Numbered from the stretch's first letter, positions 1 through 46,441 are shown. The stretch is 46,441 nt of DNA from Candidatus Eiseniibacteriota bacterium (GCA_023129715.1 JAGMBO010000042.1:1-46441), one strand, 5' to 3'. A program made the numbers and translations. Notes: a model not told the origin generated them from the sequence alone.

Positions 1-251
1 TGGCCCGAAGATGCAGTTGACAAGAAGGCGCTTACAGTCCCATTGGTGCGTCTCTGACGACGGAAGCAGCATGGGAAGATCATCCCTGCGCGGGGCGATG
101 CCTCAGGACCTGGGTGTGGAGCGGTGGCCAGCGGCGGCAATGCCATTGGGGAAAGATCGGTTGACAGTCGACCTGAGTATCTGCGACCCTCTTTGGGGCT
201 TAGAAGCTAGTAGGGCGTTATTCCGCTCCTCTGCGGACTGCTTTGATTGAG

Positions 252-1268
252 ATGGTGCCTGAACCGAAGCTACAGCATGACCTGCCGCCTGAGCAGGAGC
301 TTGCTCTCATCCGCGCGGCACGCGATGGAGACGCATCCTCCTTTGAGCGTCTGATTCAACCCTACCTTCCGGAGATCGAGCGACTCGTCTGGGGCAAGCT
401 GCCGCGCAGAGATGGCCACCTGGCGGAGGAAGCGGTTCAAGATGTTCTGATTACCGCTTGGAAAGCACTGTCGCGCTATGTCGAGGCCTATCGTTTTCGG
501 AATTACATCTTTGGGATCACCCGCGAGATCATCAAGCGACGCCTGGCCGGCCGGCGGCGGGAGATCCCGACCGATTGGGAGCGCGACGACTCTCCCCTGT
601 CTGGCGAACCAGATCCCCGAACCTACCGATCCGTGACGGGGCGATTGAGGAATCTAGTGGGCGTGGATCGCTTTCCACGTCCGGATGCGAGCATGCTGCG
701 AAGTGCGGTGCTGGGGGAGATGCTCGAAGCCATGCTCGGCTATGGTGGCTACCCTCACCAGCAGATTGCCTTCGCCTACAGTATCGTGCTGTGGGGGAAG
801 CCGAAGCCTCGCCGGCGGACTCAGCCGCAAACCGCCCCGGAGAGACGCGCTGCGCGCGAGAAAGTGCCGATCACAGGGGATCCGGATCGCGTCGTTCGAG
901 AGCTTTCCTCTACTGAGCTTCGGGCGTCTGGCCGGGACTTCCAAGATGAGGTGGCATCGAGGGGCGCTCTGCGAGCGGAAGTTGCTGCGCGGGCTTTCGC
1001 TCCACTGATCTACCGTCTAGGCCTGCGGGGTACGGAGCTCTTCTCCAGGGACCGCCGGTCAGCCCGACTCTTCAGCCAGCTCTCCGCGACAATCATCGGC
1101 CATTCGCTTCTAGAGCAGTATTTCGGCAAGGATCCCCGCAAGTCGATCGCCGATTGGACCGAGCGGGTCAAGACGCGAACCAGGCAAGCACTGCAAGGCG
1201 ACCTAGATCCGGGCAAATCTCCACTTCCTTGGCCATCCGGTCACGAGAAGGCGGAAGCGGGTACGTAG
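252..1268 (+). CDS. ECF-like RNA polymerase sigma factor with atypical C-terminus
   Basis: The protein is 338 aa from ATG 252; a TTG at 243 in the same frame is an alternative and neither has a strong ribosome site. Residues about 15-105 look like sigma-70 region 2: an acidic helix start (LALIRAARDGDASSFERLI), then EAVQDVLITAWKALSRY followed by FRNYIFGITREIIKRRL, the usual core-binding and -10 recognition helices. I do not see a normal region 4 helix-turn-helix. The remaining 200 residues include a basic Pro/Arg stretch and a C-terminal segment (FGKDPRKSIADWTERVKTRTRQAL) that may replace it. It is followed 35 bp later by a zinc-finger anti-sigma-like gene, so it probably directs transcription of the cassette downstream. 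The family call is fairly firm; the target promoters are unknown. Confidence 0.75.
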   Translation: MVPEPKLQHDLPPEQELALIRAARDGDASSFERLIQPYLPEIERLVWGKLPRRDGHLAEEAVQDVLITAWKALSRYVEAYRFRNYIFGITREIIKRRLAGRRREIPTDWERDDSPLSGEPDPRTYRSVTGRLRNLVGVDRFPRPDASMLRSAVLGEMLEAMLGYGGYPHQQIAFAYSIVLWGKPKPRRRTQPQTAPERRAAREKVPITGDPDRVVRELSSTELRASGRDFQDEVASRGALRAEVAARAFAPLIYRLGLRGTELFSRDRRSARLFSQLSATIIGHSLLEQYFGKDPRKSIADWTERVKTRTRQALQGDLDPGKSPLPWPSGHEKAEAGT

Positions 1269-1303
1269 CAGGTCTCGAGGAAGGCAGGCGGGTTAGGGGG
1301 CGG

Positions 1304-2125
1304 ATGTCATGCAACAAGAGGTATGTCATGCATCTTGACCAGAACCGGCTCGTGAAGCTCCTCCGTGGCGGCCTGTCCGAAGAGGATGCGACCCAGGATC
1401 TCGGCCACCTGGCCATCTGCGACCGATGTTCGGAACGCCTCGCGGCTCTGCGCCAGATCTCCTCGGATTTCGAGGGCAGCTGGACGGATCTCCTCGCGTG
1501 GCTGGCAGAACCCGATGCGCCGGCGGAGGCGCAGGAGACTGCTGGTGCCGCCACGCCCGAGAGGCATGCTTCTCCCCTCGCCTTCGCCCTGCGCATCTTC
1601 CTCGATAGCAAGAACCGAATCGCCACTGCGGGAACCCGACTAGTCGAGACGCTCTCGTCGCCGGCGATCGGTGATGCGTTGCGTCTCAGTCCTTCCTATT
1701 CCGGCGTGGGGGATGCTGAGCAAGCACCCGAGGTGAACCGTCGCCGGACCGATGCCGCCGAGATGATTGCTGGGGGCGATGTGGCTGCAGCGCGCAAGGC
1801 TTTGCGTGCTGCAGCGGAGCTGTCTCCGGATGCAGCCGTCATGGGTGGCGTCGAGGGCCTGACGCTTGGCGGAGTTCCCATCGAGGTCGTTGTCGATGCT
1901 GCCCGGCCCGCGATATCGGTGATTGCGCGTGTTGCTGTCGCCCTGCCGCGCGTGAAGGATGCGATCCGCAAAACCGGGGCGGCAGTGCTGATGACTGAGG
2001 ATGGAGCAGCTGTTCGCCGCGAGCCCTTCCGGCCCGTTGAGGGGGCGGACTATCTGCTGGCGGAGTTCGAGGATGTGGGGGATGGAAGCTGGATCATTGG
2101 AGTGGACTTCGACCAGGGGGGCTAG
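1304..2125 (+). CDS. Soluble zinc-finger anti-sigma-like protein
   Basis: The protein is 273 aa. I place the start at ATG 1304, because it follows a purine-rich GGTTAGGGGGCGG; the open frame reaches further upstream into the sigma gene but without a ribosome site. Residues about 35-45 contain HLAICDRC, the H-x3-C-x2-C signature of anti-sigma zinc-binding (ZAS) domains, after a short helical N-terminus. No membrane helix follows, unlike most envelope anti-sigma factors, so it should be cytoplasmic. The C-terminal 90 residues look like a small beta-rich domain (ISVIARVAVALPRVKDAI through DGSWIIGVDF). Pairing with the sigma factor immediately upstream suggests it binds and holds that factor. An alternative is a zinc-finger scaffold without anti-sigma activity. 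Confidence 0.6.
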   Translation: MSCNKRYVMHLDQNRLVKLLRGGLSEEDATQDLGHLAICDRCSERLAALRQISSDFEGSWTDLLAWLAEPDAPAEAQETAGAATPERHASPLAFALRIFLDSKNRIATAGTRLVETLSSPAIGDALRLSPSYSGVGDAEQAPEVNRRRTDAAEMIAGGDVAAARKALRAAAELSPDAAVMGGVEGLTLGGVPIEVVVDAARPAISVIARVAVALPRVKDAIRKTGAAVLMTEDGAAVRREPFRPVEGADYLLAEFEDVGDGSWIIGVDFDQGG

Positions 2126-2219
2126 GGCCTGATCTCTCCTGAACATCCTTTCGCGTGGGCGGACTCCCGAAGTCCGCTCGCCGTCGTATTGTGTTGCGAA
2201 CCCAGGGACTGGAGCGACT

Positions 2220-3569
2220 ATGACAAATCCGGCAGTACGTCATCGCATTCGGAGACCTGTGAAACAAGCACTGCTGCTCTGTCTTACGGTGATGATCACG
2301 ATCGCCATCCACGGATGCGCTGCGCCAGGTCTCTATCAACAGGGGCGGGCGGCCCTCGACCAGGATGACTATGCAGAGGCCGTTCGGTTGTTGGAGATGG
2401 AGACGAAAGAGAACCCTGAACACTGGGAGAGCCACAGAGATCTTGGGATTGCGCTCTACAAGTCCAGTCGATACGCGGAGGCCCGCCGTCGCCTGGAGAT
2501 AGCCCGTGCAGCATTGCCGGACGATGGCGCCACGCTCTTCTATCTGGGGGCGACCTTCGAGCAACTTGGCGAAGATGCCGCAGCCATTGAGGTCTATCGC
2601 CACTACACCGAAGTTGGATCACTCCCGCTGTTCGATACGGGTTTCCGAAGGAAGATGAAGCAACGGATCAACGTGCTCACGCGTCGTCAACTGAGAGAGC
2701 AGGTGCGTGGCCGGATCGAAGAGGAAAGCCGTCACGCCCCATCCGCATCTGCCGAGAACACCATTGCCGTCGTTCCCTTTAGCGTGTCGCGCCCCACCGA
2801 TGTGGCCGCTCCTCTGGCGGCGGCCGTAGCCCACTGGCTCGCGACCGATCTTGCCCAGATCCGTCACCTGCAGGTGGTCGAGCGTCTGCAACTCGATGTG
2901 CTCCTGCAGGAGCTGCAGCTAGCCGAACGGGAAGGGTTGGTGGACCCGGCGACGGCTCCACGGCTTGGCCGTCTAGTCGGGGCGGGGCGCATTGTTGGTG
3001 GCTCGCTGCTACAGCTCACCGAGGACCACGTGCGCATCGATGTCAGTGTAACCGCTTCCGGTGACGGAGAAGTCGAAGTGGCCGAGATGGCCGAAGGAGA
3101 ACTCGATCGCTTCTTCGAAATCGAGAAGCATCTGGTCTTCGCGCTGCTCGAGGGGCTCGGGATCGAGCCATCGCCTGCCGAGCGCAGCAGCATCGAGCAT
3201 GTTCCGACACGCAACCTGCGTGCGATCCTCGCGTATGGGCGCGGCCTGCTGGCCGAACGCCGGGGCGAGTATGGCGAGGCCCAGCTTGCCTATCAAGCAG
3301 CTCTCGATCATGACGGTAGCTTTCACTTGGCCGGCCAGATGCTGGAGGCGGTTCCGAGCGGGTCGACGCCAGATCTCGGGGAGATCGCGGCGACGATCGA
3401 CGCGGAGGTGGGGGATCTAGATCCCGTTGCCAGTGAGCCAGATCGGCTCGAGGTAATCGATCAGATGACGAGCGGTGACATTTGGTCTGTTGAACCGGAA
3501 GACGCGCGCCCGTGGGACCAGATTGGAGAGATCCCCGAGCCACCCGCTCCTCCAGATGCCGGAGACTGA
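2220..3569 (+). CDS. TPR lipoprotein with CsgG-like domain
   Basis: The protein is 449 aa, starting at ATG 2220 behind GGAG. The N-terminus has a basic segment, a hydrophobic helix and a lipobox ending at Cys33 (AIHGC), so it should be lipid-anchored. Residues about 36-140 hold TPR-type helical pairs (YQQGRAALDQDDYAEAVRLL and following). Residues about 180-310 match the CsgG-type fold: IAVVPF, then VVERLQLDVLLQEL, then RLGRLVGAGRIVGGSL. A further TPR-like hairpin follows near residue 345. CsgG-family proteins form or assist outer-membrane secretion channels, but many standalone relatives have no known role. A second CsgG-like gene lies downstream of the kinase, so the two may act in one envelope complex. 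Function beyond domain content is inference. Confidence 0.75.
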   Translation: MTNPAVRHRIRRPVKQALLLCLTVMITIAIHGCAAPGLYQQGRAALDQDDYAEAVRLLEMETKENPEHWESHRDLGIALYKSSRYAEARRRLEIARAALPDDGATLFYLGATFEQLGEDAAAIEVYRHYTEVGSLPLFDTGFRRKMKQRINVLTRRQLREQVRGRIEEESRHAPSASAENTIAVVPFSVSRPTDVAAPLAAAVAHWLATDLAQIRHLQVVERLQLDVLLQELQLAEREGLVDPATAPRLGRLVGAGRIVGGSLLQLTEDHVRIDVSVTASGDGEVEVAEMAEGELDRFFEIEKHLVFALLEGLGIEPSPAERSSIEHVPTRNLRAILAYGRGLLAERRGEYGEAQLAYQAALDHDGSFHLAGQMLEAVPSGSTPDLGEIAATIDAEVGDLDPVASEPDRLEVIDQMTSGDIWSVEPEDARPWDQIGEIPEPPAPPDAGD

Positions 3570-3654
3570 GGCGTCTCGCGGCAGATAGGAAGGCCGATAT
3601 GGGTCATGGCGCATACGCCGAAGATGGAAAGTACCGTATCGATAGGAGCCAATC

Positions 3655-4821
3655 ATGAGTGACCAGGCATTCCGGCGAATTCTGGCCGCGTCTACCACCG
3701 CACTCGCGATTGTCGCGAGCGGCGGCCTTGGGATGCACCCGGCCGCGGCAGGTGATGCCCGTTTGAAGGTCGCGAGCACCTTCGAGAGCTGGAGCTGGGA
3801 TCGCAGTGATACCACCGAAGCAGAGACTTCCGAATGGACGACACGCATCGGCTGTGACTACGAGCTGCTGCGCGGACTGACGCTTCAGATCTTGGGCGGG
3901 TGGGTGCGTGCCGACCAGAACGCGACCCAGGTCGCGAACAGCGCGACAACCGTCAGCGGCCCGCTGGACGTCCGTGCACGCCTGGCCTATCGTGTCGGAG
4001 ATCGCTGGTTGATGCGTTTCGGGATCAATGGGCCGACGGGCATCACGGAGTTCTCGGCGGACGAGATATCACTCGCCCAGACGCTCAGTGCGCGGATCTT
4101 GGCCTTCAATGGACACCGTCTTGGTGAGGGGTTCGACATGGATGCCGGCCTCTCCTATGCCTTTCGCGCGGGCCCGGCAACGATCGGTGTTGGGGCGGGA
4201 TATACGATTAAGGGCGGCTATGATGTCCTCTCCGATGGACCGGAATACGATGCGGGTGATCACATCTCCCTTGCCGGAGGCGTCGATCTGGGAAGCTCTC
4301 GCTATTCCCGCTGGCTGTGGCGCACGAACGCTCGTGCGGTCTTCTACTCGAGTGATCAGCGCGACGGGGTTGAGGTCTATCAAACAAGCGACCGCTATGA
4401 GGTTCAGACTCTGCTCCGCCGCCGATGGCTGATGACTTCCGCATGGGTTTCAGCGACGCGGATCACCTTTGGCAAAGCCCGGGTGCCCGGGGATGACGGG
4501 CTTGTCGATGAGGAGCAGCGCAGTCATGGGAATGAGCTCTATCTCGACATCGGTATACGACGGACTCTCTCCCCCCGCTTCTCAGCACATCTCGGAGTAG
4601 GCGTGCGCACACTGGCCGGGAATGAGTTCGACGAGGGCAAGGCTCGGCGGCGGGACTTCCGGGCAGGATGTCGCTGGAGAACGACCTCTCGCCTAGGACT
4701 CGAGCTGCAAGGCCGATATGGTTCGGGTCGCTTGGACCAACGGACACCGGAACTGAACAATGCCGAGGGATCTGATCTAGCCGGCCTGCATGCAAGCGTG
4801 GCCGCAACGCTGGACTTCTAG
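3655..4821 (+). CDS. Outer-membrane beta-barrel-like protein
   Basis: The protein is 388 aa. ATG 3655 follows TAGGAGCCAATC, a good ribosome site. Residues 1-32 form a signal peptide (basic start, Ala/Leu-rich core, AAAG cleavage region). The mature part is made of alternating polar and hydrophobic strands broken by glycine/aspartate turns, and it ends in VAATLDF, a typical C-terminal aromatic barrel strand. I do not recognise the family more closely; porin-like or transporter-like outer membrane proteins of this length are common. It lies 85 bp after the TPR/CsgG lipoprotein and 4 bp before the kinase, so it is almost certainly co-transcribed with both. Confidence 0.6.
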   Translation: MSDQAFRRILAASTTALAIVASGGLGMHPAAAGDARLKVASTFESWSWDRSDTTEAETSEWTTRIGCDYELLRGLTLQILGGWVRADQNATQVANSATTVSGPLDVRARLAYRVGDRWLMRFGINGPTGITEFSADEISLAQTLSARILAFNGHRLGEGFDMDAGLSYAFRAGPATIGVGAGYTIKGGYDVLSDGPEYDAGDHISLAGGVDLGSSRYSRWLWRTNARAVFYSSDQRDGVEVYQTSDRYEVQTLLRRRWLMTSAWVSATRITFGKARVPGDDGLVDEEQRSHGNELYLDIGIRRTLSPRFSAHLGVGVRTLAGNEFDEGKARRRDFRAGCRWRTTSRLGLELQGRYGSGRLDQRTPELNNAEGSDLAGLHASVAATLDF

Positions 4822-4825
4822 GCAG

Positions 4826-6202
4826 ATGGCCCTCTCCGCTGAACATCTGCGGGATCTCGAGCAGCGGGTTGGAGAAGCCCTCGGGAAGGAGTACGAGAGC
4901 GTAGAGCTGTTCAGAGTCGGTGGGATGGCGGTCATCTTCACCGGCGTCAATCGGCGATTGGGGCGGAAAGAGGCGATTAAGGTATTTCCGGCCCTTGAGG
5001 GGGACGACTGTAGGAGCCTCGAGGGATTCGAGCAAGAATGCAGAGCGCTGGCTGCCCTGAAGCATCCGAATGTGATTACGATTTTCAGTGCCGGCCACAG
5101 CGAGAAGCACGGTCTTGCCTGGCTTGCTGAAGAGTTCATTGAGGGAGAGACCCTCGCCGAGAAGCTTCGCTATGGACCCCTTGGGCTTACGGAGGGTCTC
5201 GCGATCGCCAGAGGCGTCCTGGCAGGTTTGGAACATGCTCATGGCCGAGGAATCCTGCACCGCGACCTGAAGCCCGAGAATGTGTTCCTTGAAGCAGATG
5301 GGCGGGTCATTCTCGCCGACTTCGGGATCGCGCTCATCAGCGGTCCACGTCGCTTTCAGGGCGTGCGTCCAGCCGGCACCGTTGCCTACATGAGCCCGGA
5401 GCAGATCCGCGGAGACGAGCTGGATGTTCGTTCGGACCTCTACTCCTATGGCCTGCTGCTCTACGAATTGTTCACGGGGCGGCATCCCTTCCAGAGTCCG
5501 GATCGGGAGGTGGTCGCCCATCGCCAGGTCCACGAATCTCCGCGGGGACCCAAGGCGATCCAGCCCGACCTTCCCGATGAGCTCTGCGAACTGATCCTCG
5601 ACCTCCTGAAGAAAGATCGGGACAGTCGTCCGCGATCGGCTGGGGACGTCCGGGAGCGTTTGGCACGAATCCAAGTGGGAGAGACAGGTTCGGAAGCGAC
5701 TGGATTGGCGACGAGCCGCGGGGGCGGACGGTCGAGGACCGTCCGCCGGACGGCGCTGGTGACCATCGCGGTCGGCGTTGCTGCGGTGCTGATCGTATGG
5801 TTGAGACCTTGGGAGGAGCCTAATCGGAGTGAAGGACCTCCTGTCGTTCCTGATACCCTGCTCCCCATCGTGGATCCCGGATCCCTAGATCAGGGGAAGG
5901 GAACCGGGGGGAATGGGATCCCCGTCCCGATCCCCGACAGAGTGGACACCGGTCCCTTCTACGTGCGCATCGTGATCACCGGTGACAGGGAAGCGGCGCA
6001 GGGCAGCTTGATCTTCGTCGATGACGAAGAGCAGGAGTTCAGGGCCCCGACAGTGCTGTTCATCGAAGAGGGAGACGATACATTGCGTATCGCCTTGCAG
6101 CGGCACGGTATCGACTTCACCCCATCCGAGCACTGGGTGGAACCTCGGCCGGCAGGTGATACGACTGATGTGACCTTCAAGGCCACGACAACTGTGCCCT
6201 AG
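4826..6202 (+). CDS. Membrane Hanks-type serine/threonine protein kinase with PEGA-like outer domain
   Basis: The protein is 458 aa from ATG 4826, four bases after the barrel gene stop. The cytoplasmic kinase domain spans residues about 25-290, with ATP-anchoring Lys52 (EAIKVF), catalytic HRDLKPEN with Asp147, and DFG with Asp165. The MSPEQ segment takes the APE position, followed by DVRSDLYSYGLLLYEL. The glycine loop is degenerate (VGGMAVIFTG). A basic linker leads to one membrane helix near residues 309-330, then about 125 outer residues whose last 85 resemble a PEGA domain (YVRIVITGD, APTVLFIEEGDDTLRIAL). This layout is that of bacterial receptor kinases sensing the envelope. Its place between envelope proteins suggests they regulate it or are regulated through it. 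All catalytic residues are present, so it should be active. Confidence 0.92.
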   Translation: MALSAEHLRDLEQRVGEALGKEYESVELFRVGGMAVIFTGVNRRLGRKEAIKVFPALEGDDCRSLEGFEQECRALAALKHPNVITIFSAGHSEKHGLAWLAEEFIEGETLAEKLRYGPLGLTEGLAIARGVLAGLEHAHGRGILHRDLKPENVFLEADGRVILADFGIALISGPRRFQGVRPAGTVAYMSPEQIRGDELDVRSDLYSYGLLLYELFTGRHPFQSPDREVVAHRQVHESPRGPKAIQPDLPDELCELILDLLKKDRDSRPRSAGDVRERLARIQVGETGSEATGLATSRGGGRSRTVRRTALVTIAVGVAAVLIVWLRPWEEPNRSEGPPVVPDTLLPIVDPGSLDQGKGTGGNGIPVPIPDRVDTGPFYVRIVITGDREAAQGSLIFVDDEEQEFRAPTVLFIEEGDDTLRIALQRHGIDFTPSEHWVEPRPAGDTTDVTFKATTTVP

Positions 6203-6288
6203 TGGTGCTAGTAGGGGGGAGTCCCTGGGCTGGCCTGGGGTTTGGACACGCCTGCGCCATGGCGCAGAGCTGCGAGAGGAGGGTAAGC

Positions 6289-7359
6289 ATGAACCGGCCA
6301 GGATACCAGCAGTGCCCTTGGGGCGGCGCACACCGCCGTTTTCCTGTGCTGGCTATCTGTGCGCTGTGTCTGATCTTCTCTGCTGCCACTGGTGACGATT
6401 CTCCAGCATCTGATGATGCTCTGCCGACTGCCGCGACTGCAGACATGCTCTATCAACGGGCGCACGATCGCTTCTATGAGGCCCGTTTTCGCGCAGCCTT
6501 GGACGATATCGAACGCTATCTCGAGATGCCGGACCTCTCCACACGCGAGCAGCTCCGCGGATTGGAGTTGCGCGGAGCATGTCATATTGGCCAACGCGAA
6601 CCGATTGCGGCGCGTCGGGCGGTCGAGGGAATGCTCGATCTGGATCCCACTTACCTGATGGACCCCGACTTGGTGTTTCCACCGCTGCTCGAGGTCTACT
6701 TCTCAGTCCTCGATGAGCGGGGAGCCCTGGCATTCCCGCCCGGGATTCATTCCATTGCCGTGGTTCCCCTGAAGAACGCCTCGGTCACCGAGCACGAGGC
6801 GATGGAGCCGCTCGGCATGGGACTGGCTCAGGCCATCATTACAGACATCGTTGGTGCAAGCGAAGTTCGCGTGGTCGAACGGGAGCGGCTGAACTATGTG
6901 TTGGATGAGATCGGCAGGCCCTCCGGAGTAGTTGACAAGAAGACAGCCGCGCGAGCGGGCCGGCTAGTCGGTGCGCAAAGTTTCTTGATGGGCAGTTTCA
7001 CTCGAGTCGGAAAGACGCTGACAATCTCGGTGCATCTTGTTGAGACAGAGACAGGCGTCATTCTGAAGGCACGGTCCATTGATGGTAAGATGGAGAAGGT
7101 CTTCGATCTGATTCGCGAGCTCTCGAAGTACGTCATCGATGACCTCGGGGCGGTATACTCATGCCCGCCTTCCAAGGCTGATGCCAGCGTGCGAGCTCTG
7201 ATGGAATACGCCGCGGGACTCGATCTTCTGGATCGGGGACGCTTTGTCGAGGCCGAAGGGCATTTCCACCTGGCGCTGGAACTCTTTCCCGATTACGAGG
7301 CAGCCGAGCGCCGTCTCCGGCAGATCGTGCCTCTGTTGGCAGCGGGTGAGGAGCGCTAG
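6289..7359 (+). CDS. Second CsgG-like protein with helical-repeat ends
   Basis: The protein is 356 aa. I choose ATG 6289, just after GAGAGGAGGGTAAGC; the frame is open back to the kinase stop but has no ribosome site there. A hydrophobic segment (FPVLAICALCLIFSAATG) at residues about 18-35 should be a signal peptide. A TPR-like helical stretch covers residues about 50-140, then a CsgG-like domain: SIAVVPLKNAS, MGLAQAIITDIV, VVERERLNYVLDEI, ARAGRLVGAQSFLMGSF. A last helical pair lies near residues 300-345. It resembles the CsgG part of the gene at 2220 but lacks that gene's lipobox. Two CsgG-like paralogues bracketing a kinase is unusual and suggests a dedicated envelope machine; no substrate can be read from sequence. 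Confidence 0.7.
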   Translation: MNRPGYQQCPWGGAHRRFPVLAICALCLIFSAATGDDSPASDDALPTAATADMLYQRAHDRFYEARFRAALDDIERYLEMPDLSTREQLRGLELRGACHIGQREPIAARRAVEGMLDLDPTYLMDPDLVFPPLLEVYFSVLDERGALAFPPGIHSIAVVPLKNASVTEHEAMEPLGMGLAQAIITDIVGASEVRVVERERLNYVLDEIGRPSGVVDKKTAARAGRLVGAQSFLMGSFTRVGKTLTISVHLVETETGVILKARSIDGKMEKVFDLIRELSKYVIDDLGAVYSCPPSKADASVRALMEYAAGLDLLDRGRFVEAEGHFHLALELFPDYEAAERRLRQIVPLLAAGEER

Positions 7360-7492
7360 CGGTGGAGGCTGCTGGGAGGCGCCGCTGCGGGCGAGGGACC
7401 CGGACGGGTGCCTGAATGGCGAGGGTCCCGGCCAGACGTTTGAATGGAGGATCCCGAGCATTCTGACTTGCGAACATGGTGGCATTCAACTG

Positions 7493-8935
7493 GTGGCTGT
7501 ACCCAGTACGGCCTTCTCCTTCGCCCTCTATCATGCCGGCCTGACGCCGCTCGTATCCCTCACAGCCAAGAACTCGGGGGCGGTGAGCCGGCCACCCTCG
7601 CGCGCCTCGGTCCGCCTGGATTCGCCGCCGGGGGAATGGAGGATTGCGATTCCGGAGCTTCAGCCCGGCGAGGAAGTCGAACTGACTGTGGAAGTGGCGC
7701 AGGTTGACCGGGATGGTCTGGAACGCATCACGCAGCCGCAGTCCGCGGAGCTCGTGCTCGAGCTAGGGTCGGATCGCGCCCGCGCTCCGCTCGTGCTGCT
7801 CTCTGCCTGGCAATGGCCAGTGTTTCCGGAGGCCCTGCCGGCTCTGGCAGCCTTCGTGCTCAAACACGACGGGATCGTGCGCGCGCTGGTTTCCGAGTCA
7901 ATGCTCTTGGAGCGGAGTGCTGGACAAGGGCCGCAGGGAGCAGGCGAGTCGCGCTCACTTCCTGAGAGAGTGGCAGCAAGACTCGAACGGCTCTACCGGC
8001 ATCTTGCTGAGACCTACGCGATCTCATACGCGGAACCATTGGTCACGCGTCATCCATCCGGGGCGATGTATCAAGACCTTCGCCCCCCCCACCGCATCCT
8101 CTATGATCGCCGGGATTGCCTCGGGGAAGGGACTTGCATCGACTTGACTCTTCTATTGGCCGGGTGTCTCGAGGGAATGGGTCTCGCCCCGCTCATCTTT
8201 CTCAACTGCGACGCTGGAGGTACACCGGCGCATGCGTTCCTTGGAGTCTGGTGCCAGTCGCATGGTCGCTTGCGTCCCATAGTCCGTGACCCCGTTGTCC
8301 TCGAGCGGGCGGTTTCCCAAGGGGATCTACTGCTGATCGAGACGACAGGGGTCTGCGCCGGGGGGCGGCGGCTTGAGTTCGAGCAGGCGATTAGCGAGGC
8401 CCGCGGTCACTTGACAACAGGGGAGATGCTTGTTGCACTCGATGTGGCCGCGCTGCGGCCCCCGAACGGCAGGGTGCTTCCCATGGAGACTCCTCTCGAG
8501 CCAGTTGTGCTGCGGGCCCATGCCGAGGTTGCCGCCCTTGGCGAGCGCCTTGGGAATCCGATGTTCGAGACTCTCCACCTGCTCTATGGCCTCATCAGGG
8601 CGGGAGGGGAGGTCACGTGCCGGGTTTTGGCGGAGAGTGGCGTCTCCGCACCGCGGGTCGTGGAAGAGGTCGAACGGATTCTATCCCAGCGCCGCAAGGA
8701 CCGTCCGCGCGGACGGACCGTCGGGTACGATCGCTGCGTGAGTGACGCAGCCGAGACTGCCCGTAGCGAGGGATCGACCGTGGTGCGCGAATGCGACCTC
8801 TGGTGGGCCATTCTCTGGAGTCGCAGCGGCGCAGTCAGGGAAGCACTTGAGGCGGCCGGTTGCCCCCAAGCGGACCTCGTTCCAGCCCTCGACAGAATCT
8901 GCCCCCACAGCCGACGTACAACCACGATTGCCTGA
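7493..8935 (+). CDS. Transglutaminase-like protein fused to a double Clp_N domain
   Basis: The protein is 480 aa if translation starts at GTG 7493 (GGTGG seven bases upstream). The frame continues upstream into the preceding gene without a good start, so the N-terminus is uncertain. Residues 1-110 look like an all-beta domain (FSFALYHAG, VSLTAKNSG, PGEEVELTVEVAQ). Residues about 160-280 carry a transglutaminase-like core with Cys215 (GTCIDLTLLL), His247 (AHAFLGVW) and Asp266 (IVRDP), the expected order and spacing. Residues about 337-395 and 410-465 are two Clp repeats (AHAEVAALGERLGNPMF and its partner YDRCVSDAAETARSEGS), the substrate/adaptor-binding N-domain of Clp chaperones, here without any ATPase. 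No signal peptide is visible. Likely a cytoplasmic peptidase or cross-linker with a Clp-type docking module. Confidence 0.7.
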   Translation: MAVPSTAFSFALYHAGLTPLVSLTAKNSGAVSRPPSRASVRLDSPPGEWRIAIPELQPGEEVELTVEVAQVDRDGLERITQPQSAELVLELGSDRARAPLVLLSAWQWPVFPEALPALAAFVLKHDGIVRALVSESMLLERSAGQGPQGAGESRSLPERVAARLERLYRHLAETYAISYAEPLVTRHPSGAMYQDLRPPHRILYDRRDCLGEGTCIDLTLLLAGCLEGMGLAPLIFLNCDAGGTPAHAFLGVWCQSHGRLRPIVRDPVVLERAVSQGDLLLIETTGVCAGGRRLEFEQAISEARGHLTTGEMLVALDVAALRPPNGRVLPMETPLEPVVLRAHAEVAALGERLGNPMFETLHLLYGLIRAGGEVTCRVLAESGVSAPRVVEEVERILSQRRKDRPRGRTVGYDRCVSDAAETARSEGSTVVRECDLWWAILWSRSGAVREALEAAGCPQADLVPALDRICPHSRRTTTIA

Positions 8936-9128
8936 CGTACTATCTATCTCTCGTTCTTGCAATGCGTTGTGAGGCTGACATGCCTGCCGTGGGTCCATCC
9001 ACGGGGCGGTTCTGGCAGTCAGTACTCCCGGATCAGTTCCCGATGCACCTATCGCGAGAAGTCCCCTCATTCCGCGTAGTCCAGGCGGGGTTGAAAGGAC
9101 TTGGGGTTTCGGAACTGAGGGGGGGGCG

Positions 9129-9572
9129 ATGAGGCGTGTCGCGGGATTCGAGGGGATCGCTCTGACCATGGTCATGGTGCTTATCGGGATGCTCGTCCTG
9201 GGGCCGGAGGAGGAGACGGCGAAGTGGCACGACAGCTCCCGTGACTTGCCGAGCGATGACTCCAAGACGACCACGATTCCTCTCGGCGCCGCTGCCGTTG
9301 CCATCGGAGCCGCAGTCGTCATCGCCGTGACGGGCGGATCGGGTGACGACGCGGCTGATTCTGAGAACGACGATGCGGACAATTCGATCCGGGATGCCTG
9401 GGATGATGAGGCCAGCATTCCGAGTGCCCGCACCGAGACGGAGTTCACCTCGATCCTTCAAGTCCCTGTCTTGAACGGGTCCACCCAGCCCACCGCTTCC
9501 GGCACTTCAGTTCAGCCTCTTTGCGGTCTTGGGTGTGACAAGCTGGTCCTTGGGGTCGCCATCTCGCTCTAG
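9129..9572 (+). CDS. Small acidic membrane protein of unknown function
   Basis: The protein is 147 aa, with ATG 9129 directly after a G-rich ribosome site (GAGGGGGGGCG). It has an N-terminal hydrophobic helix (residues about 9-27) and a second Ala/Val/Gly-rich helix (residues about 53-69) that ends in GGSGDD. A strongly acidic stretch follows (DDAADSENDDADNS), and the C-terminal tail carries two cysteines (LCGLGC). I do not recognise a family. Its position between the transglutaminase-Clp gene and a barrel gene, all on the same strand, suggests it belongs to the same envelope cassette. The C-terminal part overlaps no other supported gene. Confidence 0.5.
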   Translation: MRRVAGFEGIALTMVMVLIGMLVLGPEEETAKWHDSSRDLPSDDSKTTTIPLGAAAVAIGAAVVIAVTGGSGDDAADSENDDADNSIRDAWDDEASIPSARTETEFTSILQVPVLNGSTQPTASGTSVQPLCGLGCDKLVLGVAISL

Positions 9573-9720
9573 CCTTCTCGAATGGGAGAGTACGATGTAT
9601 TCACTGCGTTTCACGAGGATCGTGAGCCTGACCAGCGGGTTCGCCATCCTCTTTCACCGTGCACGAATCCTGATCGCGAGCCATCACGACAGGATCGACC
9701 ACGAAAGGGAGGAGAGACAG

Positions 9721-10377
9721 ATGTCTACTGTCAGGCACTTCTTCGGGATGATTGCACTTGTCCTGTCCTGTCTTGCCTCACCGACTCAGGCGCAGGATGC
9801 CCTGCCGGATGACTCGCGCAATCCCAACTACTTCGCGCTGGGCGCCGGACTCCTCGTGGGATCCGGCTTTCACGACGCCCTGGTCGATGCCTATTCTGAA
9901 GACTACAACATCTCTGGAGGCGGTGGTTTCTTCGACATGCAGGCAGGCTTTGGCATCAGCGTCGACAGACACTTCTACATTCTTCCGCGGCTGCGTCTCC
10001 TGGGCTGCCCGATCGCGATCAAGGGATACAGCGGCTTCCCGCCCTCCAAGGACGCAGCGATCATCCTCATGCCTGGGGTCTACGGGCGCTACGCCGTCAG
10101 CGAGGAGATGCCTTCGTTCTACGCCGACGCAGGGATCAGCCTGGTATCTCCCAGTTGTGATCTCAATCGGATCTCCTGCGAGTCCGGGGGTTTGGCCCTG
10201 GGCGCTGCCCTTGGCTATGCCCACGGATCTCATGAGTTCGAGATCAGCTACACGAAGATCCCGATCGATCTCGTGGATAGTGAGTACGACTATGACTATG
10301 GCGCTTCGTCCGCTACCAAGGAAACCGATTGGGGCGGGGTTAGCTTCACGTACAGACGCCGCTGGACATTCGACTAG
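9721..10377 (+). CDS. Small outer-membrane beta-barrel protein
   Basis: The protein is 218 aa. ATG 9721 follows GGGAGGAGAGACAG and starts a clean signal peptide (residues 1-23, cleavage after TQAQ). An in-frame ATG at 9595 with GGGAGAG upstream would add 42 residues, but it would bury the signal peptide. The mature protein has Gly-rich strand/turn patterns (FALGAGLLVGSGF, GGGFFDMQAGFG, LALGAALGYAHG) and ends in GVSFTYRRRWTF, the terminal aromatic strand of opacity-type eight-stranded barrels. It closes the run of same-strand envelope genes that begins with the sigma factor. No specific function can be assigned. Confidence 0.65.
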   Translation: MSTVRHFFGMIALVLSCLASPTQAQDALPDDSRNPNYFALGAGLLVGSGFHDALVDAYSEDYNISGGGGFFDMQAGFGISVDRHFYILPRLRLLGCPIAIKGYSGFPPSKDAAIILMPGVYGRYAVSEEMPSFYADAGISLVSPSCDLNRISCESGGLALGAALGYAHGSHEFEISYTKIPIDLVDSEYDYDYGASSATKETDWGGVSFTYRRRWTFD

Positions 10378-10692
10378 TGGGGAGTCGCCGGAGGCGGCGC
10401 GGCTCGCATCGCTGCGTCACCTCCTTCTGCAATGTTCCGGTTGCGGTGAGATGACGTCGGAACGTGATTCTCACAAGGGGATTCTTGAGATGCGCAAGGT
10501 CAGATGCTACCATAGACGCTAGCCATGAAACTCGGAGTGGGGGTGTGAGATATGTAGGTGTTCCGTCTGCGAAGCGTGACGCCTCGGTTGCCCAGACAGG
10601 CAACGTACTGTTCGCTTCCGGAAGGTAGGCACCCCCGACACGAGTCCTCTCATTCGATCAACGCGATGGTTTTCCTGCGGAGGACAGACACC
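10378..10692 (+). other. Intergenic leader of the RCC1-like gene
   Basis: This 315-base stretch has no gene I believe. It holds a possible promoter at 10485-10513 and, in the probable leader, a perfect 6-bp hairpin GTTGCC-CAGACA-GGCAAC at 10587-10604. I could not match the leader to a known riboswitch class. Confidence 0.4.
10485..10513 (+). promoter_or_regulatory. Possible sigma-70 promoter for the RCC1-like gene
   Basis: TTGAGA and TACCAT are separated by 17 bases, about 180 bases before the ATG at 10693. The -35 box matches four to five of six bases and the -10 box is weak. Confidence 0.35.
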
Positions 10693-12738
10693 ATGAGACG
10701 GATTGGATTGGTCGTTGGTCTGATGTGCCTGTGCGCTTCTCTCTCTGGCACAAGTGTTGCGCGCGGGAAATCCGCCGGGTCCATCGTGGGATGGGGCTCT
10801 CAGGTCGTTGTGCAGCAGACGGCGCTCGACAGCCTCGTGGCGGTCGCGGCGGGCACTTATCACAATCTAGGTCTCAGGTCCAACGGGACGATCGTAGCCT
10901 GGGGAAACAGCGACATTGGGCAATGCAATGTCCCCACACCCAACGCCGACTTCGTGGCGGTTGCCACGGGCCTGTATCACAGCCTGGGTCTCAAGTCCGG
11001 CGGGGCGATCGCGGCCTGGGGTGACAACTACGATGGCGAGTGCGACGTTCCCCTGCCGAACACCGACTTGGCGGCGGTCGCCGCGGGCCTGTATCACAGC
11101 GTGGGTCTAAGGTCCGACGGGACAGTCGCGGTCTGGGGATGGAACGACTATGGCCAGTGGAACATCCCCGCGCCCAACACCGGCTTCATGGCGATCGCTG
11201 CGGGTGCGAGGCACAACCTGGGTCTTAGGTCCGACGCAACGATCGTGGCCTGGGGCCATAACGACTACGGCCAGTGTGACGTCCCCGAGCCTAACGCCGA
11301 CTTCGTGGCGGTCGCCGCGGGCAGTCAGCACAGCCTTGGCCTCAAGTCCGGTGGGACGATCGTGGCTTGGGGACGAAACTGGGAGAATCAATGCGACGTC
11401 CCCGAGCCTAACACCGGCTTCGTGGCGGTCGCCGTGGGCGAGGCTCACAGCCTGGGCCTCAAGTCCGGTGGGACGATCGTGGCATGGGGGCGCAACAGTG
11501 CTGGCCAGTGCGACGTCCCCACGCCTAACGCCGACTTCGTGGCGGTCGCCGGGGGCACATATCACAGCCTGGGCCTGAAGTCCGACGGGACGATTTTGGC
11601 CTGGGGATGGAACGGTGGCCTTGGCCATTCCGGCGTTCCCGCGCCAAACACCGACTTCGTGGCGGTCTCGGTGGGCGGTGGGCACAATCTGGGACTTAGG
11701 TCCGACGGGACGATCTTGGCCTGGGGATGGAACTACTATGGCGAGCGCGAGGTTCCTGCGCCGAACGCTGGCTTTGCGGAGGTCGCCGCGGGCCTGTGTC
11801 ACAGCCTGGGTCTCAAGTCAGACGGGTCGATAGTGGCCTGGGGATGGAACGGGGATGGCCAGTGCGACGTTCCTGGGCCTAACACCGACTTCGTGGCGGT
11901 CGCCGGGGGCGAGGCTCACAGCCTGGGCCTCAAGTCCGATGGGACGATCGTGGCTTGGGGGGCCAACAGCGCTGGCCAGTGCGACGTTCCTGGGCCTAAC
12001 ATCGACTTCGTGGCGGTCGCCGGGGGCGAGGCTCACAGCCTGGGCCTGAAGTCCGACGGGACGGTCGTCGCCTGGGGCCGGAACTACTTTGGCCAGTGCA
12101 ATGTCCCGGCGCCGAACGCTGGCTTCGAGGCGCTCGCCGCGGGCACATATCACAGCTTGGGCCTAACGTCCGACGGGACGGTCGTCGCCTGGGGCGACAA
12201 TTACAGTGGCCAGTGCAGTGTCCCCGTACCGAACGCCGGCTTCGTGACGGTCGCCGCGGGCATTCATCACAGCCTGGGCCTCAAGTCCGATGGGACGATC
12301 GTGGCATGGGGACGGAACTGGGAGAGTCAGTGCGACATTCCGGCGCCGAACGCCGGCTACGTGGCGGTAGCTGGAGGCGAGTATCGCAGCCTGGGCTTGA
12401 GAGGTGTTTCCTCAATTGCCGTCGAGGAACCTGGGCTTGGCGCTATTCCCAGAGCCGCGAGGCTCGCGATAATCTCTCTCTCGCCCAATCCGTTCAGCCG
12501 CAACACAGAAGTTTCTTTCGAGACCCGAGGATCTGGATACGTAGCCATGGATATCTATGACGCATGCGGACGGCGTGTTGGAACAATGCCTCTTGGAGTG
12601 TTGGGATCTGGTCCCCATCGGGCCCGATGGGATGGACGTGATGTGAGTGGAAACGCCGTGAGTCCGGGGGTGTACTTCATGCGTTTGCGCGGCAGTGGGA
12701 GAGAGTCTCGAGCGGTGAAGGTCGTTCTTGGTCGCTAG
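10693..12738 (+). CDS. RCC1-repeat surface protein with FlgD-like C-terminal sorting domain
   Basis: The protein is 681 aa. ATG 10693 follows GCGGAGGACAGACACC and opens a signal peptide (RIGLVVGLMCLCASLSG). Residues 48-555 are 13 consecutive 39-residue RCC1-type repeats with consensus FVAVAAGxYHSLGLKSDGTI followed by VAWGxNxxGQCDVPxPN; one copy has an extra residue. This predicts a beta-propeller, probably two stacked blade sets. After a partial repeat comes a C-terminal immunoglobulin-like segment (ISLSPNPFSRNTEVSFET, then WDGRDVSGNAVSPGVYFMRL). It is of the FlgD/Por-secretion tail type seen on exported proteins of FCB bacteria. The protein is likely surface-displayed or secreted. The repeats are almost identical at DNA level, which implies recent homogenisation. 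Function (adhesin, enzyme scaffold) is not readable. Confidence 0.85.
   Translation: MRRIGLVVGLMCLCASLSGTSVARGKSAGSIVGWGSQVVVQQTALDSLVAVAAGTYHNLGLRSNGTIVAWGNSDIGQCNVPTPNADFVAVATGLYHSLGLKSGGAIAAWGDNYDGECDVPLPNTDLAAVAAGLYHSVGLRSDGTVAVWGWNDYGQWNIPAPNTGFMAIAAGARHNLGLRSDATIVAWGHNDYGQCDVPEPNADFVAVAAGSQHSLGLKSGGTIVAWGRNWENQCDVPEPNTGFVAVAVGEAHSLGLKSGGTIVAWGRNSAGQCDVPTPNADFVAVAGGTYHSLGLKSDGTILAWGWNGGLGHSGVPAPNTDFVAVSVGGGHNLGLRSDGTILAWGWNYYGEREVPAPNAGFAEVAAGLCHSLGLKSDGSIVAWGWNGDGQCDVPGPNTDFVAVAGGEAHSLGLKSDGTIVAWGANSAGQCDVPGPNIDFVAVAGGEAHSLGLKSDGTVVAWGRNYFGQCNVPAPNAGFEALAAGTYHSLGLTSDGTVVAWGDNYSGQCSVPVPNAGFVTVAAGIHHSLGLKSDGTIVAWGRNWESQCDIPAPNAGYVAVAGGEYRSLGLRGVSSIAVEEPGLGAIPRAARLAIISLSPNPFSRNTEVSFETRGSGYVAMDIYDACGRRVGTMPLGVLGSGPHRARWDGRDVSGNAVSPGVYFMRLRGSGRESRAVKVVLGR
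10834..12357 (+). repeat. 13 tandem 117-bp repeats inside the RCC1-like gene
   Basis: The array is 1524 bases: 13 units of 117 bases plus one extra codon in unit 7. Neighbouring units share long identical runs, for example the two copies near 11880-12050, so unequal crossing-over or gene conversion seems recent. Confidence 0.9.
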
Positions 12739-12936
12739 ACCGTTCTGGTTTGTGGCATCCAGTCGGGCTGCGGCCGATTCCCATGCTGGTTTGTTCAGCA
12801 CTAGGATTGGGGCCCAGCGCAGCCGCAAATGTGCTGGGCGAGGGGATGCTCTTCTACGGATCCGTTAGGCTTCTATCGACAAGGATAGTATGCCATTGAA
12901 CAGATCAACGTTCTGATCTGTGAGGGAGTATGATCA

Positions 12937-14199
12937 ATGAAACATAGACTCGCTGAGAGTTTCGAAGCTGCCTACTTGAAACACTTTTGGAAGTTTCAAC
13001 GCTGTCAATGGGAGAATTATGCGGATGATGCTCAACATGCCTTGTCTGTCATTGACAAGGAGATGTTTGAATTGGTGACTTCGTATAGGGATACGTTTGA
13101 GCTCTCTGGGCGTAGGGGGGAAGTATTCAAGGCGATTATGGCCCGTGAGCTAGTTGAAAGACACCCGGACGTGTCACGACTCAGAAATCGCTTGGATCTG
13201 GATAAGCAGAGTCGCTACTATGGGGGCGAATTCTCAGAGAGAGACCTGGCACGGAGGATTAAGCCGGACGTTCTGGAATTAATGCGGACCAGAAACCATC
13301 TCTCTCAGAAGCTTGGATTTCCGTCCTATGTTGCTCTGGTACTGTCCACTGAAGAGGTCGAACTGGAATCTCTTATTGCTCTGCTTGAGCAGCATCTACA
13401 AGACCATCTCTCTACGGCCAGAACCCTGGTCAGAACCCATCAAATCACTTTGACGACAAGCTGGCTCTCCGGTCTCGACACTATCGGCTGCCTCGATTCC
13501 GATTTTAGCCCAATTGGGTCGATTGAGCAGTTTTGGCAGAGAATAGGGTTTGCTCACCTCAAGGGTACGATTCCTCTGATCTCGCAGGAACAACCGACAG
13601 TGTCAGGGTATGTTGGTGTTCTGTCAGTTCCTGACGATGTCCGAATCCTGGTGAGATCGGTTGACACTTTGGGACGTTGGCTCACCCTGTTTCATGAGCT
13701 GGGACACGCAACAGCGCACGCTTTGAATGAAGAGAATGGAATCTTCACGACATGGACAAGTGTTTACGATGAAACGATGGCCGAGGTGCTCGAATCCATT
13801 GCTTCGTTCATGCTGTTGGATGAACCGAACCAGCAATCGGCAAGAGAATTGAAAATACTGACAGGTACACGGTGCGCGATCAGCGGTCTCTTTGAATTCG
13901 CCCTATGGGAAAACCCTTCAGATGCAGAACGTCTTTATGTTGAGCACTTCAACAGGCTGGGCCTGGAAGTTCAAGATCCAGAAGTTTGGGCTCTTGACAC
14001 ATTCCGTTATCTTGATCCCATATACATCTTTAATTATGTTATCGGTCATCAGGTCGCTGATCGTACACTCAAGTTTCTGAACAAGGAATACGGCGACGAG
14101 TTTTCAAAGTGGGGAGATTGGTTGAAGCACAATTACTACGCTGATGGAAGAAGGCGTTCCCTACGAGAGAAGACGGCGATAGTAGGGAGTGTTGTGTAA
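12937..14199 (+). CDS. M3-like zinc metallopeptidase (oligopeptidase family), probably acquired
   Basis: The protein is 420 aa, with ATG 12937 and GAGGGAG upstream. The zinc motif HELGH is at residues 253-257 (LFHELGHATAH). Glu283 or Glu286 in DETMAEVLES is 26-29 residues later, where M3 peptidases place the third ligand. The N-terminal half is helical with RNHLSQKLGFPSYVAL, typical of the M3/M2 clan, and the C-terminus has the family's DPIYIFNYVIGHQVAD helix. It is shorter than usual oligoendopeptidases (about 600 aa), lacking most of the N-terminal arch. There is no signal peptide, so it should be cytoplasmic. Base use is clearly AT-richer than all neighbours (many AAA, GAA, TTT, ATT codons), and it stands alone between long spacers, so horizontal transfer is likely. 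Confidence 0.75.
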   Translation: MKHRLAESFEAAYLKHFWKFQRCQWENYADDAQHALSVIDKEMFELVTSYRDTFELSGRRGEVFKAIMARELVERHPDVSRLRNRLDLDKQSRYYGGEFSERDLARRIKPDVLELMRTRNHLSQKLGFPSYVALVLSTEEVELESLIALLEQHLQDHLSTARTLVRTHQITLTTSWLSGLDTIGCLDSDFSPIGSIEQFWQRIGFAHLKGTIPLISQEQPTVSGYVGVLSVPDDVRILVRSVDTLGRWLTLFHELGHATAHALNEENGIFTTWTSVYDETMAEVLESIASFMLLDEPNQQSARELKILTGTRCAISGLFEFALWENPSDAERLYVEHFNRLGLEVQDPEVWALDTFRYLDPIYIFNYVIGHQVADRTLKFLNKEYGDEFSKWGDWLKHNYYADGRRRSLREKTAIVGSVV

Positions 14200-14343
14200 G
14201 GTTCAGTGGTCATTTAGCTATTCTGTGTGGGAACAACGGAGAAGGTACTGGGAGAATCAGACGCGACGACGAACAACGCGTTCCAGCGGAGACCGTTGCG
14301 CGGCTATGGGAGCGTCTCGAACGCGCACAAGACAGGAGTGATC

Positions 14344-15696
14344 TCAGGAGCCCGAACCGCTGGGGCCCAACACCCGCCGGATGAAGGCATCGTCCTCCAT
14401 CAGGCCGAGTGAGCCGCGCACGGCGGTTTCTTCGTCGAAGCGCTCGATGCTGTCGGGCACCTCACCGGGGTGCCGGATCGCCACCGGCACCGGGGCGCGC
14501 CCATGCTGACCGGTGGCAACGGGTGTGGGATGGTCGGGAAGGATGGCGACCGTGGCCTCCAGCCCTCGGGCCTCGAGGCCCTCCAAGATGACGCGCACCA
14601 GCCGGTTGTCGAGATACTCGATACAGTGGATCTTCAGCTCCAGGTCGCGGGCGTGACTCGCCTCGTCCGACGCTTCCACATGGACGTAGACCAGGTCGTG
14701 GTTCGCCAGCGCATCTAGACAGGCCTCCGCCTTACCCTCGTAGTTGGTGTCGTGAAGGCCCGTGGCCCCCGGTACCTCGATGACTTCCATGCCAGCGTAG
14801 TGCCCGAGGCCCTTGATCAGGTCGACCGCCGAGATTACCGCTGAAGAGATCCCGAAGCGTTCCTTGAGGGTGGGCATCTGCGGGCGGCGTCCGGGAGACC
14901 AGGTCCAGATGGCATTGGCCTCCTCCTTGCCGGTCGCCCTGCGGGCGGCGTTGACCGGGTGGTTCTCCAGAATCGGCAGCGCCTGCTGATAGAGATCGAT
15001 CAGGCGACGCGTGGTGGCGATCGCCGCCGCGTCGCCTGCCTGTGCACCGCCTGCCTGCGTATGACCCTCCTCGCCTCTGGCGCTGCGCGCCGAGGCGCGG
15101 GCCCACCTGAAGTCCGTTCCTCGGCCCGCACTGCTCGTTGGATGCGGCAGCAATTCGGCCACGCGGCGGCCCACGTGATCGTGGGGCGGCGCACAGACGA
15201 TCGCCGGTGAGGCCCACCCGCCGGAGAGGACGAGCAGATGGCGATAGCTGACCCCGGGATAGAAGCGCGCCGGCTGCTCGCCGGTTCCCCCGCCGAGTCG
15301 CTCATCGAGAGCGTGGATCAACTCGGCGGCTTCCTCGTTCGAGATGTGTCCGGCCGAGTGATTGCGGATGCAGCGAGCGTCCGGGTTTCCCTCGATGGAG
15401 ATCAGATTGCAGCGCAGGGCGACGTCGCCCTCTTCGATCGCGACCCCCATGCTGGCCGCCTCCAGCACGGCGCGCCCTTGCGAGCACTTCTCCGGGTCGT
15501 AGCCGAGAACGGCGAGGTTGGCGACCGCTGAGTCGGCCGGACCCGTCTCGCGGATCGTGCGCAGACGGCCCATGCGCCCCTCGCGGGCGATGCGGTCGAT
15601 CGCCGGCTTGTGGGCGACCATCAGGGGAGTCTTGCCCCTGAGCTGCTCGATGGGGCGGTCGGACATGCCGTCGCCAATGATGATCACCGACTTCAT
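14344..15696 (-). CDS. ApgM-family protein, proposed homoserine kinase
   Basis: The protein is 450 aa, with the start ATG at 15696. It belongs to the alkaline-phosphatase superfamily: metal-binding MKSVIIIGDGMSDRPIEQL at the start, ETGPADSAVANLAVLGYDPE around the nucleophile region, then ANAIWTWSPGRRP and VHVEASDEASHARDLELK. Archaeal-type cofactor-independent phosphoglycerate mutases share this fold, but a bacterial subgroup next to threonine synthase has been proposed to act as homoserine kinase. Here threonine synthase lies immediately upstream on the same strand and no thrB-like GHMP kinase is seen, so homoserine phosphorylation is the better guess. A low-complexity insert of about 35 residues (near residues 190-225, rich in Ala, Gly, Arg) is unusual. 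Phosphoglycerate mutase remains the alternative. Confidence 0.85.
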   Translation of the reverse strand: MKSVIIIGDGMSDRPIEQLRGKTPLMVAHKPAIDRIAREGRMGRLRTIRETGPADSAVANLAVLGYDPEKCSQGRAVLEAASMGVAIEEGDVALRCNLISIEGNPDARCIRNHSAGHISNEEAAELIHALDERLGGGTGEQPARFYPGVSYRHLLVLSGGWASPAIVCAPPHDHVGRRVAELLPHPTSSAGRGTDFRWARASARSARGEEGHTQAGGAQAGDAAAIATTRRLIDLYQQALPILENHPVNAARRATGKEEANAIWTWSPGRRPQMPTLKERFGISSAVISAVDLIKGLGHYAGMEVIEVPGATGLHDTNYEGKAEACLDALANHDLVYVHVEASDEASHARDLELKIHCIEYLDNRLVRVILEGLEARGLEATVAILPDHPTPVATGQHGRAPVPVAIRHPGEVPDSIERFDEETAVRGSLGLMEDDAFIRRVLGPSGSGS

Positions 15697-15842
15697 GGGT
15701 CGTGCTCCCGTCCTGGTCTCGCCGCCGGATGCCTTCTCCGACAGACCGTCCTCCCTGCGGTGAGGATCCTAGCACGAGCCGGCGGGTCGCTGGCCTGGGC
15801 AATGCCGGCCGGCCGGCCGTGCGACGAGCGGTTCGGATGTGT

Positions 15843-17201
15843 CTAGCGATAGGTGCGAATCAAATAGTCCTTGAATGCGCGATAGTCGGTTTCCAGCTCT
15901 TCGTAGTGCTCCCGCCGCCCATCGAGTCCCTGCAGACTGGGAGGCAATGGCGGGTCGAGGTCGATCAGCGCACGGATCTCCTCGGGGAATTTCGCCGGAT
16001 GGGCCGTTTCGAGAGAAACCGTCGGCGCGTTGCGCAACTCCGGATGGCGATTGAGGAAGTGCTCCAGGCCGGCCCACCCGACGGCGCCGTGCGGTTCGAG
16101 GACGATCCCATGTCGCCGATAGGCCTCGATGATCGTCGCCCGGGTGCGATCGTCGTCGATGCTGACCCCGTAGAGGTCGTCCTGCATGCGCTCCAACTGC
16201 GGCGGTTCGTGAAGCACGCCCTGTTCGTCCATCTGGCCGCCATAGAGATCGACGACTCGGGCAAGGTTGGAGGGGTGGCCGACATTCATCGCATTCGAGA
16301 TGCACCTGCGCGATGGAACGATCCTCTCGTAGCGCCCCGTCTCGAGGAAGCGCGGGACCTCGTCGTTGGCGTTAGTGGCAACGACGAAGCGGGCGACCGG
16401 CAATCCGGAACGGAACGCGAGCAATCCCCCCATGAGATCGCCGAAGTTGCCCGAGGGTACCGAGAAAACGACTCGCTCCCCGCCGCCGATGTCGGCGAGG
16501 CGCGCGGCGGCGTAGATGTAGTAGACCGACTGGGGCAGCAGGCGCCCGATGTTGATCGAGTTGGCCGAGGTGAGGTTGAGATCGGCGAGATCCGGATCGG
16601 AGAAGGCCTGCTTGACCAGCGCCTGGCAGTCGTCGAACTTGCTCTCCAGCGCGAGCGTGGTGACGTTGTCCCCGAGCGTCGTCATCTGACGACGCTGCCG
16701 TTCCGAGACCTCATGGATCGGGAAGAGCACCACGGCGCGGATTCCGGGAACGCCGAGGAAGGCATGCGCGATCGCCGAGCCGGTGTCGCCCGAGGTCGCG
16801 GTCAGGATGAGCAGCTCGCGGCCGCGCTCGCGCACCAGGCGGCCGAGCGCGCGGCCCATGAAGCGGGCGGCGAAGTCCTTGAACGACGCCGTCGGCCCTT
16901 GATCGAGCCGCATCACGTGGCGCGGTCCATCGACCTGTTCGAGCGGAATGTCGAAGTCGTAGGCGTCCCGGCAGATCTCGAGCAAAACATCGCGCGTGAA
17001 GGTGCCCGTGGCGTAGGGTTCCAAGACGGCCGCGGCGAGTTCGGGATAAGGCATCTCACGGGCACGTCGCATCAGTTCGCGCTCCATGGTCGGAATCGGG
17101 CGCGGCATGAACAGGCCCCGGTCGCCGGCCTGTCCCTGGAGCAGAGCGTTGGCGAGATCGACCTCGGGCACCCTACGGTTCGTACTGTAGTAGCTCGTCA
17201 T
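15843..17201 (-). CDS. thrC: Threonine synthase
   Basis: The protein is 452 aa from ATG 17201 (MTSYYSTNRR); the frame extends 23 codons further, but only this start gives the usual N-terminus. It converts O-phosphohomoserine to threonine with PLP. The PLP lysine is Lys108 in GPTASFKDFAARF, and the phosphate-binding SGDTGSAIAHAFLG and the SVPSGNFGDLMGGLLAF motifs are present. The length fits the ThrC type with an N-terminal domain seen in E. coli and yeast. It is followed 146 bases later by the putative homoserine kinase and preceded by metY, so the operon draws on homoserine and its activated esters. Confidence is high. Confidence 0.95.
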   Translation of the reverse strand: MTSYYSTNRRVPEVDLANALLQGQAGDRGLFMPRPIPTMERELMRRAREMPYPELAAAVLEPYATGTFTRDVLLEICRDAYDFDIPLEQVDGPRHVMRLDQGPTASFKDFAARFMGRALGRLVRERGRELLILTATSGDTGSAIAHAFLGVPGIRAVVLFPIHEVSERQRRQMTTLGDNVTTLALESKFDDCQALVKQAFSDPDLADLNLTSANSINIGRLLPQSVYYIYAAARLADIGGGERVVFSVPSGNFGDLMGGLLAFRSGLPVARFVVATNANDEVPRFLETGRYERIVPSRRCISNAMNVGHPSNLARVVDLYGGQMDEQGVLHEPPQLERMQDDLYGVSIDDDRTRATIIEAYRRHGIVLEPHGAVGWAGLEHFLNRHPELRNAPTVSLETAHPAKFPEEIRALIDLDPPLPPSLQGLDGRREHYEELETDYRAFKDYLIRTYR

Positions 17202-17248
17202 GCGAGTGTTTTTCCCCTTCCGATGCGCAGAGCGGTCATCCCATTCTC

Positions 17249-17326
17249 GTGCTGCGAGTGGTTCCCTCATCCCGGTGCTGCGAGTGGTTTCCTCACCCCG
17301 GCGCTGGGAAGGGTGCCCTCATTTCG
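17249..17326. repeat. Three tandem 26-bp repeats between metY and thrC
   Basis: The units start at 17249, 17275 and 17301. The first two begin GTGCTGCGAGTGGTT and differ at three positions; the third is diverged (GCGCTGGGAAGGGTG). They lie downstream of metY and upstream of the thrC start codon, so they are transcribed in the operon. Confidence 0.8.
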
Positions 17327-17393
17327 GGGTCTGGTCTCCCCCAATCGGTTCCTTGTCCCTCGCCGATCCTTGGCCAGGTCCGCCGCCACGAGT

Positions 17394-18875
17394 CTAGTCG
17401 TTGGCCGGGACCCTGTAGGATGCCCCGCCGTAGGAGAAGGGGGGCGCCATGCTGACGGTGACCTTCCCACTCACCTTGGCGAGCGCCTGATCAAGATCGG
17501 CGATGACATCGTCGTGATGCTCGCCGCCGACACAGAGACGGATCAGGTTGGGCGGGATGTCGGCCAACTCGCGGCCTTCCTCGCCCTGCTGCGAGTGAGT
17601 CGAGATGGCCGGGATCGTGGCGACCGACTTGATGCGTCCCAGATCCGTCGCCCGCCAGATGCGCTCGAAGGCGTCGAAGGCTTTGCGCGTCGCTGCAGCG
17701 CCGCCTTTGACGCGCAAACTCATCAGGTGCCCGTAGCGATTGACCGGCTTGCCGTAGAGCTCGTCGTGCTCGGCATCGACGAGGAAGAGATAGCGGCTGG
17801 CCAGATCATGGAGGCGATGTCCTGGCAGTCCGAGATAGTCGACCCGCTCGATCTGGGGATGCCCGCTGAGGAACTCGGCGACCTTCATCGTATTGCGGCT
17901 GAACAAATCGACCTTGGAGCGCAGTGTGCGCATGTCATTGAGCGAGAGAATCGCATTCATCGGCGAGAGGTTGGGACCATTATCGCGATTGGGAAGTGTT
18001 TTCAGATACATTGCCAGGTCGGCCTTCAGCTCATCCGGGGCGAACTTGCACGTCAGGTTCTTCCTCGAGATGATGGCGCCGGCGATGCCGAACCCCGAGG
18101 AGGTCAATGTCTTGGTGACCGACTGGATGACGACATCGGCGCCATGACACAGGGGGCGCAGCAGCGCCGGGCTGGCGACGGTGTTGTCGATGATCAGGGG
18201 GATCCCATGCGCATGGGCCAACTTGGCGACCTCGGCGAGGTCGAAGAAGGCTTGGCTGGGGTTGGAAGGGAGCTCACCGTAGAGGAAGCGGGTGTTTTCG
18301 TCGATCTTCGCTTCCCACTGACCGATGTCGGTCGAATCGGTGATCCAACGGCACTCGATGCCTTTCTCTTGCATCTTGCGGACGCCGAACTGCTGGAATG
18401 TCCCGCCATAGACTTGGCAGGTGGCGACGAAGTTCATCGGGCGGTTGGGCACCTGGGGGTTGATCGAGAGGAACGCCTCGGTGGCGCTGTGGATCGCCGC
18501 CATCCCCGATGAGGTCGCGCAGCAGGAAGTCTCGCCGTCGAAACCATAGCCCTCCAACAGCGCGAGGACGTTCTCGAAGTAGTAGAGGCTCGGATTGGCG
18601 ATGCGTGAGTAGCACCACGTCGGGATCTGATAGGCGAGGGCGGCCTCCATCTCGTCGGAATCGCGATAAGCTTGCGAGGAGGCCATGTAAATCGGCTCGA
18701 CGATCGACCCCTGGTTGAAATCGAGCGACTCCTGCATCGTGTAGAGGCCGTGGACGGCGATGGTATCGAAGCGGCACCTACGCATGCGCGCCAGATCGGC
18801 GGCATGCCGCGCTGCGGCCGCTTGGGCGGCATTGATGTAGCGCGCAACGCCTGGGGAATGGGTCACCGTGGCCAT
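17394..18875 (-). CDS. metY: O-acetylhomoserine/O-succinylhomoserine sulfhydrylase (Cys/Met PLP enzyme)
   Basis: The protein is 493 aa from ATG 18875, behind GGGAGGACAGACC; the open frame upstream is only the shadow of the lrp tail. It is a fold-type I PLP enzyme of the Cys/Met metabolism family, with CYSRIANPSLYYFE, the SSGMAAIHSATEAFL cofactor loop, LIIDNTVASP with the PLP aspartate, and Lys255 in QSVTKTLTSSG. The length is longer than cystathionine enzymes (about 390) and fits the sulfhydrylase branch, which adds sulfide or methanethiol to activated homoserine. It is 13 bases after lrp and about 190 bases before thrC on the same strand. The exact acyl donor cannot be told from sequence. 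Confidence 0.85.
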   Translation of the reverse strand: MATVTHSPGVARYINAAQAAAARHAADLARMRRCRFDTIAVHGLYTMQESLDFNQGSIVEPIYMASSQAYRDSDEMEAALAYQIPTWCYSRIANPSLYYFENVLALLEGYGFDGETSCCATSSGMAAIHSATEAFLSINPQVPNRPMNFVATCQVYGGTFQQFGVRKMQEKGIECRWITDSTDIGQWEAKIDENTRFLYGELPSNPSQAFFDLAEVAKLAHAHGIPLIIDNTVASPALLRPLCHGADVVIQSVTKTLTSSGFGIAGAIISRKNLTCKFAPDELKADLAMYLKTLPNRDNGPNLSPMNAILSLNDMRTLRSKVDLFSRNTMKVAEFLSGHPQIERVDYLGLPGHRLHDLASRYLFLVDAEHDELYGKPVNRYGHLMSLRVKGGAAATRKAFDAFERIWRATDLGRIKSVATIPAISTHSQQGEEGRELADIPPNLIRLCVGGEHHDDVIADLDQALAKVSGKVTVSMAPPFSYGGASYRVPAND

Positions 18876-18888
18876 GGTCTGTCCTCCC

Positions 18889-19530
18889 TCACTGAGACGT
18901 ATTTCCGGCCGACTTCTTTGCTGTGTCTCCGGTCGCGTCGCCGGCCGCGTCTGCGCCGGAGCTCTCGGCGGCGCTTTCGGCCGCGTTCCCGGTCGAGCTC
19001 CCAGCTGAGTTCCCGGCCGAGCTCCCGGCTGCGTTTCCTCGGAGTGTTGCCTGCCGTGCATCTTCGGCAATGATCGTATCTAGTGCATAGCCCTCGTTCT
19101 CCTTGACTGTGGAGAGAACGAGAAGCGTTTCCTGCTTGTCGACACCGACAATCGTCGCCAGCCGGTGCTTGACGACTTCGCGCAGGTGATCGATGTCGCG
19201 AACGACGACGTGCAGCATGTAGTCGTGGCGTCCCGTCAGGTGATAACAGGCGAGTACCTCGGGAACTGCGCGCACGCGGTCCTCGAAGGCCTCGATCGGG
19301 CCCGCCTGATGGTGATCGAGGTTGATCAGCACGAGCGCCTGGATCTTCAGCCCGAGAGCCTGCTGGTCGAGAATCGCGCGGTAACCCTTGATAACGCCAC
19401 GTTCTTCAAGGCGGCGAACGCGTTCGAGGGTTGTCGAGGGGGCCAGGGCGAGCGTGCGGGCCAGTTCGACATTGGGCGTGCGTCCCTGATCCTGCAGGGC
19501 GGAGAGAAGTCTGCGATCGAGTTGATCCAT
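18889..19530 (-). CDS. Lrp/AsnC-family regulator with a repetitive C-terminal tail
   Basis: The protein is 213 aa. Residues 1-60 are the AsnC helix-turn-helix (MDQLDRRLLSALQDQGRTPN, then APSTTLERVRRLEERGVIKGY). Residues about 65-155 are the RAM/effector-binding domain (LVLINLDHH, VLACYHLTGRHDYMLHVVVRD). Normal Lrp proteins end here at about 150-165 aa. This one carries a further 49-residue tail of Ala, Gly, Ser, Asn, Asp and Thr built from 12-bp tandem repeats. It is first in the metY-thrC-kinase operon and divergent from a second Cys/Met PLP gene, the usual position for a local amino-acid sensor controlling both sides. The effector is probably methionine, threonine or a related amino acid; that is inference. 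Confidence 0.9.
   Translation of the reverse strand: MDQLDRRLLSALQDQGRTPNVELARTLALAPSTTLERVRRLEERGVIKGYRAILDQQALGLKIQALVLINLDHHQAGPIEAFEDRVRAVPEVLACYHLTGRHDYMLHVVVRDIDHLREVVKHRLATIVGVDKQETLLVLSTVKENEGYALDTIIAEDARQATLRGNAAGSSAGNSAGSSTGNAAESAAESSGADAAGDATGDTAKKSAGNTSQ
18892..19038 (-). repeat. 12-bp coding tandem repeat forming the Lrp tail
   Basis: About 11 units of 12 bases (type GCCGGGAACTCG) encode four-residue steps AGSS, AGNS, AGSS, TGNA, AESA and so on. They run to within three bases of the lrp stop and leave the metY ribosome site just beyond. Confidence 0.85.
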
Positions 19531-19585
19531 GACTTGAATGCTAATGTGGACTATTCTGTGACTTCAACCGAATCGCGATCTTTGT

Positions 19586-19614
19586 TCGACATATTGTTTC
19601 ATCTTGGATATATT
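19586..19614 (+). promoter_or_regulatory. Sigma-70 promoter for the Cys/Met PLP gene
   Basis: TCGACA (five of six to consensus) at 19586-19591 and TATATT (five of six) at 19609-19614 are separated by exactly 17 bases. They lie in a locally AT-rich part of the divergent lrp spacer, about 150 bases before the ATG at 19767. Lrp binding nearby is likely but no operator is clear. Confidence 0.6.
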
Positions 19615-19766
19615 ATTCGGCCAATAGGGGCCTAGCCGAACGCAGTGTCTCTGACCGGGAACCTGTCGCCGCGTCTCGGCAAGCCTCTTTGTTGCAATTG
19701 GTTCTATCGCTGCCCCGGGATGGCAGAAGGAATTGAGAGGGGCGTGGGCCCCCGAGGAGGTGAACG

Positions 19767-20987
19767 ATGAAGCACTTCGATCCAGAGCGGGCACTTGTCG
19801 CCACCCGGCGCGAGTTCGGCGAGCATGGCGGCGTGGCCCCTTCGGTCGAGCGCTCGGCGACCTTCACCGTGCTCGAGCCGCACGAGATGCCCGAGATCTT
19901 CAGTGGGCTGCGGGGTCCCGAGAAAGACGGCTGCTTTCTCTACAGCCGCCATTTCAATCCGACCGTCGACGTGCTCGCCCGATACTTGGCAGCCATGGAG
20001 GGCACCGAGTTCGCCGCCTGCACGGCAAGCGGCATGGCCGCCATTTCCTGTACACTACTGCAGCTCTGCCGGCACGGGGACCACATTGTCTCCAGCAACA
20101 CGATCTATGGCGGCGCGCACGCGCTGCTCGGTGATCTGCTGCCCGACATGTGCATCGAGACGACCTTCGTCGAGCCGTCCGACACCTCCGCCTTCGAGGC
20201 GGCGATCCGCCCGAACACCAAGGTGATCTACACCGAGGTCGTCGGAAACCCGACCTTGAAGGTGGCCGACATCCCCGCCCTTGCCGAGCTTGCCCATCAG
20301 CGCGGCTTGACCCTGGTCGTGGACAACACCTTCACTCCGATGGTCGTCTCGCCGGCGCAGCTGGGAGCGGACATCGTTGTCTACTCGATGACCAAGTTCA
20401 TCAATGGCGCGAGTGACTTGATCGCCGGCGCCGTGTGCGCCAGCCGCGATTTCATCTACCGTCTGATGGATCTGCACACCGGACGCTTGATGCTACTCGG
20501 GGCGACAATGGACCCTCGCGTGGCGTTCGACCTGATGCAGCGTTTGCCTCACCTGGCCATTCGCATGCGTGAGCATGGCGGCCGCGCCATGGCGCTCGCA
20601 GAGCGTCTCTCAGACCTCGGAGCTCCAGTGAGCTATCCGGGACTGCCGTCACACCCCCACCACAAGCGGATGACCGAGCTGATGAATCCAGGCTATGGCT
20701 ATGGCGGCATGCTGACGCTCGATTGCGGCACTACAGAGAAGGCTGAGAAGCTGCTCTCTGTGCTGCAGAACAAGGAGCAGTTCGGATTGATCGCGGTCTC
20801 ACTCGGCTACTTCGATACATTGATCTCCTGTTCCGGATCGTCGACCTCCTCGGAGATCCCGCCCGAGGACCAGGCGCAGATGGGCCTTTCCGCTGGATTG
20901 CTGCGCATTGCGGTCGGCTATACGGGGGCGCTGGAAGATCGCGTAGCGCAGATCGAGCGCGCGGTGAAGGCGGTGGGGTTGGTCTAG
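19767..20987 (+). CDS. Methionine gamma-lyase / cystathionine gamma-synthase-like PLP enzyme
   Basis: The protein is 406 aa, with ATG 19767 after GAGGAGGTGAACG. It is a Cys/Met metabolism PLP enzyme: FLYSRHFNPTVDVLARYLA, TASGMAAISCTLLQL, NTIYGGAHALL, LTLVVDNTFTPMV with the cofactor aspartate, and Lys210 in YSMTKFINGASDL, ending SAGLLRIAVGYTGALEDRVA. The length fits gamma-lyases and gamma-synthases rather than the longer sulfhydrylase on the other strand. Sequence style is nearest methionine gamma-lyase, which breaks methionine to 2-oxobutyrate, ammonia and methanethiol, but synthase activity cannot be excluded. It is divergent from the Lrp regulator, which probably controls it. Confidence 0.85.
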   Translation: MKHFDPERALVATRREFGEHGGVAPSVERSATFTVLEPHEMPEIFSGLRGPEKDGCFLYSRHFNPTVDVLARYLAAMEGTEFAACTASGMAAISCTLLQLCRHGDHIVSSNTIYGGAHALLGDLLPDMCIETTFVEPSDTSAFEAAIRPNTKVIYTEVVGNPTLKVADIPALAELAHQRGLTLVVDNTFTPMVVSPAQLGADIVVYSMTKFINGASDLIAGAVCASRDFIYRLMDLHTGRLMLLGATMDPRVAFDLMQRLPHLAIRMREHGGRAMALAERLSDLGAPVSYPGLPSHPHHKRMTELMNPGYGYGGMLTLDCGTTEKAEKLLSVLQNKEQFGLIAVSLGYFDTLISCSGSSTSSEIPPEDQAQMGLSAGLLRIAVGYTGALEDRVAQIERAVKAVGLV

Positions 20988-21374
20988 CCCGTGCGGTTCC
21001 GGTCCAATCTGGCCGCGGCCAAGAACTGGCTGGCAGCCTTCGTGAAGTGGCTCTTGTCGGGCGTGTTCGTGTTCCCCGATGGCGGCGATGAGTCGATCGT
21101 GTGCCGTGATTCGCGCGCGCTTCTTTCGCGTTCCGCCGGCCGCCTGGATCCGATCCTCCATTCCGATACGTGGAATCTCAACTCCATTGTCGCTGGCCCC
21201 TGGTGCCCGGCGTGTGCCGTTCGGATGTCGACCGAGGCTGTATCTCTCGGAAGGGTCCATCGCCCTGTCGGGCCAGAGCGGATTGCGCTAGACTAGGAGC
21301 CTTCGGCAACCGAGGGATCGGTCCATTTCGACTATGGCACGATCAGTGAGTCGGTCGATGGGGGTATCAATATC
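20988..21374. other. Intergenic stretch without a supported gene
   Basis: The region is 387 bases. Short frames on both strands have no ribosome site or recognisable motif. It contains a weak hairpin (GCCTTCGG-CAA-CCGAGGG near 21299) and a TAGACTAGGAG string at about 21290 similar to one at 29407, possibly a -10 element. I see nothing firmer. Confidence 0.4.
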
Positions 21375-22367
21375 ATGGAATACCGGAGGCTCGGCGCCAG
21401 CGATCTGGAGATCTCAGTTGTCGCTCTCGGCACCTGGGCGATCGGCGGCTTCATGTGGGGGGGGACCGATGAGGGGGAGGCGATCGCGGCGATCCAGCGG
21501 TCGATCGAGCTGGGGGTCACCGCGATCGACACCGCTCCGGTCTACGGCTTCGGGCTCAGTGAAGAGATCGTCGGGCGCGCGCTCGCCGGCCGGCGCGACC
21601 AAGTGGCGATTCTGACCAAATTCGGCCTTTCATGGGGCGACCCGGGGGAGCGGAAATTCTGGGAATCGAAAGGTCCCGACGGCCGGCCGGTTCGGATCTT
21701 CAACGACACGCGCAAGGCAACGGTGATCGCGGAGTGCGAGGCGAGTCTGCGGCGCCTGGGAGTCGAGGCGATCGACCTCTACCAGCAGCACTGGCCCGAT
21801 CCCGATGTTCCCCTTGAGGAACCGCTCGAGGCGCTGGAGAAGCTGCTCGCGGACGGGAAGATCCGCGCCGCGGGGGTCAGCAACTTCCCGGTCGAATCGA
21901 TCGATCAGGCCCGCCGTCGGATTCCCTTGGCATCCAATCAGCCTCCCTATAGCATGCTCACGCGGGGCATCGAGGATGACGTTGTGCCCTATTGCCGCGA
22001 GCATGGGATCGGGTTGCTTGCCTACAGCCCTCTGGAACGTGGTCTCTTGACGGGCAAGGTCTCGGCGGAGCGTGTCTTTCCGGAAACCGACCACCGCTCG
22101 GGCCTGCGGCTCTACAGCCTCGAGAATCGGCGGCGCATCAACGCATTCCTCGAGCGGATCCGCCCGATTGCCGCACGCCACGACGCGACCTTGGCCCAGC
22201 TGGTCATTCAGTGGACCCTGCGCCAACCGGGGATCACCATCGCCCTGGTCGGCGCCCGCAATGCGGCTCAGGCTGAGGAGAATGCCCGCGCGGCCCAGCT
22301 CGAGCTCGAGGACGGTGAACTCGCCTTGATCAGCGCCGAGCTCGACGCGCTGGAGTTAGACCGTTAG
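21375..22367 (+). CDS. Aldo/keto reductase
   Basis: The protein is 330 aa from ATG 21375, behind a GGGGG ribosome site. It is an NADPH-dependent (beta/alpha)8 reductase of the AKR superfamily. All four catalytic residues are visible: Asp52 and Tyr57 (AIDTAPVYGFG), Lys82 (ILTKFG) and His139 (LYQQHWPDP). The cofactor region is present as ALVGARNAAQAEENA near the C-terminus. The closest style is the YajO/general-stress AKR group. The substrate is unknown. It stands alone, with 387 bases before it and 169 after. Confidence 0.92.
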   Translation: MEYRRLGASDLEISVVALGTWAIGGFMWGGTDEGEAIAAIQRSIELGVTAIDTAPVYGFGLSEEIVGRALAGRRDQVAILTKFGLSWGDPGERKFWESKGPDGRPVRIFNDTRKATVIAECEASLRRLGVEAIDLYQQHWPDPDVPLEEPLEALEKLLADGKIRAAGVSNFPVESIDQARRRIPLASNQPPYSMLTRGIEDDVVPYCREHGIGLLAYSPLERGLLTGKVSAERVFPETDHRSGLRLYSLENRRRINAFLERIRPIAARHDATLAQLVIQWTLRQPGITIALVGARNAAQAEENARAAQLELEDGELALISAELDALELDR

Positions 22368-22500
22368 AGGGCAACCGCCGGCAGGTCCCATTCGGTCCGC
22401 TCGCCCTATTGGGCTGTGCCGAATCGCGCGAAGCGATCCAGTGGATATGAGGCGGAAGGGCGGCTTCGATTCAAGCAGGCGCAGTGGTTCCTGGGAGGAT

Positions 22501-22519
22501 CTCTCGGGAGTCCCGAGAG
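22501..22519 (+). other. Perfect 8-bp hairpin just before the TPR lipoprotein gene
   Basis: CTCTCGGG-AGT-CCCGAGAG lies 17 bases before ATG 22537 and immediately before its GGCGGAGG ribosome site. There is no T-run, so it is more likely an RNA leader element or protein site than a terminator. Confidence 0.6.
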
Positions 22520-22536
22520 CCGGCGGAGGATCGGTC

Positions 22537-23529
22537 ATGAGGAATCTACACACTGGCAGAGTGGCGGTGGTGCTGGCCGGCATCCTAGTCGTGGTGGCCT
22601 TCGGTTTCGGATGCAGTCGACCGGTGGAAGAGCTCCCCGATTTCGATTCCCTCTGGAACTACCAGGATCTGGCGGCGACCGAGCAGGAGTTCCGCCTGGT
22701 CCTCTCGCGCGCCGAGGCGACGGGGGACCTGGCCTACCGCCTGGAACTCAAGACCCAGATCGCGCGCGCCCTCGGGCTTCAGGGGAAGTTCGCCCAGGCG
22801 CACCGGATGCTCGACCAGGTCGAATTAGATCTCGGTGGCGAGCCACCCGACAGTCTGGCCGTCGCCCACATCCGCTACCTCATCGAACGCGGTCGTGTGA
22901 TCAACTCCTTCGGATCACCGGAGGAGGCGCGCTTGGTGTTCGAGGATGCATGGGAGCGAGCGCAGGCCGTCGGTGCGGACTACCATGCCATCGATGCCGC
23001 CCACATGATGGGAATCGCCTCGCCGCCGGCCGAGCAGCTCGCGTGGAACCGGCGGGCGATGGGCTTGGCGGAACGTACGCAAGATGAGCGCGGCCGCAAC
23101 TGGCTGGGCCCTCTCTATCACAACAGCGGGATGACTTGCCTCGCGGCAGGGGAATACAAAGACGCGCTCGGCTACTTCGAGAAGGAGTGGGCCCAGCGCA
23201 AGGATGCGGGCAAGGAGGCGGGAACCGAGCGGCAGACACGCATCGCCAAATGGTCCGTGGCCCACACGCTGCGCAAGCTGGAGCGGACCGCCGCGGCCCT
23301 GACGATGCAGCGGGAGCTGGAAGCCGAGTGCCAGGAGGCGGGAGAGCCGGATGGCTTCGTCTTCGAGGAAATCGCCGAATGTCTGCTGGCCCAGGGGCAC
23401 AAGCGGGAAGCGCGACCCTACTTCCAGCAAGCCTACGAGCACTTGCGGGAGGTCTTGTGGCTCAAACAGGGTGAGCCGGAACGGATCGCACGGCTGAGGA
23501 GCTTGGGGAGCGGAGGAGAGCAGCCATGA
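22537..23529 (+). CDS. TPR lipoprotein
   Basis: The protein is 330 aa from ATG 22537 with GGCGGAGG upstream. The N-terminus is a lipoprotein signal with Cys26 in FGFGCSRP. The rest is helical with TPR-like units (DLAYRLELKTQIARALGLQG, GEYKDALGYFEKEWAQRKDAG, GHKREARPYFQQAYEHLREV). No enzymatic motif is visible; proteins like this scaffold envelope complexes. Its stop overlaps the start of the C69 peptidase gene (ATGA), so the two are translated together and may act together outside the cytoplasm. Confidence 0.7.
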   Translation: MRNLHTGRVAVVLAGILVVVAFGFGCSRPVEELPDFDSLWNYQDLAATEQEFRLVLSRAEATGDLAYRLELKTQIARALGLQGKFAQAHRMLDQVELDLGGEPPDSLAVAHIRYLIERGRVINSFGSPEEARLVFEDAWERAQAVGADYHAIDAAHMMGIASPPAEQLAWNRRAMGLAERTQDERGRNWLGPLYHNSGMTCLAAGEYKDALGYFEKEWAQRKDAGKEAGTERQTRIAKWSVAHTLRKLERTAAALTMQRELEAECQEAGEPDGFVFEEIAECLLAQGHKREARPYFQQAYEHLREVLWLKQGEPERIARLRSLGSGGEQP

Positions 23530-25232
23530 GCGTAGGGCTGGTTTCGGCGCTGCCGCGCAGGCGTGCGGCAGCAGCCGTCACCCCGAGTCCATCGATCCTG
23601 CGGATGATCCTTGCGCTGGGTGTTCTGTCGGCGTGTGCGGGATCCGGCTTCGATGTGCAGGCGTGCAGCAGCCTGCTCGTGTCCCGAGGAGCATCCGCCG
23701 ATGGATCGGTCATCATCACCTACACTTGCGATGGCGAATTCCATCCTCATCTACGCTATCGCCCGGCGGCGGATCATGAGCCGGGGGACTCCCTCGAAAT
23801 CAGCGATTGGGGCGGCAAGGTCCGTGGCCGCATCCCACAAGTGCCGCACACCCATGCCGTCGTGGGACTGATGAACGAGCACCAGCTTGCGATCGGGGAG
23901 ACCACCTTCGGCGGCCGCGAGGAGTTGATCAATCCCGACGGCCTCTTTCATTACTGGGATCTCATGAAGATCGCACTTCAGCGCGCCCGCACCGCGCGGG
24001 AGGCGATCGACGTGATGACCGGGCTGGTCGCGCAATACGGCTACCGCTCCGGCGGCGAGACCTTCTCGATCGCCGATCCCGAGGAAGCCTGGATCATGGA
24101 GATGATCGGGCCGGGTCCTGGACGGATGGGGGCCGCCTGGGTCGCGTGGCGGATCCCCGACGGCGCCCTTGCCTTCCACGCCAACAAGGCGCGCATTGGG
24201 GACTTCCCTCGCGACGATCCGGAGCGATGCGGCTATTCGGATCTGGCGGTGTCGCTCGCGATCGAGAAGGGCTACTACGATCCCGCTTCGGGTGAGCCAT
24301 TCCGTTTCTGCGAGGCCTATGACCCGGCGACACCGCAGAGCCTGCGGTATTGCGAGGCGCGCGTCTGGAGCGCCTACCGTCGCGCGGCGCCCTCACAGGA
24401 TTTCTCGGCCGATTACCACCGCGCCGTTCCCGGCGCGCGGCCCTACCCGCTGTGGATCGAGCCGGACGAACGCCTTGCAGTGGAAGATGTCTTCGCCCTG
24501 ATGCGCGATCACTACGAGGGAACGCCCTTGGACATGACCCAGGGGATCGATGCGGGCCCGTATGGGACACCGAATCGCTGGCGGCCGCTGACCTGGAGCA
24601 TCGACAGCGTCGAGTACGTCTGGGAGCGGCCGATTTCGACGCAGCAGACCGGCTTCTCCTTCATCTCCCAGTCGCGCAATTGGCTGCCCGATGCGATCGG
24701 TGGGCTCTACTGGTACGGCGTGGACGACACGTATACCACCTGCTATGTGCCGCTCTACTGTGGGATCGACCGGGTGCCTGAGTCCTACACGACCGGCCGC
24801 CTGGATCGCTTCTCGTGGGACTCGGCCTGGTGGGTGTTCAACTTCGTCGCCAACTTCGCCAACCTCCGCTATTCGATGATGCTGCCCGAAATCCAGGCGG
24901 TGCAGACTGAGATCGAGGGGCGCTTGCGGGTCCTGCAGCCGGCGGTCGAACAGACCGCGCTTGCTCTGGCCGAGAGCGATCCGGATCTGATGACCCGCTA
25001 CTTGACCAACTACGCAGTGATGCAGGGCGAGCAGACCGTTGCGCGCTGGCGGGAGTTGGGGGAGCATCTGATCACCAAGTTCAACGACGGCTATGTTCAA
25101 CGTGAGCCGGGCGAGCCGGAGGATGGAGGCTATCCGGAATCTTGGCTGCGGGAGGTCGTGCGCGTCCGTCCCGAGCGGTTCCGCTTGCCGGAGCGTCCCG
25201 CGGATGTGCCCGAGTCACGATTGGTGGACTGA
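23526..25232 (+). CDS. Exported C69-family dipeptidase
   Basis: The protein is 568 aa, starting at ATG 23526 in an ATGA overlap with the preceding stop. A long basic and hydrophobic N-terminus (residues about 1-46) is a signal peptide ending just before Cys47 (QACSSLLVSRGASADGS). In the C69/PepD family this cysteine becomes the N-terminal nucleophile after cleavage. Family features follow: VVGLMNEHQLAIGETTFGGR, FSIADPEEAWIMEMIGPG, AFHANKARIGDFP, and the long C-terminal helical part. These enzymes cleave dipeptides and related amides; this one should act in the periplasm or outside. Its coupling to a TPR lipoprotein suggests a peptide-scavenging unit. Confidence 0.88.
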   Translation: MSVGLVSALPRRRAAAAVTPSPSILRMILALGVLSACAGSGFDVQACSSLLVSRGASADGSVIITYTCDGEFHPHLRYRPAADHEPGDSLEISDWGGKVRGRIPQVPHTHAVVGLMNEHQLAIGETTFGGREELINPDGLFHYWDLMKIALQRARTAREAIDVMTGLVAQYGYRSGGETFSIADPEEAWIMEMIGPGPGRMGAAWVAWRIPDGALAFHANKARIGDFPRDDPERCGYSDLAVSLAIEKGYYDPASGEPFRFCEAYDPATPQSLRYCEARVWSAYRRAAPSQDFSADYHRAVPGARPYPLWIEPDERLAVEDVFALMRDHYEGTPLDMTQGIDAGPYGTPNRWRPLTWSIDSVEYVWERPISTQQTGFSFISQSRNWLPDAIGGLYWYGVDDTYTTCYVPLYCGIDRVPESYTTGRLDRFSWDSAWWVFNFVANFANLRYSMMLPEIQAVQTEIEGRLRVLQPAVEQTALALAESDPDLMTRYLTNYAVMQGEQTVARWRELGEHLITKFNDGYVQREPGEPEDGGYPESWLREVVRVRPERFRLPERPADVPESRLVD

Positions 25233-25273
25233 ACTTCTGCGGCCCGAGCCGACAGCGACTGGAAGCGAGGAAG

Positions 25274-26374
25274 ATGTCAACACACTACACTGGCGTTCTG
25301 CAACGTTCGGCGCGCGGGAGATGGCAGCTGCGCGATCCCAAGCGCTCGTTTCGTCCCGGTCCTGATGATGTTTTGGTGCCCCCGGGCCTGATTGCCAAGG
25401 CGGACTTGATGCCCGGGGCGACCGTCACCGGCCGGGTGCGCGAGAACCGTGGGCGGCGCGAGCTCGCCGACGTCGAGTCGGTCTGCGGCCTCTCACCCGA
25501 TGAATTCCGCAGCCGCAAGCGATTCCGCGACCTCGTCGCGATTGATCCCGAAGAGCGCTTCCCACTCGGCGCCGGGGGCGAGATGACGCTGCGGATCATT
25601 GATCTGCTGGCCCCGATCGGCAGGGGATCGCGGTGTCTGGTCGTCTCTCCCGCCAAGGCCGGGAAGACGACCATCCTGGAGCAGATTGGCCGCAGCATCC
25701 ACGAACAGCAGCCGGACGTGCGCTTGTTGGCGCTGCTGGTCGATGAGCGGCCCGAGGAGGTGACCCACTTCCGGCGCGCCGTGCCGGCCGAGGTGCTCGC
25801 CAGCTCCAACGATCAGAGCTACGAGGAGCACGTCGCCCTGGCGGAGACGACGTTGGCTTGCATCCAGACAGAACTCGAGTGCGGCCGCAACATCGTGCTG
25901 CTCGTCGACAGTCTGACGCGCATGGGGCGGGCCTTCAATCTGAAGGGGTCGGGTACGGGGCGGACGATGTCGGGCGGGCTCGAGGCGGGGGCGCTCGAAA
26001 TCCCGCGACGGTTCTTTGGACTGGCGCGCAATGTCGAGCATGGTGGTTCAGTGACGATCATCGCCACGATCCTCGTCGACACCGGTTCGCGCATGGATCA
26101 ACTCATCTTCGAGGAGTTCAAGGGCACGGGCAACAGCGAGATCGTCTTGGACCGGGCCCTCGCCGAGGCGCGCATCTTCCCGGCGTTGCACATCAGCAGG
26201 AGCGGCACGCGCAAGGAGGAGCGGCTCTACCCGCCCGAGATCATTCAGCGGCTGGCCAAGCTGCGCCGTGTGTTGTCCGAACGCAAGCCCGAGACGGCGA
26301 TGCGTTCGCTGATCACCAGTCTGGCCAACTACTCGACGAACGAGGAGTTCCTGAAGACAATTCCGATCGGATAG
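25274..26374 (+). CDS. rho: Transcription termination factor Rho lacking the N-terminal helical domain
   Basis: The protein is 366 aa from ATG 25274 (GCGAGGAAG upstream); longer frames run back into the peptidase gene. It starts directly at the primary RNA-binding OB fold ([30 protein letters not shown]). The ATPase follows: Walker [10 protein letters not shown] with Lys131, [13 protein letters not shown], Walker [17 protein letters not shown], the Q-loop [20 protein letters not shown], and the R-loop/Arg-finger region [11 protein letters not shown]. coli Rho has 419 aa; the missing part is the helical N-terminal domain, not the OB fold or motor. All motor motifs are intact, so it should be active. 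It could be the main Rho or a paralogue; the window cannot tell. Confidence 0.93.
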
Positions 26375-26446
26375 GTGGATCCGAGACGGCTCACCATCTC
26401 GAAGAACCACAAGATCATCGAGTCGGCGAGGCAACGCGGTGGCGAA

Positions 26447-27952
26447 TCAGCGAATCAGAACGATCCGGGCCGGAAAGCCATGCATGGGACCATGCCCCTC
26501 CAGCGTGTAGTAGTAGGCCCCTGACGGCAGGTCCTGTCCGGCGTGGCCGCGTCCATCCCACGGGATCGATAGCATGCCTTCTGGCGGCGTGGTCTGCCTG
26601 ATCTGCAGAACCCGCACACAGCGGCCGGTGGCATCGAAGATCCGGAGCCGCGGCGCCGTATGCGGGGAGACCGTGGCCGTTCGGGAGCCCGGCCCGCGCC
26701 GGCCGGACAGCGGGAATGCCGCGGTCTCCAGCACGAAGCGCGTTTCCGAGCGGCAGGGATTGGGTGCGCACCATACTGCGTGCCGGGCGAACGCCTGGCT
26801 CATTGCTGGATCATCGTCCTCCAGGGCACCAGGAAGCGCCTCGCGCTGCTTGTAGTAGATCTCGTTGAACATTCCGCGCGAGTCCTGCCAGACGGCATGA
26901 ACACGCCCGGTAGGATCAACGGCGACATCGGGATTGCGGGCCGGCCCCGGGGATTCGGAGATCTGGAGGGGAAGACTCCAGCCGACGCCGTTCCAATGGC
27001 TGTAGTAGATCACATAGTCGCCGGGAGTGTTCTCCGACCAGACCAAGTGCACCCCACCATCTTCATCGGCGGCGAGTCCGGGTTCGCAGCCGATGGACGC
27101 GCCGCCGGAGATGACCCCCTCGCCACTCCATCCCGCGGGCTCCCAGCGCCGGCAGTAGAGGTCGCCGCCATCGAGGCGGCTGTCTTTCCAGACGACATGA
27201 ACGCATCCATGGCTGTCAACGGCGATGGCCGGATCCTGAGCGGCTGTGTCAATCCGATCACTCAGGCGCTGGTCGTCCTCCCACACGCCGTCGATGCAGC
27301 GCTTGTAGTAGATGTTCAAGATCTCCGGCGTGTCACGCAGATCTCCCCAGGCGACGTGGACGTTGCCCGAAGCCTCGACGGCGATCGCCGGGTCGTAGGC
27401 ACCGGCAAGTGCGTCCGGTAGGCGGACCTCGGCGGACCATCCGTTCTCATCGCGGCGGCGGTAGTAGATGGCGCTCTCTCCCAAGCGGGAATCGGAGTAG
27501 ACCACGTGGACGGATCCGCTCGCATCGATAGCGATCTTTGGGTCATCGGGATATCCACCGTTGTTGGTGATCAGCTCGGCGCCATACCAGAAGCCATCCA
27601 CCCTGCGCAGATAGTAGATCTCGAAAGCCAGACGTGAGTAGACAACATGAACATCACCAGCGGGATCCACAGCGACCGCTGCGTAGGCACGCTGGCCTCA
27701 CCCTCCGGTGATCGGGTCATCGATGGTCCAGGTGGAACCGGTCCAATTCTTGTAGTAGATCTCATGGTCGAGGTTGCGATAGTCATCCCAGACCACGTGC
27801 AGCTGCCCGTCGGGCGCGGCGGCGATCGCCGGGCGCAACGACTCCGCACCGGTTTCTGTAAGGCGCTGATCATCACTCCAGTAGAGGGGCGATCCGGATG
27901 CCGGTCCCGGGGCGAGGAGGAGTGCGGCCAGCAACCCGGCGCAGGCGGTCAC
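26447..27952 (-). pseudogene. BNR-like beta-propeller surface protein split by an in-frame TGA
   Basis: Read on the minus strand from GTG 27952, the frame encodes a signal-like N-terminus (LLAALLLAPGPASG) and one propeller unit ending in DDPITGG. It then meets TGA at 27700-27698 and continues without any shift as GQRAYAAVAVDPAGDVHVVY to the stop at 26447. In all it is about 500 residues. Six or more repeats of the DPxIAVDxxGxVHVVW...IYY type follow, then a FlgD-like tail (FDATGRCVRVLQI, WDGRGHAGQDLPSGAYYYTL). The unit after the stop (ITNNGGYPDDPKIAID) aligns the TGA with a glycine. GGA to TGA is a single change. Either the gene is newly broken, the stop is read through, or the base is a sequencing error. 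The downstream piece could start at GTG 27670 but would lack a signal. Confidence 0.75.
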
Positions 27953-28210
27953 GCCCGCCGCAGATTCACATGGATTCGCGTCCCCCAGGCCTTCGTCGCT
28001 AACTGTATGCTATCACATGGGGTTACGGGATTCAAGGGGTGTGCGGCGCGCGCGTCATCGACGCCGAGCTGTCCCGGGCGGTTCAAGAAATCGAAGGCCC
28101 GTGACGACAACCAGATAGAGATGCACTGCGTTCGCCGAAACGAATTCGCATCTGTTGCTCCCGTGGCAGCGCACCCACCGAGGGCCTCAACAGATAAGGA
28201 GGCGCAATCG

Positions 28211-29254
28211 ATGATGTCGAGTACTTGGATCGATCGGAGGAACGGGACCCGCCTGGGCCTCGCAGTCGCCGTGGCCGTCGTGCTCGGGCTGATTTGGGGT
28301 CCGCCCGCGGGCGCCATCGATGAGCAGGATGGCTCGGGCTACGAGCAGCTCCTCGAAGAGCATGCCGAGTATCAGGCCGAGATCGGGGCTGCCGAGGCAG
28401 CGATTGCCGCGGATGAGGAGGCCGAGCGGAATCTCCTCGCCTACAGTGATTCCCTCGAAGCGCATCCCGACCTGGCGAAGCATGAAGAGGCCCTTGCGGA
28501 GGCGATGGAAGAGGACGCCATTCTGGCATCCCGGCACGCCGCCTTCGAGGAGGCCGCTGCCGCAGATCCCGAGGCGGCAGAGCAGATGGTGGCGTTCGAC
28601 AACCTGCTCGCCGAGAATCCTGATCTGGCCGAGCATCTCGAGGATGTCGAGCACGCCGCAGCCGCAAGCGACGGGTTCCTCGAGCAGCATGGGGATGCGA
28701 TCGCCCAGCTCGAGGCCGACGGCGAATCCGCCGAGGAGTTCTATGCCCTCGAGGGTGGACCGACCTATGTAGGTGCCGATCCGGTCATCATCGCCTATGT
28801 CGACTACCTGGTCGCCCACCCGCGCCTCTACCGCGCATGGTGGCGCACCTATCATTACCTCCGCGCGAATCCGCTCGTGGCACATGGGGTCTATGCGCAT
28901 TGGCGCTGGTACAATCCGCGCCCGCGGCTGTGGAGCGCCTGGTGGAACTACCGCCTGCGGGTCGCGACCCATCGTCCGCTGCATCGGGTCTTCTGGGAGC
29001 GCCGCGTCTACCTCGGCCAGCGCCCTTGGCTGGCGCGTCCCTTCTACAATCATCGCTGGTTTATCGCCGGACGGCCCGCCCTGCGTCCGCACCTGCGCTT
29101 CCTCCGGCGCCATCCGCGAATCGCACGTGGCATCGTCCACCATCGCCGCTGGGCGGTACATCATCCGCATATGGTGCGACCGCCGAAGGCGAAGCCGATT
29201 CGTGTCGTCAAGCCCGTGCCGCCGCCGAAGCCACGTCCGATCCGGCGGCGCTAG
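28211..29254 (+). CDS. Charge-segregated repeat protein of unknown function
   Basis: The protein is 347 aa, with ATG 28211 behind AAGGAGG. Residues 1-35 are a signal peptide (LGLAVAVAVVLGLIWGPPAGA). Residues about 36-190 are helical and very acidic (Glu/Asp/Ala). Residues about 200-347 are very basic and aromatic (Arg, His, Trp, Tyr, Pro), ending KPVPPPKPRPIRRR. Both halves seem to use one repeat of about 17-20 residues: EAHPDLAKHEEAL and AENPDLAEHLEDV in the acidic half, VAHPRLYRAWWRTYHYL, RANPLVAHGVYAHWRWY and later copies in the basic half. I do not recognise a family. The halves could bind each other, or the basic half could bind nucleic acid or polysaccharide outside the cell. It stands alone with a terminator-like hairpin after it. 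Confidence 0.6.
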   Translation: MMSSTWIDRRNGTRLGLAVAVAVVLGLIWGPPAGAIDEQDGSGYEQLLEEHAEYQAEIGAAEAAIAADEEAERNLLAYSDSLEAHPDLAKHEEALAEAMEEDAILASRHAAFEEAAAADPEAAEQMVAFDNLLAENPDLAEHLEDVEHAAAASDGFLEQHGDAIAQLEADGESAEEFYALEGGPTYVGADPVIIAYVDYLVAHPRLYRAWWRTYHYLRANPLVAHGVYAHWRWYNPRPRLWSAWWNYRLRVATHRPLHRVFWERRVYLGQRPWLARPFYNHRWFIAGRPALRPHLRFLRRHPRIARGIVHHRRWAVHHPHMVRPPKAKPIRVVKPVPPPKPRPIRRR

Positions 29255-29311
29255 CGACGGACGAAGACAGCAGTTTCGAGTGCTCGCCTGATCCGACGGG
29301 CGAGATGACTC

Positions 29312-29343
29312 CGAGGCGGAACCCCCGAGTGGGTTCCGCCTCG
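29312..29343 (+). terminator. Strong hairpin downstream of the charge-segregated protein gene
   Basis: A perfect 13-bp stem (CGAGGCGGAACCC / GGGTTCCGCCTCG) with a six-base loop lies 58 bases after the stop at 29254. No T-run follows, so termination may need Rho or the stem may mainly stabilise the 3' end. Confidence 0.6.
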
Positions 29344-29403
29344 CGTCGTCATAGGCCGGAGTGAGTGTTCGGGCCGCTGGGGCGGGCGGATTCGGGTCGT
29401 CTG

Positions 29404-29412
29404 TGATAGACT
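29404..29412 (+). promoter_or_regulatory. Possible extended -10 element
   Basis: TGATAGACT fits TGn plus TAnnnT and lies about 180 bases before the GTG at 29594. No convincing -35 box is present. A similar TAGACTAGGAG occurs near 21290 before the aldo/keto reductase gene. Confidence 0.25.
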
Positions 29413-29444
29413 AAGAGACAAGGACAGAACCTGATCCCGCGTTC

Positions 29445-29570
29445 CTCCGGGGGACAGCCAGTGGGAGTCTCTCCAGGGGACTACCAGTGGGGTATCTCCA
29501 GGGGATTACCAGTCGGGTCTTTCCAGAGGCTGCCAGTCGGGGCCCTTCCGGGGACTACCAGTCGGGAGAT
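29445..29570 (+). repeat. Five tandem 25-bp repeats in the leader of the BNR surface gene
   Basis: The units begin at 29445 (26 bases), 29471, 29496, 29521 and 29546, with consensus CTCCAGGGGACTACCAGT followed by GGGGTAT. A period of 25 is not a multiple of three, so it is not coding. It ends 23 bases before the GTG start at 29594 and so lies in the untranslated leader. The rest of the 339-base spacer holds only the hairpin at 29312 and a weak -10. Confidence 0.8.
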
Positions 29571-29593
29571 CTCCTCGACAACCGGAGTACATC

Positions 29594-31480
29594 GTGGACA
29601 ACCGCAAGAACTTCATCCCTCGTGCCCACCGTTGTCTGTCCGCACCACCAGGCCCACTTGCGACCGTTGGTCTGCCTTCGACCGCGTGCTTGCTCGTGCT
29701 CGCCGGTCTGGTCTCGGTTGCGAGCATGCTCGCGATTGCCTGCCCCTCTGCGGAGGCCGCGGTTCCACAGATCCGGCTCAACTCGGATACGACCCTGGAG
29801 CTGCAGAACGAGCAACAGATCTGCGTCAACCCAACTGACCCAGACAATGTCGTCGCCTGCTGGCGCGACTTCCGCCTGGGCTATCGTCAAGTCGGTGTGG
29901 GCTACTCGCTCGACGGCGGTTATACATGGACCGACTTCCTGATCGGCGGAGAGCTGCCGCTCGACAGCGATCCCGTGCTCACGGTCGATCGGGACGGCAC
30001 CTTCTACTTGGTCGTCCTCAACTACGCCAGCACGACCGGCGAGAACCAGCTCTCCGTACACCGCTCCACGACCCAGGGCGTCACCTGGGAGGGACCGTTT
30101 GCCGCGGTGGTGGCCACCGGCTCGGACTTCGAAGACAAGGAGTGGATTGCAGTCGATCGCACCGAGGGCCCCCGCAGCGGCGATCTCTACGTTTCCTGGG
30201 CCCGCTTCTACGACGTCAAGATCATGTGCGTGCGCTCGACCGACCGGGGCGAGACGTGGAGCGCAGCCGTGCGGGTTTCCGATCCCGGGATCTCCTGCCA
30301 ATGGCCGGTGCCGATCGTGCTGGCCAATGGTGACGTGCTGATCGCGTGGGACACGTATGAGACGCCGACGATCTCCTACGACATCTCTACGGATGGAGGA
30401 CAGACTTGGGGCACCGACCGTGTACTCGTCACGACCCCGGTTCCCCCTCAAGCGGATATCAACGGTGGGATCACGATCTTCCCCTATCCCAGCCTGGCCT
30501 TGGATGAGTCGGGTGGCCCGCGATCCGGTTGGGTCTACTGTGTCTATGTCGATGTGGATGACTTCGGAGATGGCGTCGACATCTTCTCCCGCCGCTCGAC
30601 CGACCAGGGTCAGAGCTGGAGCGCAGCCGTGCGGATCAACGACGACCCGCGAGGATTCCAGCGCGATCAGTTCCATCCCTGGGTTACCTGCGATGAACAT
30701 GGGATCCTGACCGCCATCTGGTACGACTGGCGCGACGACACCAACAACTATCTATGGCACATCTACATGAGCCGCTCGATCGATGGGGGAGTCACCTGGG
30801 AGGGGAATGTGCGGATCACGGACGTGGCCTCCAGCCCGGGGGATGCGGCGCGCGCCTCTGCCGCTTGGCCGATGGAGGTGGGGCAGGCTGCGGGGTCGGT
30901 CGGGGGGTGGGTCAGCGGCTCGCTTGATGGTCGCCTCGGGGGGTCAATCAGCGGTTCGGTCGATAGTCGTCTCGGTGAATCGGTCAGCGGCTCGCTCGAT
31001 AGTCAGCTCGGTGGACCGGTCGGCCCCCAAGTCCCGCTGGCCCTCAGCCGGGCAGGGCTGATCGGCGAGTACAGCGGGGTGGCCGTGCGCGACAACATCG
31101 TCCATCCCGTCTGGACCGATACGCGCAATGGGCATCAGGACACCTACGCGTCGGTCTTCTTCTCGCCCGCGGGCATCAACGATCAACCGGGGGGAGCCGG
31201 AGAGCTCTCACTGCACGTCTATCCCTCTCCCGTTGCGGGGCGGGCGGAGCTGCGCCTCGCCTCTGCACCCGACGGCGAGGTGTGGGTCGAGATCCTCGAT
31301 GCGGCCGGGCGTCGAGTACAGGTTCTGCGAGTAGACTCCGGCGCGTCGGAGAACACGCGCTTCTTCTGGGACGGGCGCGATACCCGAGGCCGACTGCAAC
31401 CGGCAGGTGTCTACTTTGCTCGCCTTGCCGGACTCTCAGAGCCGCGCCCAGGCGCAACTCGGATTGTATTCACTCGCTGA
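29594..31480 (+). CDS. Sialidase-like Asp-box (BNR) surface protein with FlgD-like tail
   Basis: The protein is 628 aa from GTG 29594 (CCGGAG upstream). The N-terminus has a long signal segment (VGLPSTACLLVLAGLVSVAS). Residues about 60-420 hold repeated Asp-box motifs: YSLDGGYTW, RSTTQGVTW, RSTDRGETW, STDGGQTW, RSTDQGQSW and SIDGGVTW, giving a six-bladed propeller like exo-sialidases. I do not see the full catalytic set (Arg triad, Tyr/Glu pair), so enzymatic activity is unsure. A 36-residue Gly/Ser linker built from three 12-residue repeats interrupts the end of the propeller (residues about 438-473). The C-terminus is the FlgD/Por-secretion-like tail (HVYPSPVAGRAEL, FFWDGRDTRGRLQPAGVYFARL). 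It is probably secreted or surface-held and could act on host or environmental glycans. Confidence 0.75.
   Translation: MDNRKNFIPRAHRCLSAPPGPLATVGLPSTACLLVLAGLVSVASMLAIACPSAEAAVPQIRLNSDTTLELQNEQQICVNPTDPDNVVACWRDFRLGYRQVGVGYSLDGGYTWTDFLIGGELPLDSDPVLTVDRDGTFYLVVLNYASTTGENQLSVHRSTTQGVTWEGPFAAVVATGSDFEDKEWIAVDRTEGPRSGDLYVSWARFYDVKIMCVRSTDRGETWSAAVRVSDPGISCQWPVPIVLANGDVLIAWDTYETPTISYDISTDGGQTWGTDRVLVTTPVPPQADINGGITIFPYPSLALDESGGPRSGWVYCVYVDVDDFGDGVDIFSRRSTDQGQSWSAAVRINDDPRGFQRDQFHPWVTCDEHGILTAIWYDWRDDTNNYLWHIYMSRSIDGGVTWEGNVRITDVASSPGDAARASAAWPMEVGQAAGSVGGWVSGSLDGRLGGSISGSVDSRLGESVSGSLDSQLGGPVGPQVPLALSRAGLIGEYSGVAVRDNIVHPVWTDTRNGHQDTYASVFFSPAGINDQPGGAGELSLHVYPSPVAGRAELRLASAPDGEVWVEILDAAGRRVQVLRVDSGASENTRFFWDGRDTRGRLQPAGVYFARLAGLSEPRPGATRIVFTR
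30905..31012 (+). repeat. Three tandem 36-bp repeats coding a Gly/Ser linker
   Basis: The units encode GWVSGSLDGRLG, GSISGSVDSRLG and ESVSGSLDSQLG. A fourth partial copy (GPVG) follows. The insert keeps the reading frame and separates propeller sequence on both sides. Confidence 0.85.
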
Positions 31481-31571
31481 TCTCTCGATCCCATCGGCGT
31501 GCCCGCCACCCGCGGGGTACGGGGGCCCGAAGGCGATGCGCTCTTCGTGAGGTCACGCAGGCGCGCCCCTG

Positions 31572-32618
31572 CTACGGGTCTTCCCGCTTTCCGGCTCCGG
31601 CCAGGAAGGCGAGGATCTCCGCCAGGGCGCGGTCGCGGATCTCGTCGCGCTCCATCAGGATCTCGTGGCGCGCGTGCGGGAATCGGACGCAGGTGCAGCT
31701 CTGCATTCGCGAGCAGGCCGTATTCTGGCCTGCCGGTTCCACCCGGGTGTCCTGTCCCGCCTGCAACATGAGCACCGGAGCCCGCACCTGGTTGGCGCCG
31801 CGCCGCGCGCGCCCGGTGGCGGCGAGGCTCTCCCGCAGCCAGCTGTAGGTTGGTCCGTCGGACTCGAGATGGGGATGCGCGGGGATCCACCGCTCTTGCC
31901 AGAGCGACCAACGAACCGCACTGTTCGTCATCGTGTTCTCGCGGAAGGTTCCCGCCTCCCAAGGCCCGTGCCCGGGACAGTAGCGGTGTCCCTGTCCGAT
32001 CCAGGTGGCCACCGTGCTGAGCGCATGGGCAAGCGGCTCGGGCAGGTCATCGGTGAGGATATCGAGCATGGGTGAACAGAGAATGGCGGCGTCGAAGTCT
32101 CCGGGATGCTCTTGCATGTAGAGCAGGGCGACCGTTCCCCCCATCGAGTGGGCGAGGATGACGCGGCGGGCGTGGGGACGCGCGTTGACGACGGAGTCGA
32201 TGAACGTTGCGACGTCCCGGATGTAGTCAGCGAAATGCTCGACGTGGACCTTGTCGGTGTCATCCTCGAGCAGGCGTTCCGAGAACCCCATACCGCGGTG
32301 ATCCATCAGATAGAGCGAGTAGCCACTCTCACGTAGATCGTAGATCAGCTCCGCGTACTTCAGGTAGGACTCAGACTTCCCCGGCAGAATCACCAGTGCG
32401 CCCCGTTCGTCGAGGACCTCGAAGGTGGCGTAGGCGATGCGTAGGCCCTGTTCACCGCTGAAGGTCCCGAAGCGGCCTCCCTGATAGTAGGGCCAAACAT
32501 GGCTATGGAAGTCCTCTTCGAATGCTTGCTCACTGATGGCCGTAGCGGCGGGGCCTGTGGCCAGGAGGAGACCCAGCAGGGCAGGCAGAGACATCGCTAG
32601 CGACAGAGAGGGTTTCAT
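31572..32618 (-). CDS. Exported alpha/beta hydrolase, lysophospholipase-like
   Basis: The protein is 348 aa from ATG 32618. A signal peptide covers residues about 1-27 (SLPALLGLLLATGPAATA). The alpha/beta hydrolase fold is clear: VILPGKSESYLKYAELI, YLMDHRGMGFSERL, and nucleophile elbow AHSMGG with Ser158. The acid is in LMLQAGQDTRVEP, and the histidine in HARHEILMERDE. The closest style is the PldB/monoglyceride lipase group (COG2267), which releases fatty acids from lysophospholipids or monoglycerides. It follows the acyl-CoA synthetase by 16 bases on the same strand, so products of one can feed the other. Confidence 0.88.
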   Translation of the reverse strand: MKPSLSLAMSLPALLGLLLATGPAATAISEQAFEEDFHSHVWPYYQGGRFGTFSGEQGLRIAYATFEVLDERGALVILPGKSESYLKYAELIYDLRESGYSLYLMDHRGMGFSERLLEDDTDKVHVEHFADYIRDVATFIDSVVNARPHARRVILAHSMGGTVALLYMQEHPGDFDAAILCSPMLDILTDDLPEPLAHALSTVATWIGQGHRYCPGHGPWEAGTFRENTMTNSAVRWSLWQERWIPAHPHLESDGPTYSWLRESLAATGRARRGANQVRAPVLMLQAGQDTRVEPAGQNTACSRMQSCTCVRFPHARHEILMERDEIRDRALAEILAFLAGAGKREDP

Positions 32619-32634
32619 TGCGCTCTATTTGCTC

Positions 32635-34095
32635 CTACAGGTAGTTGCGCAGCTCACGGCGCAGGATCTTCCCGGTCGGGCTGCGGGGAAGCTGCTCCAG
32701 GTGGCGCACCCGGCGCGGCACCTGGTAGGGGGCCAGACGTTCGCGGCAATGAGCGCGCAGGGTGACCTCATCGAAGGTTCCCCCGGGCACCAATTCGACG
32801 AAGGCGATCGGGACCTCCCCCCGCCCTGGGTCGGGCATGCCGATGACCGACGAGGAGAGGACGCTCGGATGCGCGTCGAGAACTTCCTCGATGCTGCGGG
32901 GAAAGACGTTCTCGCCGGCGACCACGAGCATTTCCTTGATCCGCCCGGTGATGAAGAGGTGCCGGTCGGCATCGATGCGGCCCATATCGCCGGTCATGAA
33001 GAAGCCTTCACTGTCGAAGGCGCCGGAGGTCTCTCCTTCCAGCTTGTAGTAGCCCTTCATCACATTGGGCCCCTTGATCCGCACTTCCCCTTCCTGATCG
33101 ACACCAAGCGGGGAACCGTCCGGGGCCGCGATCCTCTCCTCTATTCCCGGCAACGGTGGCCCGACCGAGAGACGCTTGTGCTCTTGCGGCCGGCACCAGT
33201 TGGCCACCGGGGAGGTCTCGGTGAGCCCATAGCCTTCGTTCAAGACCACACCAAACCGATCACGGAATCCGTCGAAGATCGCCTGGGGCAAGGGTTCGCC
33301 CCCGGAGACGAGATAGCGCACCGAGGCGAAGTGATCCGCCGCAGCGCCCTTGGCATTGAGAAGGCTGTTGAGCATCGAGGGGATCGCGAGCATGATCGTA
33401 GGCCGATGTGCCTGCAGCAGGTCGAGGATCTTCTTCGGCTGAAAGCGGGCGGTGTAGATCACCTTCGCCCCCAGCCAGAGCGGCAGCAGCGTGAGGACGG
33501 TCAAACCGAAACAGTGGAACTGGGGCAGCACGCCCAAGAGCACGCTCTTGCGCGGGATACCGGCCCACTCGATGCACTGCCGGATGTTGGATTCCAGGTT
33601 CCCAGCGGTCAGCATCACCCCCTTGGGACGTCCGGAGGTCCCCGATGTGTAGAGCAGAGCGGCCAGATCCCCAGTAGCCGGACACCGCGCGCGGCGGAGG
33701 GGGGGGAGTCCCTTGAACGCTATCCGATCGAGGCGGATCTCGTTGATCCCGGCGGGGAGTTCGCCGAGCGCATCGATCATTGCGCTGACGGTGATGATCG
33801 TGTCGACTTCGGCGTTCGCGATGACGAAATCACGGTCCTCGGAACGCAGGAGATAGTTGATCGGGACGATCGTCCGCCCCAGCATCCAGGTGGCGAGGAT
33901 GGCCAGGGGCGTGAGCCCCGAGGTCGGCAGCATGATCCCGATGTGGGGGCGGGATGTGCTCTGCTCGATTCTGCGTGCCAGATGTAGGGCGGCGACCAGA
34001 AGATGGATGCCGCGCCAGGAGCGCCAATCGTCGACGATCACCGTGCGCAGCGGGGCGCGCAGCAGATTCCGCAGCATCGGTTCCAGCAGTCCCAT
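32635..34095 (-). CDS. AMP-dependent acyl-CoA synthetase
   Basis: The protein is 486 aa. I choose ATG 34095 because GGAGGGAGAGAAG sits right before it; ATG 34110 would start inside that ribosome site. It activates a carboxylic acid to an acyl-AMP and then a CoA thioester. The motifs are the P-loop LLYTSGTSGRPKGVML, NEGYGLTETSP for adenine and acyl contacts, FFMTGDMGRIDADRHLFITG with the hinge, and the catalytic lysine in RSPTGKILRRELRNYL. The acid is probably a medium- or long-chain fatty acid given the lipase next in the operon. The N-terminal part is slightly shorter than typical fatty-acyl synthetases. Confidence 0.93.
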   Translation of the reverse strand: MGLLEPMLRNLLRAPLRTVIVDDWRSWRGIHLLVAALHLARRIEQSTSRPHIGIMLPTSGLTPLAILATWMLGRTIVPINYLLRSEDRDFVIANAEVDTIITVSAMIDALGELPAGINEIRLDRIAFKGLPPLRRARCPATGDLAALLYTSGTSGRPKGVMLTAGNLESNIRQCIEWAGIPRKSVLLGVLPQFHCFGLTVLTLLPLWLGAKVIYTARFQPKKILDLLQAHRPTIMLAIPSMLNSLLNAKGAAADHFASVRYLVSGGEPLPQAIFDGFRDRFGVVLNEGYGLTETSPVANWCRPQEHKRLSVGPPLPGIEERIAAPDGSPLGVDQEGEVRIKGPNVMKGYYKLEGETSGAFDSEGFFMTGDMGRIDADRHLFITGRIKEMLVVAGENVFPRSIEEVLDAHPSVLSSSVIGMPDPGRGEVPIAFVELVPGGTFDEVTLRAHCRERLAPYQVPRRVRHLEQLPRSPTGKILRRELRNYL

Positions 34096-34209
34096 CTTCT
34101 CTCCCTCCATGCCTTGCCGCAGTTCTAGGGCTCGGCCGGCTCCTCAGTAGGTCCACTTCCATCATGCAGTGCGTTCGCCAAACCATGTTTCCGTCATGCA
34201 TTGCCATGA

Positions 34210-34449
34210 TCACGCTCGCCTATCCTCGCGACCGCGTTCCTCCAATTCGAAGAGCTCTTCCACAGCGATTCCGAGAATTCCTGCCAGACGCAACGCCAAG
34301 CCGACCGACGGGTTGTAGCGACCCTTCTCGATCGAGAGGATCGTCTGACGGGTGACCCCGGCTCTCTCGGCCAGCTCCTGCTGAGTCATTTCGTTGATCT
34401 GTAAGCGATAGCGCCGGAGGTGATTGTGGATGTCGTCGCGGTAGGTCAC
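34210..34449 (-). CDS. Small XRE-family helix-turn-helix regulator
   Basis: The protein is 79 aa from GTG 34449. Nearly all of it is a Cro/CI-type DNA-binding domain (MTQQELAERAGVTRQTILSI, then EKGRYNPSVGLALRLAGILG). The short C-terminus (VEELFELEERG) is typical of the single-domain group. The likely transcription start lies at or next to the start codon, so the mRNA may be leaderless. It is divergent from the pyruvate:ferredoxin oxidoreductase gene and upstream of the acyl-CoA synthetase operon. It could control either; its own promoter carries a repeated site that it probably binds. Confidence 0.9.
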   Translation of the reverse strand: MTYRDDIHNHLRRYRLQINEMTQQELAERAGVTRQTILSIEKGRYNPSVGLALRLAGILGIAVEELFELEERGREDRRA

Positions 34450-34455
34450 GCACCC

Positions 34456-34484
34456 AAGGTACAGTGTGCTTTACATTCTGTCAA
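34456..34484 (-). promoter_or_regulatory. Promoter of the XRE regulator gene
   Basis: On the minus strand TTGACA (34484-34479, perfect) and TACCTT (34461-34456) are 17 bases apart. Transcription would begin about seven bases later, at the GTG start codon (34449). Confidence 0.55.
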
Positions 34485-34495
34485 GTTTGCTTTAC
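34463..34495. promoter_or_regulatory. Direct-repeat operator candidate over the XRE promoter
   Basis: AGTGTGCTTTAC (34463-34474) and AGTTTGCTTTAC (34484-34495) match at 11 of 12 bases and are 21 bases apart, two helical turns. They overlap the spacer and the -35 box, as expected for self-repression. Confidence 0.55.
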
Positions 34496-34669
34496 TCGGG
34501 GCCGGGATTGTGCCACCCGGGGCCGGACGGTTGCGTGACTTCATCTTGACGAATGGGGTGCCAATGGCTAAGACTTCTTGTTGCCCATTCCGGCGCAAGT
34601 AGAGCAATAATAATGGGTTATGCAAACCATTACAGATCTCGGGCCTCGGGGCCCTCGGGGAGGTAGGCC

Positions 34670-37600
34670 ATGGCGGAGAGACGGATGATCACCATCGATG
34701 GAAACCAAGCAACCACGTCGGTCGCCCACCGGACGAACGAAGTCATCGCCATCTACCCGATCACGCCCTCGTCGGTGATGGGGGAGTTCGCAGATGAGTG
34801 GTCGGCCAAGGGGCAGCGCAACATCTGGGGCACCGTGCCCCAAGTGGTCGAAATGCAATCGGAGGGTGGTGCGGCGGCTGCGGTCCATGGCGCGCTGCAG
34901 GCGGGAGCGCTGACGACGACCTTCACGGCGTCGCAGGGCCTGCTACTGATGATCCCCAGCATGTACAAGATCGCCGGCGAGCTGACCTCCTACTGCATGC
35001 ATGTCTCCGCACGCACCCTTGCGACGCATGCCCTCTCGATCTTCGGCGATCATTCCGACGTCATGGCCTGCCGTCAGACTGGTTTCGCGTTGCTCAGCTC
35101 CGGCTCGGTGCAAGAGGCGCACGATTTCGCCTGTATCGGCCAGGCGGCGACCCTCGCGTCCCGCATTCCCTTCCTGCACTTCTTCGAGGGCTTCCGCATA
35201 TCCCACGAGGTTGCAACGATCGAGGAGCTCTCCGACGATGATTTGCGCCAAATGATGTCCGATGAGTTGGTCGCCGCCCATCGCGATCGGGCGATGACAC
35301 CCGATCGTCCCTTCATCCGTGGCACGGCGCAGAACCCCAACGAGTTCTTCCAGGCCCGCGAGGCGTGTAACCCTTTCTATGAGAAGTGCGTGGGAATCGT
35401 CGCCGAGACCATGGAGCAGTTCGCCGAGGTGACCGGCCGTCACTATCACCTCTTCGACTATGTCGGCCATCCCGAAGCGGAACGGGTGATCGTCTTGATG
35501 GGTTCGGGAGCCGACGCCGCCAAGGAGGCGATCGACTGGATGACCGGGAAAGGCGAGCGCGTCGGGATGATCCGCGTACGCCTCTATCGGCCCTTCTCGA
35601 TCGAGCATTTCGTCGCGGCTCTGCCGAAGACGACGCGCACCTTGGCGATTCTCGATCGCACCAAGGAACCGGGCGCTGTTGGTGATCCTCTCTACGAGGA
35701 TGTGATCACCGCCTTGCGCGAAGCCCACGACGGCGGGCTGACCTCGTGGGACCAGGAGCACTGCCCGCATGTTGTCGGTGGACGCTACGGGCTTTCGTCG
35801 AAGGAGTTCAACCCGGCGATGGTCAAAGCGGTTTTTGATGAGCTCGGCAACGAAACGCCGAAGAATCACTTCACCGTTGGGATCGTGGACGATGTCAGTC
35901 ATACCTCGCTGCCCGTGGACGAGACCTTTGAGACCGAGGCGGATGACGTGGTCCGCGCGGTCTTCTTCGGCCTTGGCGCGGATGGGACCGTTGGGGCGAA
36001 CAAAAACTCGATCAAGATCATCGGCGAGGAGACGGACAACTACGCGCAGGGCTACTTCGTCTACGATTCGAAGAAGGCGGGCGCGATTACGATCTCACAC
36101 TTGCGCTTCGGTCCGCGGCCGATCCACTCTACCTACCTGATCAAGAGGGCCAATTTCGTCGGCTGTCACCAGTTTCTCTTTCTCGAGAAGTACGATGTGC
36201 TCGACGTCGCCGCCCAGGGCGGCGTCTTCCTGCTCAACGCGCCGTTCGGGCCCGACGAGGTTTGGGACCATCTGCCGCGTGAGGTCCAGGAGCAACTAAT
36301 CGAGAAGAAACTGAAGTTCTATGTCATCGACGCCTACAAGGTCGCCCGGGAAGCTCAAATGGGCAGCCGAATCAACACCATCATGCAGACCTGTTTCTTT
36401 GCGATCTCGGGGGTGCTGCCGCGCGAAGAAGCGATTGCCCAGATCAAGAAGGCGATCGAGAAGACCTATGCGAAGAAGGGTCCGGAGATCGTCGAGCGCA
36501 ACTTCGCCGCGGTCGACACGACGCTGGCAAATCTACACGAGGTGGAGGTTCCGAACAAGGTTACCGCGACCGAGGGGCGCCCGCCGATCGTGTCTGTCGA
36601 GGCGCCCGATTTCGTCAGGAACGTCACCGCGGTCATCATGGAGAATCGGGGAATGACGCTGCCGGTGAGCGCATTCCCAGTGGATGGCACCTGGCCGAGC
36701 GGGACGACCAAGTGGGAGAAGCGCAATGTCGCCCAGGATATCCCGGTTTGGGCTGCGGACGTCTGCATCCAGTGCGGCAAGTGCTCATTGGTCTGTCCGC
36801 ATGCCGCGATCCGGATGAAGGCCTACGACCCGGCCCTGCTGGAGGGAGCTCCTGAGACCTTCAAGTCGATTGATTACAGGGCTGCCGACTTCAGGGGCAT
36901 GAAGTTCACGATCCAAGTCGCACCGGAGGACTGCACGGGCTGCGGACTGTGTGTTTCGATCTGTCCCGGCAAGGATAAGGAGAATCCTGAGCGCCGCGCC
37001 CTGGCCATGCAGCCGCAGATGCCGCTGCGCGCGCAGGAGCGTGAGAACTATGCCTTCTTTCTCGGGTTGCCGTATCTCGACCGGGAGAAGGTCAAGCGGG
37101 ATACGGTCAAGGGGTCGCAGTTCCTCGAGCCGCTTTTCGAGTATTCCGGGTGCTGCCCGGCGTGCGGGGAGACGCCCTACGTCAAGCTGCTCAGCCAGCT
37201 CTTCGGCGACCGGGCACTGATCTCGAACGCTACGGGATGCTCCTCGATCTACGGCGGGAATCTGCCGACGACACCCTATACGATCGATGCCGACGGGCGC
37301 GGCCCGACATGGAATAACTCGCTTTTCGAGGACAGTGCCGAATTCGGCTTCGGCTTCCGCCTGGCGGTCGACAAGCATGCCGAGCAGGCGGTCGAGCTGC
37401 TCCAGCAGCTCGCGGTGCAGGTGGGGAATGATCTGGCGCAGGAGATCATCTCGGCGGATCAGAGCTCCGAGGCGGGGATCGCCGCGCAACGCAAGCGGGT
37501 GGCGGCGTTACGCGAGAAGCTTTCTGGCAATGGGTCGGTTGAAGCGGCACGGTTGCTGAGGCTCGTCGATTACTTGGTCAAGAAGAGCGTCTGGCTCCTC

Positions 37601-38251
37601 GGGGGAGACGGCTGGGCCTACGATATCGGTTACGGTGGTCTCGACCACGTGCTGGCGCTGGGGCGTAATGTCAATGTGCTCGTCCTCGACACCGAGGTCT
37701 ACTCGAACACCGGGGGCCAGGCCTCGAAGGCAACGCCACTGGGTGCGGTAGCCAAGTTCGCTGCGGCTGGCAAGGCGGCACCGAAGAAGGACCTCGGGTT
37801 GATGGCGATGAGTTACGGCAACGTCTATGTCGCGCAGGTGGCGATGGGCGCCCGGGATGGCCAGACGGTCAAGGCGTTCGTCGAGGCCGACTCCTATCCC
37901 GGCCCTTCGATGATCATTGCCTACTCGCACTGCATCGCGCATGGCTATGACCTGATCAACGGACCCACGCAACAGAAGCTGGCGGTCGATGCTGGCCTGT
38001 GGCCGCTCTACCGCTATGATCCGCGGCGCGCCGAGAAGGGCGAGCCGCCCCTGAAGCTCGATTCCGGCGACCCCAAGATCCCGGTGGGCGATTACATGCG
38101 CAATGAGGCGCGCTTCCGCATGATCGAGAAGATGAATCCGCAGCGCTATCAGATGCTCCTCGGCATGGCCCAGCAGACGCAGCGCAAGCGTTGGGCGATG
38201 TACAAGCATCTGGCTGCGTTGACGCTCCCGGCAGGGAACGGGGGGAAGTAG
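34670..38251 (+). CDS. nifJ: Pyruvate:ferredoxin (flavodoxin) oxidoreductase
   Basis: The protein is 1193 aa, the normal length for the single-chain homodimeric enzyme, with ATG 34670 behind GGGGAGGTAGGCC. It splits pyruvate with CoA to acetyl-CoA and CO2 and reduces ferredoxin; it can also run in reverse. Domain order is the TPP pyrimidine domain (AHRTNEVIAIYPITPSSVMG), the transketolase C-like and CoA domains, and the gamma domain. Next comes a 2x[4Fe-4S] ferredoxin insert with C699-IQ-C-GK-C and C755-TG-C-GL-C, then GCCPACGETPYVKL. The TPP diphosphate domain GGDGWAYDIGYGGLDHVLA, with SNTGGQASKATPLGAVAKF, ends the chain. It indicates an anaerobic or oxygen-sensitive pyruvate metabolism. Glutamate dehydrogenase follows on the same strand. 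Confidence 0.97.
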   Translation: MAERRMITIDGNQATTSVAHRTNEVIAIYPITPSSVMGEFADEWSAKGQRNIWGTVPQVVEMQSEGGAAAAVHGALQAGALTTTFTASQGLLLMIPSMYKIAGELTSYCMHVSARTLATHALSIFGDHSDVMACRQTGFALLSSGSVQEAHDFACIGQAATLASRIPFLHFFEGFRISHEVATIEELSDDDLRQMMSDELVAAHRDRAMTPDRPFIRGTAQNPNEFFQAREACNPFYEKCVGIVAETMEQFAEVTGRHYHLFDYVGHPEAERVIVLMGSGADAAKEAIDWMTGKGERVGMIRVRLYRPFSIEHFVAALPKTTRTLAILDRTKEPGAVGDPLYEDVITALREAHDGGLTSWDQEHCPHVVGGRYGLSSKEFNPAMVKAVFDELGNETPKNHFTVGIVDDVSHTSLPVDETFETEADDVVRAVFFGLGADGTVGANKNSIKIIGEETDNYAQGYFVYDSKKAGAITISHLRFGPRPIHSTYLIKRANFVGCHQFLFLEKYDVLDVAAQGGVFLLNAPFGPDEVWDHLPREVQEQLIEKKLKFYVIDAYKVAREAQMGSRINTIMQTCFFAISGVLPREEAIAQIKKAIEKTYAKKGPEIVERNFAAVDTTLANLHEVEVPNKVTATEGRPPIVSVEAPDFVRNVTAVIMENRGMTLPVSAFPVDGTWPSGTTKWEKRNVAQDIPVWAADVCIQCGKCSLVCPHAAIRMKAYDPALLEGAPETFKSIDYRAADFRGMKFTIQVAPEDCTGCGLCVSICPGKDKENPERRALAMQPQMPLRAQERENYAFFLGLPYLDREKVKRDTVKGSQFLEPLFEYSGCCPACGETPYVKLLSQLFGDRALISNATGCSSIYGGNLPTTPYTIDADGRGPTWNNSLFEDSAEFGFGFRLAVDKHAEQAVELLQQLAVQVGNDLAQEIISADQSSEAGIAAQRKRVAALREKLSGNGSVEAARLLRLVDYLVKKSVWLLGGDGWAYDIGYGGLDHVLALGRNVNVLVLDTEVYSNTGGQASKATPLGAVAKFAAAGKAAPKKDLGLMAMSYGNVYVAQVAMGARDGQTVKAFVEADSYPGPSMIIAYSHCIAHGYDLINGPTQQKLAVDAGLWPLYRYDPRRAEKGEPPLKLDSGDPKIPVGDYMRNEARFRMIEKMNPQRYQMLLGMAQQTQRKRWAMYKHLAALTLPAGNGGK

Positions 38252-38258
38252 CCCCGGC

Positions 38259-38338
38259 GTGTGGCCCCCTGGCTGTGTGGCCGTGCGGCCCCCTGGCCGT
38301 GTGGCCGCGTGGCCCCGTGACCGTCTGGCCAGGGGGCC
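38259..38338 (+). repeat. Tandem 24-bp GTGTGGCC-type repeats with hairpin, downstream of PFOR
   Basis: Three 24-base units start at 38259, 38283 and 38307, each built from GTGTGGCC blocks. GGCCCCCTGGCC (38287-38298) can pair perfectly with GGCCAGGGGGCC (38327-38338), a 12-bp stem, so the array may also stop or protect the PFOR transcript. The remainder of the 304-base spacer to glutamate dehydrogenase holds only a possible promoter. Confidence 0.75.
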
Positions 38339-38426
38339 ATGGGCTCATCGTCGGTACCGAGGTCGATCTATGAGACGAGGTTATGTAGTCTCTTGGCACA
38401 ATGACGCGTCGCTTCGTCGCCGCGTT

Positions 38427-38435
38427 TGCTATGAT
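38427..38435 (+). promoter_or_regulatory. Extended -10 promoter candidate for glutamate dehydrogenase
   Basis: TGCTATGAT fits TGn plus a five-of-six TATAAT match, in a local AT-rich patch about 120 bases before ATG 38556. There is no clear -35 box. Confidence 0.35.
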
Positions 38436-38555
38436 CTTTTGCTCTCGAAACGGCACCGGTCCCGTAGGCCGGCTGCGGGTGTTGGGCCCACGGTTCCTGG
38501 ACTGGCCTGGCGGCAGGGATAGCTTCCTTTCCGGGCCGGGGAAAGGGGATTTGTC

Positions 38556-39845
38556 ATGGCGGTGAAAGGTTCGTTCAATGCGTTCGAGATGGCGCGTACC
38601 CAATTCGATAAGATCGCCGATTTGATCGGACTGGACACTGGGGCGCGGGAGATGCTGCGCACCCCGATGCGTGAGTATCACTTCAATATCCCCGTGCGCA
38701 TGGACGACGGCAACGTCAAGGTGTTCCGCGGATTTCGCGTGCAGCACAACGACGCCCGGGGACCGGCCAAGGGAGGGATTCGCTTCCACCCGCAGGAGAC
38801 GATCGACACCGTGCGGGCCTTGGCGATGTGGATGACCTGGAAGTGCGCCGTGGCCAACATCCCCCTCGGTGGCGCCAAGGGTGGCGTCATCTGCGACCCG
38901 CACCATCTCAGTGCACGGGAACAGGAGGCGATCTGCCGCGGGTGGATACGTCAGGTAGCGCGCGATGTCGGTCCGGTAACCGACGTTCCGGCACCCGATG
39001 TCATGACCAGCTCTCAGCATATGCTCTGGATGCTGGACGAGTATGAGGCGATCAACGGCGGCCGCTATCCCGGCATGATTACGGGGAAGCCGGTCGGAAT
39101 GGGGGGCTCTCTCGGCCGTACTCAGGCGACTGGTTATGGCGTGATCTACGCGCTGCGTGAGGCCCTCAAGGAGAACAACGTCCGTCCCGAGGATACCACC
39201 GCGAGCGTGCAGGGGTTCGGCAACGTCTCGCAGTATGCGATCGAGCTCTATCATCAAATCGGAGGCACGACGATCTGCGTCTCCTGCTGGGATCAAGATG
39301 ATCAGACCTCCTATGCCTTCCTCAAGAAGGACGGGGTAGATCTCGCCGCCCTTCAAGGGATTGCCGACCACTTCGGCGGCATCGACAAGCAGAAGGCGGC
39401 TGATTTAGGCTATGAGGTCTTGCCGGGTGAGAAGTGGCTCGACCAGGAAGTCGACGTTCTCATACCCTCGGCGCTTGAGAACCAGATTACCGCCGAGAAC
39501 GCTGAGGCCATTAGCAAGCGGGTCAAGATCATCGCCGAAGGGGCCAATGGCCCGACGACTCCCGAAGCCGACGCGATCATCCACAAGCGCGGGATTTTCG
39601 TAATCCCTGATTTCCTGGCCAATGCCGGCGGCGTGACCTGCAGCTACTTCGAACAAGTTCAAAGCAACATGAACTACTTCTGGGAGATGGACGAGGTCCT
39701 GGGCAAGCTCGACGTCAAGATGACCGCAGCCTACATTGCCGTGAGCGAGCTGGCGCGGAAGCAGAACCTCTACATGCGCGACGCCGCCTATGTCGTGGCC
39801 ATCAACCGAGTGGCCCAAGCCTGCCACGATCGTGGTTGGGTCTAG
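38556..39845 (+). CDS. gdhA: Glutamate dehydrogenase (Glu/Leu/Phe/Val dehydrogenase family)
   Basis: The protein is 429 aa, with ATG 38556 behind AAAGGGGATTTGTC. It interconverts 2-oxoglutarate plus ammonia and glutamate with NAD(P). The substrate site shows RGPAKGGIRFHP (Lys72), MTWKCAVANIPLGGAKGG (Lys96 and catalytic Lys108), and TDVPAPDV with the catalytic aspartate. The Rossmann motif VQGFGNVSQYAI and the late EGANGPTTPEAD and IPDFLANAGGVTCSYFE segments fit the hexameric GDH of about 420-430 aa. It is preceded by PFOR and followed 59 bases later by the first PPDK_N protein, so nitrogen assimilation is linked here to pyruvate and PEP chemistry. Confidence 0.95.
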   Translation: MAVKGSFNAFEMARTQFDKIADLIGLDTGAREMLRTPMREYHFNIPVRMDDGNVKVFRGFRVQHNDARGPAKGGIRFHPQETIDTVRALAMWMTWKCAVANIPLGGAKGGVICDPHHLSAREQEAICRGWIRQVARDVGPVTDVPAPDVMTSSQHMLWMLDEYEAINGGRYPGMITGKPVGMGGSLGRTQATGYGVIYALREALKENNVRPEDTTASVQGFGNVSQYAIELYHQIGGTTICVSCWDQDDQTSYAFLKKDGVDLAALQGIADHFGGIDKQKAADLGYEVLPGEKWLDQEVDVLIPSALENQITAENAEAISKRVKIIAEGANGPTTPEADAIIHKRGIFVIPDFLANAGGVTCSYFEQVQSNMNYFWEMDEVLGKLDVKMTAAYIAVSELARKQNLYMRDAAYVVAINRVAQACHDRGWV

Positions 39846-39904
39846 CAGGTACCGGCGGCGGCTTGAGTTGGCCCACGATCGGGGCCGATACCACGGGGGT
39901 TAGT

Positions 39905-41671
39905 ATGCCTGCCTCCGGCAAGGGGAGCGTGCCCCCATTCGGGCGCCGCTTCTTCGATGGCGCCGATGCCTTCACCCGGATCGGTAGCGGCCGTCTCGGC
40001 GGCAAGGCGGCCGGATTGGATCGGGTGCGCCGAGAGGTTCTTGCGCGTTTCGAGGCAAGCGAGTTTCCCCAGGTCACGGTGACGGTTCCCACGCTTACTG
40101 TCCTGACGACCGAGCTCTTCGATCACTTCATCGATCGCAACCAGCTCTACCCGGCCGGGCTCGCCGAGACGGCCGACGAGCGCATCGCGCATGCCTTTCA
40201 GCAGGCCAACCTGCCAGCCGAAAACATCGGGGACTTGCGCGCGCTGATCAGCCAGGTTCATCGGCCGCTTGCGGTGCGTTCCTCGAGTCTGCTGGAGGAT
40301 GCTCTTGCACATCCTTTTGCAGGGGTCTACGGCACCAAGATGATTCCCAATAATCAACCCGATGCCGATACCCGCTTCCGGCGGCTGATCGAGGCGATTA
40401 AGTTCGTCTATGCCTCGACCTTCTTCCGCGGCGCCAAGAGTTATGTCCATTCAATCGGCGAGGACCTCCGCCGAGAGAAGATGGCGGTCATCATTCAGGA
40501 GATCATCGGCACACGGCATGGAGATCGGTTCTATCCGGCGGTGTCGGGAGTTGCGCGTTCTCACAACTACTATCCTAGCGGGCATGCGCGCCCCGAGGAT
40601 GGAGTGATCAACCTGGCGCTAGGTCTGGGTAAACAGATCGTCGATGGGGGAGTTTCTTGGGGGTACTCGCCGGCCTACCCTCAGGCACCACCGCCGTTCA
40701 ACGGTGTCCAGGACCTGCTCAAGAACACGCAGACCAAGTTCTGGGCGGTCAACATGGGACCGCCCCCACCACACGATCCGATCCGTGAGACTGAGTATCT
40801 CGTCCGCGCCGAGCTGGCGGCGGCGGAGTCGGACGGAGCGCTCTCCTGCCAAGTGTCGACCTACGATCCTCGATCCGACCGGATGCGTCTGGGGCTTTCA
40901 GCTCAGGGACCACGGGTTATCGATTTCGCTCCCCTGCGCTCAGGTGATCCGCTGGTGCTCAACGATTTGCTCCGCAGATTGCTGGTTCTCACCGAGGAGG
41001 CGCTGGGGACGGCTGTGGAGATCGAGTTCGCCTTGGAGATCGGTAGGCGGGGCCAAGGGCCCATCCGATTCGGGTTCCTCCAGGCGCGGCCAATGATGGT
41101 CTCCGGTGAGGAGACCACTGTGACACCCGAGGAATTGGTTGGCGACCGCGTTGTACTGGCCTCCGAGCAGGCGCTGGGCAATGGAGTTCGGGATGGGATT
41201 CGCGACATCGTGTTTCTCAAGCCCGACGTCTTCGCTGCCGAAGCGACCCGTGAGATGGTCGGGGAACTCGAGGGGATCAATCACAACCTTGTTGCCGCGG
41301 CCAACCCCTATCTGCTGATTGGATTCGGGCGCTGGGGCAGCTCAGATCCCTGGCTGGGCGTGCCGGTCGAGTGGGGACAGATCAATGGGGCTCGGGTGGT
41401 CGTCGAGGCCACGCTGCCGGACATGAACCCCGACATGAGTCAAGGGTCCCACTTCTTCCACAACTTGATCAGCTTCCATGTATTCTACTTGGCGGTGCGG
41501 CATCAGGGGGAGTTCCGTATCGACTGGGACTGGATCAACAGTCAACCGACGGTGTGCGAATCGCGTTTCGTCAAGCATGTCAGGGCCACCCGCCCACTCA
41601 CGATTCGTGTGGACGGGCGCGGCGGCCGGGGGGTGATCACGCGTGGCCAAGCGACCGACACAGACTCGTAA
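39905..41671 (+). CDS. PEP synthase-like ATP-grasp protein without phosphohistidine and PEP domains
   Basis: The protein is 588 aa from ATG 39905 (GGGGGTTAGT upstream). It has the N-terminal ATP-binding domain of PEP synthase/PPDK: GSGRLGGKAAGLDRV at about residues 27-41, LAVRSSSLLEDALAHPFAG with Arg125, the VYASTFF segment, IIQEIIGTRHGDRFYPAVSG, and the closing FGFLQARPM. The mobile phosphohistidine domain (TSHAA-type) and the C-terminal PEP/pyruvate barrel of true PpsA are absent. A C-terminal domain instead carries GFGRWGSSDPWLGVPV (Gly475) and SQGSHFFHNL, as in PPDK_N proteins known mainly from Bacteroidetes. It overlaps the next gene by 29 bases. It may phosphorylate something other than pyruvate, or be regulatory. 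Confidence 0.8.
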   Translation: MPASGKGSVPPFGRRFFDGADAFTRIGSGRLGGKAAGLDRVRREVLARFEASEFPQVTVTVPTLTVLTTELFDHFIDRNQLYPAGLAETADERIAHAFQQANLPAENIGDLRALISQVHRPLAVRSSSLLEDALAHPFAGVYGTKMIPNNQPDADTRFRRLIEAIKFVYASTFFRGAKSYVHSIGEDLRREKMAVIIQEIIGTRHGDRFYPAVSGVARSHNYYPSGHARPEDGVINLALGLGKQIVDGGVSWGYSPAYPQAPPPFNGVQDLLKNTQTKFWAVNMGPPPPHDPIRETEYLVRAELAAAESDGALSCQVSTYDPRSDRMRLGLSAQGPRVIDFAPLRSGDPLVLNDLLRRLLVLTEEALGTAVEIEFALEIGRRGQGPIRFGFLQARPMMVSGEETTVTPEELVGDRVVLASEQALGNGVRDGIRDIVFLKPDVFAAEATREMVGELEGINHNLVAAANPYLLIGFGRWGSSDPWLGVPVEWGQINGARVVVEATLPDMNPDMSQGSHFFHNLISFHVFYLAVRHQGEFRIDWDWINSQPTVCESRFVKHVRATRPLTIRVDGRGGRGVITRGQATDTDS

Positions 41672-44600
41672 GGGGCTTCTGATCTCGCTGCGGGAGCGAA
41701 TCAAGGAGCTCAATTGCCTCTACGATGTCGAGGAGTTGCTCAACCGCGCCGATCTTGCGCTGGATGCCGTGCTGCCTGTCGTCGTGGAGAAGATCGCTAC
41801 GGGATGGCAGTACCCCGACATCTGTCGCGTGGAGCTGACGTATGGCGATCAGACCTATCGTTCCCCCGACTTCGCTACCTCCCCGTGGGGCCTGAGCGCC
41901 GAGATCGCCGTCCAGGAGGAACGTGTCGGGACCCTCAAGCTCTACTATATCGAAGAGCGACCCCAGGCGGAGGATGGACCCTTCCTCGAAGATGAGGTAC
42001 GCCTGATCAAGAACCTCGCGCAACGCATCGGCCACTACCTTCTCTATCAGCGTATCAAGGACGTGCGTCAGAACTGGGCGGCGGCCGGCGACAAGGAAGC
42101 TGATACGCGCGATGAGTGGCGCGCTCCGATTCACCTGCTGCGTGGGACCGACCACGATCTCTATCTGCGCGTCGCGCGCAAGCTGCTCAACCATCTCTGC
42201 CGTGTCGGCATCGCCGAGGCGCGCGTGATGCTCGCTCATCCGGATACGGATAGTGACGAGGGCACCATCGAGGTCGCCGACGAGAACGTACCCGGACCCC
42301 GCCGGCAGTCAGACGATCGGCTCTTGATGACCGACCAGCTCTTCGAGCTGGCCGCCGTCCACATTGGTAGCCAGGAGATCCTCGCTCACGTGCAGAAGTG
42401 GATGCAGGAAGACAAGGCCAACTTCTTCATAAAGACCTTGTACAGTCCGCGCTCTTCTCTGGCAGAGATCGCTGATGCGATTCGTCGCTTTCATCATTTC
42501 GTTGCGGATGGGGAGAACCTTCCGGAATCGACCCGCAAGACCCTGCGAGTGACCTTGACTCAGCGACTGCTCACCGAACAACTGGATTTCGTCCGCACGG
42601 CGAAAGAGTATCTCGAGATTGGGGACTTCGTCGATCTGATTGAACGCGTGATCATGCCCGCAGGAAGCCACGGAAAACTGGGCGGCAAGGGCGCCGGCCT
42701 GCTGCTGGCGCAGTGCGTTCTCCAGCGTGCGCCGTGTCCAGATCATCCGGTAGGGGAGATCAAGGTGCCCAGGACTTGGTATCTGGCTTCCGACGGGCTA
42801 GCCGACTTTGTTGGTTACAATGATCTGCAGGATGTCATCGAACAGAAGTTCAAGGATATCGATCAGGTTAGACAAGAGTACTCGAATGTTATCCAGCTCT
42901 TCAAGAACTCGTCCTTCACGCCTCGGGTGATCAGCGGGATCTCCGTTGCCCTCGACGCTTTCGGCGAGGTGCCCTTGATCGTGCGCAGCTCGAGTCTCTT
43001 GGAGGACCGTCTGGGCACCGCCTTCTCCGGGAAGTACAAGAGTCTCTTCGTCGGCAATCAAGGAACGAAGGACAAACGTCTGGCGGGCCTGCTGGATGCA
43101 ATCGCCGAAGTCTATGCCTCGACCTTCGGCCCTGATCCGATCGAATACCGCCGGGAACATGGGCTGCTTGAATTCAACGAAGAGATGGGCATCTTGATCC
43201 AGGAGGTCGTCGGTGTTAGGGTGGGCAAGTACTACCTCCCGGCGTTTGCCGGTGTTGCCTTCAGTAACAACGAGTTCCGCTGGTCGCCGAGAATCCGGCG
43301 GGAGGACGGTCTAATCCGCCTTGTGCCAGGACTCGGAACGCGGGCGGTGGACCGGGTGAGCGACGACTACCCGGTTCTGATCGTGCCCAAGCAGCCGAAT
43401 CTGCGGGCCAATGTGGCCATTGATGAGGTCATCCGGTACTCGCCGAGGAAGGTGGACGTCATCAACATCGAGAGGAACACGCTGGAGACGCTCCTCGTGG
43501 CGGATCTGGTGCGCGAATGCGGTAGAGATTTTCCGGGGCTCGAGCGGGTGTTTTCTGTGCTGAAGAACGACATGCTACAGAAGCCGGTGCCGCTAATGCT
43601 GGATCCCGAAGAAGATGAGTTGGTAGTCGATTTCGGCGGCCTGGTATCAGGAACACCGTTTGTCAAGCATCTCGGCAACATGTTGGATCTCCTGCAGCAG
43701 CATCTCCACACGCCGGTGGACGTGGAGTTTGCCCATGATGGGCGAGACTTCTACCTCTTGCAGTGCCGACCTCAAAGCTTTGCCGGGGATGCGGCTCCTG
43801 CGCCGATTCCCAAGGAGGTTCCTGAGGCGGATATCATCTTCTCGGCGAATCGCTACGTTTCCAATGGCTGGGTGCCTGATATCACGCACATTGTCTACGT
43901 CGATCCATCGGCATATGGTGAGATCCAGAATCGATCCGACCTGCAGGCGGTCGGGCGGGCCGTGGGACAACTCAATAGGTTGCTGCCGAAGAGGCAGTTC
44001 ATTTTGATGGGGCCTGGCCGATGGGGAAGCCGAGGGGACATCAAGCTCGGGGTGAGTGTTACCTATGCGGACATCAGCAACACCGCAATGCTGATTGAGA
44101 TCGCGCGTCAGCAGGGGGGCTACGTGCCGGATCTCTCGTTTGGAACGCACTTCTTCCAGGATCTGGTGGAGTCGCGCATACGCTATCTTCCGCTCTATCC
44201 GGATGATTCAGGCGTTTTCTTCAATGGAGGTTTCCTGCGTGGGGCACCCAACCTCCTCGGGACTATCCTTTCCGACTTCGCCCATCTAGCGGACGCAGTG
44301 CGGGTCATCGATGTGGGCGCCGCCTCGGAGGGGCGGGTGCTGCGCGTGCTCATGAACGCTGATCTGAATGAAGCCTTGGGCCTACTCGTTGCTCCGGACG
44401 AAGACACTACCGCGCCACGGGAGCCGGTCGCCGGCGTGCGAGCGGCTCCACAGCAGTACTGGCGATGGCGCCTGCGGATGGTCGAGCGCATCGCGGCGGA
44501 TCTCGAGGCGGAGCGCTTCGGCCTGGTTGCGCTTTACGTGTTCGGCAGCACGAAGAACGCCACCGCCGGTCCGGAAAGCGATATCGATCTCTTGATCCAC

Positions 44601-44834
44601 TTCCGCGGTTCACAAGATCAGCGGGATGACTTGCTCAATTGGCTGGAGGGTTGGAGTCTCTGTCTGGCAGAGATGAACTACCTGCGCACGGGATATCGAA
44701 CCGAGGGGCTTCTGGACGTCCATCTCGTGACCGATGCGGACATTGAGAAGCGGACCAGCTATGCTTCGAAGATCGGTGCGGTGACGGATGCCGCCCGCGA
44801 GGTTCCTCTGCAGAGCAAGAAGGCGAGGGCCTAA
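41643..44834 (+). CDS. GAF - PPDK_N - nucleotidyltransferase fusion protein
   Basis: The protein is 1063 aa, starting at GTG 41643 inside the end of the preceding gene. Residues about 15-135 are GAF-like (IKELNCLYDVEELL to VRLIKNLAQRIGHYLL). Residues about 150-340 are helical and not assigned. Residues about 345-690 are a PEP-synthase-type ATP-grasp domain (GKLGGKGAGLLLAQ, IVRSSSLLEDRLGTAFSG with Arg448, LIQEVVGVRVGKYYLP, FYLLQCRPQ). Residues about 770-850 carry GPGRWGSRGD (Gly792) and GTHFFQDL, the same module as the smaller neighbour. Residues about 930-1050 are a minimal nucleotidyltransferase domain with GS at 968-969 and ESDIDLLI, Asp980 and Asp982. The phosphohistidine and PEP domains are missing. 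It is likely a sensor-coupled phosphotransfer or nucleotidyl-transfer enzyme; targets are unknown. Confidence 0.8.
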   Translation: MAKRPTQTRKGLLISLRERIKELNCLYDVEELLNRADLALDAVLPVVVEKIATGWQYPDICRVELTYGDQTYRSPDFATSPWGLSAEIAVQEERVGTLKLYYIEERPQAEDGPFLEDEVRLIKNLAQRIGHYLLYQRIKDVRQNWAAAGDKEADTRDEWRAPIHLLRGTDHDLYLRVARKLLNHLCRVGIAEARVMLAHPDTDSDEGTIEVADENVPGPRRQSDDRLLMTDQLFELAAVHIGSQEILAHVQKWMQEDKANFFIKTLYSPRSSLAEIADAIRRFHHFVADGENLPESTRKTLRVTLTQRLLTEQLDFVRTAKEYLEIGDFVDLIERVIMPAGSHGKLGGKGAGLLLAQCVLQRAPCPDHPVGEIKVPRTWYLASDGLADFVGYNDLQDVIEQKFKDIDQVRQEYSNVIQLFKNSSFTPRVISGISVALDAFGEVPLIVRSSSLLEDRLGTAFSGKYKSLFVGNQGTKDKRLAGLLDAIAEVYASTFGPDPIEYRREHGLLEFNEEMGILIQEVVGVRVGKYYLPAFAGVAFSNNEFRWSPRIRREDGLIRLVPGLGTRAVDRVSDDYPVLIVPKQPNLRANVAIDEVIRYSPRKVDVINIERNTLETLLVADLVRECGRDFPGLERVFSVLKNDMLQKPVPLMLDPEEDELVVDFGGLVSGTPFVKHLGNMLDLLQQHLHTPVDVEFAHDGRDFYLLQCRPQSFAGDAAPAPIPKEVPEADIIFSANRYVSNGWVPDITHIVYVDPSAYGEIQNRSDLQAVGRAVGQLNRLLPKRQFILMGPGRWGSRGDIKLGVSVTYADISNTAMLIEIARQQGGYVPDLSFGTHFFQDLVESRIRYLPLYPDDSGVFFNGGFLRGAPNLLGTILSDFAHLADAVRVIDVGAASEGRVLRVLMNADLNEALGLLVAPDEDTTAPREPVAGVRAAPQQYWRWRLRMVERIAADLEAERFGLVALYVFGSTKNATAGPESDIDLLIHFRGSQDQRDDLLNWLEGWSLCLAEMNYLRTGYRTEGLLDVHLVTDADIEKRTSYASKIGAVTDAAREVPLQSKKARA

Positions 44835-44929
44835 ATCGCTTCGCGTGATTGCCGACAATGCCGCCGCATACCACCTCTCAGGGGAGGCTGTGTCCATGTG
44901 CGGGGTTTTGCGAAATCGTACGATATGAT

Positions 44930-46396
44930 TTAGTTTCTGCGCGGCGTATATAGCTTTTCCGGGCGCGTGCGCATCCCCGTCGCCGGCCAGAAGACGTTTG
45001 GATTGCTGAAGATTTCTTCTGTCTGCTCGTAATGCTCAGCGAGCAGATCCTCGAATCCCCAGAGGCCGCTATCCAGGATGATTGCGGCGAAGCGTTGTTC
45101 CCGCAAGGCGGCGGCGACGTTCTCGGTCATCGTGCTTCGTGTTTCCCCCGGTGAACTGTTGAGGATGTCGTTGATCGCCATCAGATGGGCGTGGGGCTGC
45201 TTCTCCGCGAGCGTCGGCAAGTAGCCGTGATACGGGACCCAGATTTCGCCCGGGATCTGTGCAAGCATCGCGACAAGGCGTTTTCCGGCTTGCCGGTCTG
45301 TCGCGCTTGGCAGCACCCATCGCGGGTTGTAGGTCAGCGAGACGAACTGCAGGCAGGCGGCAATCAAGAGCGTCGCCTCACCGATCCGGCCGGCATGGGA
45401 ACGGGTCGACCGGAGGAGCTGCGTGGCGACATGGAGACCCAAGCCGAAGAGCATGGCGATGCAGGCATAGGCGGGAAAGAGCACATTGGCATAGCCCCCG
45501 CTCTCGAGACGCGAGATCCAAGCGGCGCCGAGCATGCCGGCTGCAAAGAGGAGATAGAAGACGAGCTGACGGCGCGCGCCGTGCCAGAGATGGAGCAAGA
45601 AGAGGATAGCGTAGGCGATCGCGATCGAGAGAGCGGGCAGCAGATCACTCAACAAGAACCCGGCGGCCTTGCCGGCGCGGGGCGTGGCCTGCCATCGATC
45701 GCCGGGCAGATCGAAGACATAGTAGCGATACCAGCCGTCGTGCAAGCTGTCGAGAATCAGGGTGCTGGCGACCAAGAGGACGCCGAGCGTGAATGTGACC
45801 GTCAATGCGCGCCGCCAGTCCGCATAGAAGGCGTAGATCAGCAGCGGGATCATGATCGGAAGGGCGGTCTGCTTGGTGAGGAAGGCGAGCGCCGCCAGGG
45901 CCCCGGCGGCGACGCCAGCGGGAAGCGTGCGCCCGAAGCGAATCCCGTACGCGGAAGCCAGCAAGAAGAGGAGGAAGAGCGAGTCGCAACGGGCGATGTC
46001 GAACCAGGCTCCGGCGAGGCGGAACATGGCGGCGAAGAGGGCCGCGCTCAGGAAGGCGGCGAAGCGGCTGCCTGTTTCCCGGCGAACGAAGGCGTAGAGC
46101 AGCACGTAGCAGCCCAGCGAGGCGAGCAGAGAGAGGAACCGCGGCGCCAGAAACCCGGGCCCCATGAGGCTGGTGATCGCAGCCGAGAGGTAGACATAGA
46201 GCGGTGTATAGGCAAAGGGGATGAAATCGAGTGAGGGGGCGACGTAGAGTCGCTCTCCGGCGAGCACCCGAGTGATGTGATCGACGACCCCCCCCTCCAT
46301 CCACTCCAGTTCATAGGGATAGCCCAGTCGCTGAATGGCAAGCACGACATAGAGCAACAGAAAAGCCGCCCCGACGCCTGAGAGCAACCAGCGCAA
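44930..46396 (-). CDS. Multi-spanning membrane glycosyltransferase, GT-C type (possibly 5' partial)
   Basis: The protein is 488 aa from TTG 46396, but the frame stays open to the window edge at 46441, so the true start may lie outside. About ten hydrophobic helices are visible, for example GAAFLLLYVVLAIQ, FLSLLASLGCYVLLYAFV, LFLLFLLASAYGI and GVAAGALAALAFLTK. Between helices 1 and 2 the first loop has YELEWMEGGVVDH, acidic residues at the usual catalytic position of GT-C/PMT-like (GT39/ArnT-style) enzymes that use lipid-linked sugars. The soluble C-terminal 110 residues (IWVPYHGYLPTL onward) would face the periplasm. The acceptor is unknown: surface protein or lipid. Confidence 0.75.
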   Translation of the reverse strand: MRWLLSGVGAAFLLLYVVLAIQRLGYPYELEWMEGGVVDHITRVLAGERLYVAPSLDFIPFAYTPLYVYLSAAITSLMGPGFLAPRFLSLLASLGCYVLLYAFVRRETGSRFAAFLSAALFAAMFRLAGAWFDIARCDSLFLLFLLASAYGIRFGRTLPAGVAAGALAALAFLTKQTALPIMIPLLIYAFYADWRRALTVTFTLGVLLVASTLILDSLHDGWYRYYVFDLPGDRWQATPRAGKAAGFLLSDLLPALSIAIAYAILFLLHLWHGARRQLVFYLLFAAGMLGAAWISRLESGGYANVLFPAYACIAMLFGLGLHVATQLLRSTRSHAGRIGEATLLIAACLQFVSLTYNPRWVLPSATDRQAGKRLVAMLAQIPGEIWVPYHGYLPTLAEKQPHAHLMAINDILNSSPGETRSTMTENVAAALREQRFAAIILDSGLWGFEDLLAEHYEQTEEIFSNPNVFWPATGMRTRPEKLYTPRRN

Positions 46397-46441
46397 CAGT
46401 CGTCCCGATCCGCCGTGCAGCGGCGGGCCCGAGTTTGGCGG

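Follow-up and report, generated by a model that had tools for sequence, protein, structure and literature searches.

A sigma factor, anti-sigma factor, receptor kinase and transglutaminase-Clp_N protein encoded at one locus of Candidatus Eisenbacteria, very probably a single signalling system

The window analyzed here, 46,441 nucleotides in length, is one entire contig, G000:C124, from a genome of 4.8 Mb, and the relatives found for it in the named collection belong to Candidatus Eisenbacteria. Nine same-strand ORFs lie between positions 252 and 10377, and we confirmed the domains first noted in them using Pfam, NCBIfam and conserved residues. The contig edge is 243 bases 5' of the first gene, sig. 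A promoter and terminator scan gave no operon ends, since the number of sites was not above that in shuffled sequences. The genes, with the two domains of tgc, are as follows.

252-1268, plus strand: sig, ECF-like sigma factor with region 2, a very divergent region-4-like stretch and a C-terminal extension; alternative start TTG at 243
1328-2125, plus strand: asf, predicted soluble zinc-binding (ZAS-type) anti-sigma factor; C-terminal domain without assigned fold
2220-3569, plus strand: csg1, putative lipoprotein, TPR and CsgG-like
3655-4821, plus strand: omp1, outer-membrane beta-barrel
4826-6202, plus strand: pkn, Hanks Ser/Thr receptor kinase with one transmembrane (TM) segment
6289-7359, plus strand: csg2, CsgG/LpoB-like, hydrophobic N-terminal segment
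7352-8935, plus strand: tgc, ProA N-terminal transglutaminase-like (TGL) module plus Clp_N; start codon uncertain; reading frame open from a TTG at 7244
7769-8461, plus strand: transglutaminase-like domain of tgc (C262, H294, E330)
8477-8872, plus strand: complete two-repeat ClpC/ClpB-type N-domain of tgc (PDB profile and Foldseek)
9129-9572, plus strand: smp, small membrane protein; outside the conserved unit
9721-10377, plus strand: omp2, putative small barrel; outside the conserved unit

Judged by conservation, the locus proper ends with tgc and has seven genes (sig, asf, csg1, omp1, pkn, csg2 and tgc). The original prediction was that all nine form one system. That holds up for these seven, based on an order kept in three families and on co-inheritance of sig and tgc over 385 genomes. 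It does not hold for smp and omp2, which have no relatives in related loci and were ruled out as cassette members; omp2 also gave no Pfam match, its barrel assignment coming from the sequence itself.

Elsewhere in the window, an RCC1-repeat protein gene (10558-12738; 13 repeats matched, FlgD_ig-type domain at the C-terminus) adjoins the cassette and has no member in related loci. It is followed by a possibly acquired HEXXH-type peptidase-like ORF (12937-14199; GC 0.547 versus about 0.62). Two adjoining large ORFs at 39836-44834 have, by eye, a PEP/pyruvate-dikinase-type look, the second with a nucleotidyltransferase-like C-terminus.

Among the genes of the locus, only sig matched Sigma70_r2 (Pfam, 9e-10), and it scored 99.4% against ECF region 2 in profile-profile comparison. 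The same comparison gave no match for region 4. The AF2 model (pLDDT 72.5) matched sigmaE region 2 in Foldseek and places helices at residues 147-164, 168-180, 211-218 and 223-236. An invariant PHQ motif occupies the place of PxQ in region 4, and the helices and the PPHQ spacing are compatible with a divergent region 4. In a Chloroflexi member of the family, the spacing from PP to the next Ile equals what we take to be that of a canonical region 4. The C-terminal extension of about 100 aa carries a conserved DW motif. Acidic residues of region 2.2 are largely retained (AEEAVQD, EPDDVLQ, DAEDLAQE). A search for a common bipartite promoter motif upstream of sig found one in 3 of 7 sequences, the same as in shuffles.

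The neighboring gene, asf, encodes a zinc motif (H, H-x3-C-x2-C) whose residues H7, H32, C36 and C39 are invariant in eight relatives. The window copy had no Pfam zinc-finger match; its relatives are matched by zf-HC2. Since asf also adjoins sig in the relatives read, motif and adjacency together predict a ZAS-type anti-sigma partner of sig. We found no clear TM segment in asf (best 19-residue mean 1.58), which makes site-2-type intramembrane cleavage unlikely.

The kinase gene, pkn, matched Pkinase at 2e-41 (Pfam) with the AIK, HRDLKPEN and DFG motifs intact. It apparently encodes an active membrane kinase with a TM segment at residues 308-326 and a C-terminal part that is presumed to be periplasmic. 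Its relative in G005 is 35% identical over nearly the full length. Another stretch of G005 (L246:5237-9005) encodes a csg2-like protein, a kinase and a PP2C consecutively, making one more locus of the kinase/phosphatase/CsgG-like type.

Around pkn lie the envelope genes. Both csg1 (25.9 bits) and csg2 (28.1 bits) scored above the Pfam CsgG cut-off of 20.8, covering only positions 33-102 and 4-99 of the 210-position profile, its N-terminal half or less; csg1 also matched TPR. Curli-type secretion or a pore formed by this CsgG-like pair is unsupported by such a partial profile match. The barrel gene omp1 matched OMP_b-brl at 6e-7 (Pfam). Relatives of csg1 stand at the same position in G005 (41%) and G009 (36%); those of omp1 (43% and 33%) and csg2 (44% and 38%) occur in the same two genomes and, more weakly, in G006, where the csg2 relative is beside the kinase. 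The suggestion that two CsgG-like proteins and two barrels are parts of the system is therefore borne out in part: csg1, omp1 and csg2 hold a conserved order, while omp2 falls out and the block is separable, with paralogous copies that stand without kinase, sigma factor or tgc. Because G007, G006, G009, G028 and contig C180 of the window's own genome have csg2-csg1-omp1 triads with neither kinase nor tgc, we regard the csg/barrel part as an attached, separable module. Such triads (L239, L240, L241, L242 and L243) are found repeatedly in Eisenbacteria, where they form an envelope module of their own.

The NCBIfam model "anti-phage protein ProA" (NF058533) matched tgc aa 56-378 with its positions 1-314 (2.4e-32, 111.5 bits); the model is 1903 aa long with a score cut-off of 1500, and the match stops at profile position 314. 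All eight TGL-Clp_N relatives scanned matched the same ProA part, the G006 copy weakly. The transglutaminase-like part of the window protein had no match in Pfam or in a PDB profile search, and of 24 relatives, 16 matched Pfam DUF553 and 11 Transglut_core. C262 and H294 are invariant in those 24, and position 330 is mostly Glu and in some Asp. By these residues tgc is predicted to carry the Cys-His-Asp/Glu triad of transglutaminase-like peptidases; the fold could also catalyze something other than proteolysis. The protein also matched Clp_N (Pfam, 9e-7), and aa 376-507 matched ClpC N-domains at 6e-9 in the PDB profile search. The AF2 model of tgc (pLDDT 89.8, pTM 0.88) matched 8b3s, 5hbn and 2y1r over the Clp N-domain part (TMt 0.74-0.82), and the best 50 Foldseek matches listed were all Clp/Hsp100 N-domains. 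In five relatives (L033, L034, L073, L074 and L075), a phosphothreonine-binding FHA domain is fused N-terminally to tgc; the window copy has no FHA domain.

Two further TGL genes were seen. In a second tgc copy of G006 (L035:11476-12798), the catalytic Cys is replaced by Arg (GTREEIAL); this copy lies alongside an intact one, and the two may be an enzyme/pseudoenzyme pair. In the window's genome, G000:C131 (L037:976-15606) encodes a paralogous ProA-type TGL protein of 473 aa without Clp_N, beside an AAA+ ATPase, a Hanks kinase and an LPP20-like protein. CsgG/FlgO-like, Band-7/zinc-ribbon and FHA genes are also near this paralogue, perhaps a second kinase/TGL system.

A search of 385 genomes with full-length sig gave eight matches at E<1e-80, the next best being 4e-20. 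Full-length sig and TGL-Clp_N were both present in exactly seven of the 385 (G000, G005, G006, G007, G009, G046 and G333), a count that excludes matches without the Clp_N part (the ProA-sized G074, G155 and G279, plus G139). The two distributions are identical, and most tgc loci also have a kinase. If genomes were independent, the chance of such identity would be 9e-8 within the class (6/47) and 4e-15 overall, figures that are overstated, since the genomes share ancestry and the same members served to build the profiles. Among three genomes reached through named loci, the sigma factor was present in two and absent in one (L073).

The gene order of the window recurs in two more families of the order, G005 and G009, each pieced together from contigs, and is retained at 33-51% identity across the three. 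G005 has sig-asf-LVIVD at the end of contig C222, LVIVD-csg1-omp1-pkn-csg2-FHA on C105, and tgc opening a third contig. The LVIVD ends share a 974-base overlap at 92.6% identity, which makes adjacency of C222 and C105 likely. G009 has csg1-omp1-pkn (residues 10-147) on C35, pkn (145-222)-csg2-FHA-PP2C-FHA-tgc on C89, and sig-asf on C127. The arrangement differs in G006, where one strand carries csg2, pkn, omp1 and tgc and the other, alongside, the second tgc, sig and asf. A transporter gene stands between tgc and sig-asf in G007, and G046 has sig-asf-tgc; no kinase was found near tgc in the stretch read of either.

A smaller core, sig-asf with adjoining tgc and usually a Hanks kinase, occurs in other Eisenbacteria, in a second phylum (G333 and G388) and in a Chloroflexi MAG (G387). 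Both G333 loci (L072 and L074) read sig-asf-tgc-...-kinase. The G388 locus (L071) has a contig break inside sig, with asf-tgc-TM-kinase following. The Chloroflexi MAG has sig-asf-Clp AAA+ on one contig and tgc-x-kinase on another, and its Clp AAA+ unfoldase gene carries Clp_N and overlaps asf by 4 bases. G386 (L073) has FHA-tgc with a kinase nearby; the full-length sig family was not found there. The order is thus not confined to this genome, nor for the most part are these genes scattered in unrelated places elsewhere; the core recurs in distant bacteria.

From these comparisons of sequence, the locus is very probably one signalling system, apparently an undescribed one. Its unity is well supported, and we infer the mechanism. 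Our best reading, to which we give a probability of about 0.45, is an envelope-sensing phospho-relay in which the TGL-Clp_N protein controls sigma release via proteolysis of the zinc-binding anti-sigma partner. The envelope proteins (csg1, omp1 and csg2) and the presumed periplasmic part of pkn would sense the state of the cell surface, and pkn would phosphorylate a partner. In several relatives, the reader of the phosphorylated partner would be an FHA domain, either fused to tgc or carried by a neighboring protein, with PP2C resetting the relay in G009; in the window, which has no FHA domain, the kinase would target tgc, asf or sig directly. The Clp-type N-domain of tgc may bind the substrate or dock to a Clp machine. 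Activated tgc would then cleave or deliver soluble asf, and the freed sig would transcribe its regulon, possibly including the operon itself.

The phospho-relay is supported by the conserved order, the co-inheritance of sig and tgc, the FHA fusions, the catalytic Cys and His, and the Clp AAA+ gene overlapping asf in G387. It is weakened by L073 lacking the sigma factor, G007 and G046 lacking a nearby kinase, the window lacking FHA, the Arg copy in G006 and the lack of a shared sig promoter motif. More tentatively, the locus may represent a new class of anti-sigma control, present in several phyla, in which an unusual ECF sigma factor is freed from a soluble anti-sigma factor, with no intramembrane proteolysis, by a phosphorylation-gated, dedicated cysteine peptidase (an anti-phage TGL module joined to a Clp substrate-recognition domain).

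A conflict-system role is a serious rival, if a somewhat unlikely one. Here tgc would be the effector of a conflict or stress system, its peptidase cleaving invader or host targets, and the kinase, sigma and anti-sigma factors would govern when it is deployed, an arrangement already proposed for other peptidase-STAND-sigma systems. The TGL module of tgc is that of anti-phage ProA and is shared with the HEPN/TGL/helicase giants, for which protein cleavage in defence was suggested (PMC3710099). STAND-NTPase-like regions are present in the L071 and L072 kinases, the latter also with TPR repeats, and an ECF sigma gene is often part of EACC2 conflict systems (PMC8195603). However, the locus encodes none of the usual effectors (nuclease, helicase, TIR or others), and the Eisenbacteria version includes envelope genes. 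PADLOC likewise gave no match for tgc, sig or asf, and matched the kinase only to generic kinase models.

The free-standing triads described above, together with the csg-less sig-asf-tgc loci of G046, L072 and L074, could also mean that there are two independent modules, with sig-asf-tgc as a regulator and csg1-omp1-pkn-csg2 as an envelope/kinase unit, neighbors in one Eisenbacteria order that do not act on each other. This is improbable given the kinase at most tgc loci, with or without csg genes, the FHA fusions to tgc, and an order that survives such sequence divergence in three families.

Less probable still is that pkn activates sig by direct phosphorylation, as with PknT-EcfP and PknS-EcfK of ECF43, and that tgc is accessory. 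A receptor kinase and an ECF-like sigma factor do share the locus, and ECF43 kinases have varied extracytoplasmic domains (PMC13147305; PMC8999054). ECF43 sigma factors, however, have no acidic DAED motif in region 2.2 and are kinase-partnered, usually with no anti-sigma gene. In the window the kinase is present, but the acidic residues are largely retained and a ZAS anti-sigma gene adjoins sig, and direct phosphorylation is less likely for both reasons. A chance neighborhood with no functional meaning is very improbable and already contradicted, because the order is conserved and two rare families are distributed identically over 385 genomes.

The locus is thus real and conserved and is very probably a signalling unit, apparently an undescribed one, built from known types of parts, and the phospho-relay is a plausible mechanism for it. 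Kinase-linked sigma factors have mostly been predicted from gene neighborhood, and few are understood. Like ECF43 (EcfP-PknT and EcfK-PknS), the locus encodes a transmembrane Hanks kinase with an ECF-type sigma factor; it differs in its anti-sigma gene, acidic region 2.2, TGL-Clp_N protein and the C-terminal extension of sig. It resembles the Class I (ZAS) pairs SigE-ChrR and SigW-RsiW in the zinc motif, the adjacent genes and sigma region 2, but region 4 of sig is hardly recognizable and the locus also holds a kinase and TGL-Clp_N. ChrR is soluble and RsiW is not; asf is apparently soluble like ChrR.

A search of the literature, confined largely to openly accessible journal papers, found no description of ProA or of such a gene set, in line with the original prediction. 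Conflict systems of the peptidase/STAND kind, EACC2 and VMAP among them, repeatedly include peptidase, FHA, STAND NTPase, ECF sigma and ClpN components (PMC8195603, PMC7159879). The present combination is not described in the portions of those papers available to us, and our locus differs in having envelope genes and no EAD or vWA-MoxR; neither EACC2-caspase nor vWA-MoxR parts were among the Pfam matches of the locus or of the relatives scanned. The complete two-repeat N-domain of tgc is like that of ClpC and the N-domain-only ClpC2, but it is fused to a TGL domain, whereas that of ClpC is fused to AAA+ domains. TGL-Clp_N is thus a defined, co-inherited protein that could link kinase signalling to anti-sigma proteolysis. 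In ProA (NF058533; the TGL-SF1 helicase-Vsr giants, PMC3710099), the first ~314 residues, comprising the TGL domain and the preceding beta-rich part, match tgc 56-378. In contrast to ProA, tgc has a ClpC-type N-domain instead of the helicase/nuclease body, and is encoded alongside a sigma factor and a kinase. Finding this anti-phage N-terminal module in a signalling setting may help explain its role in ProA.
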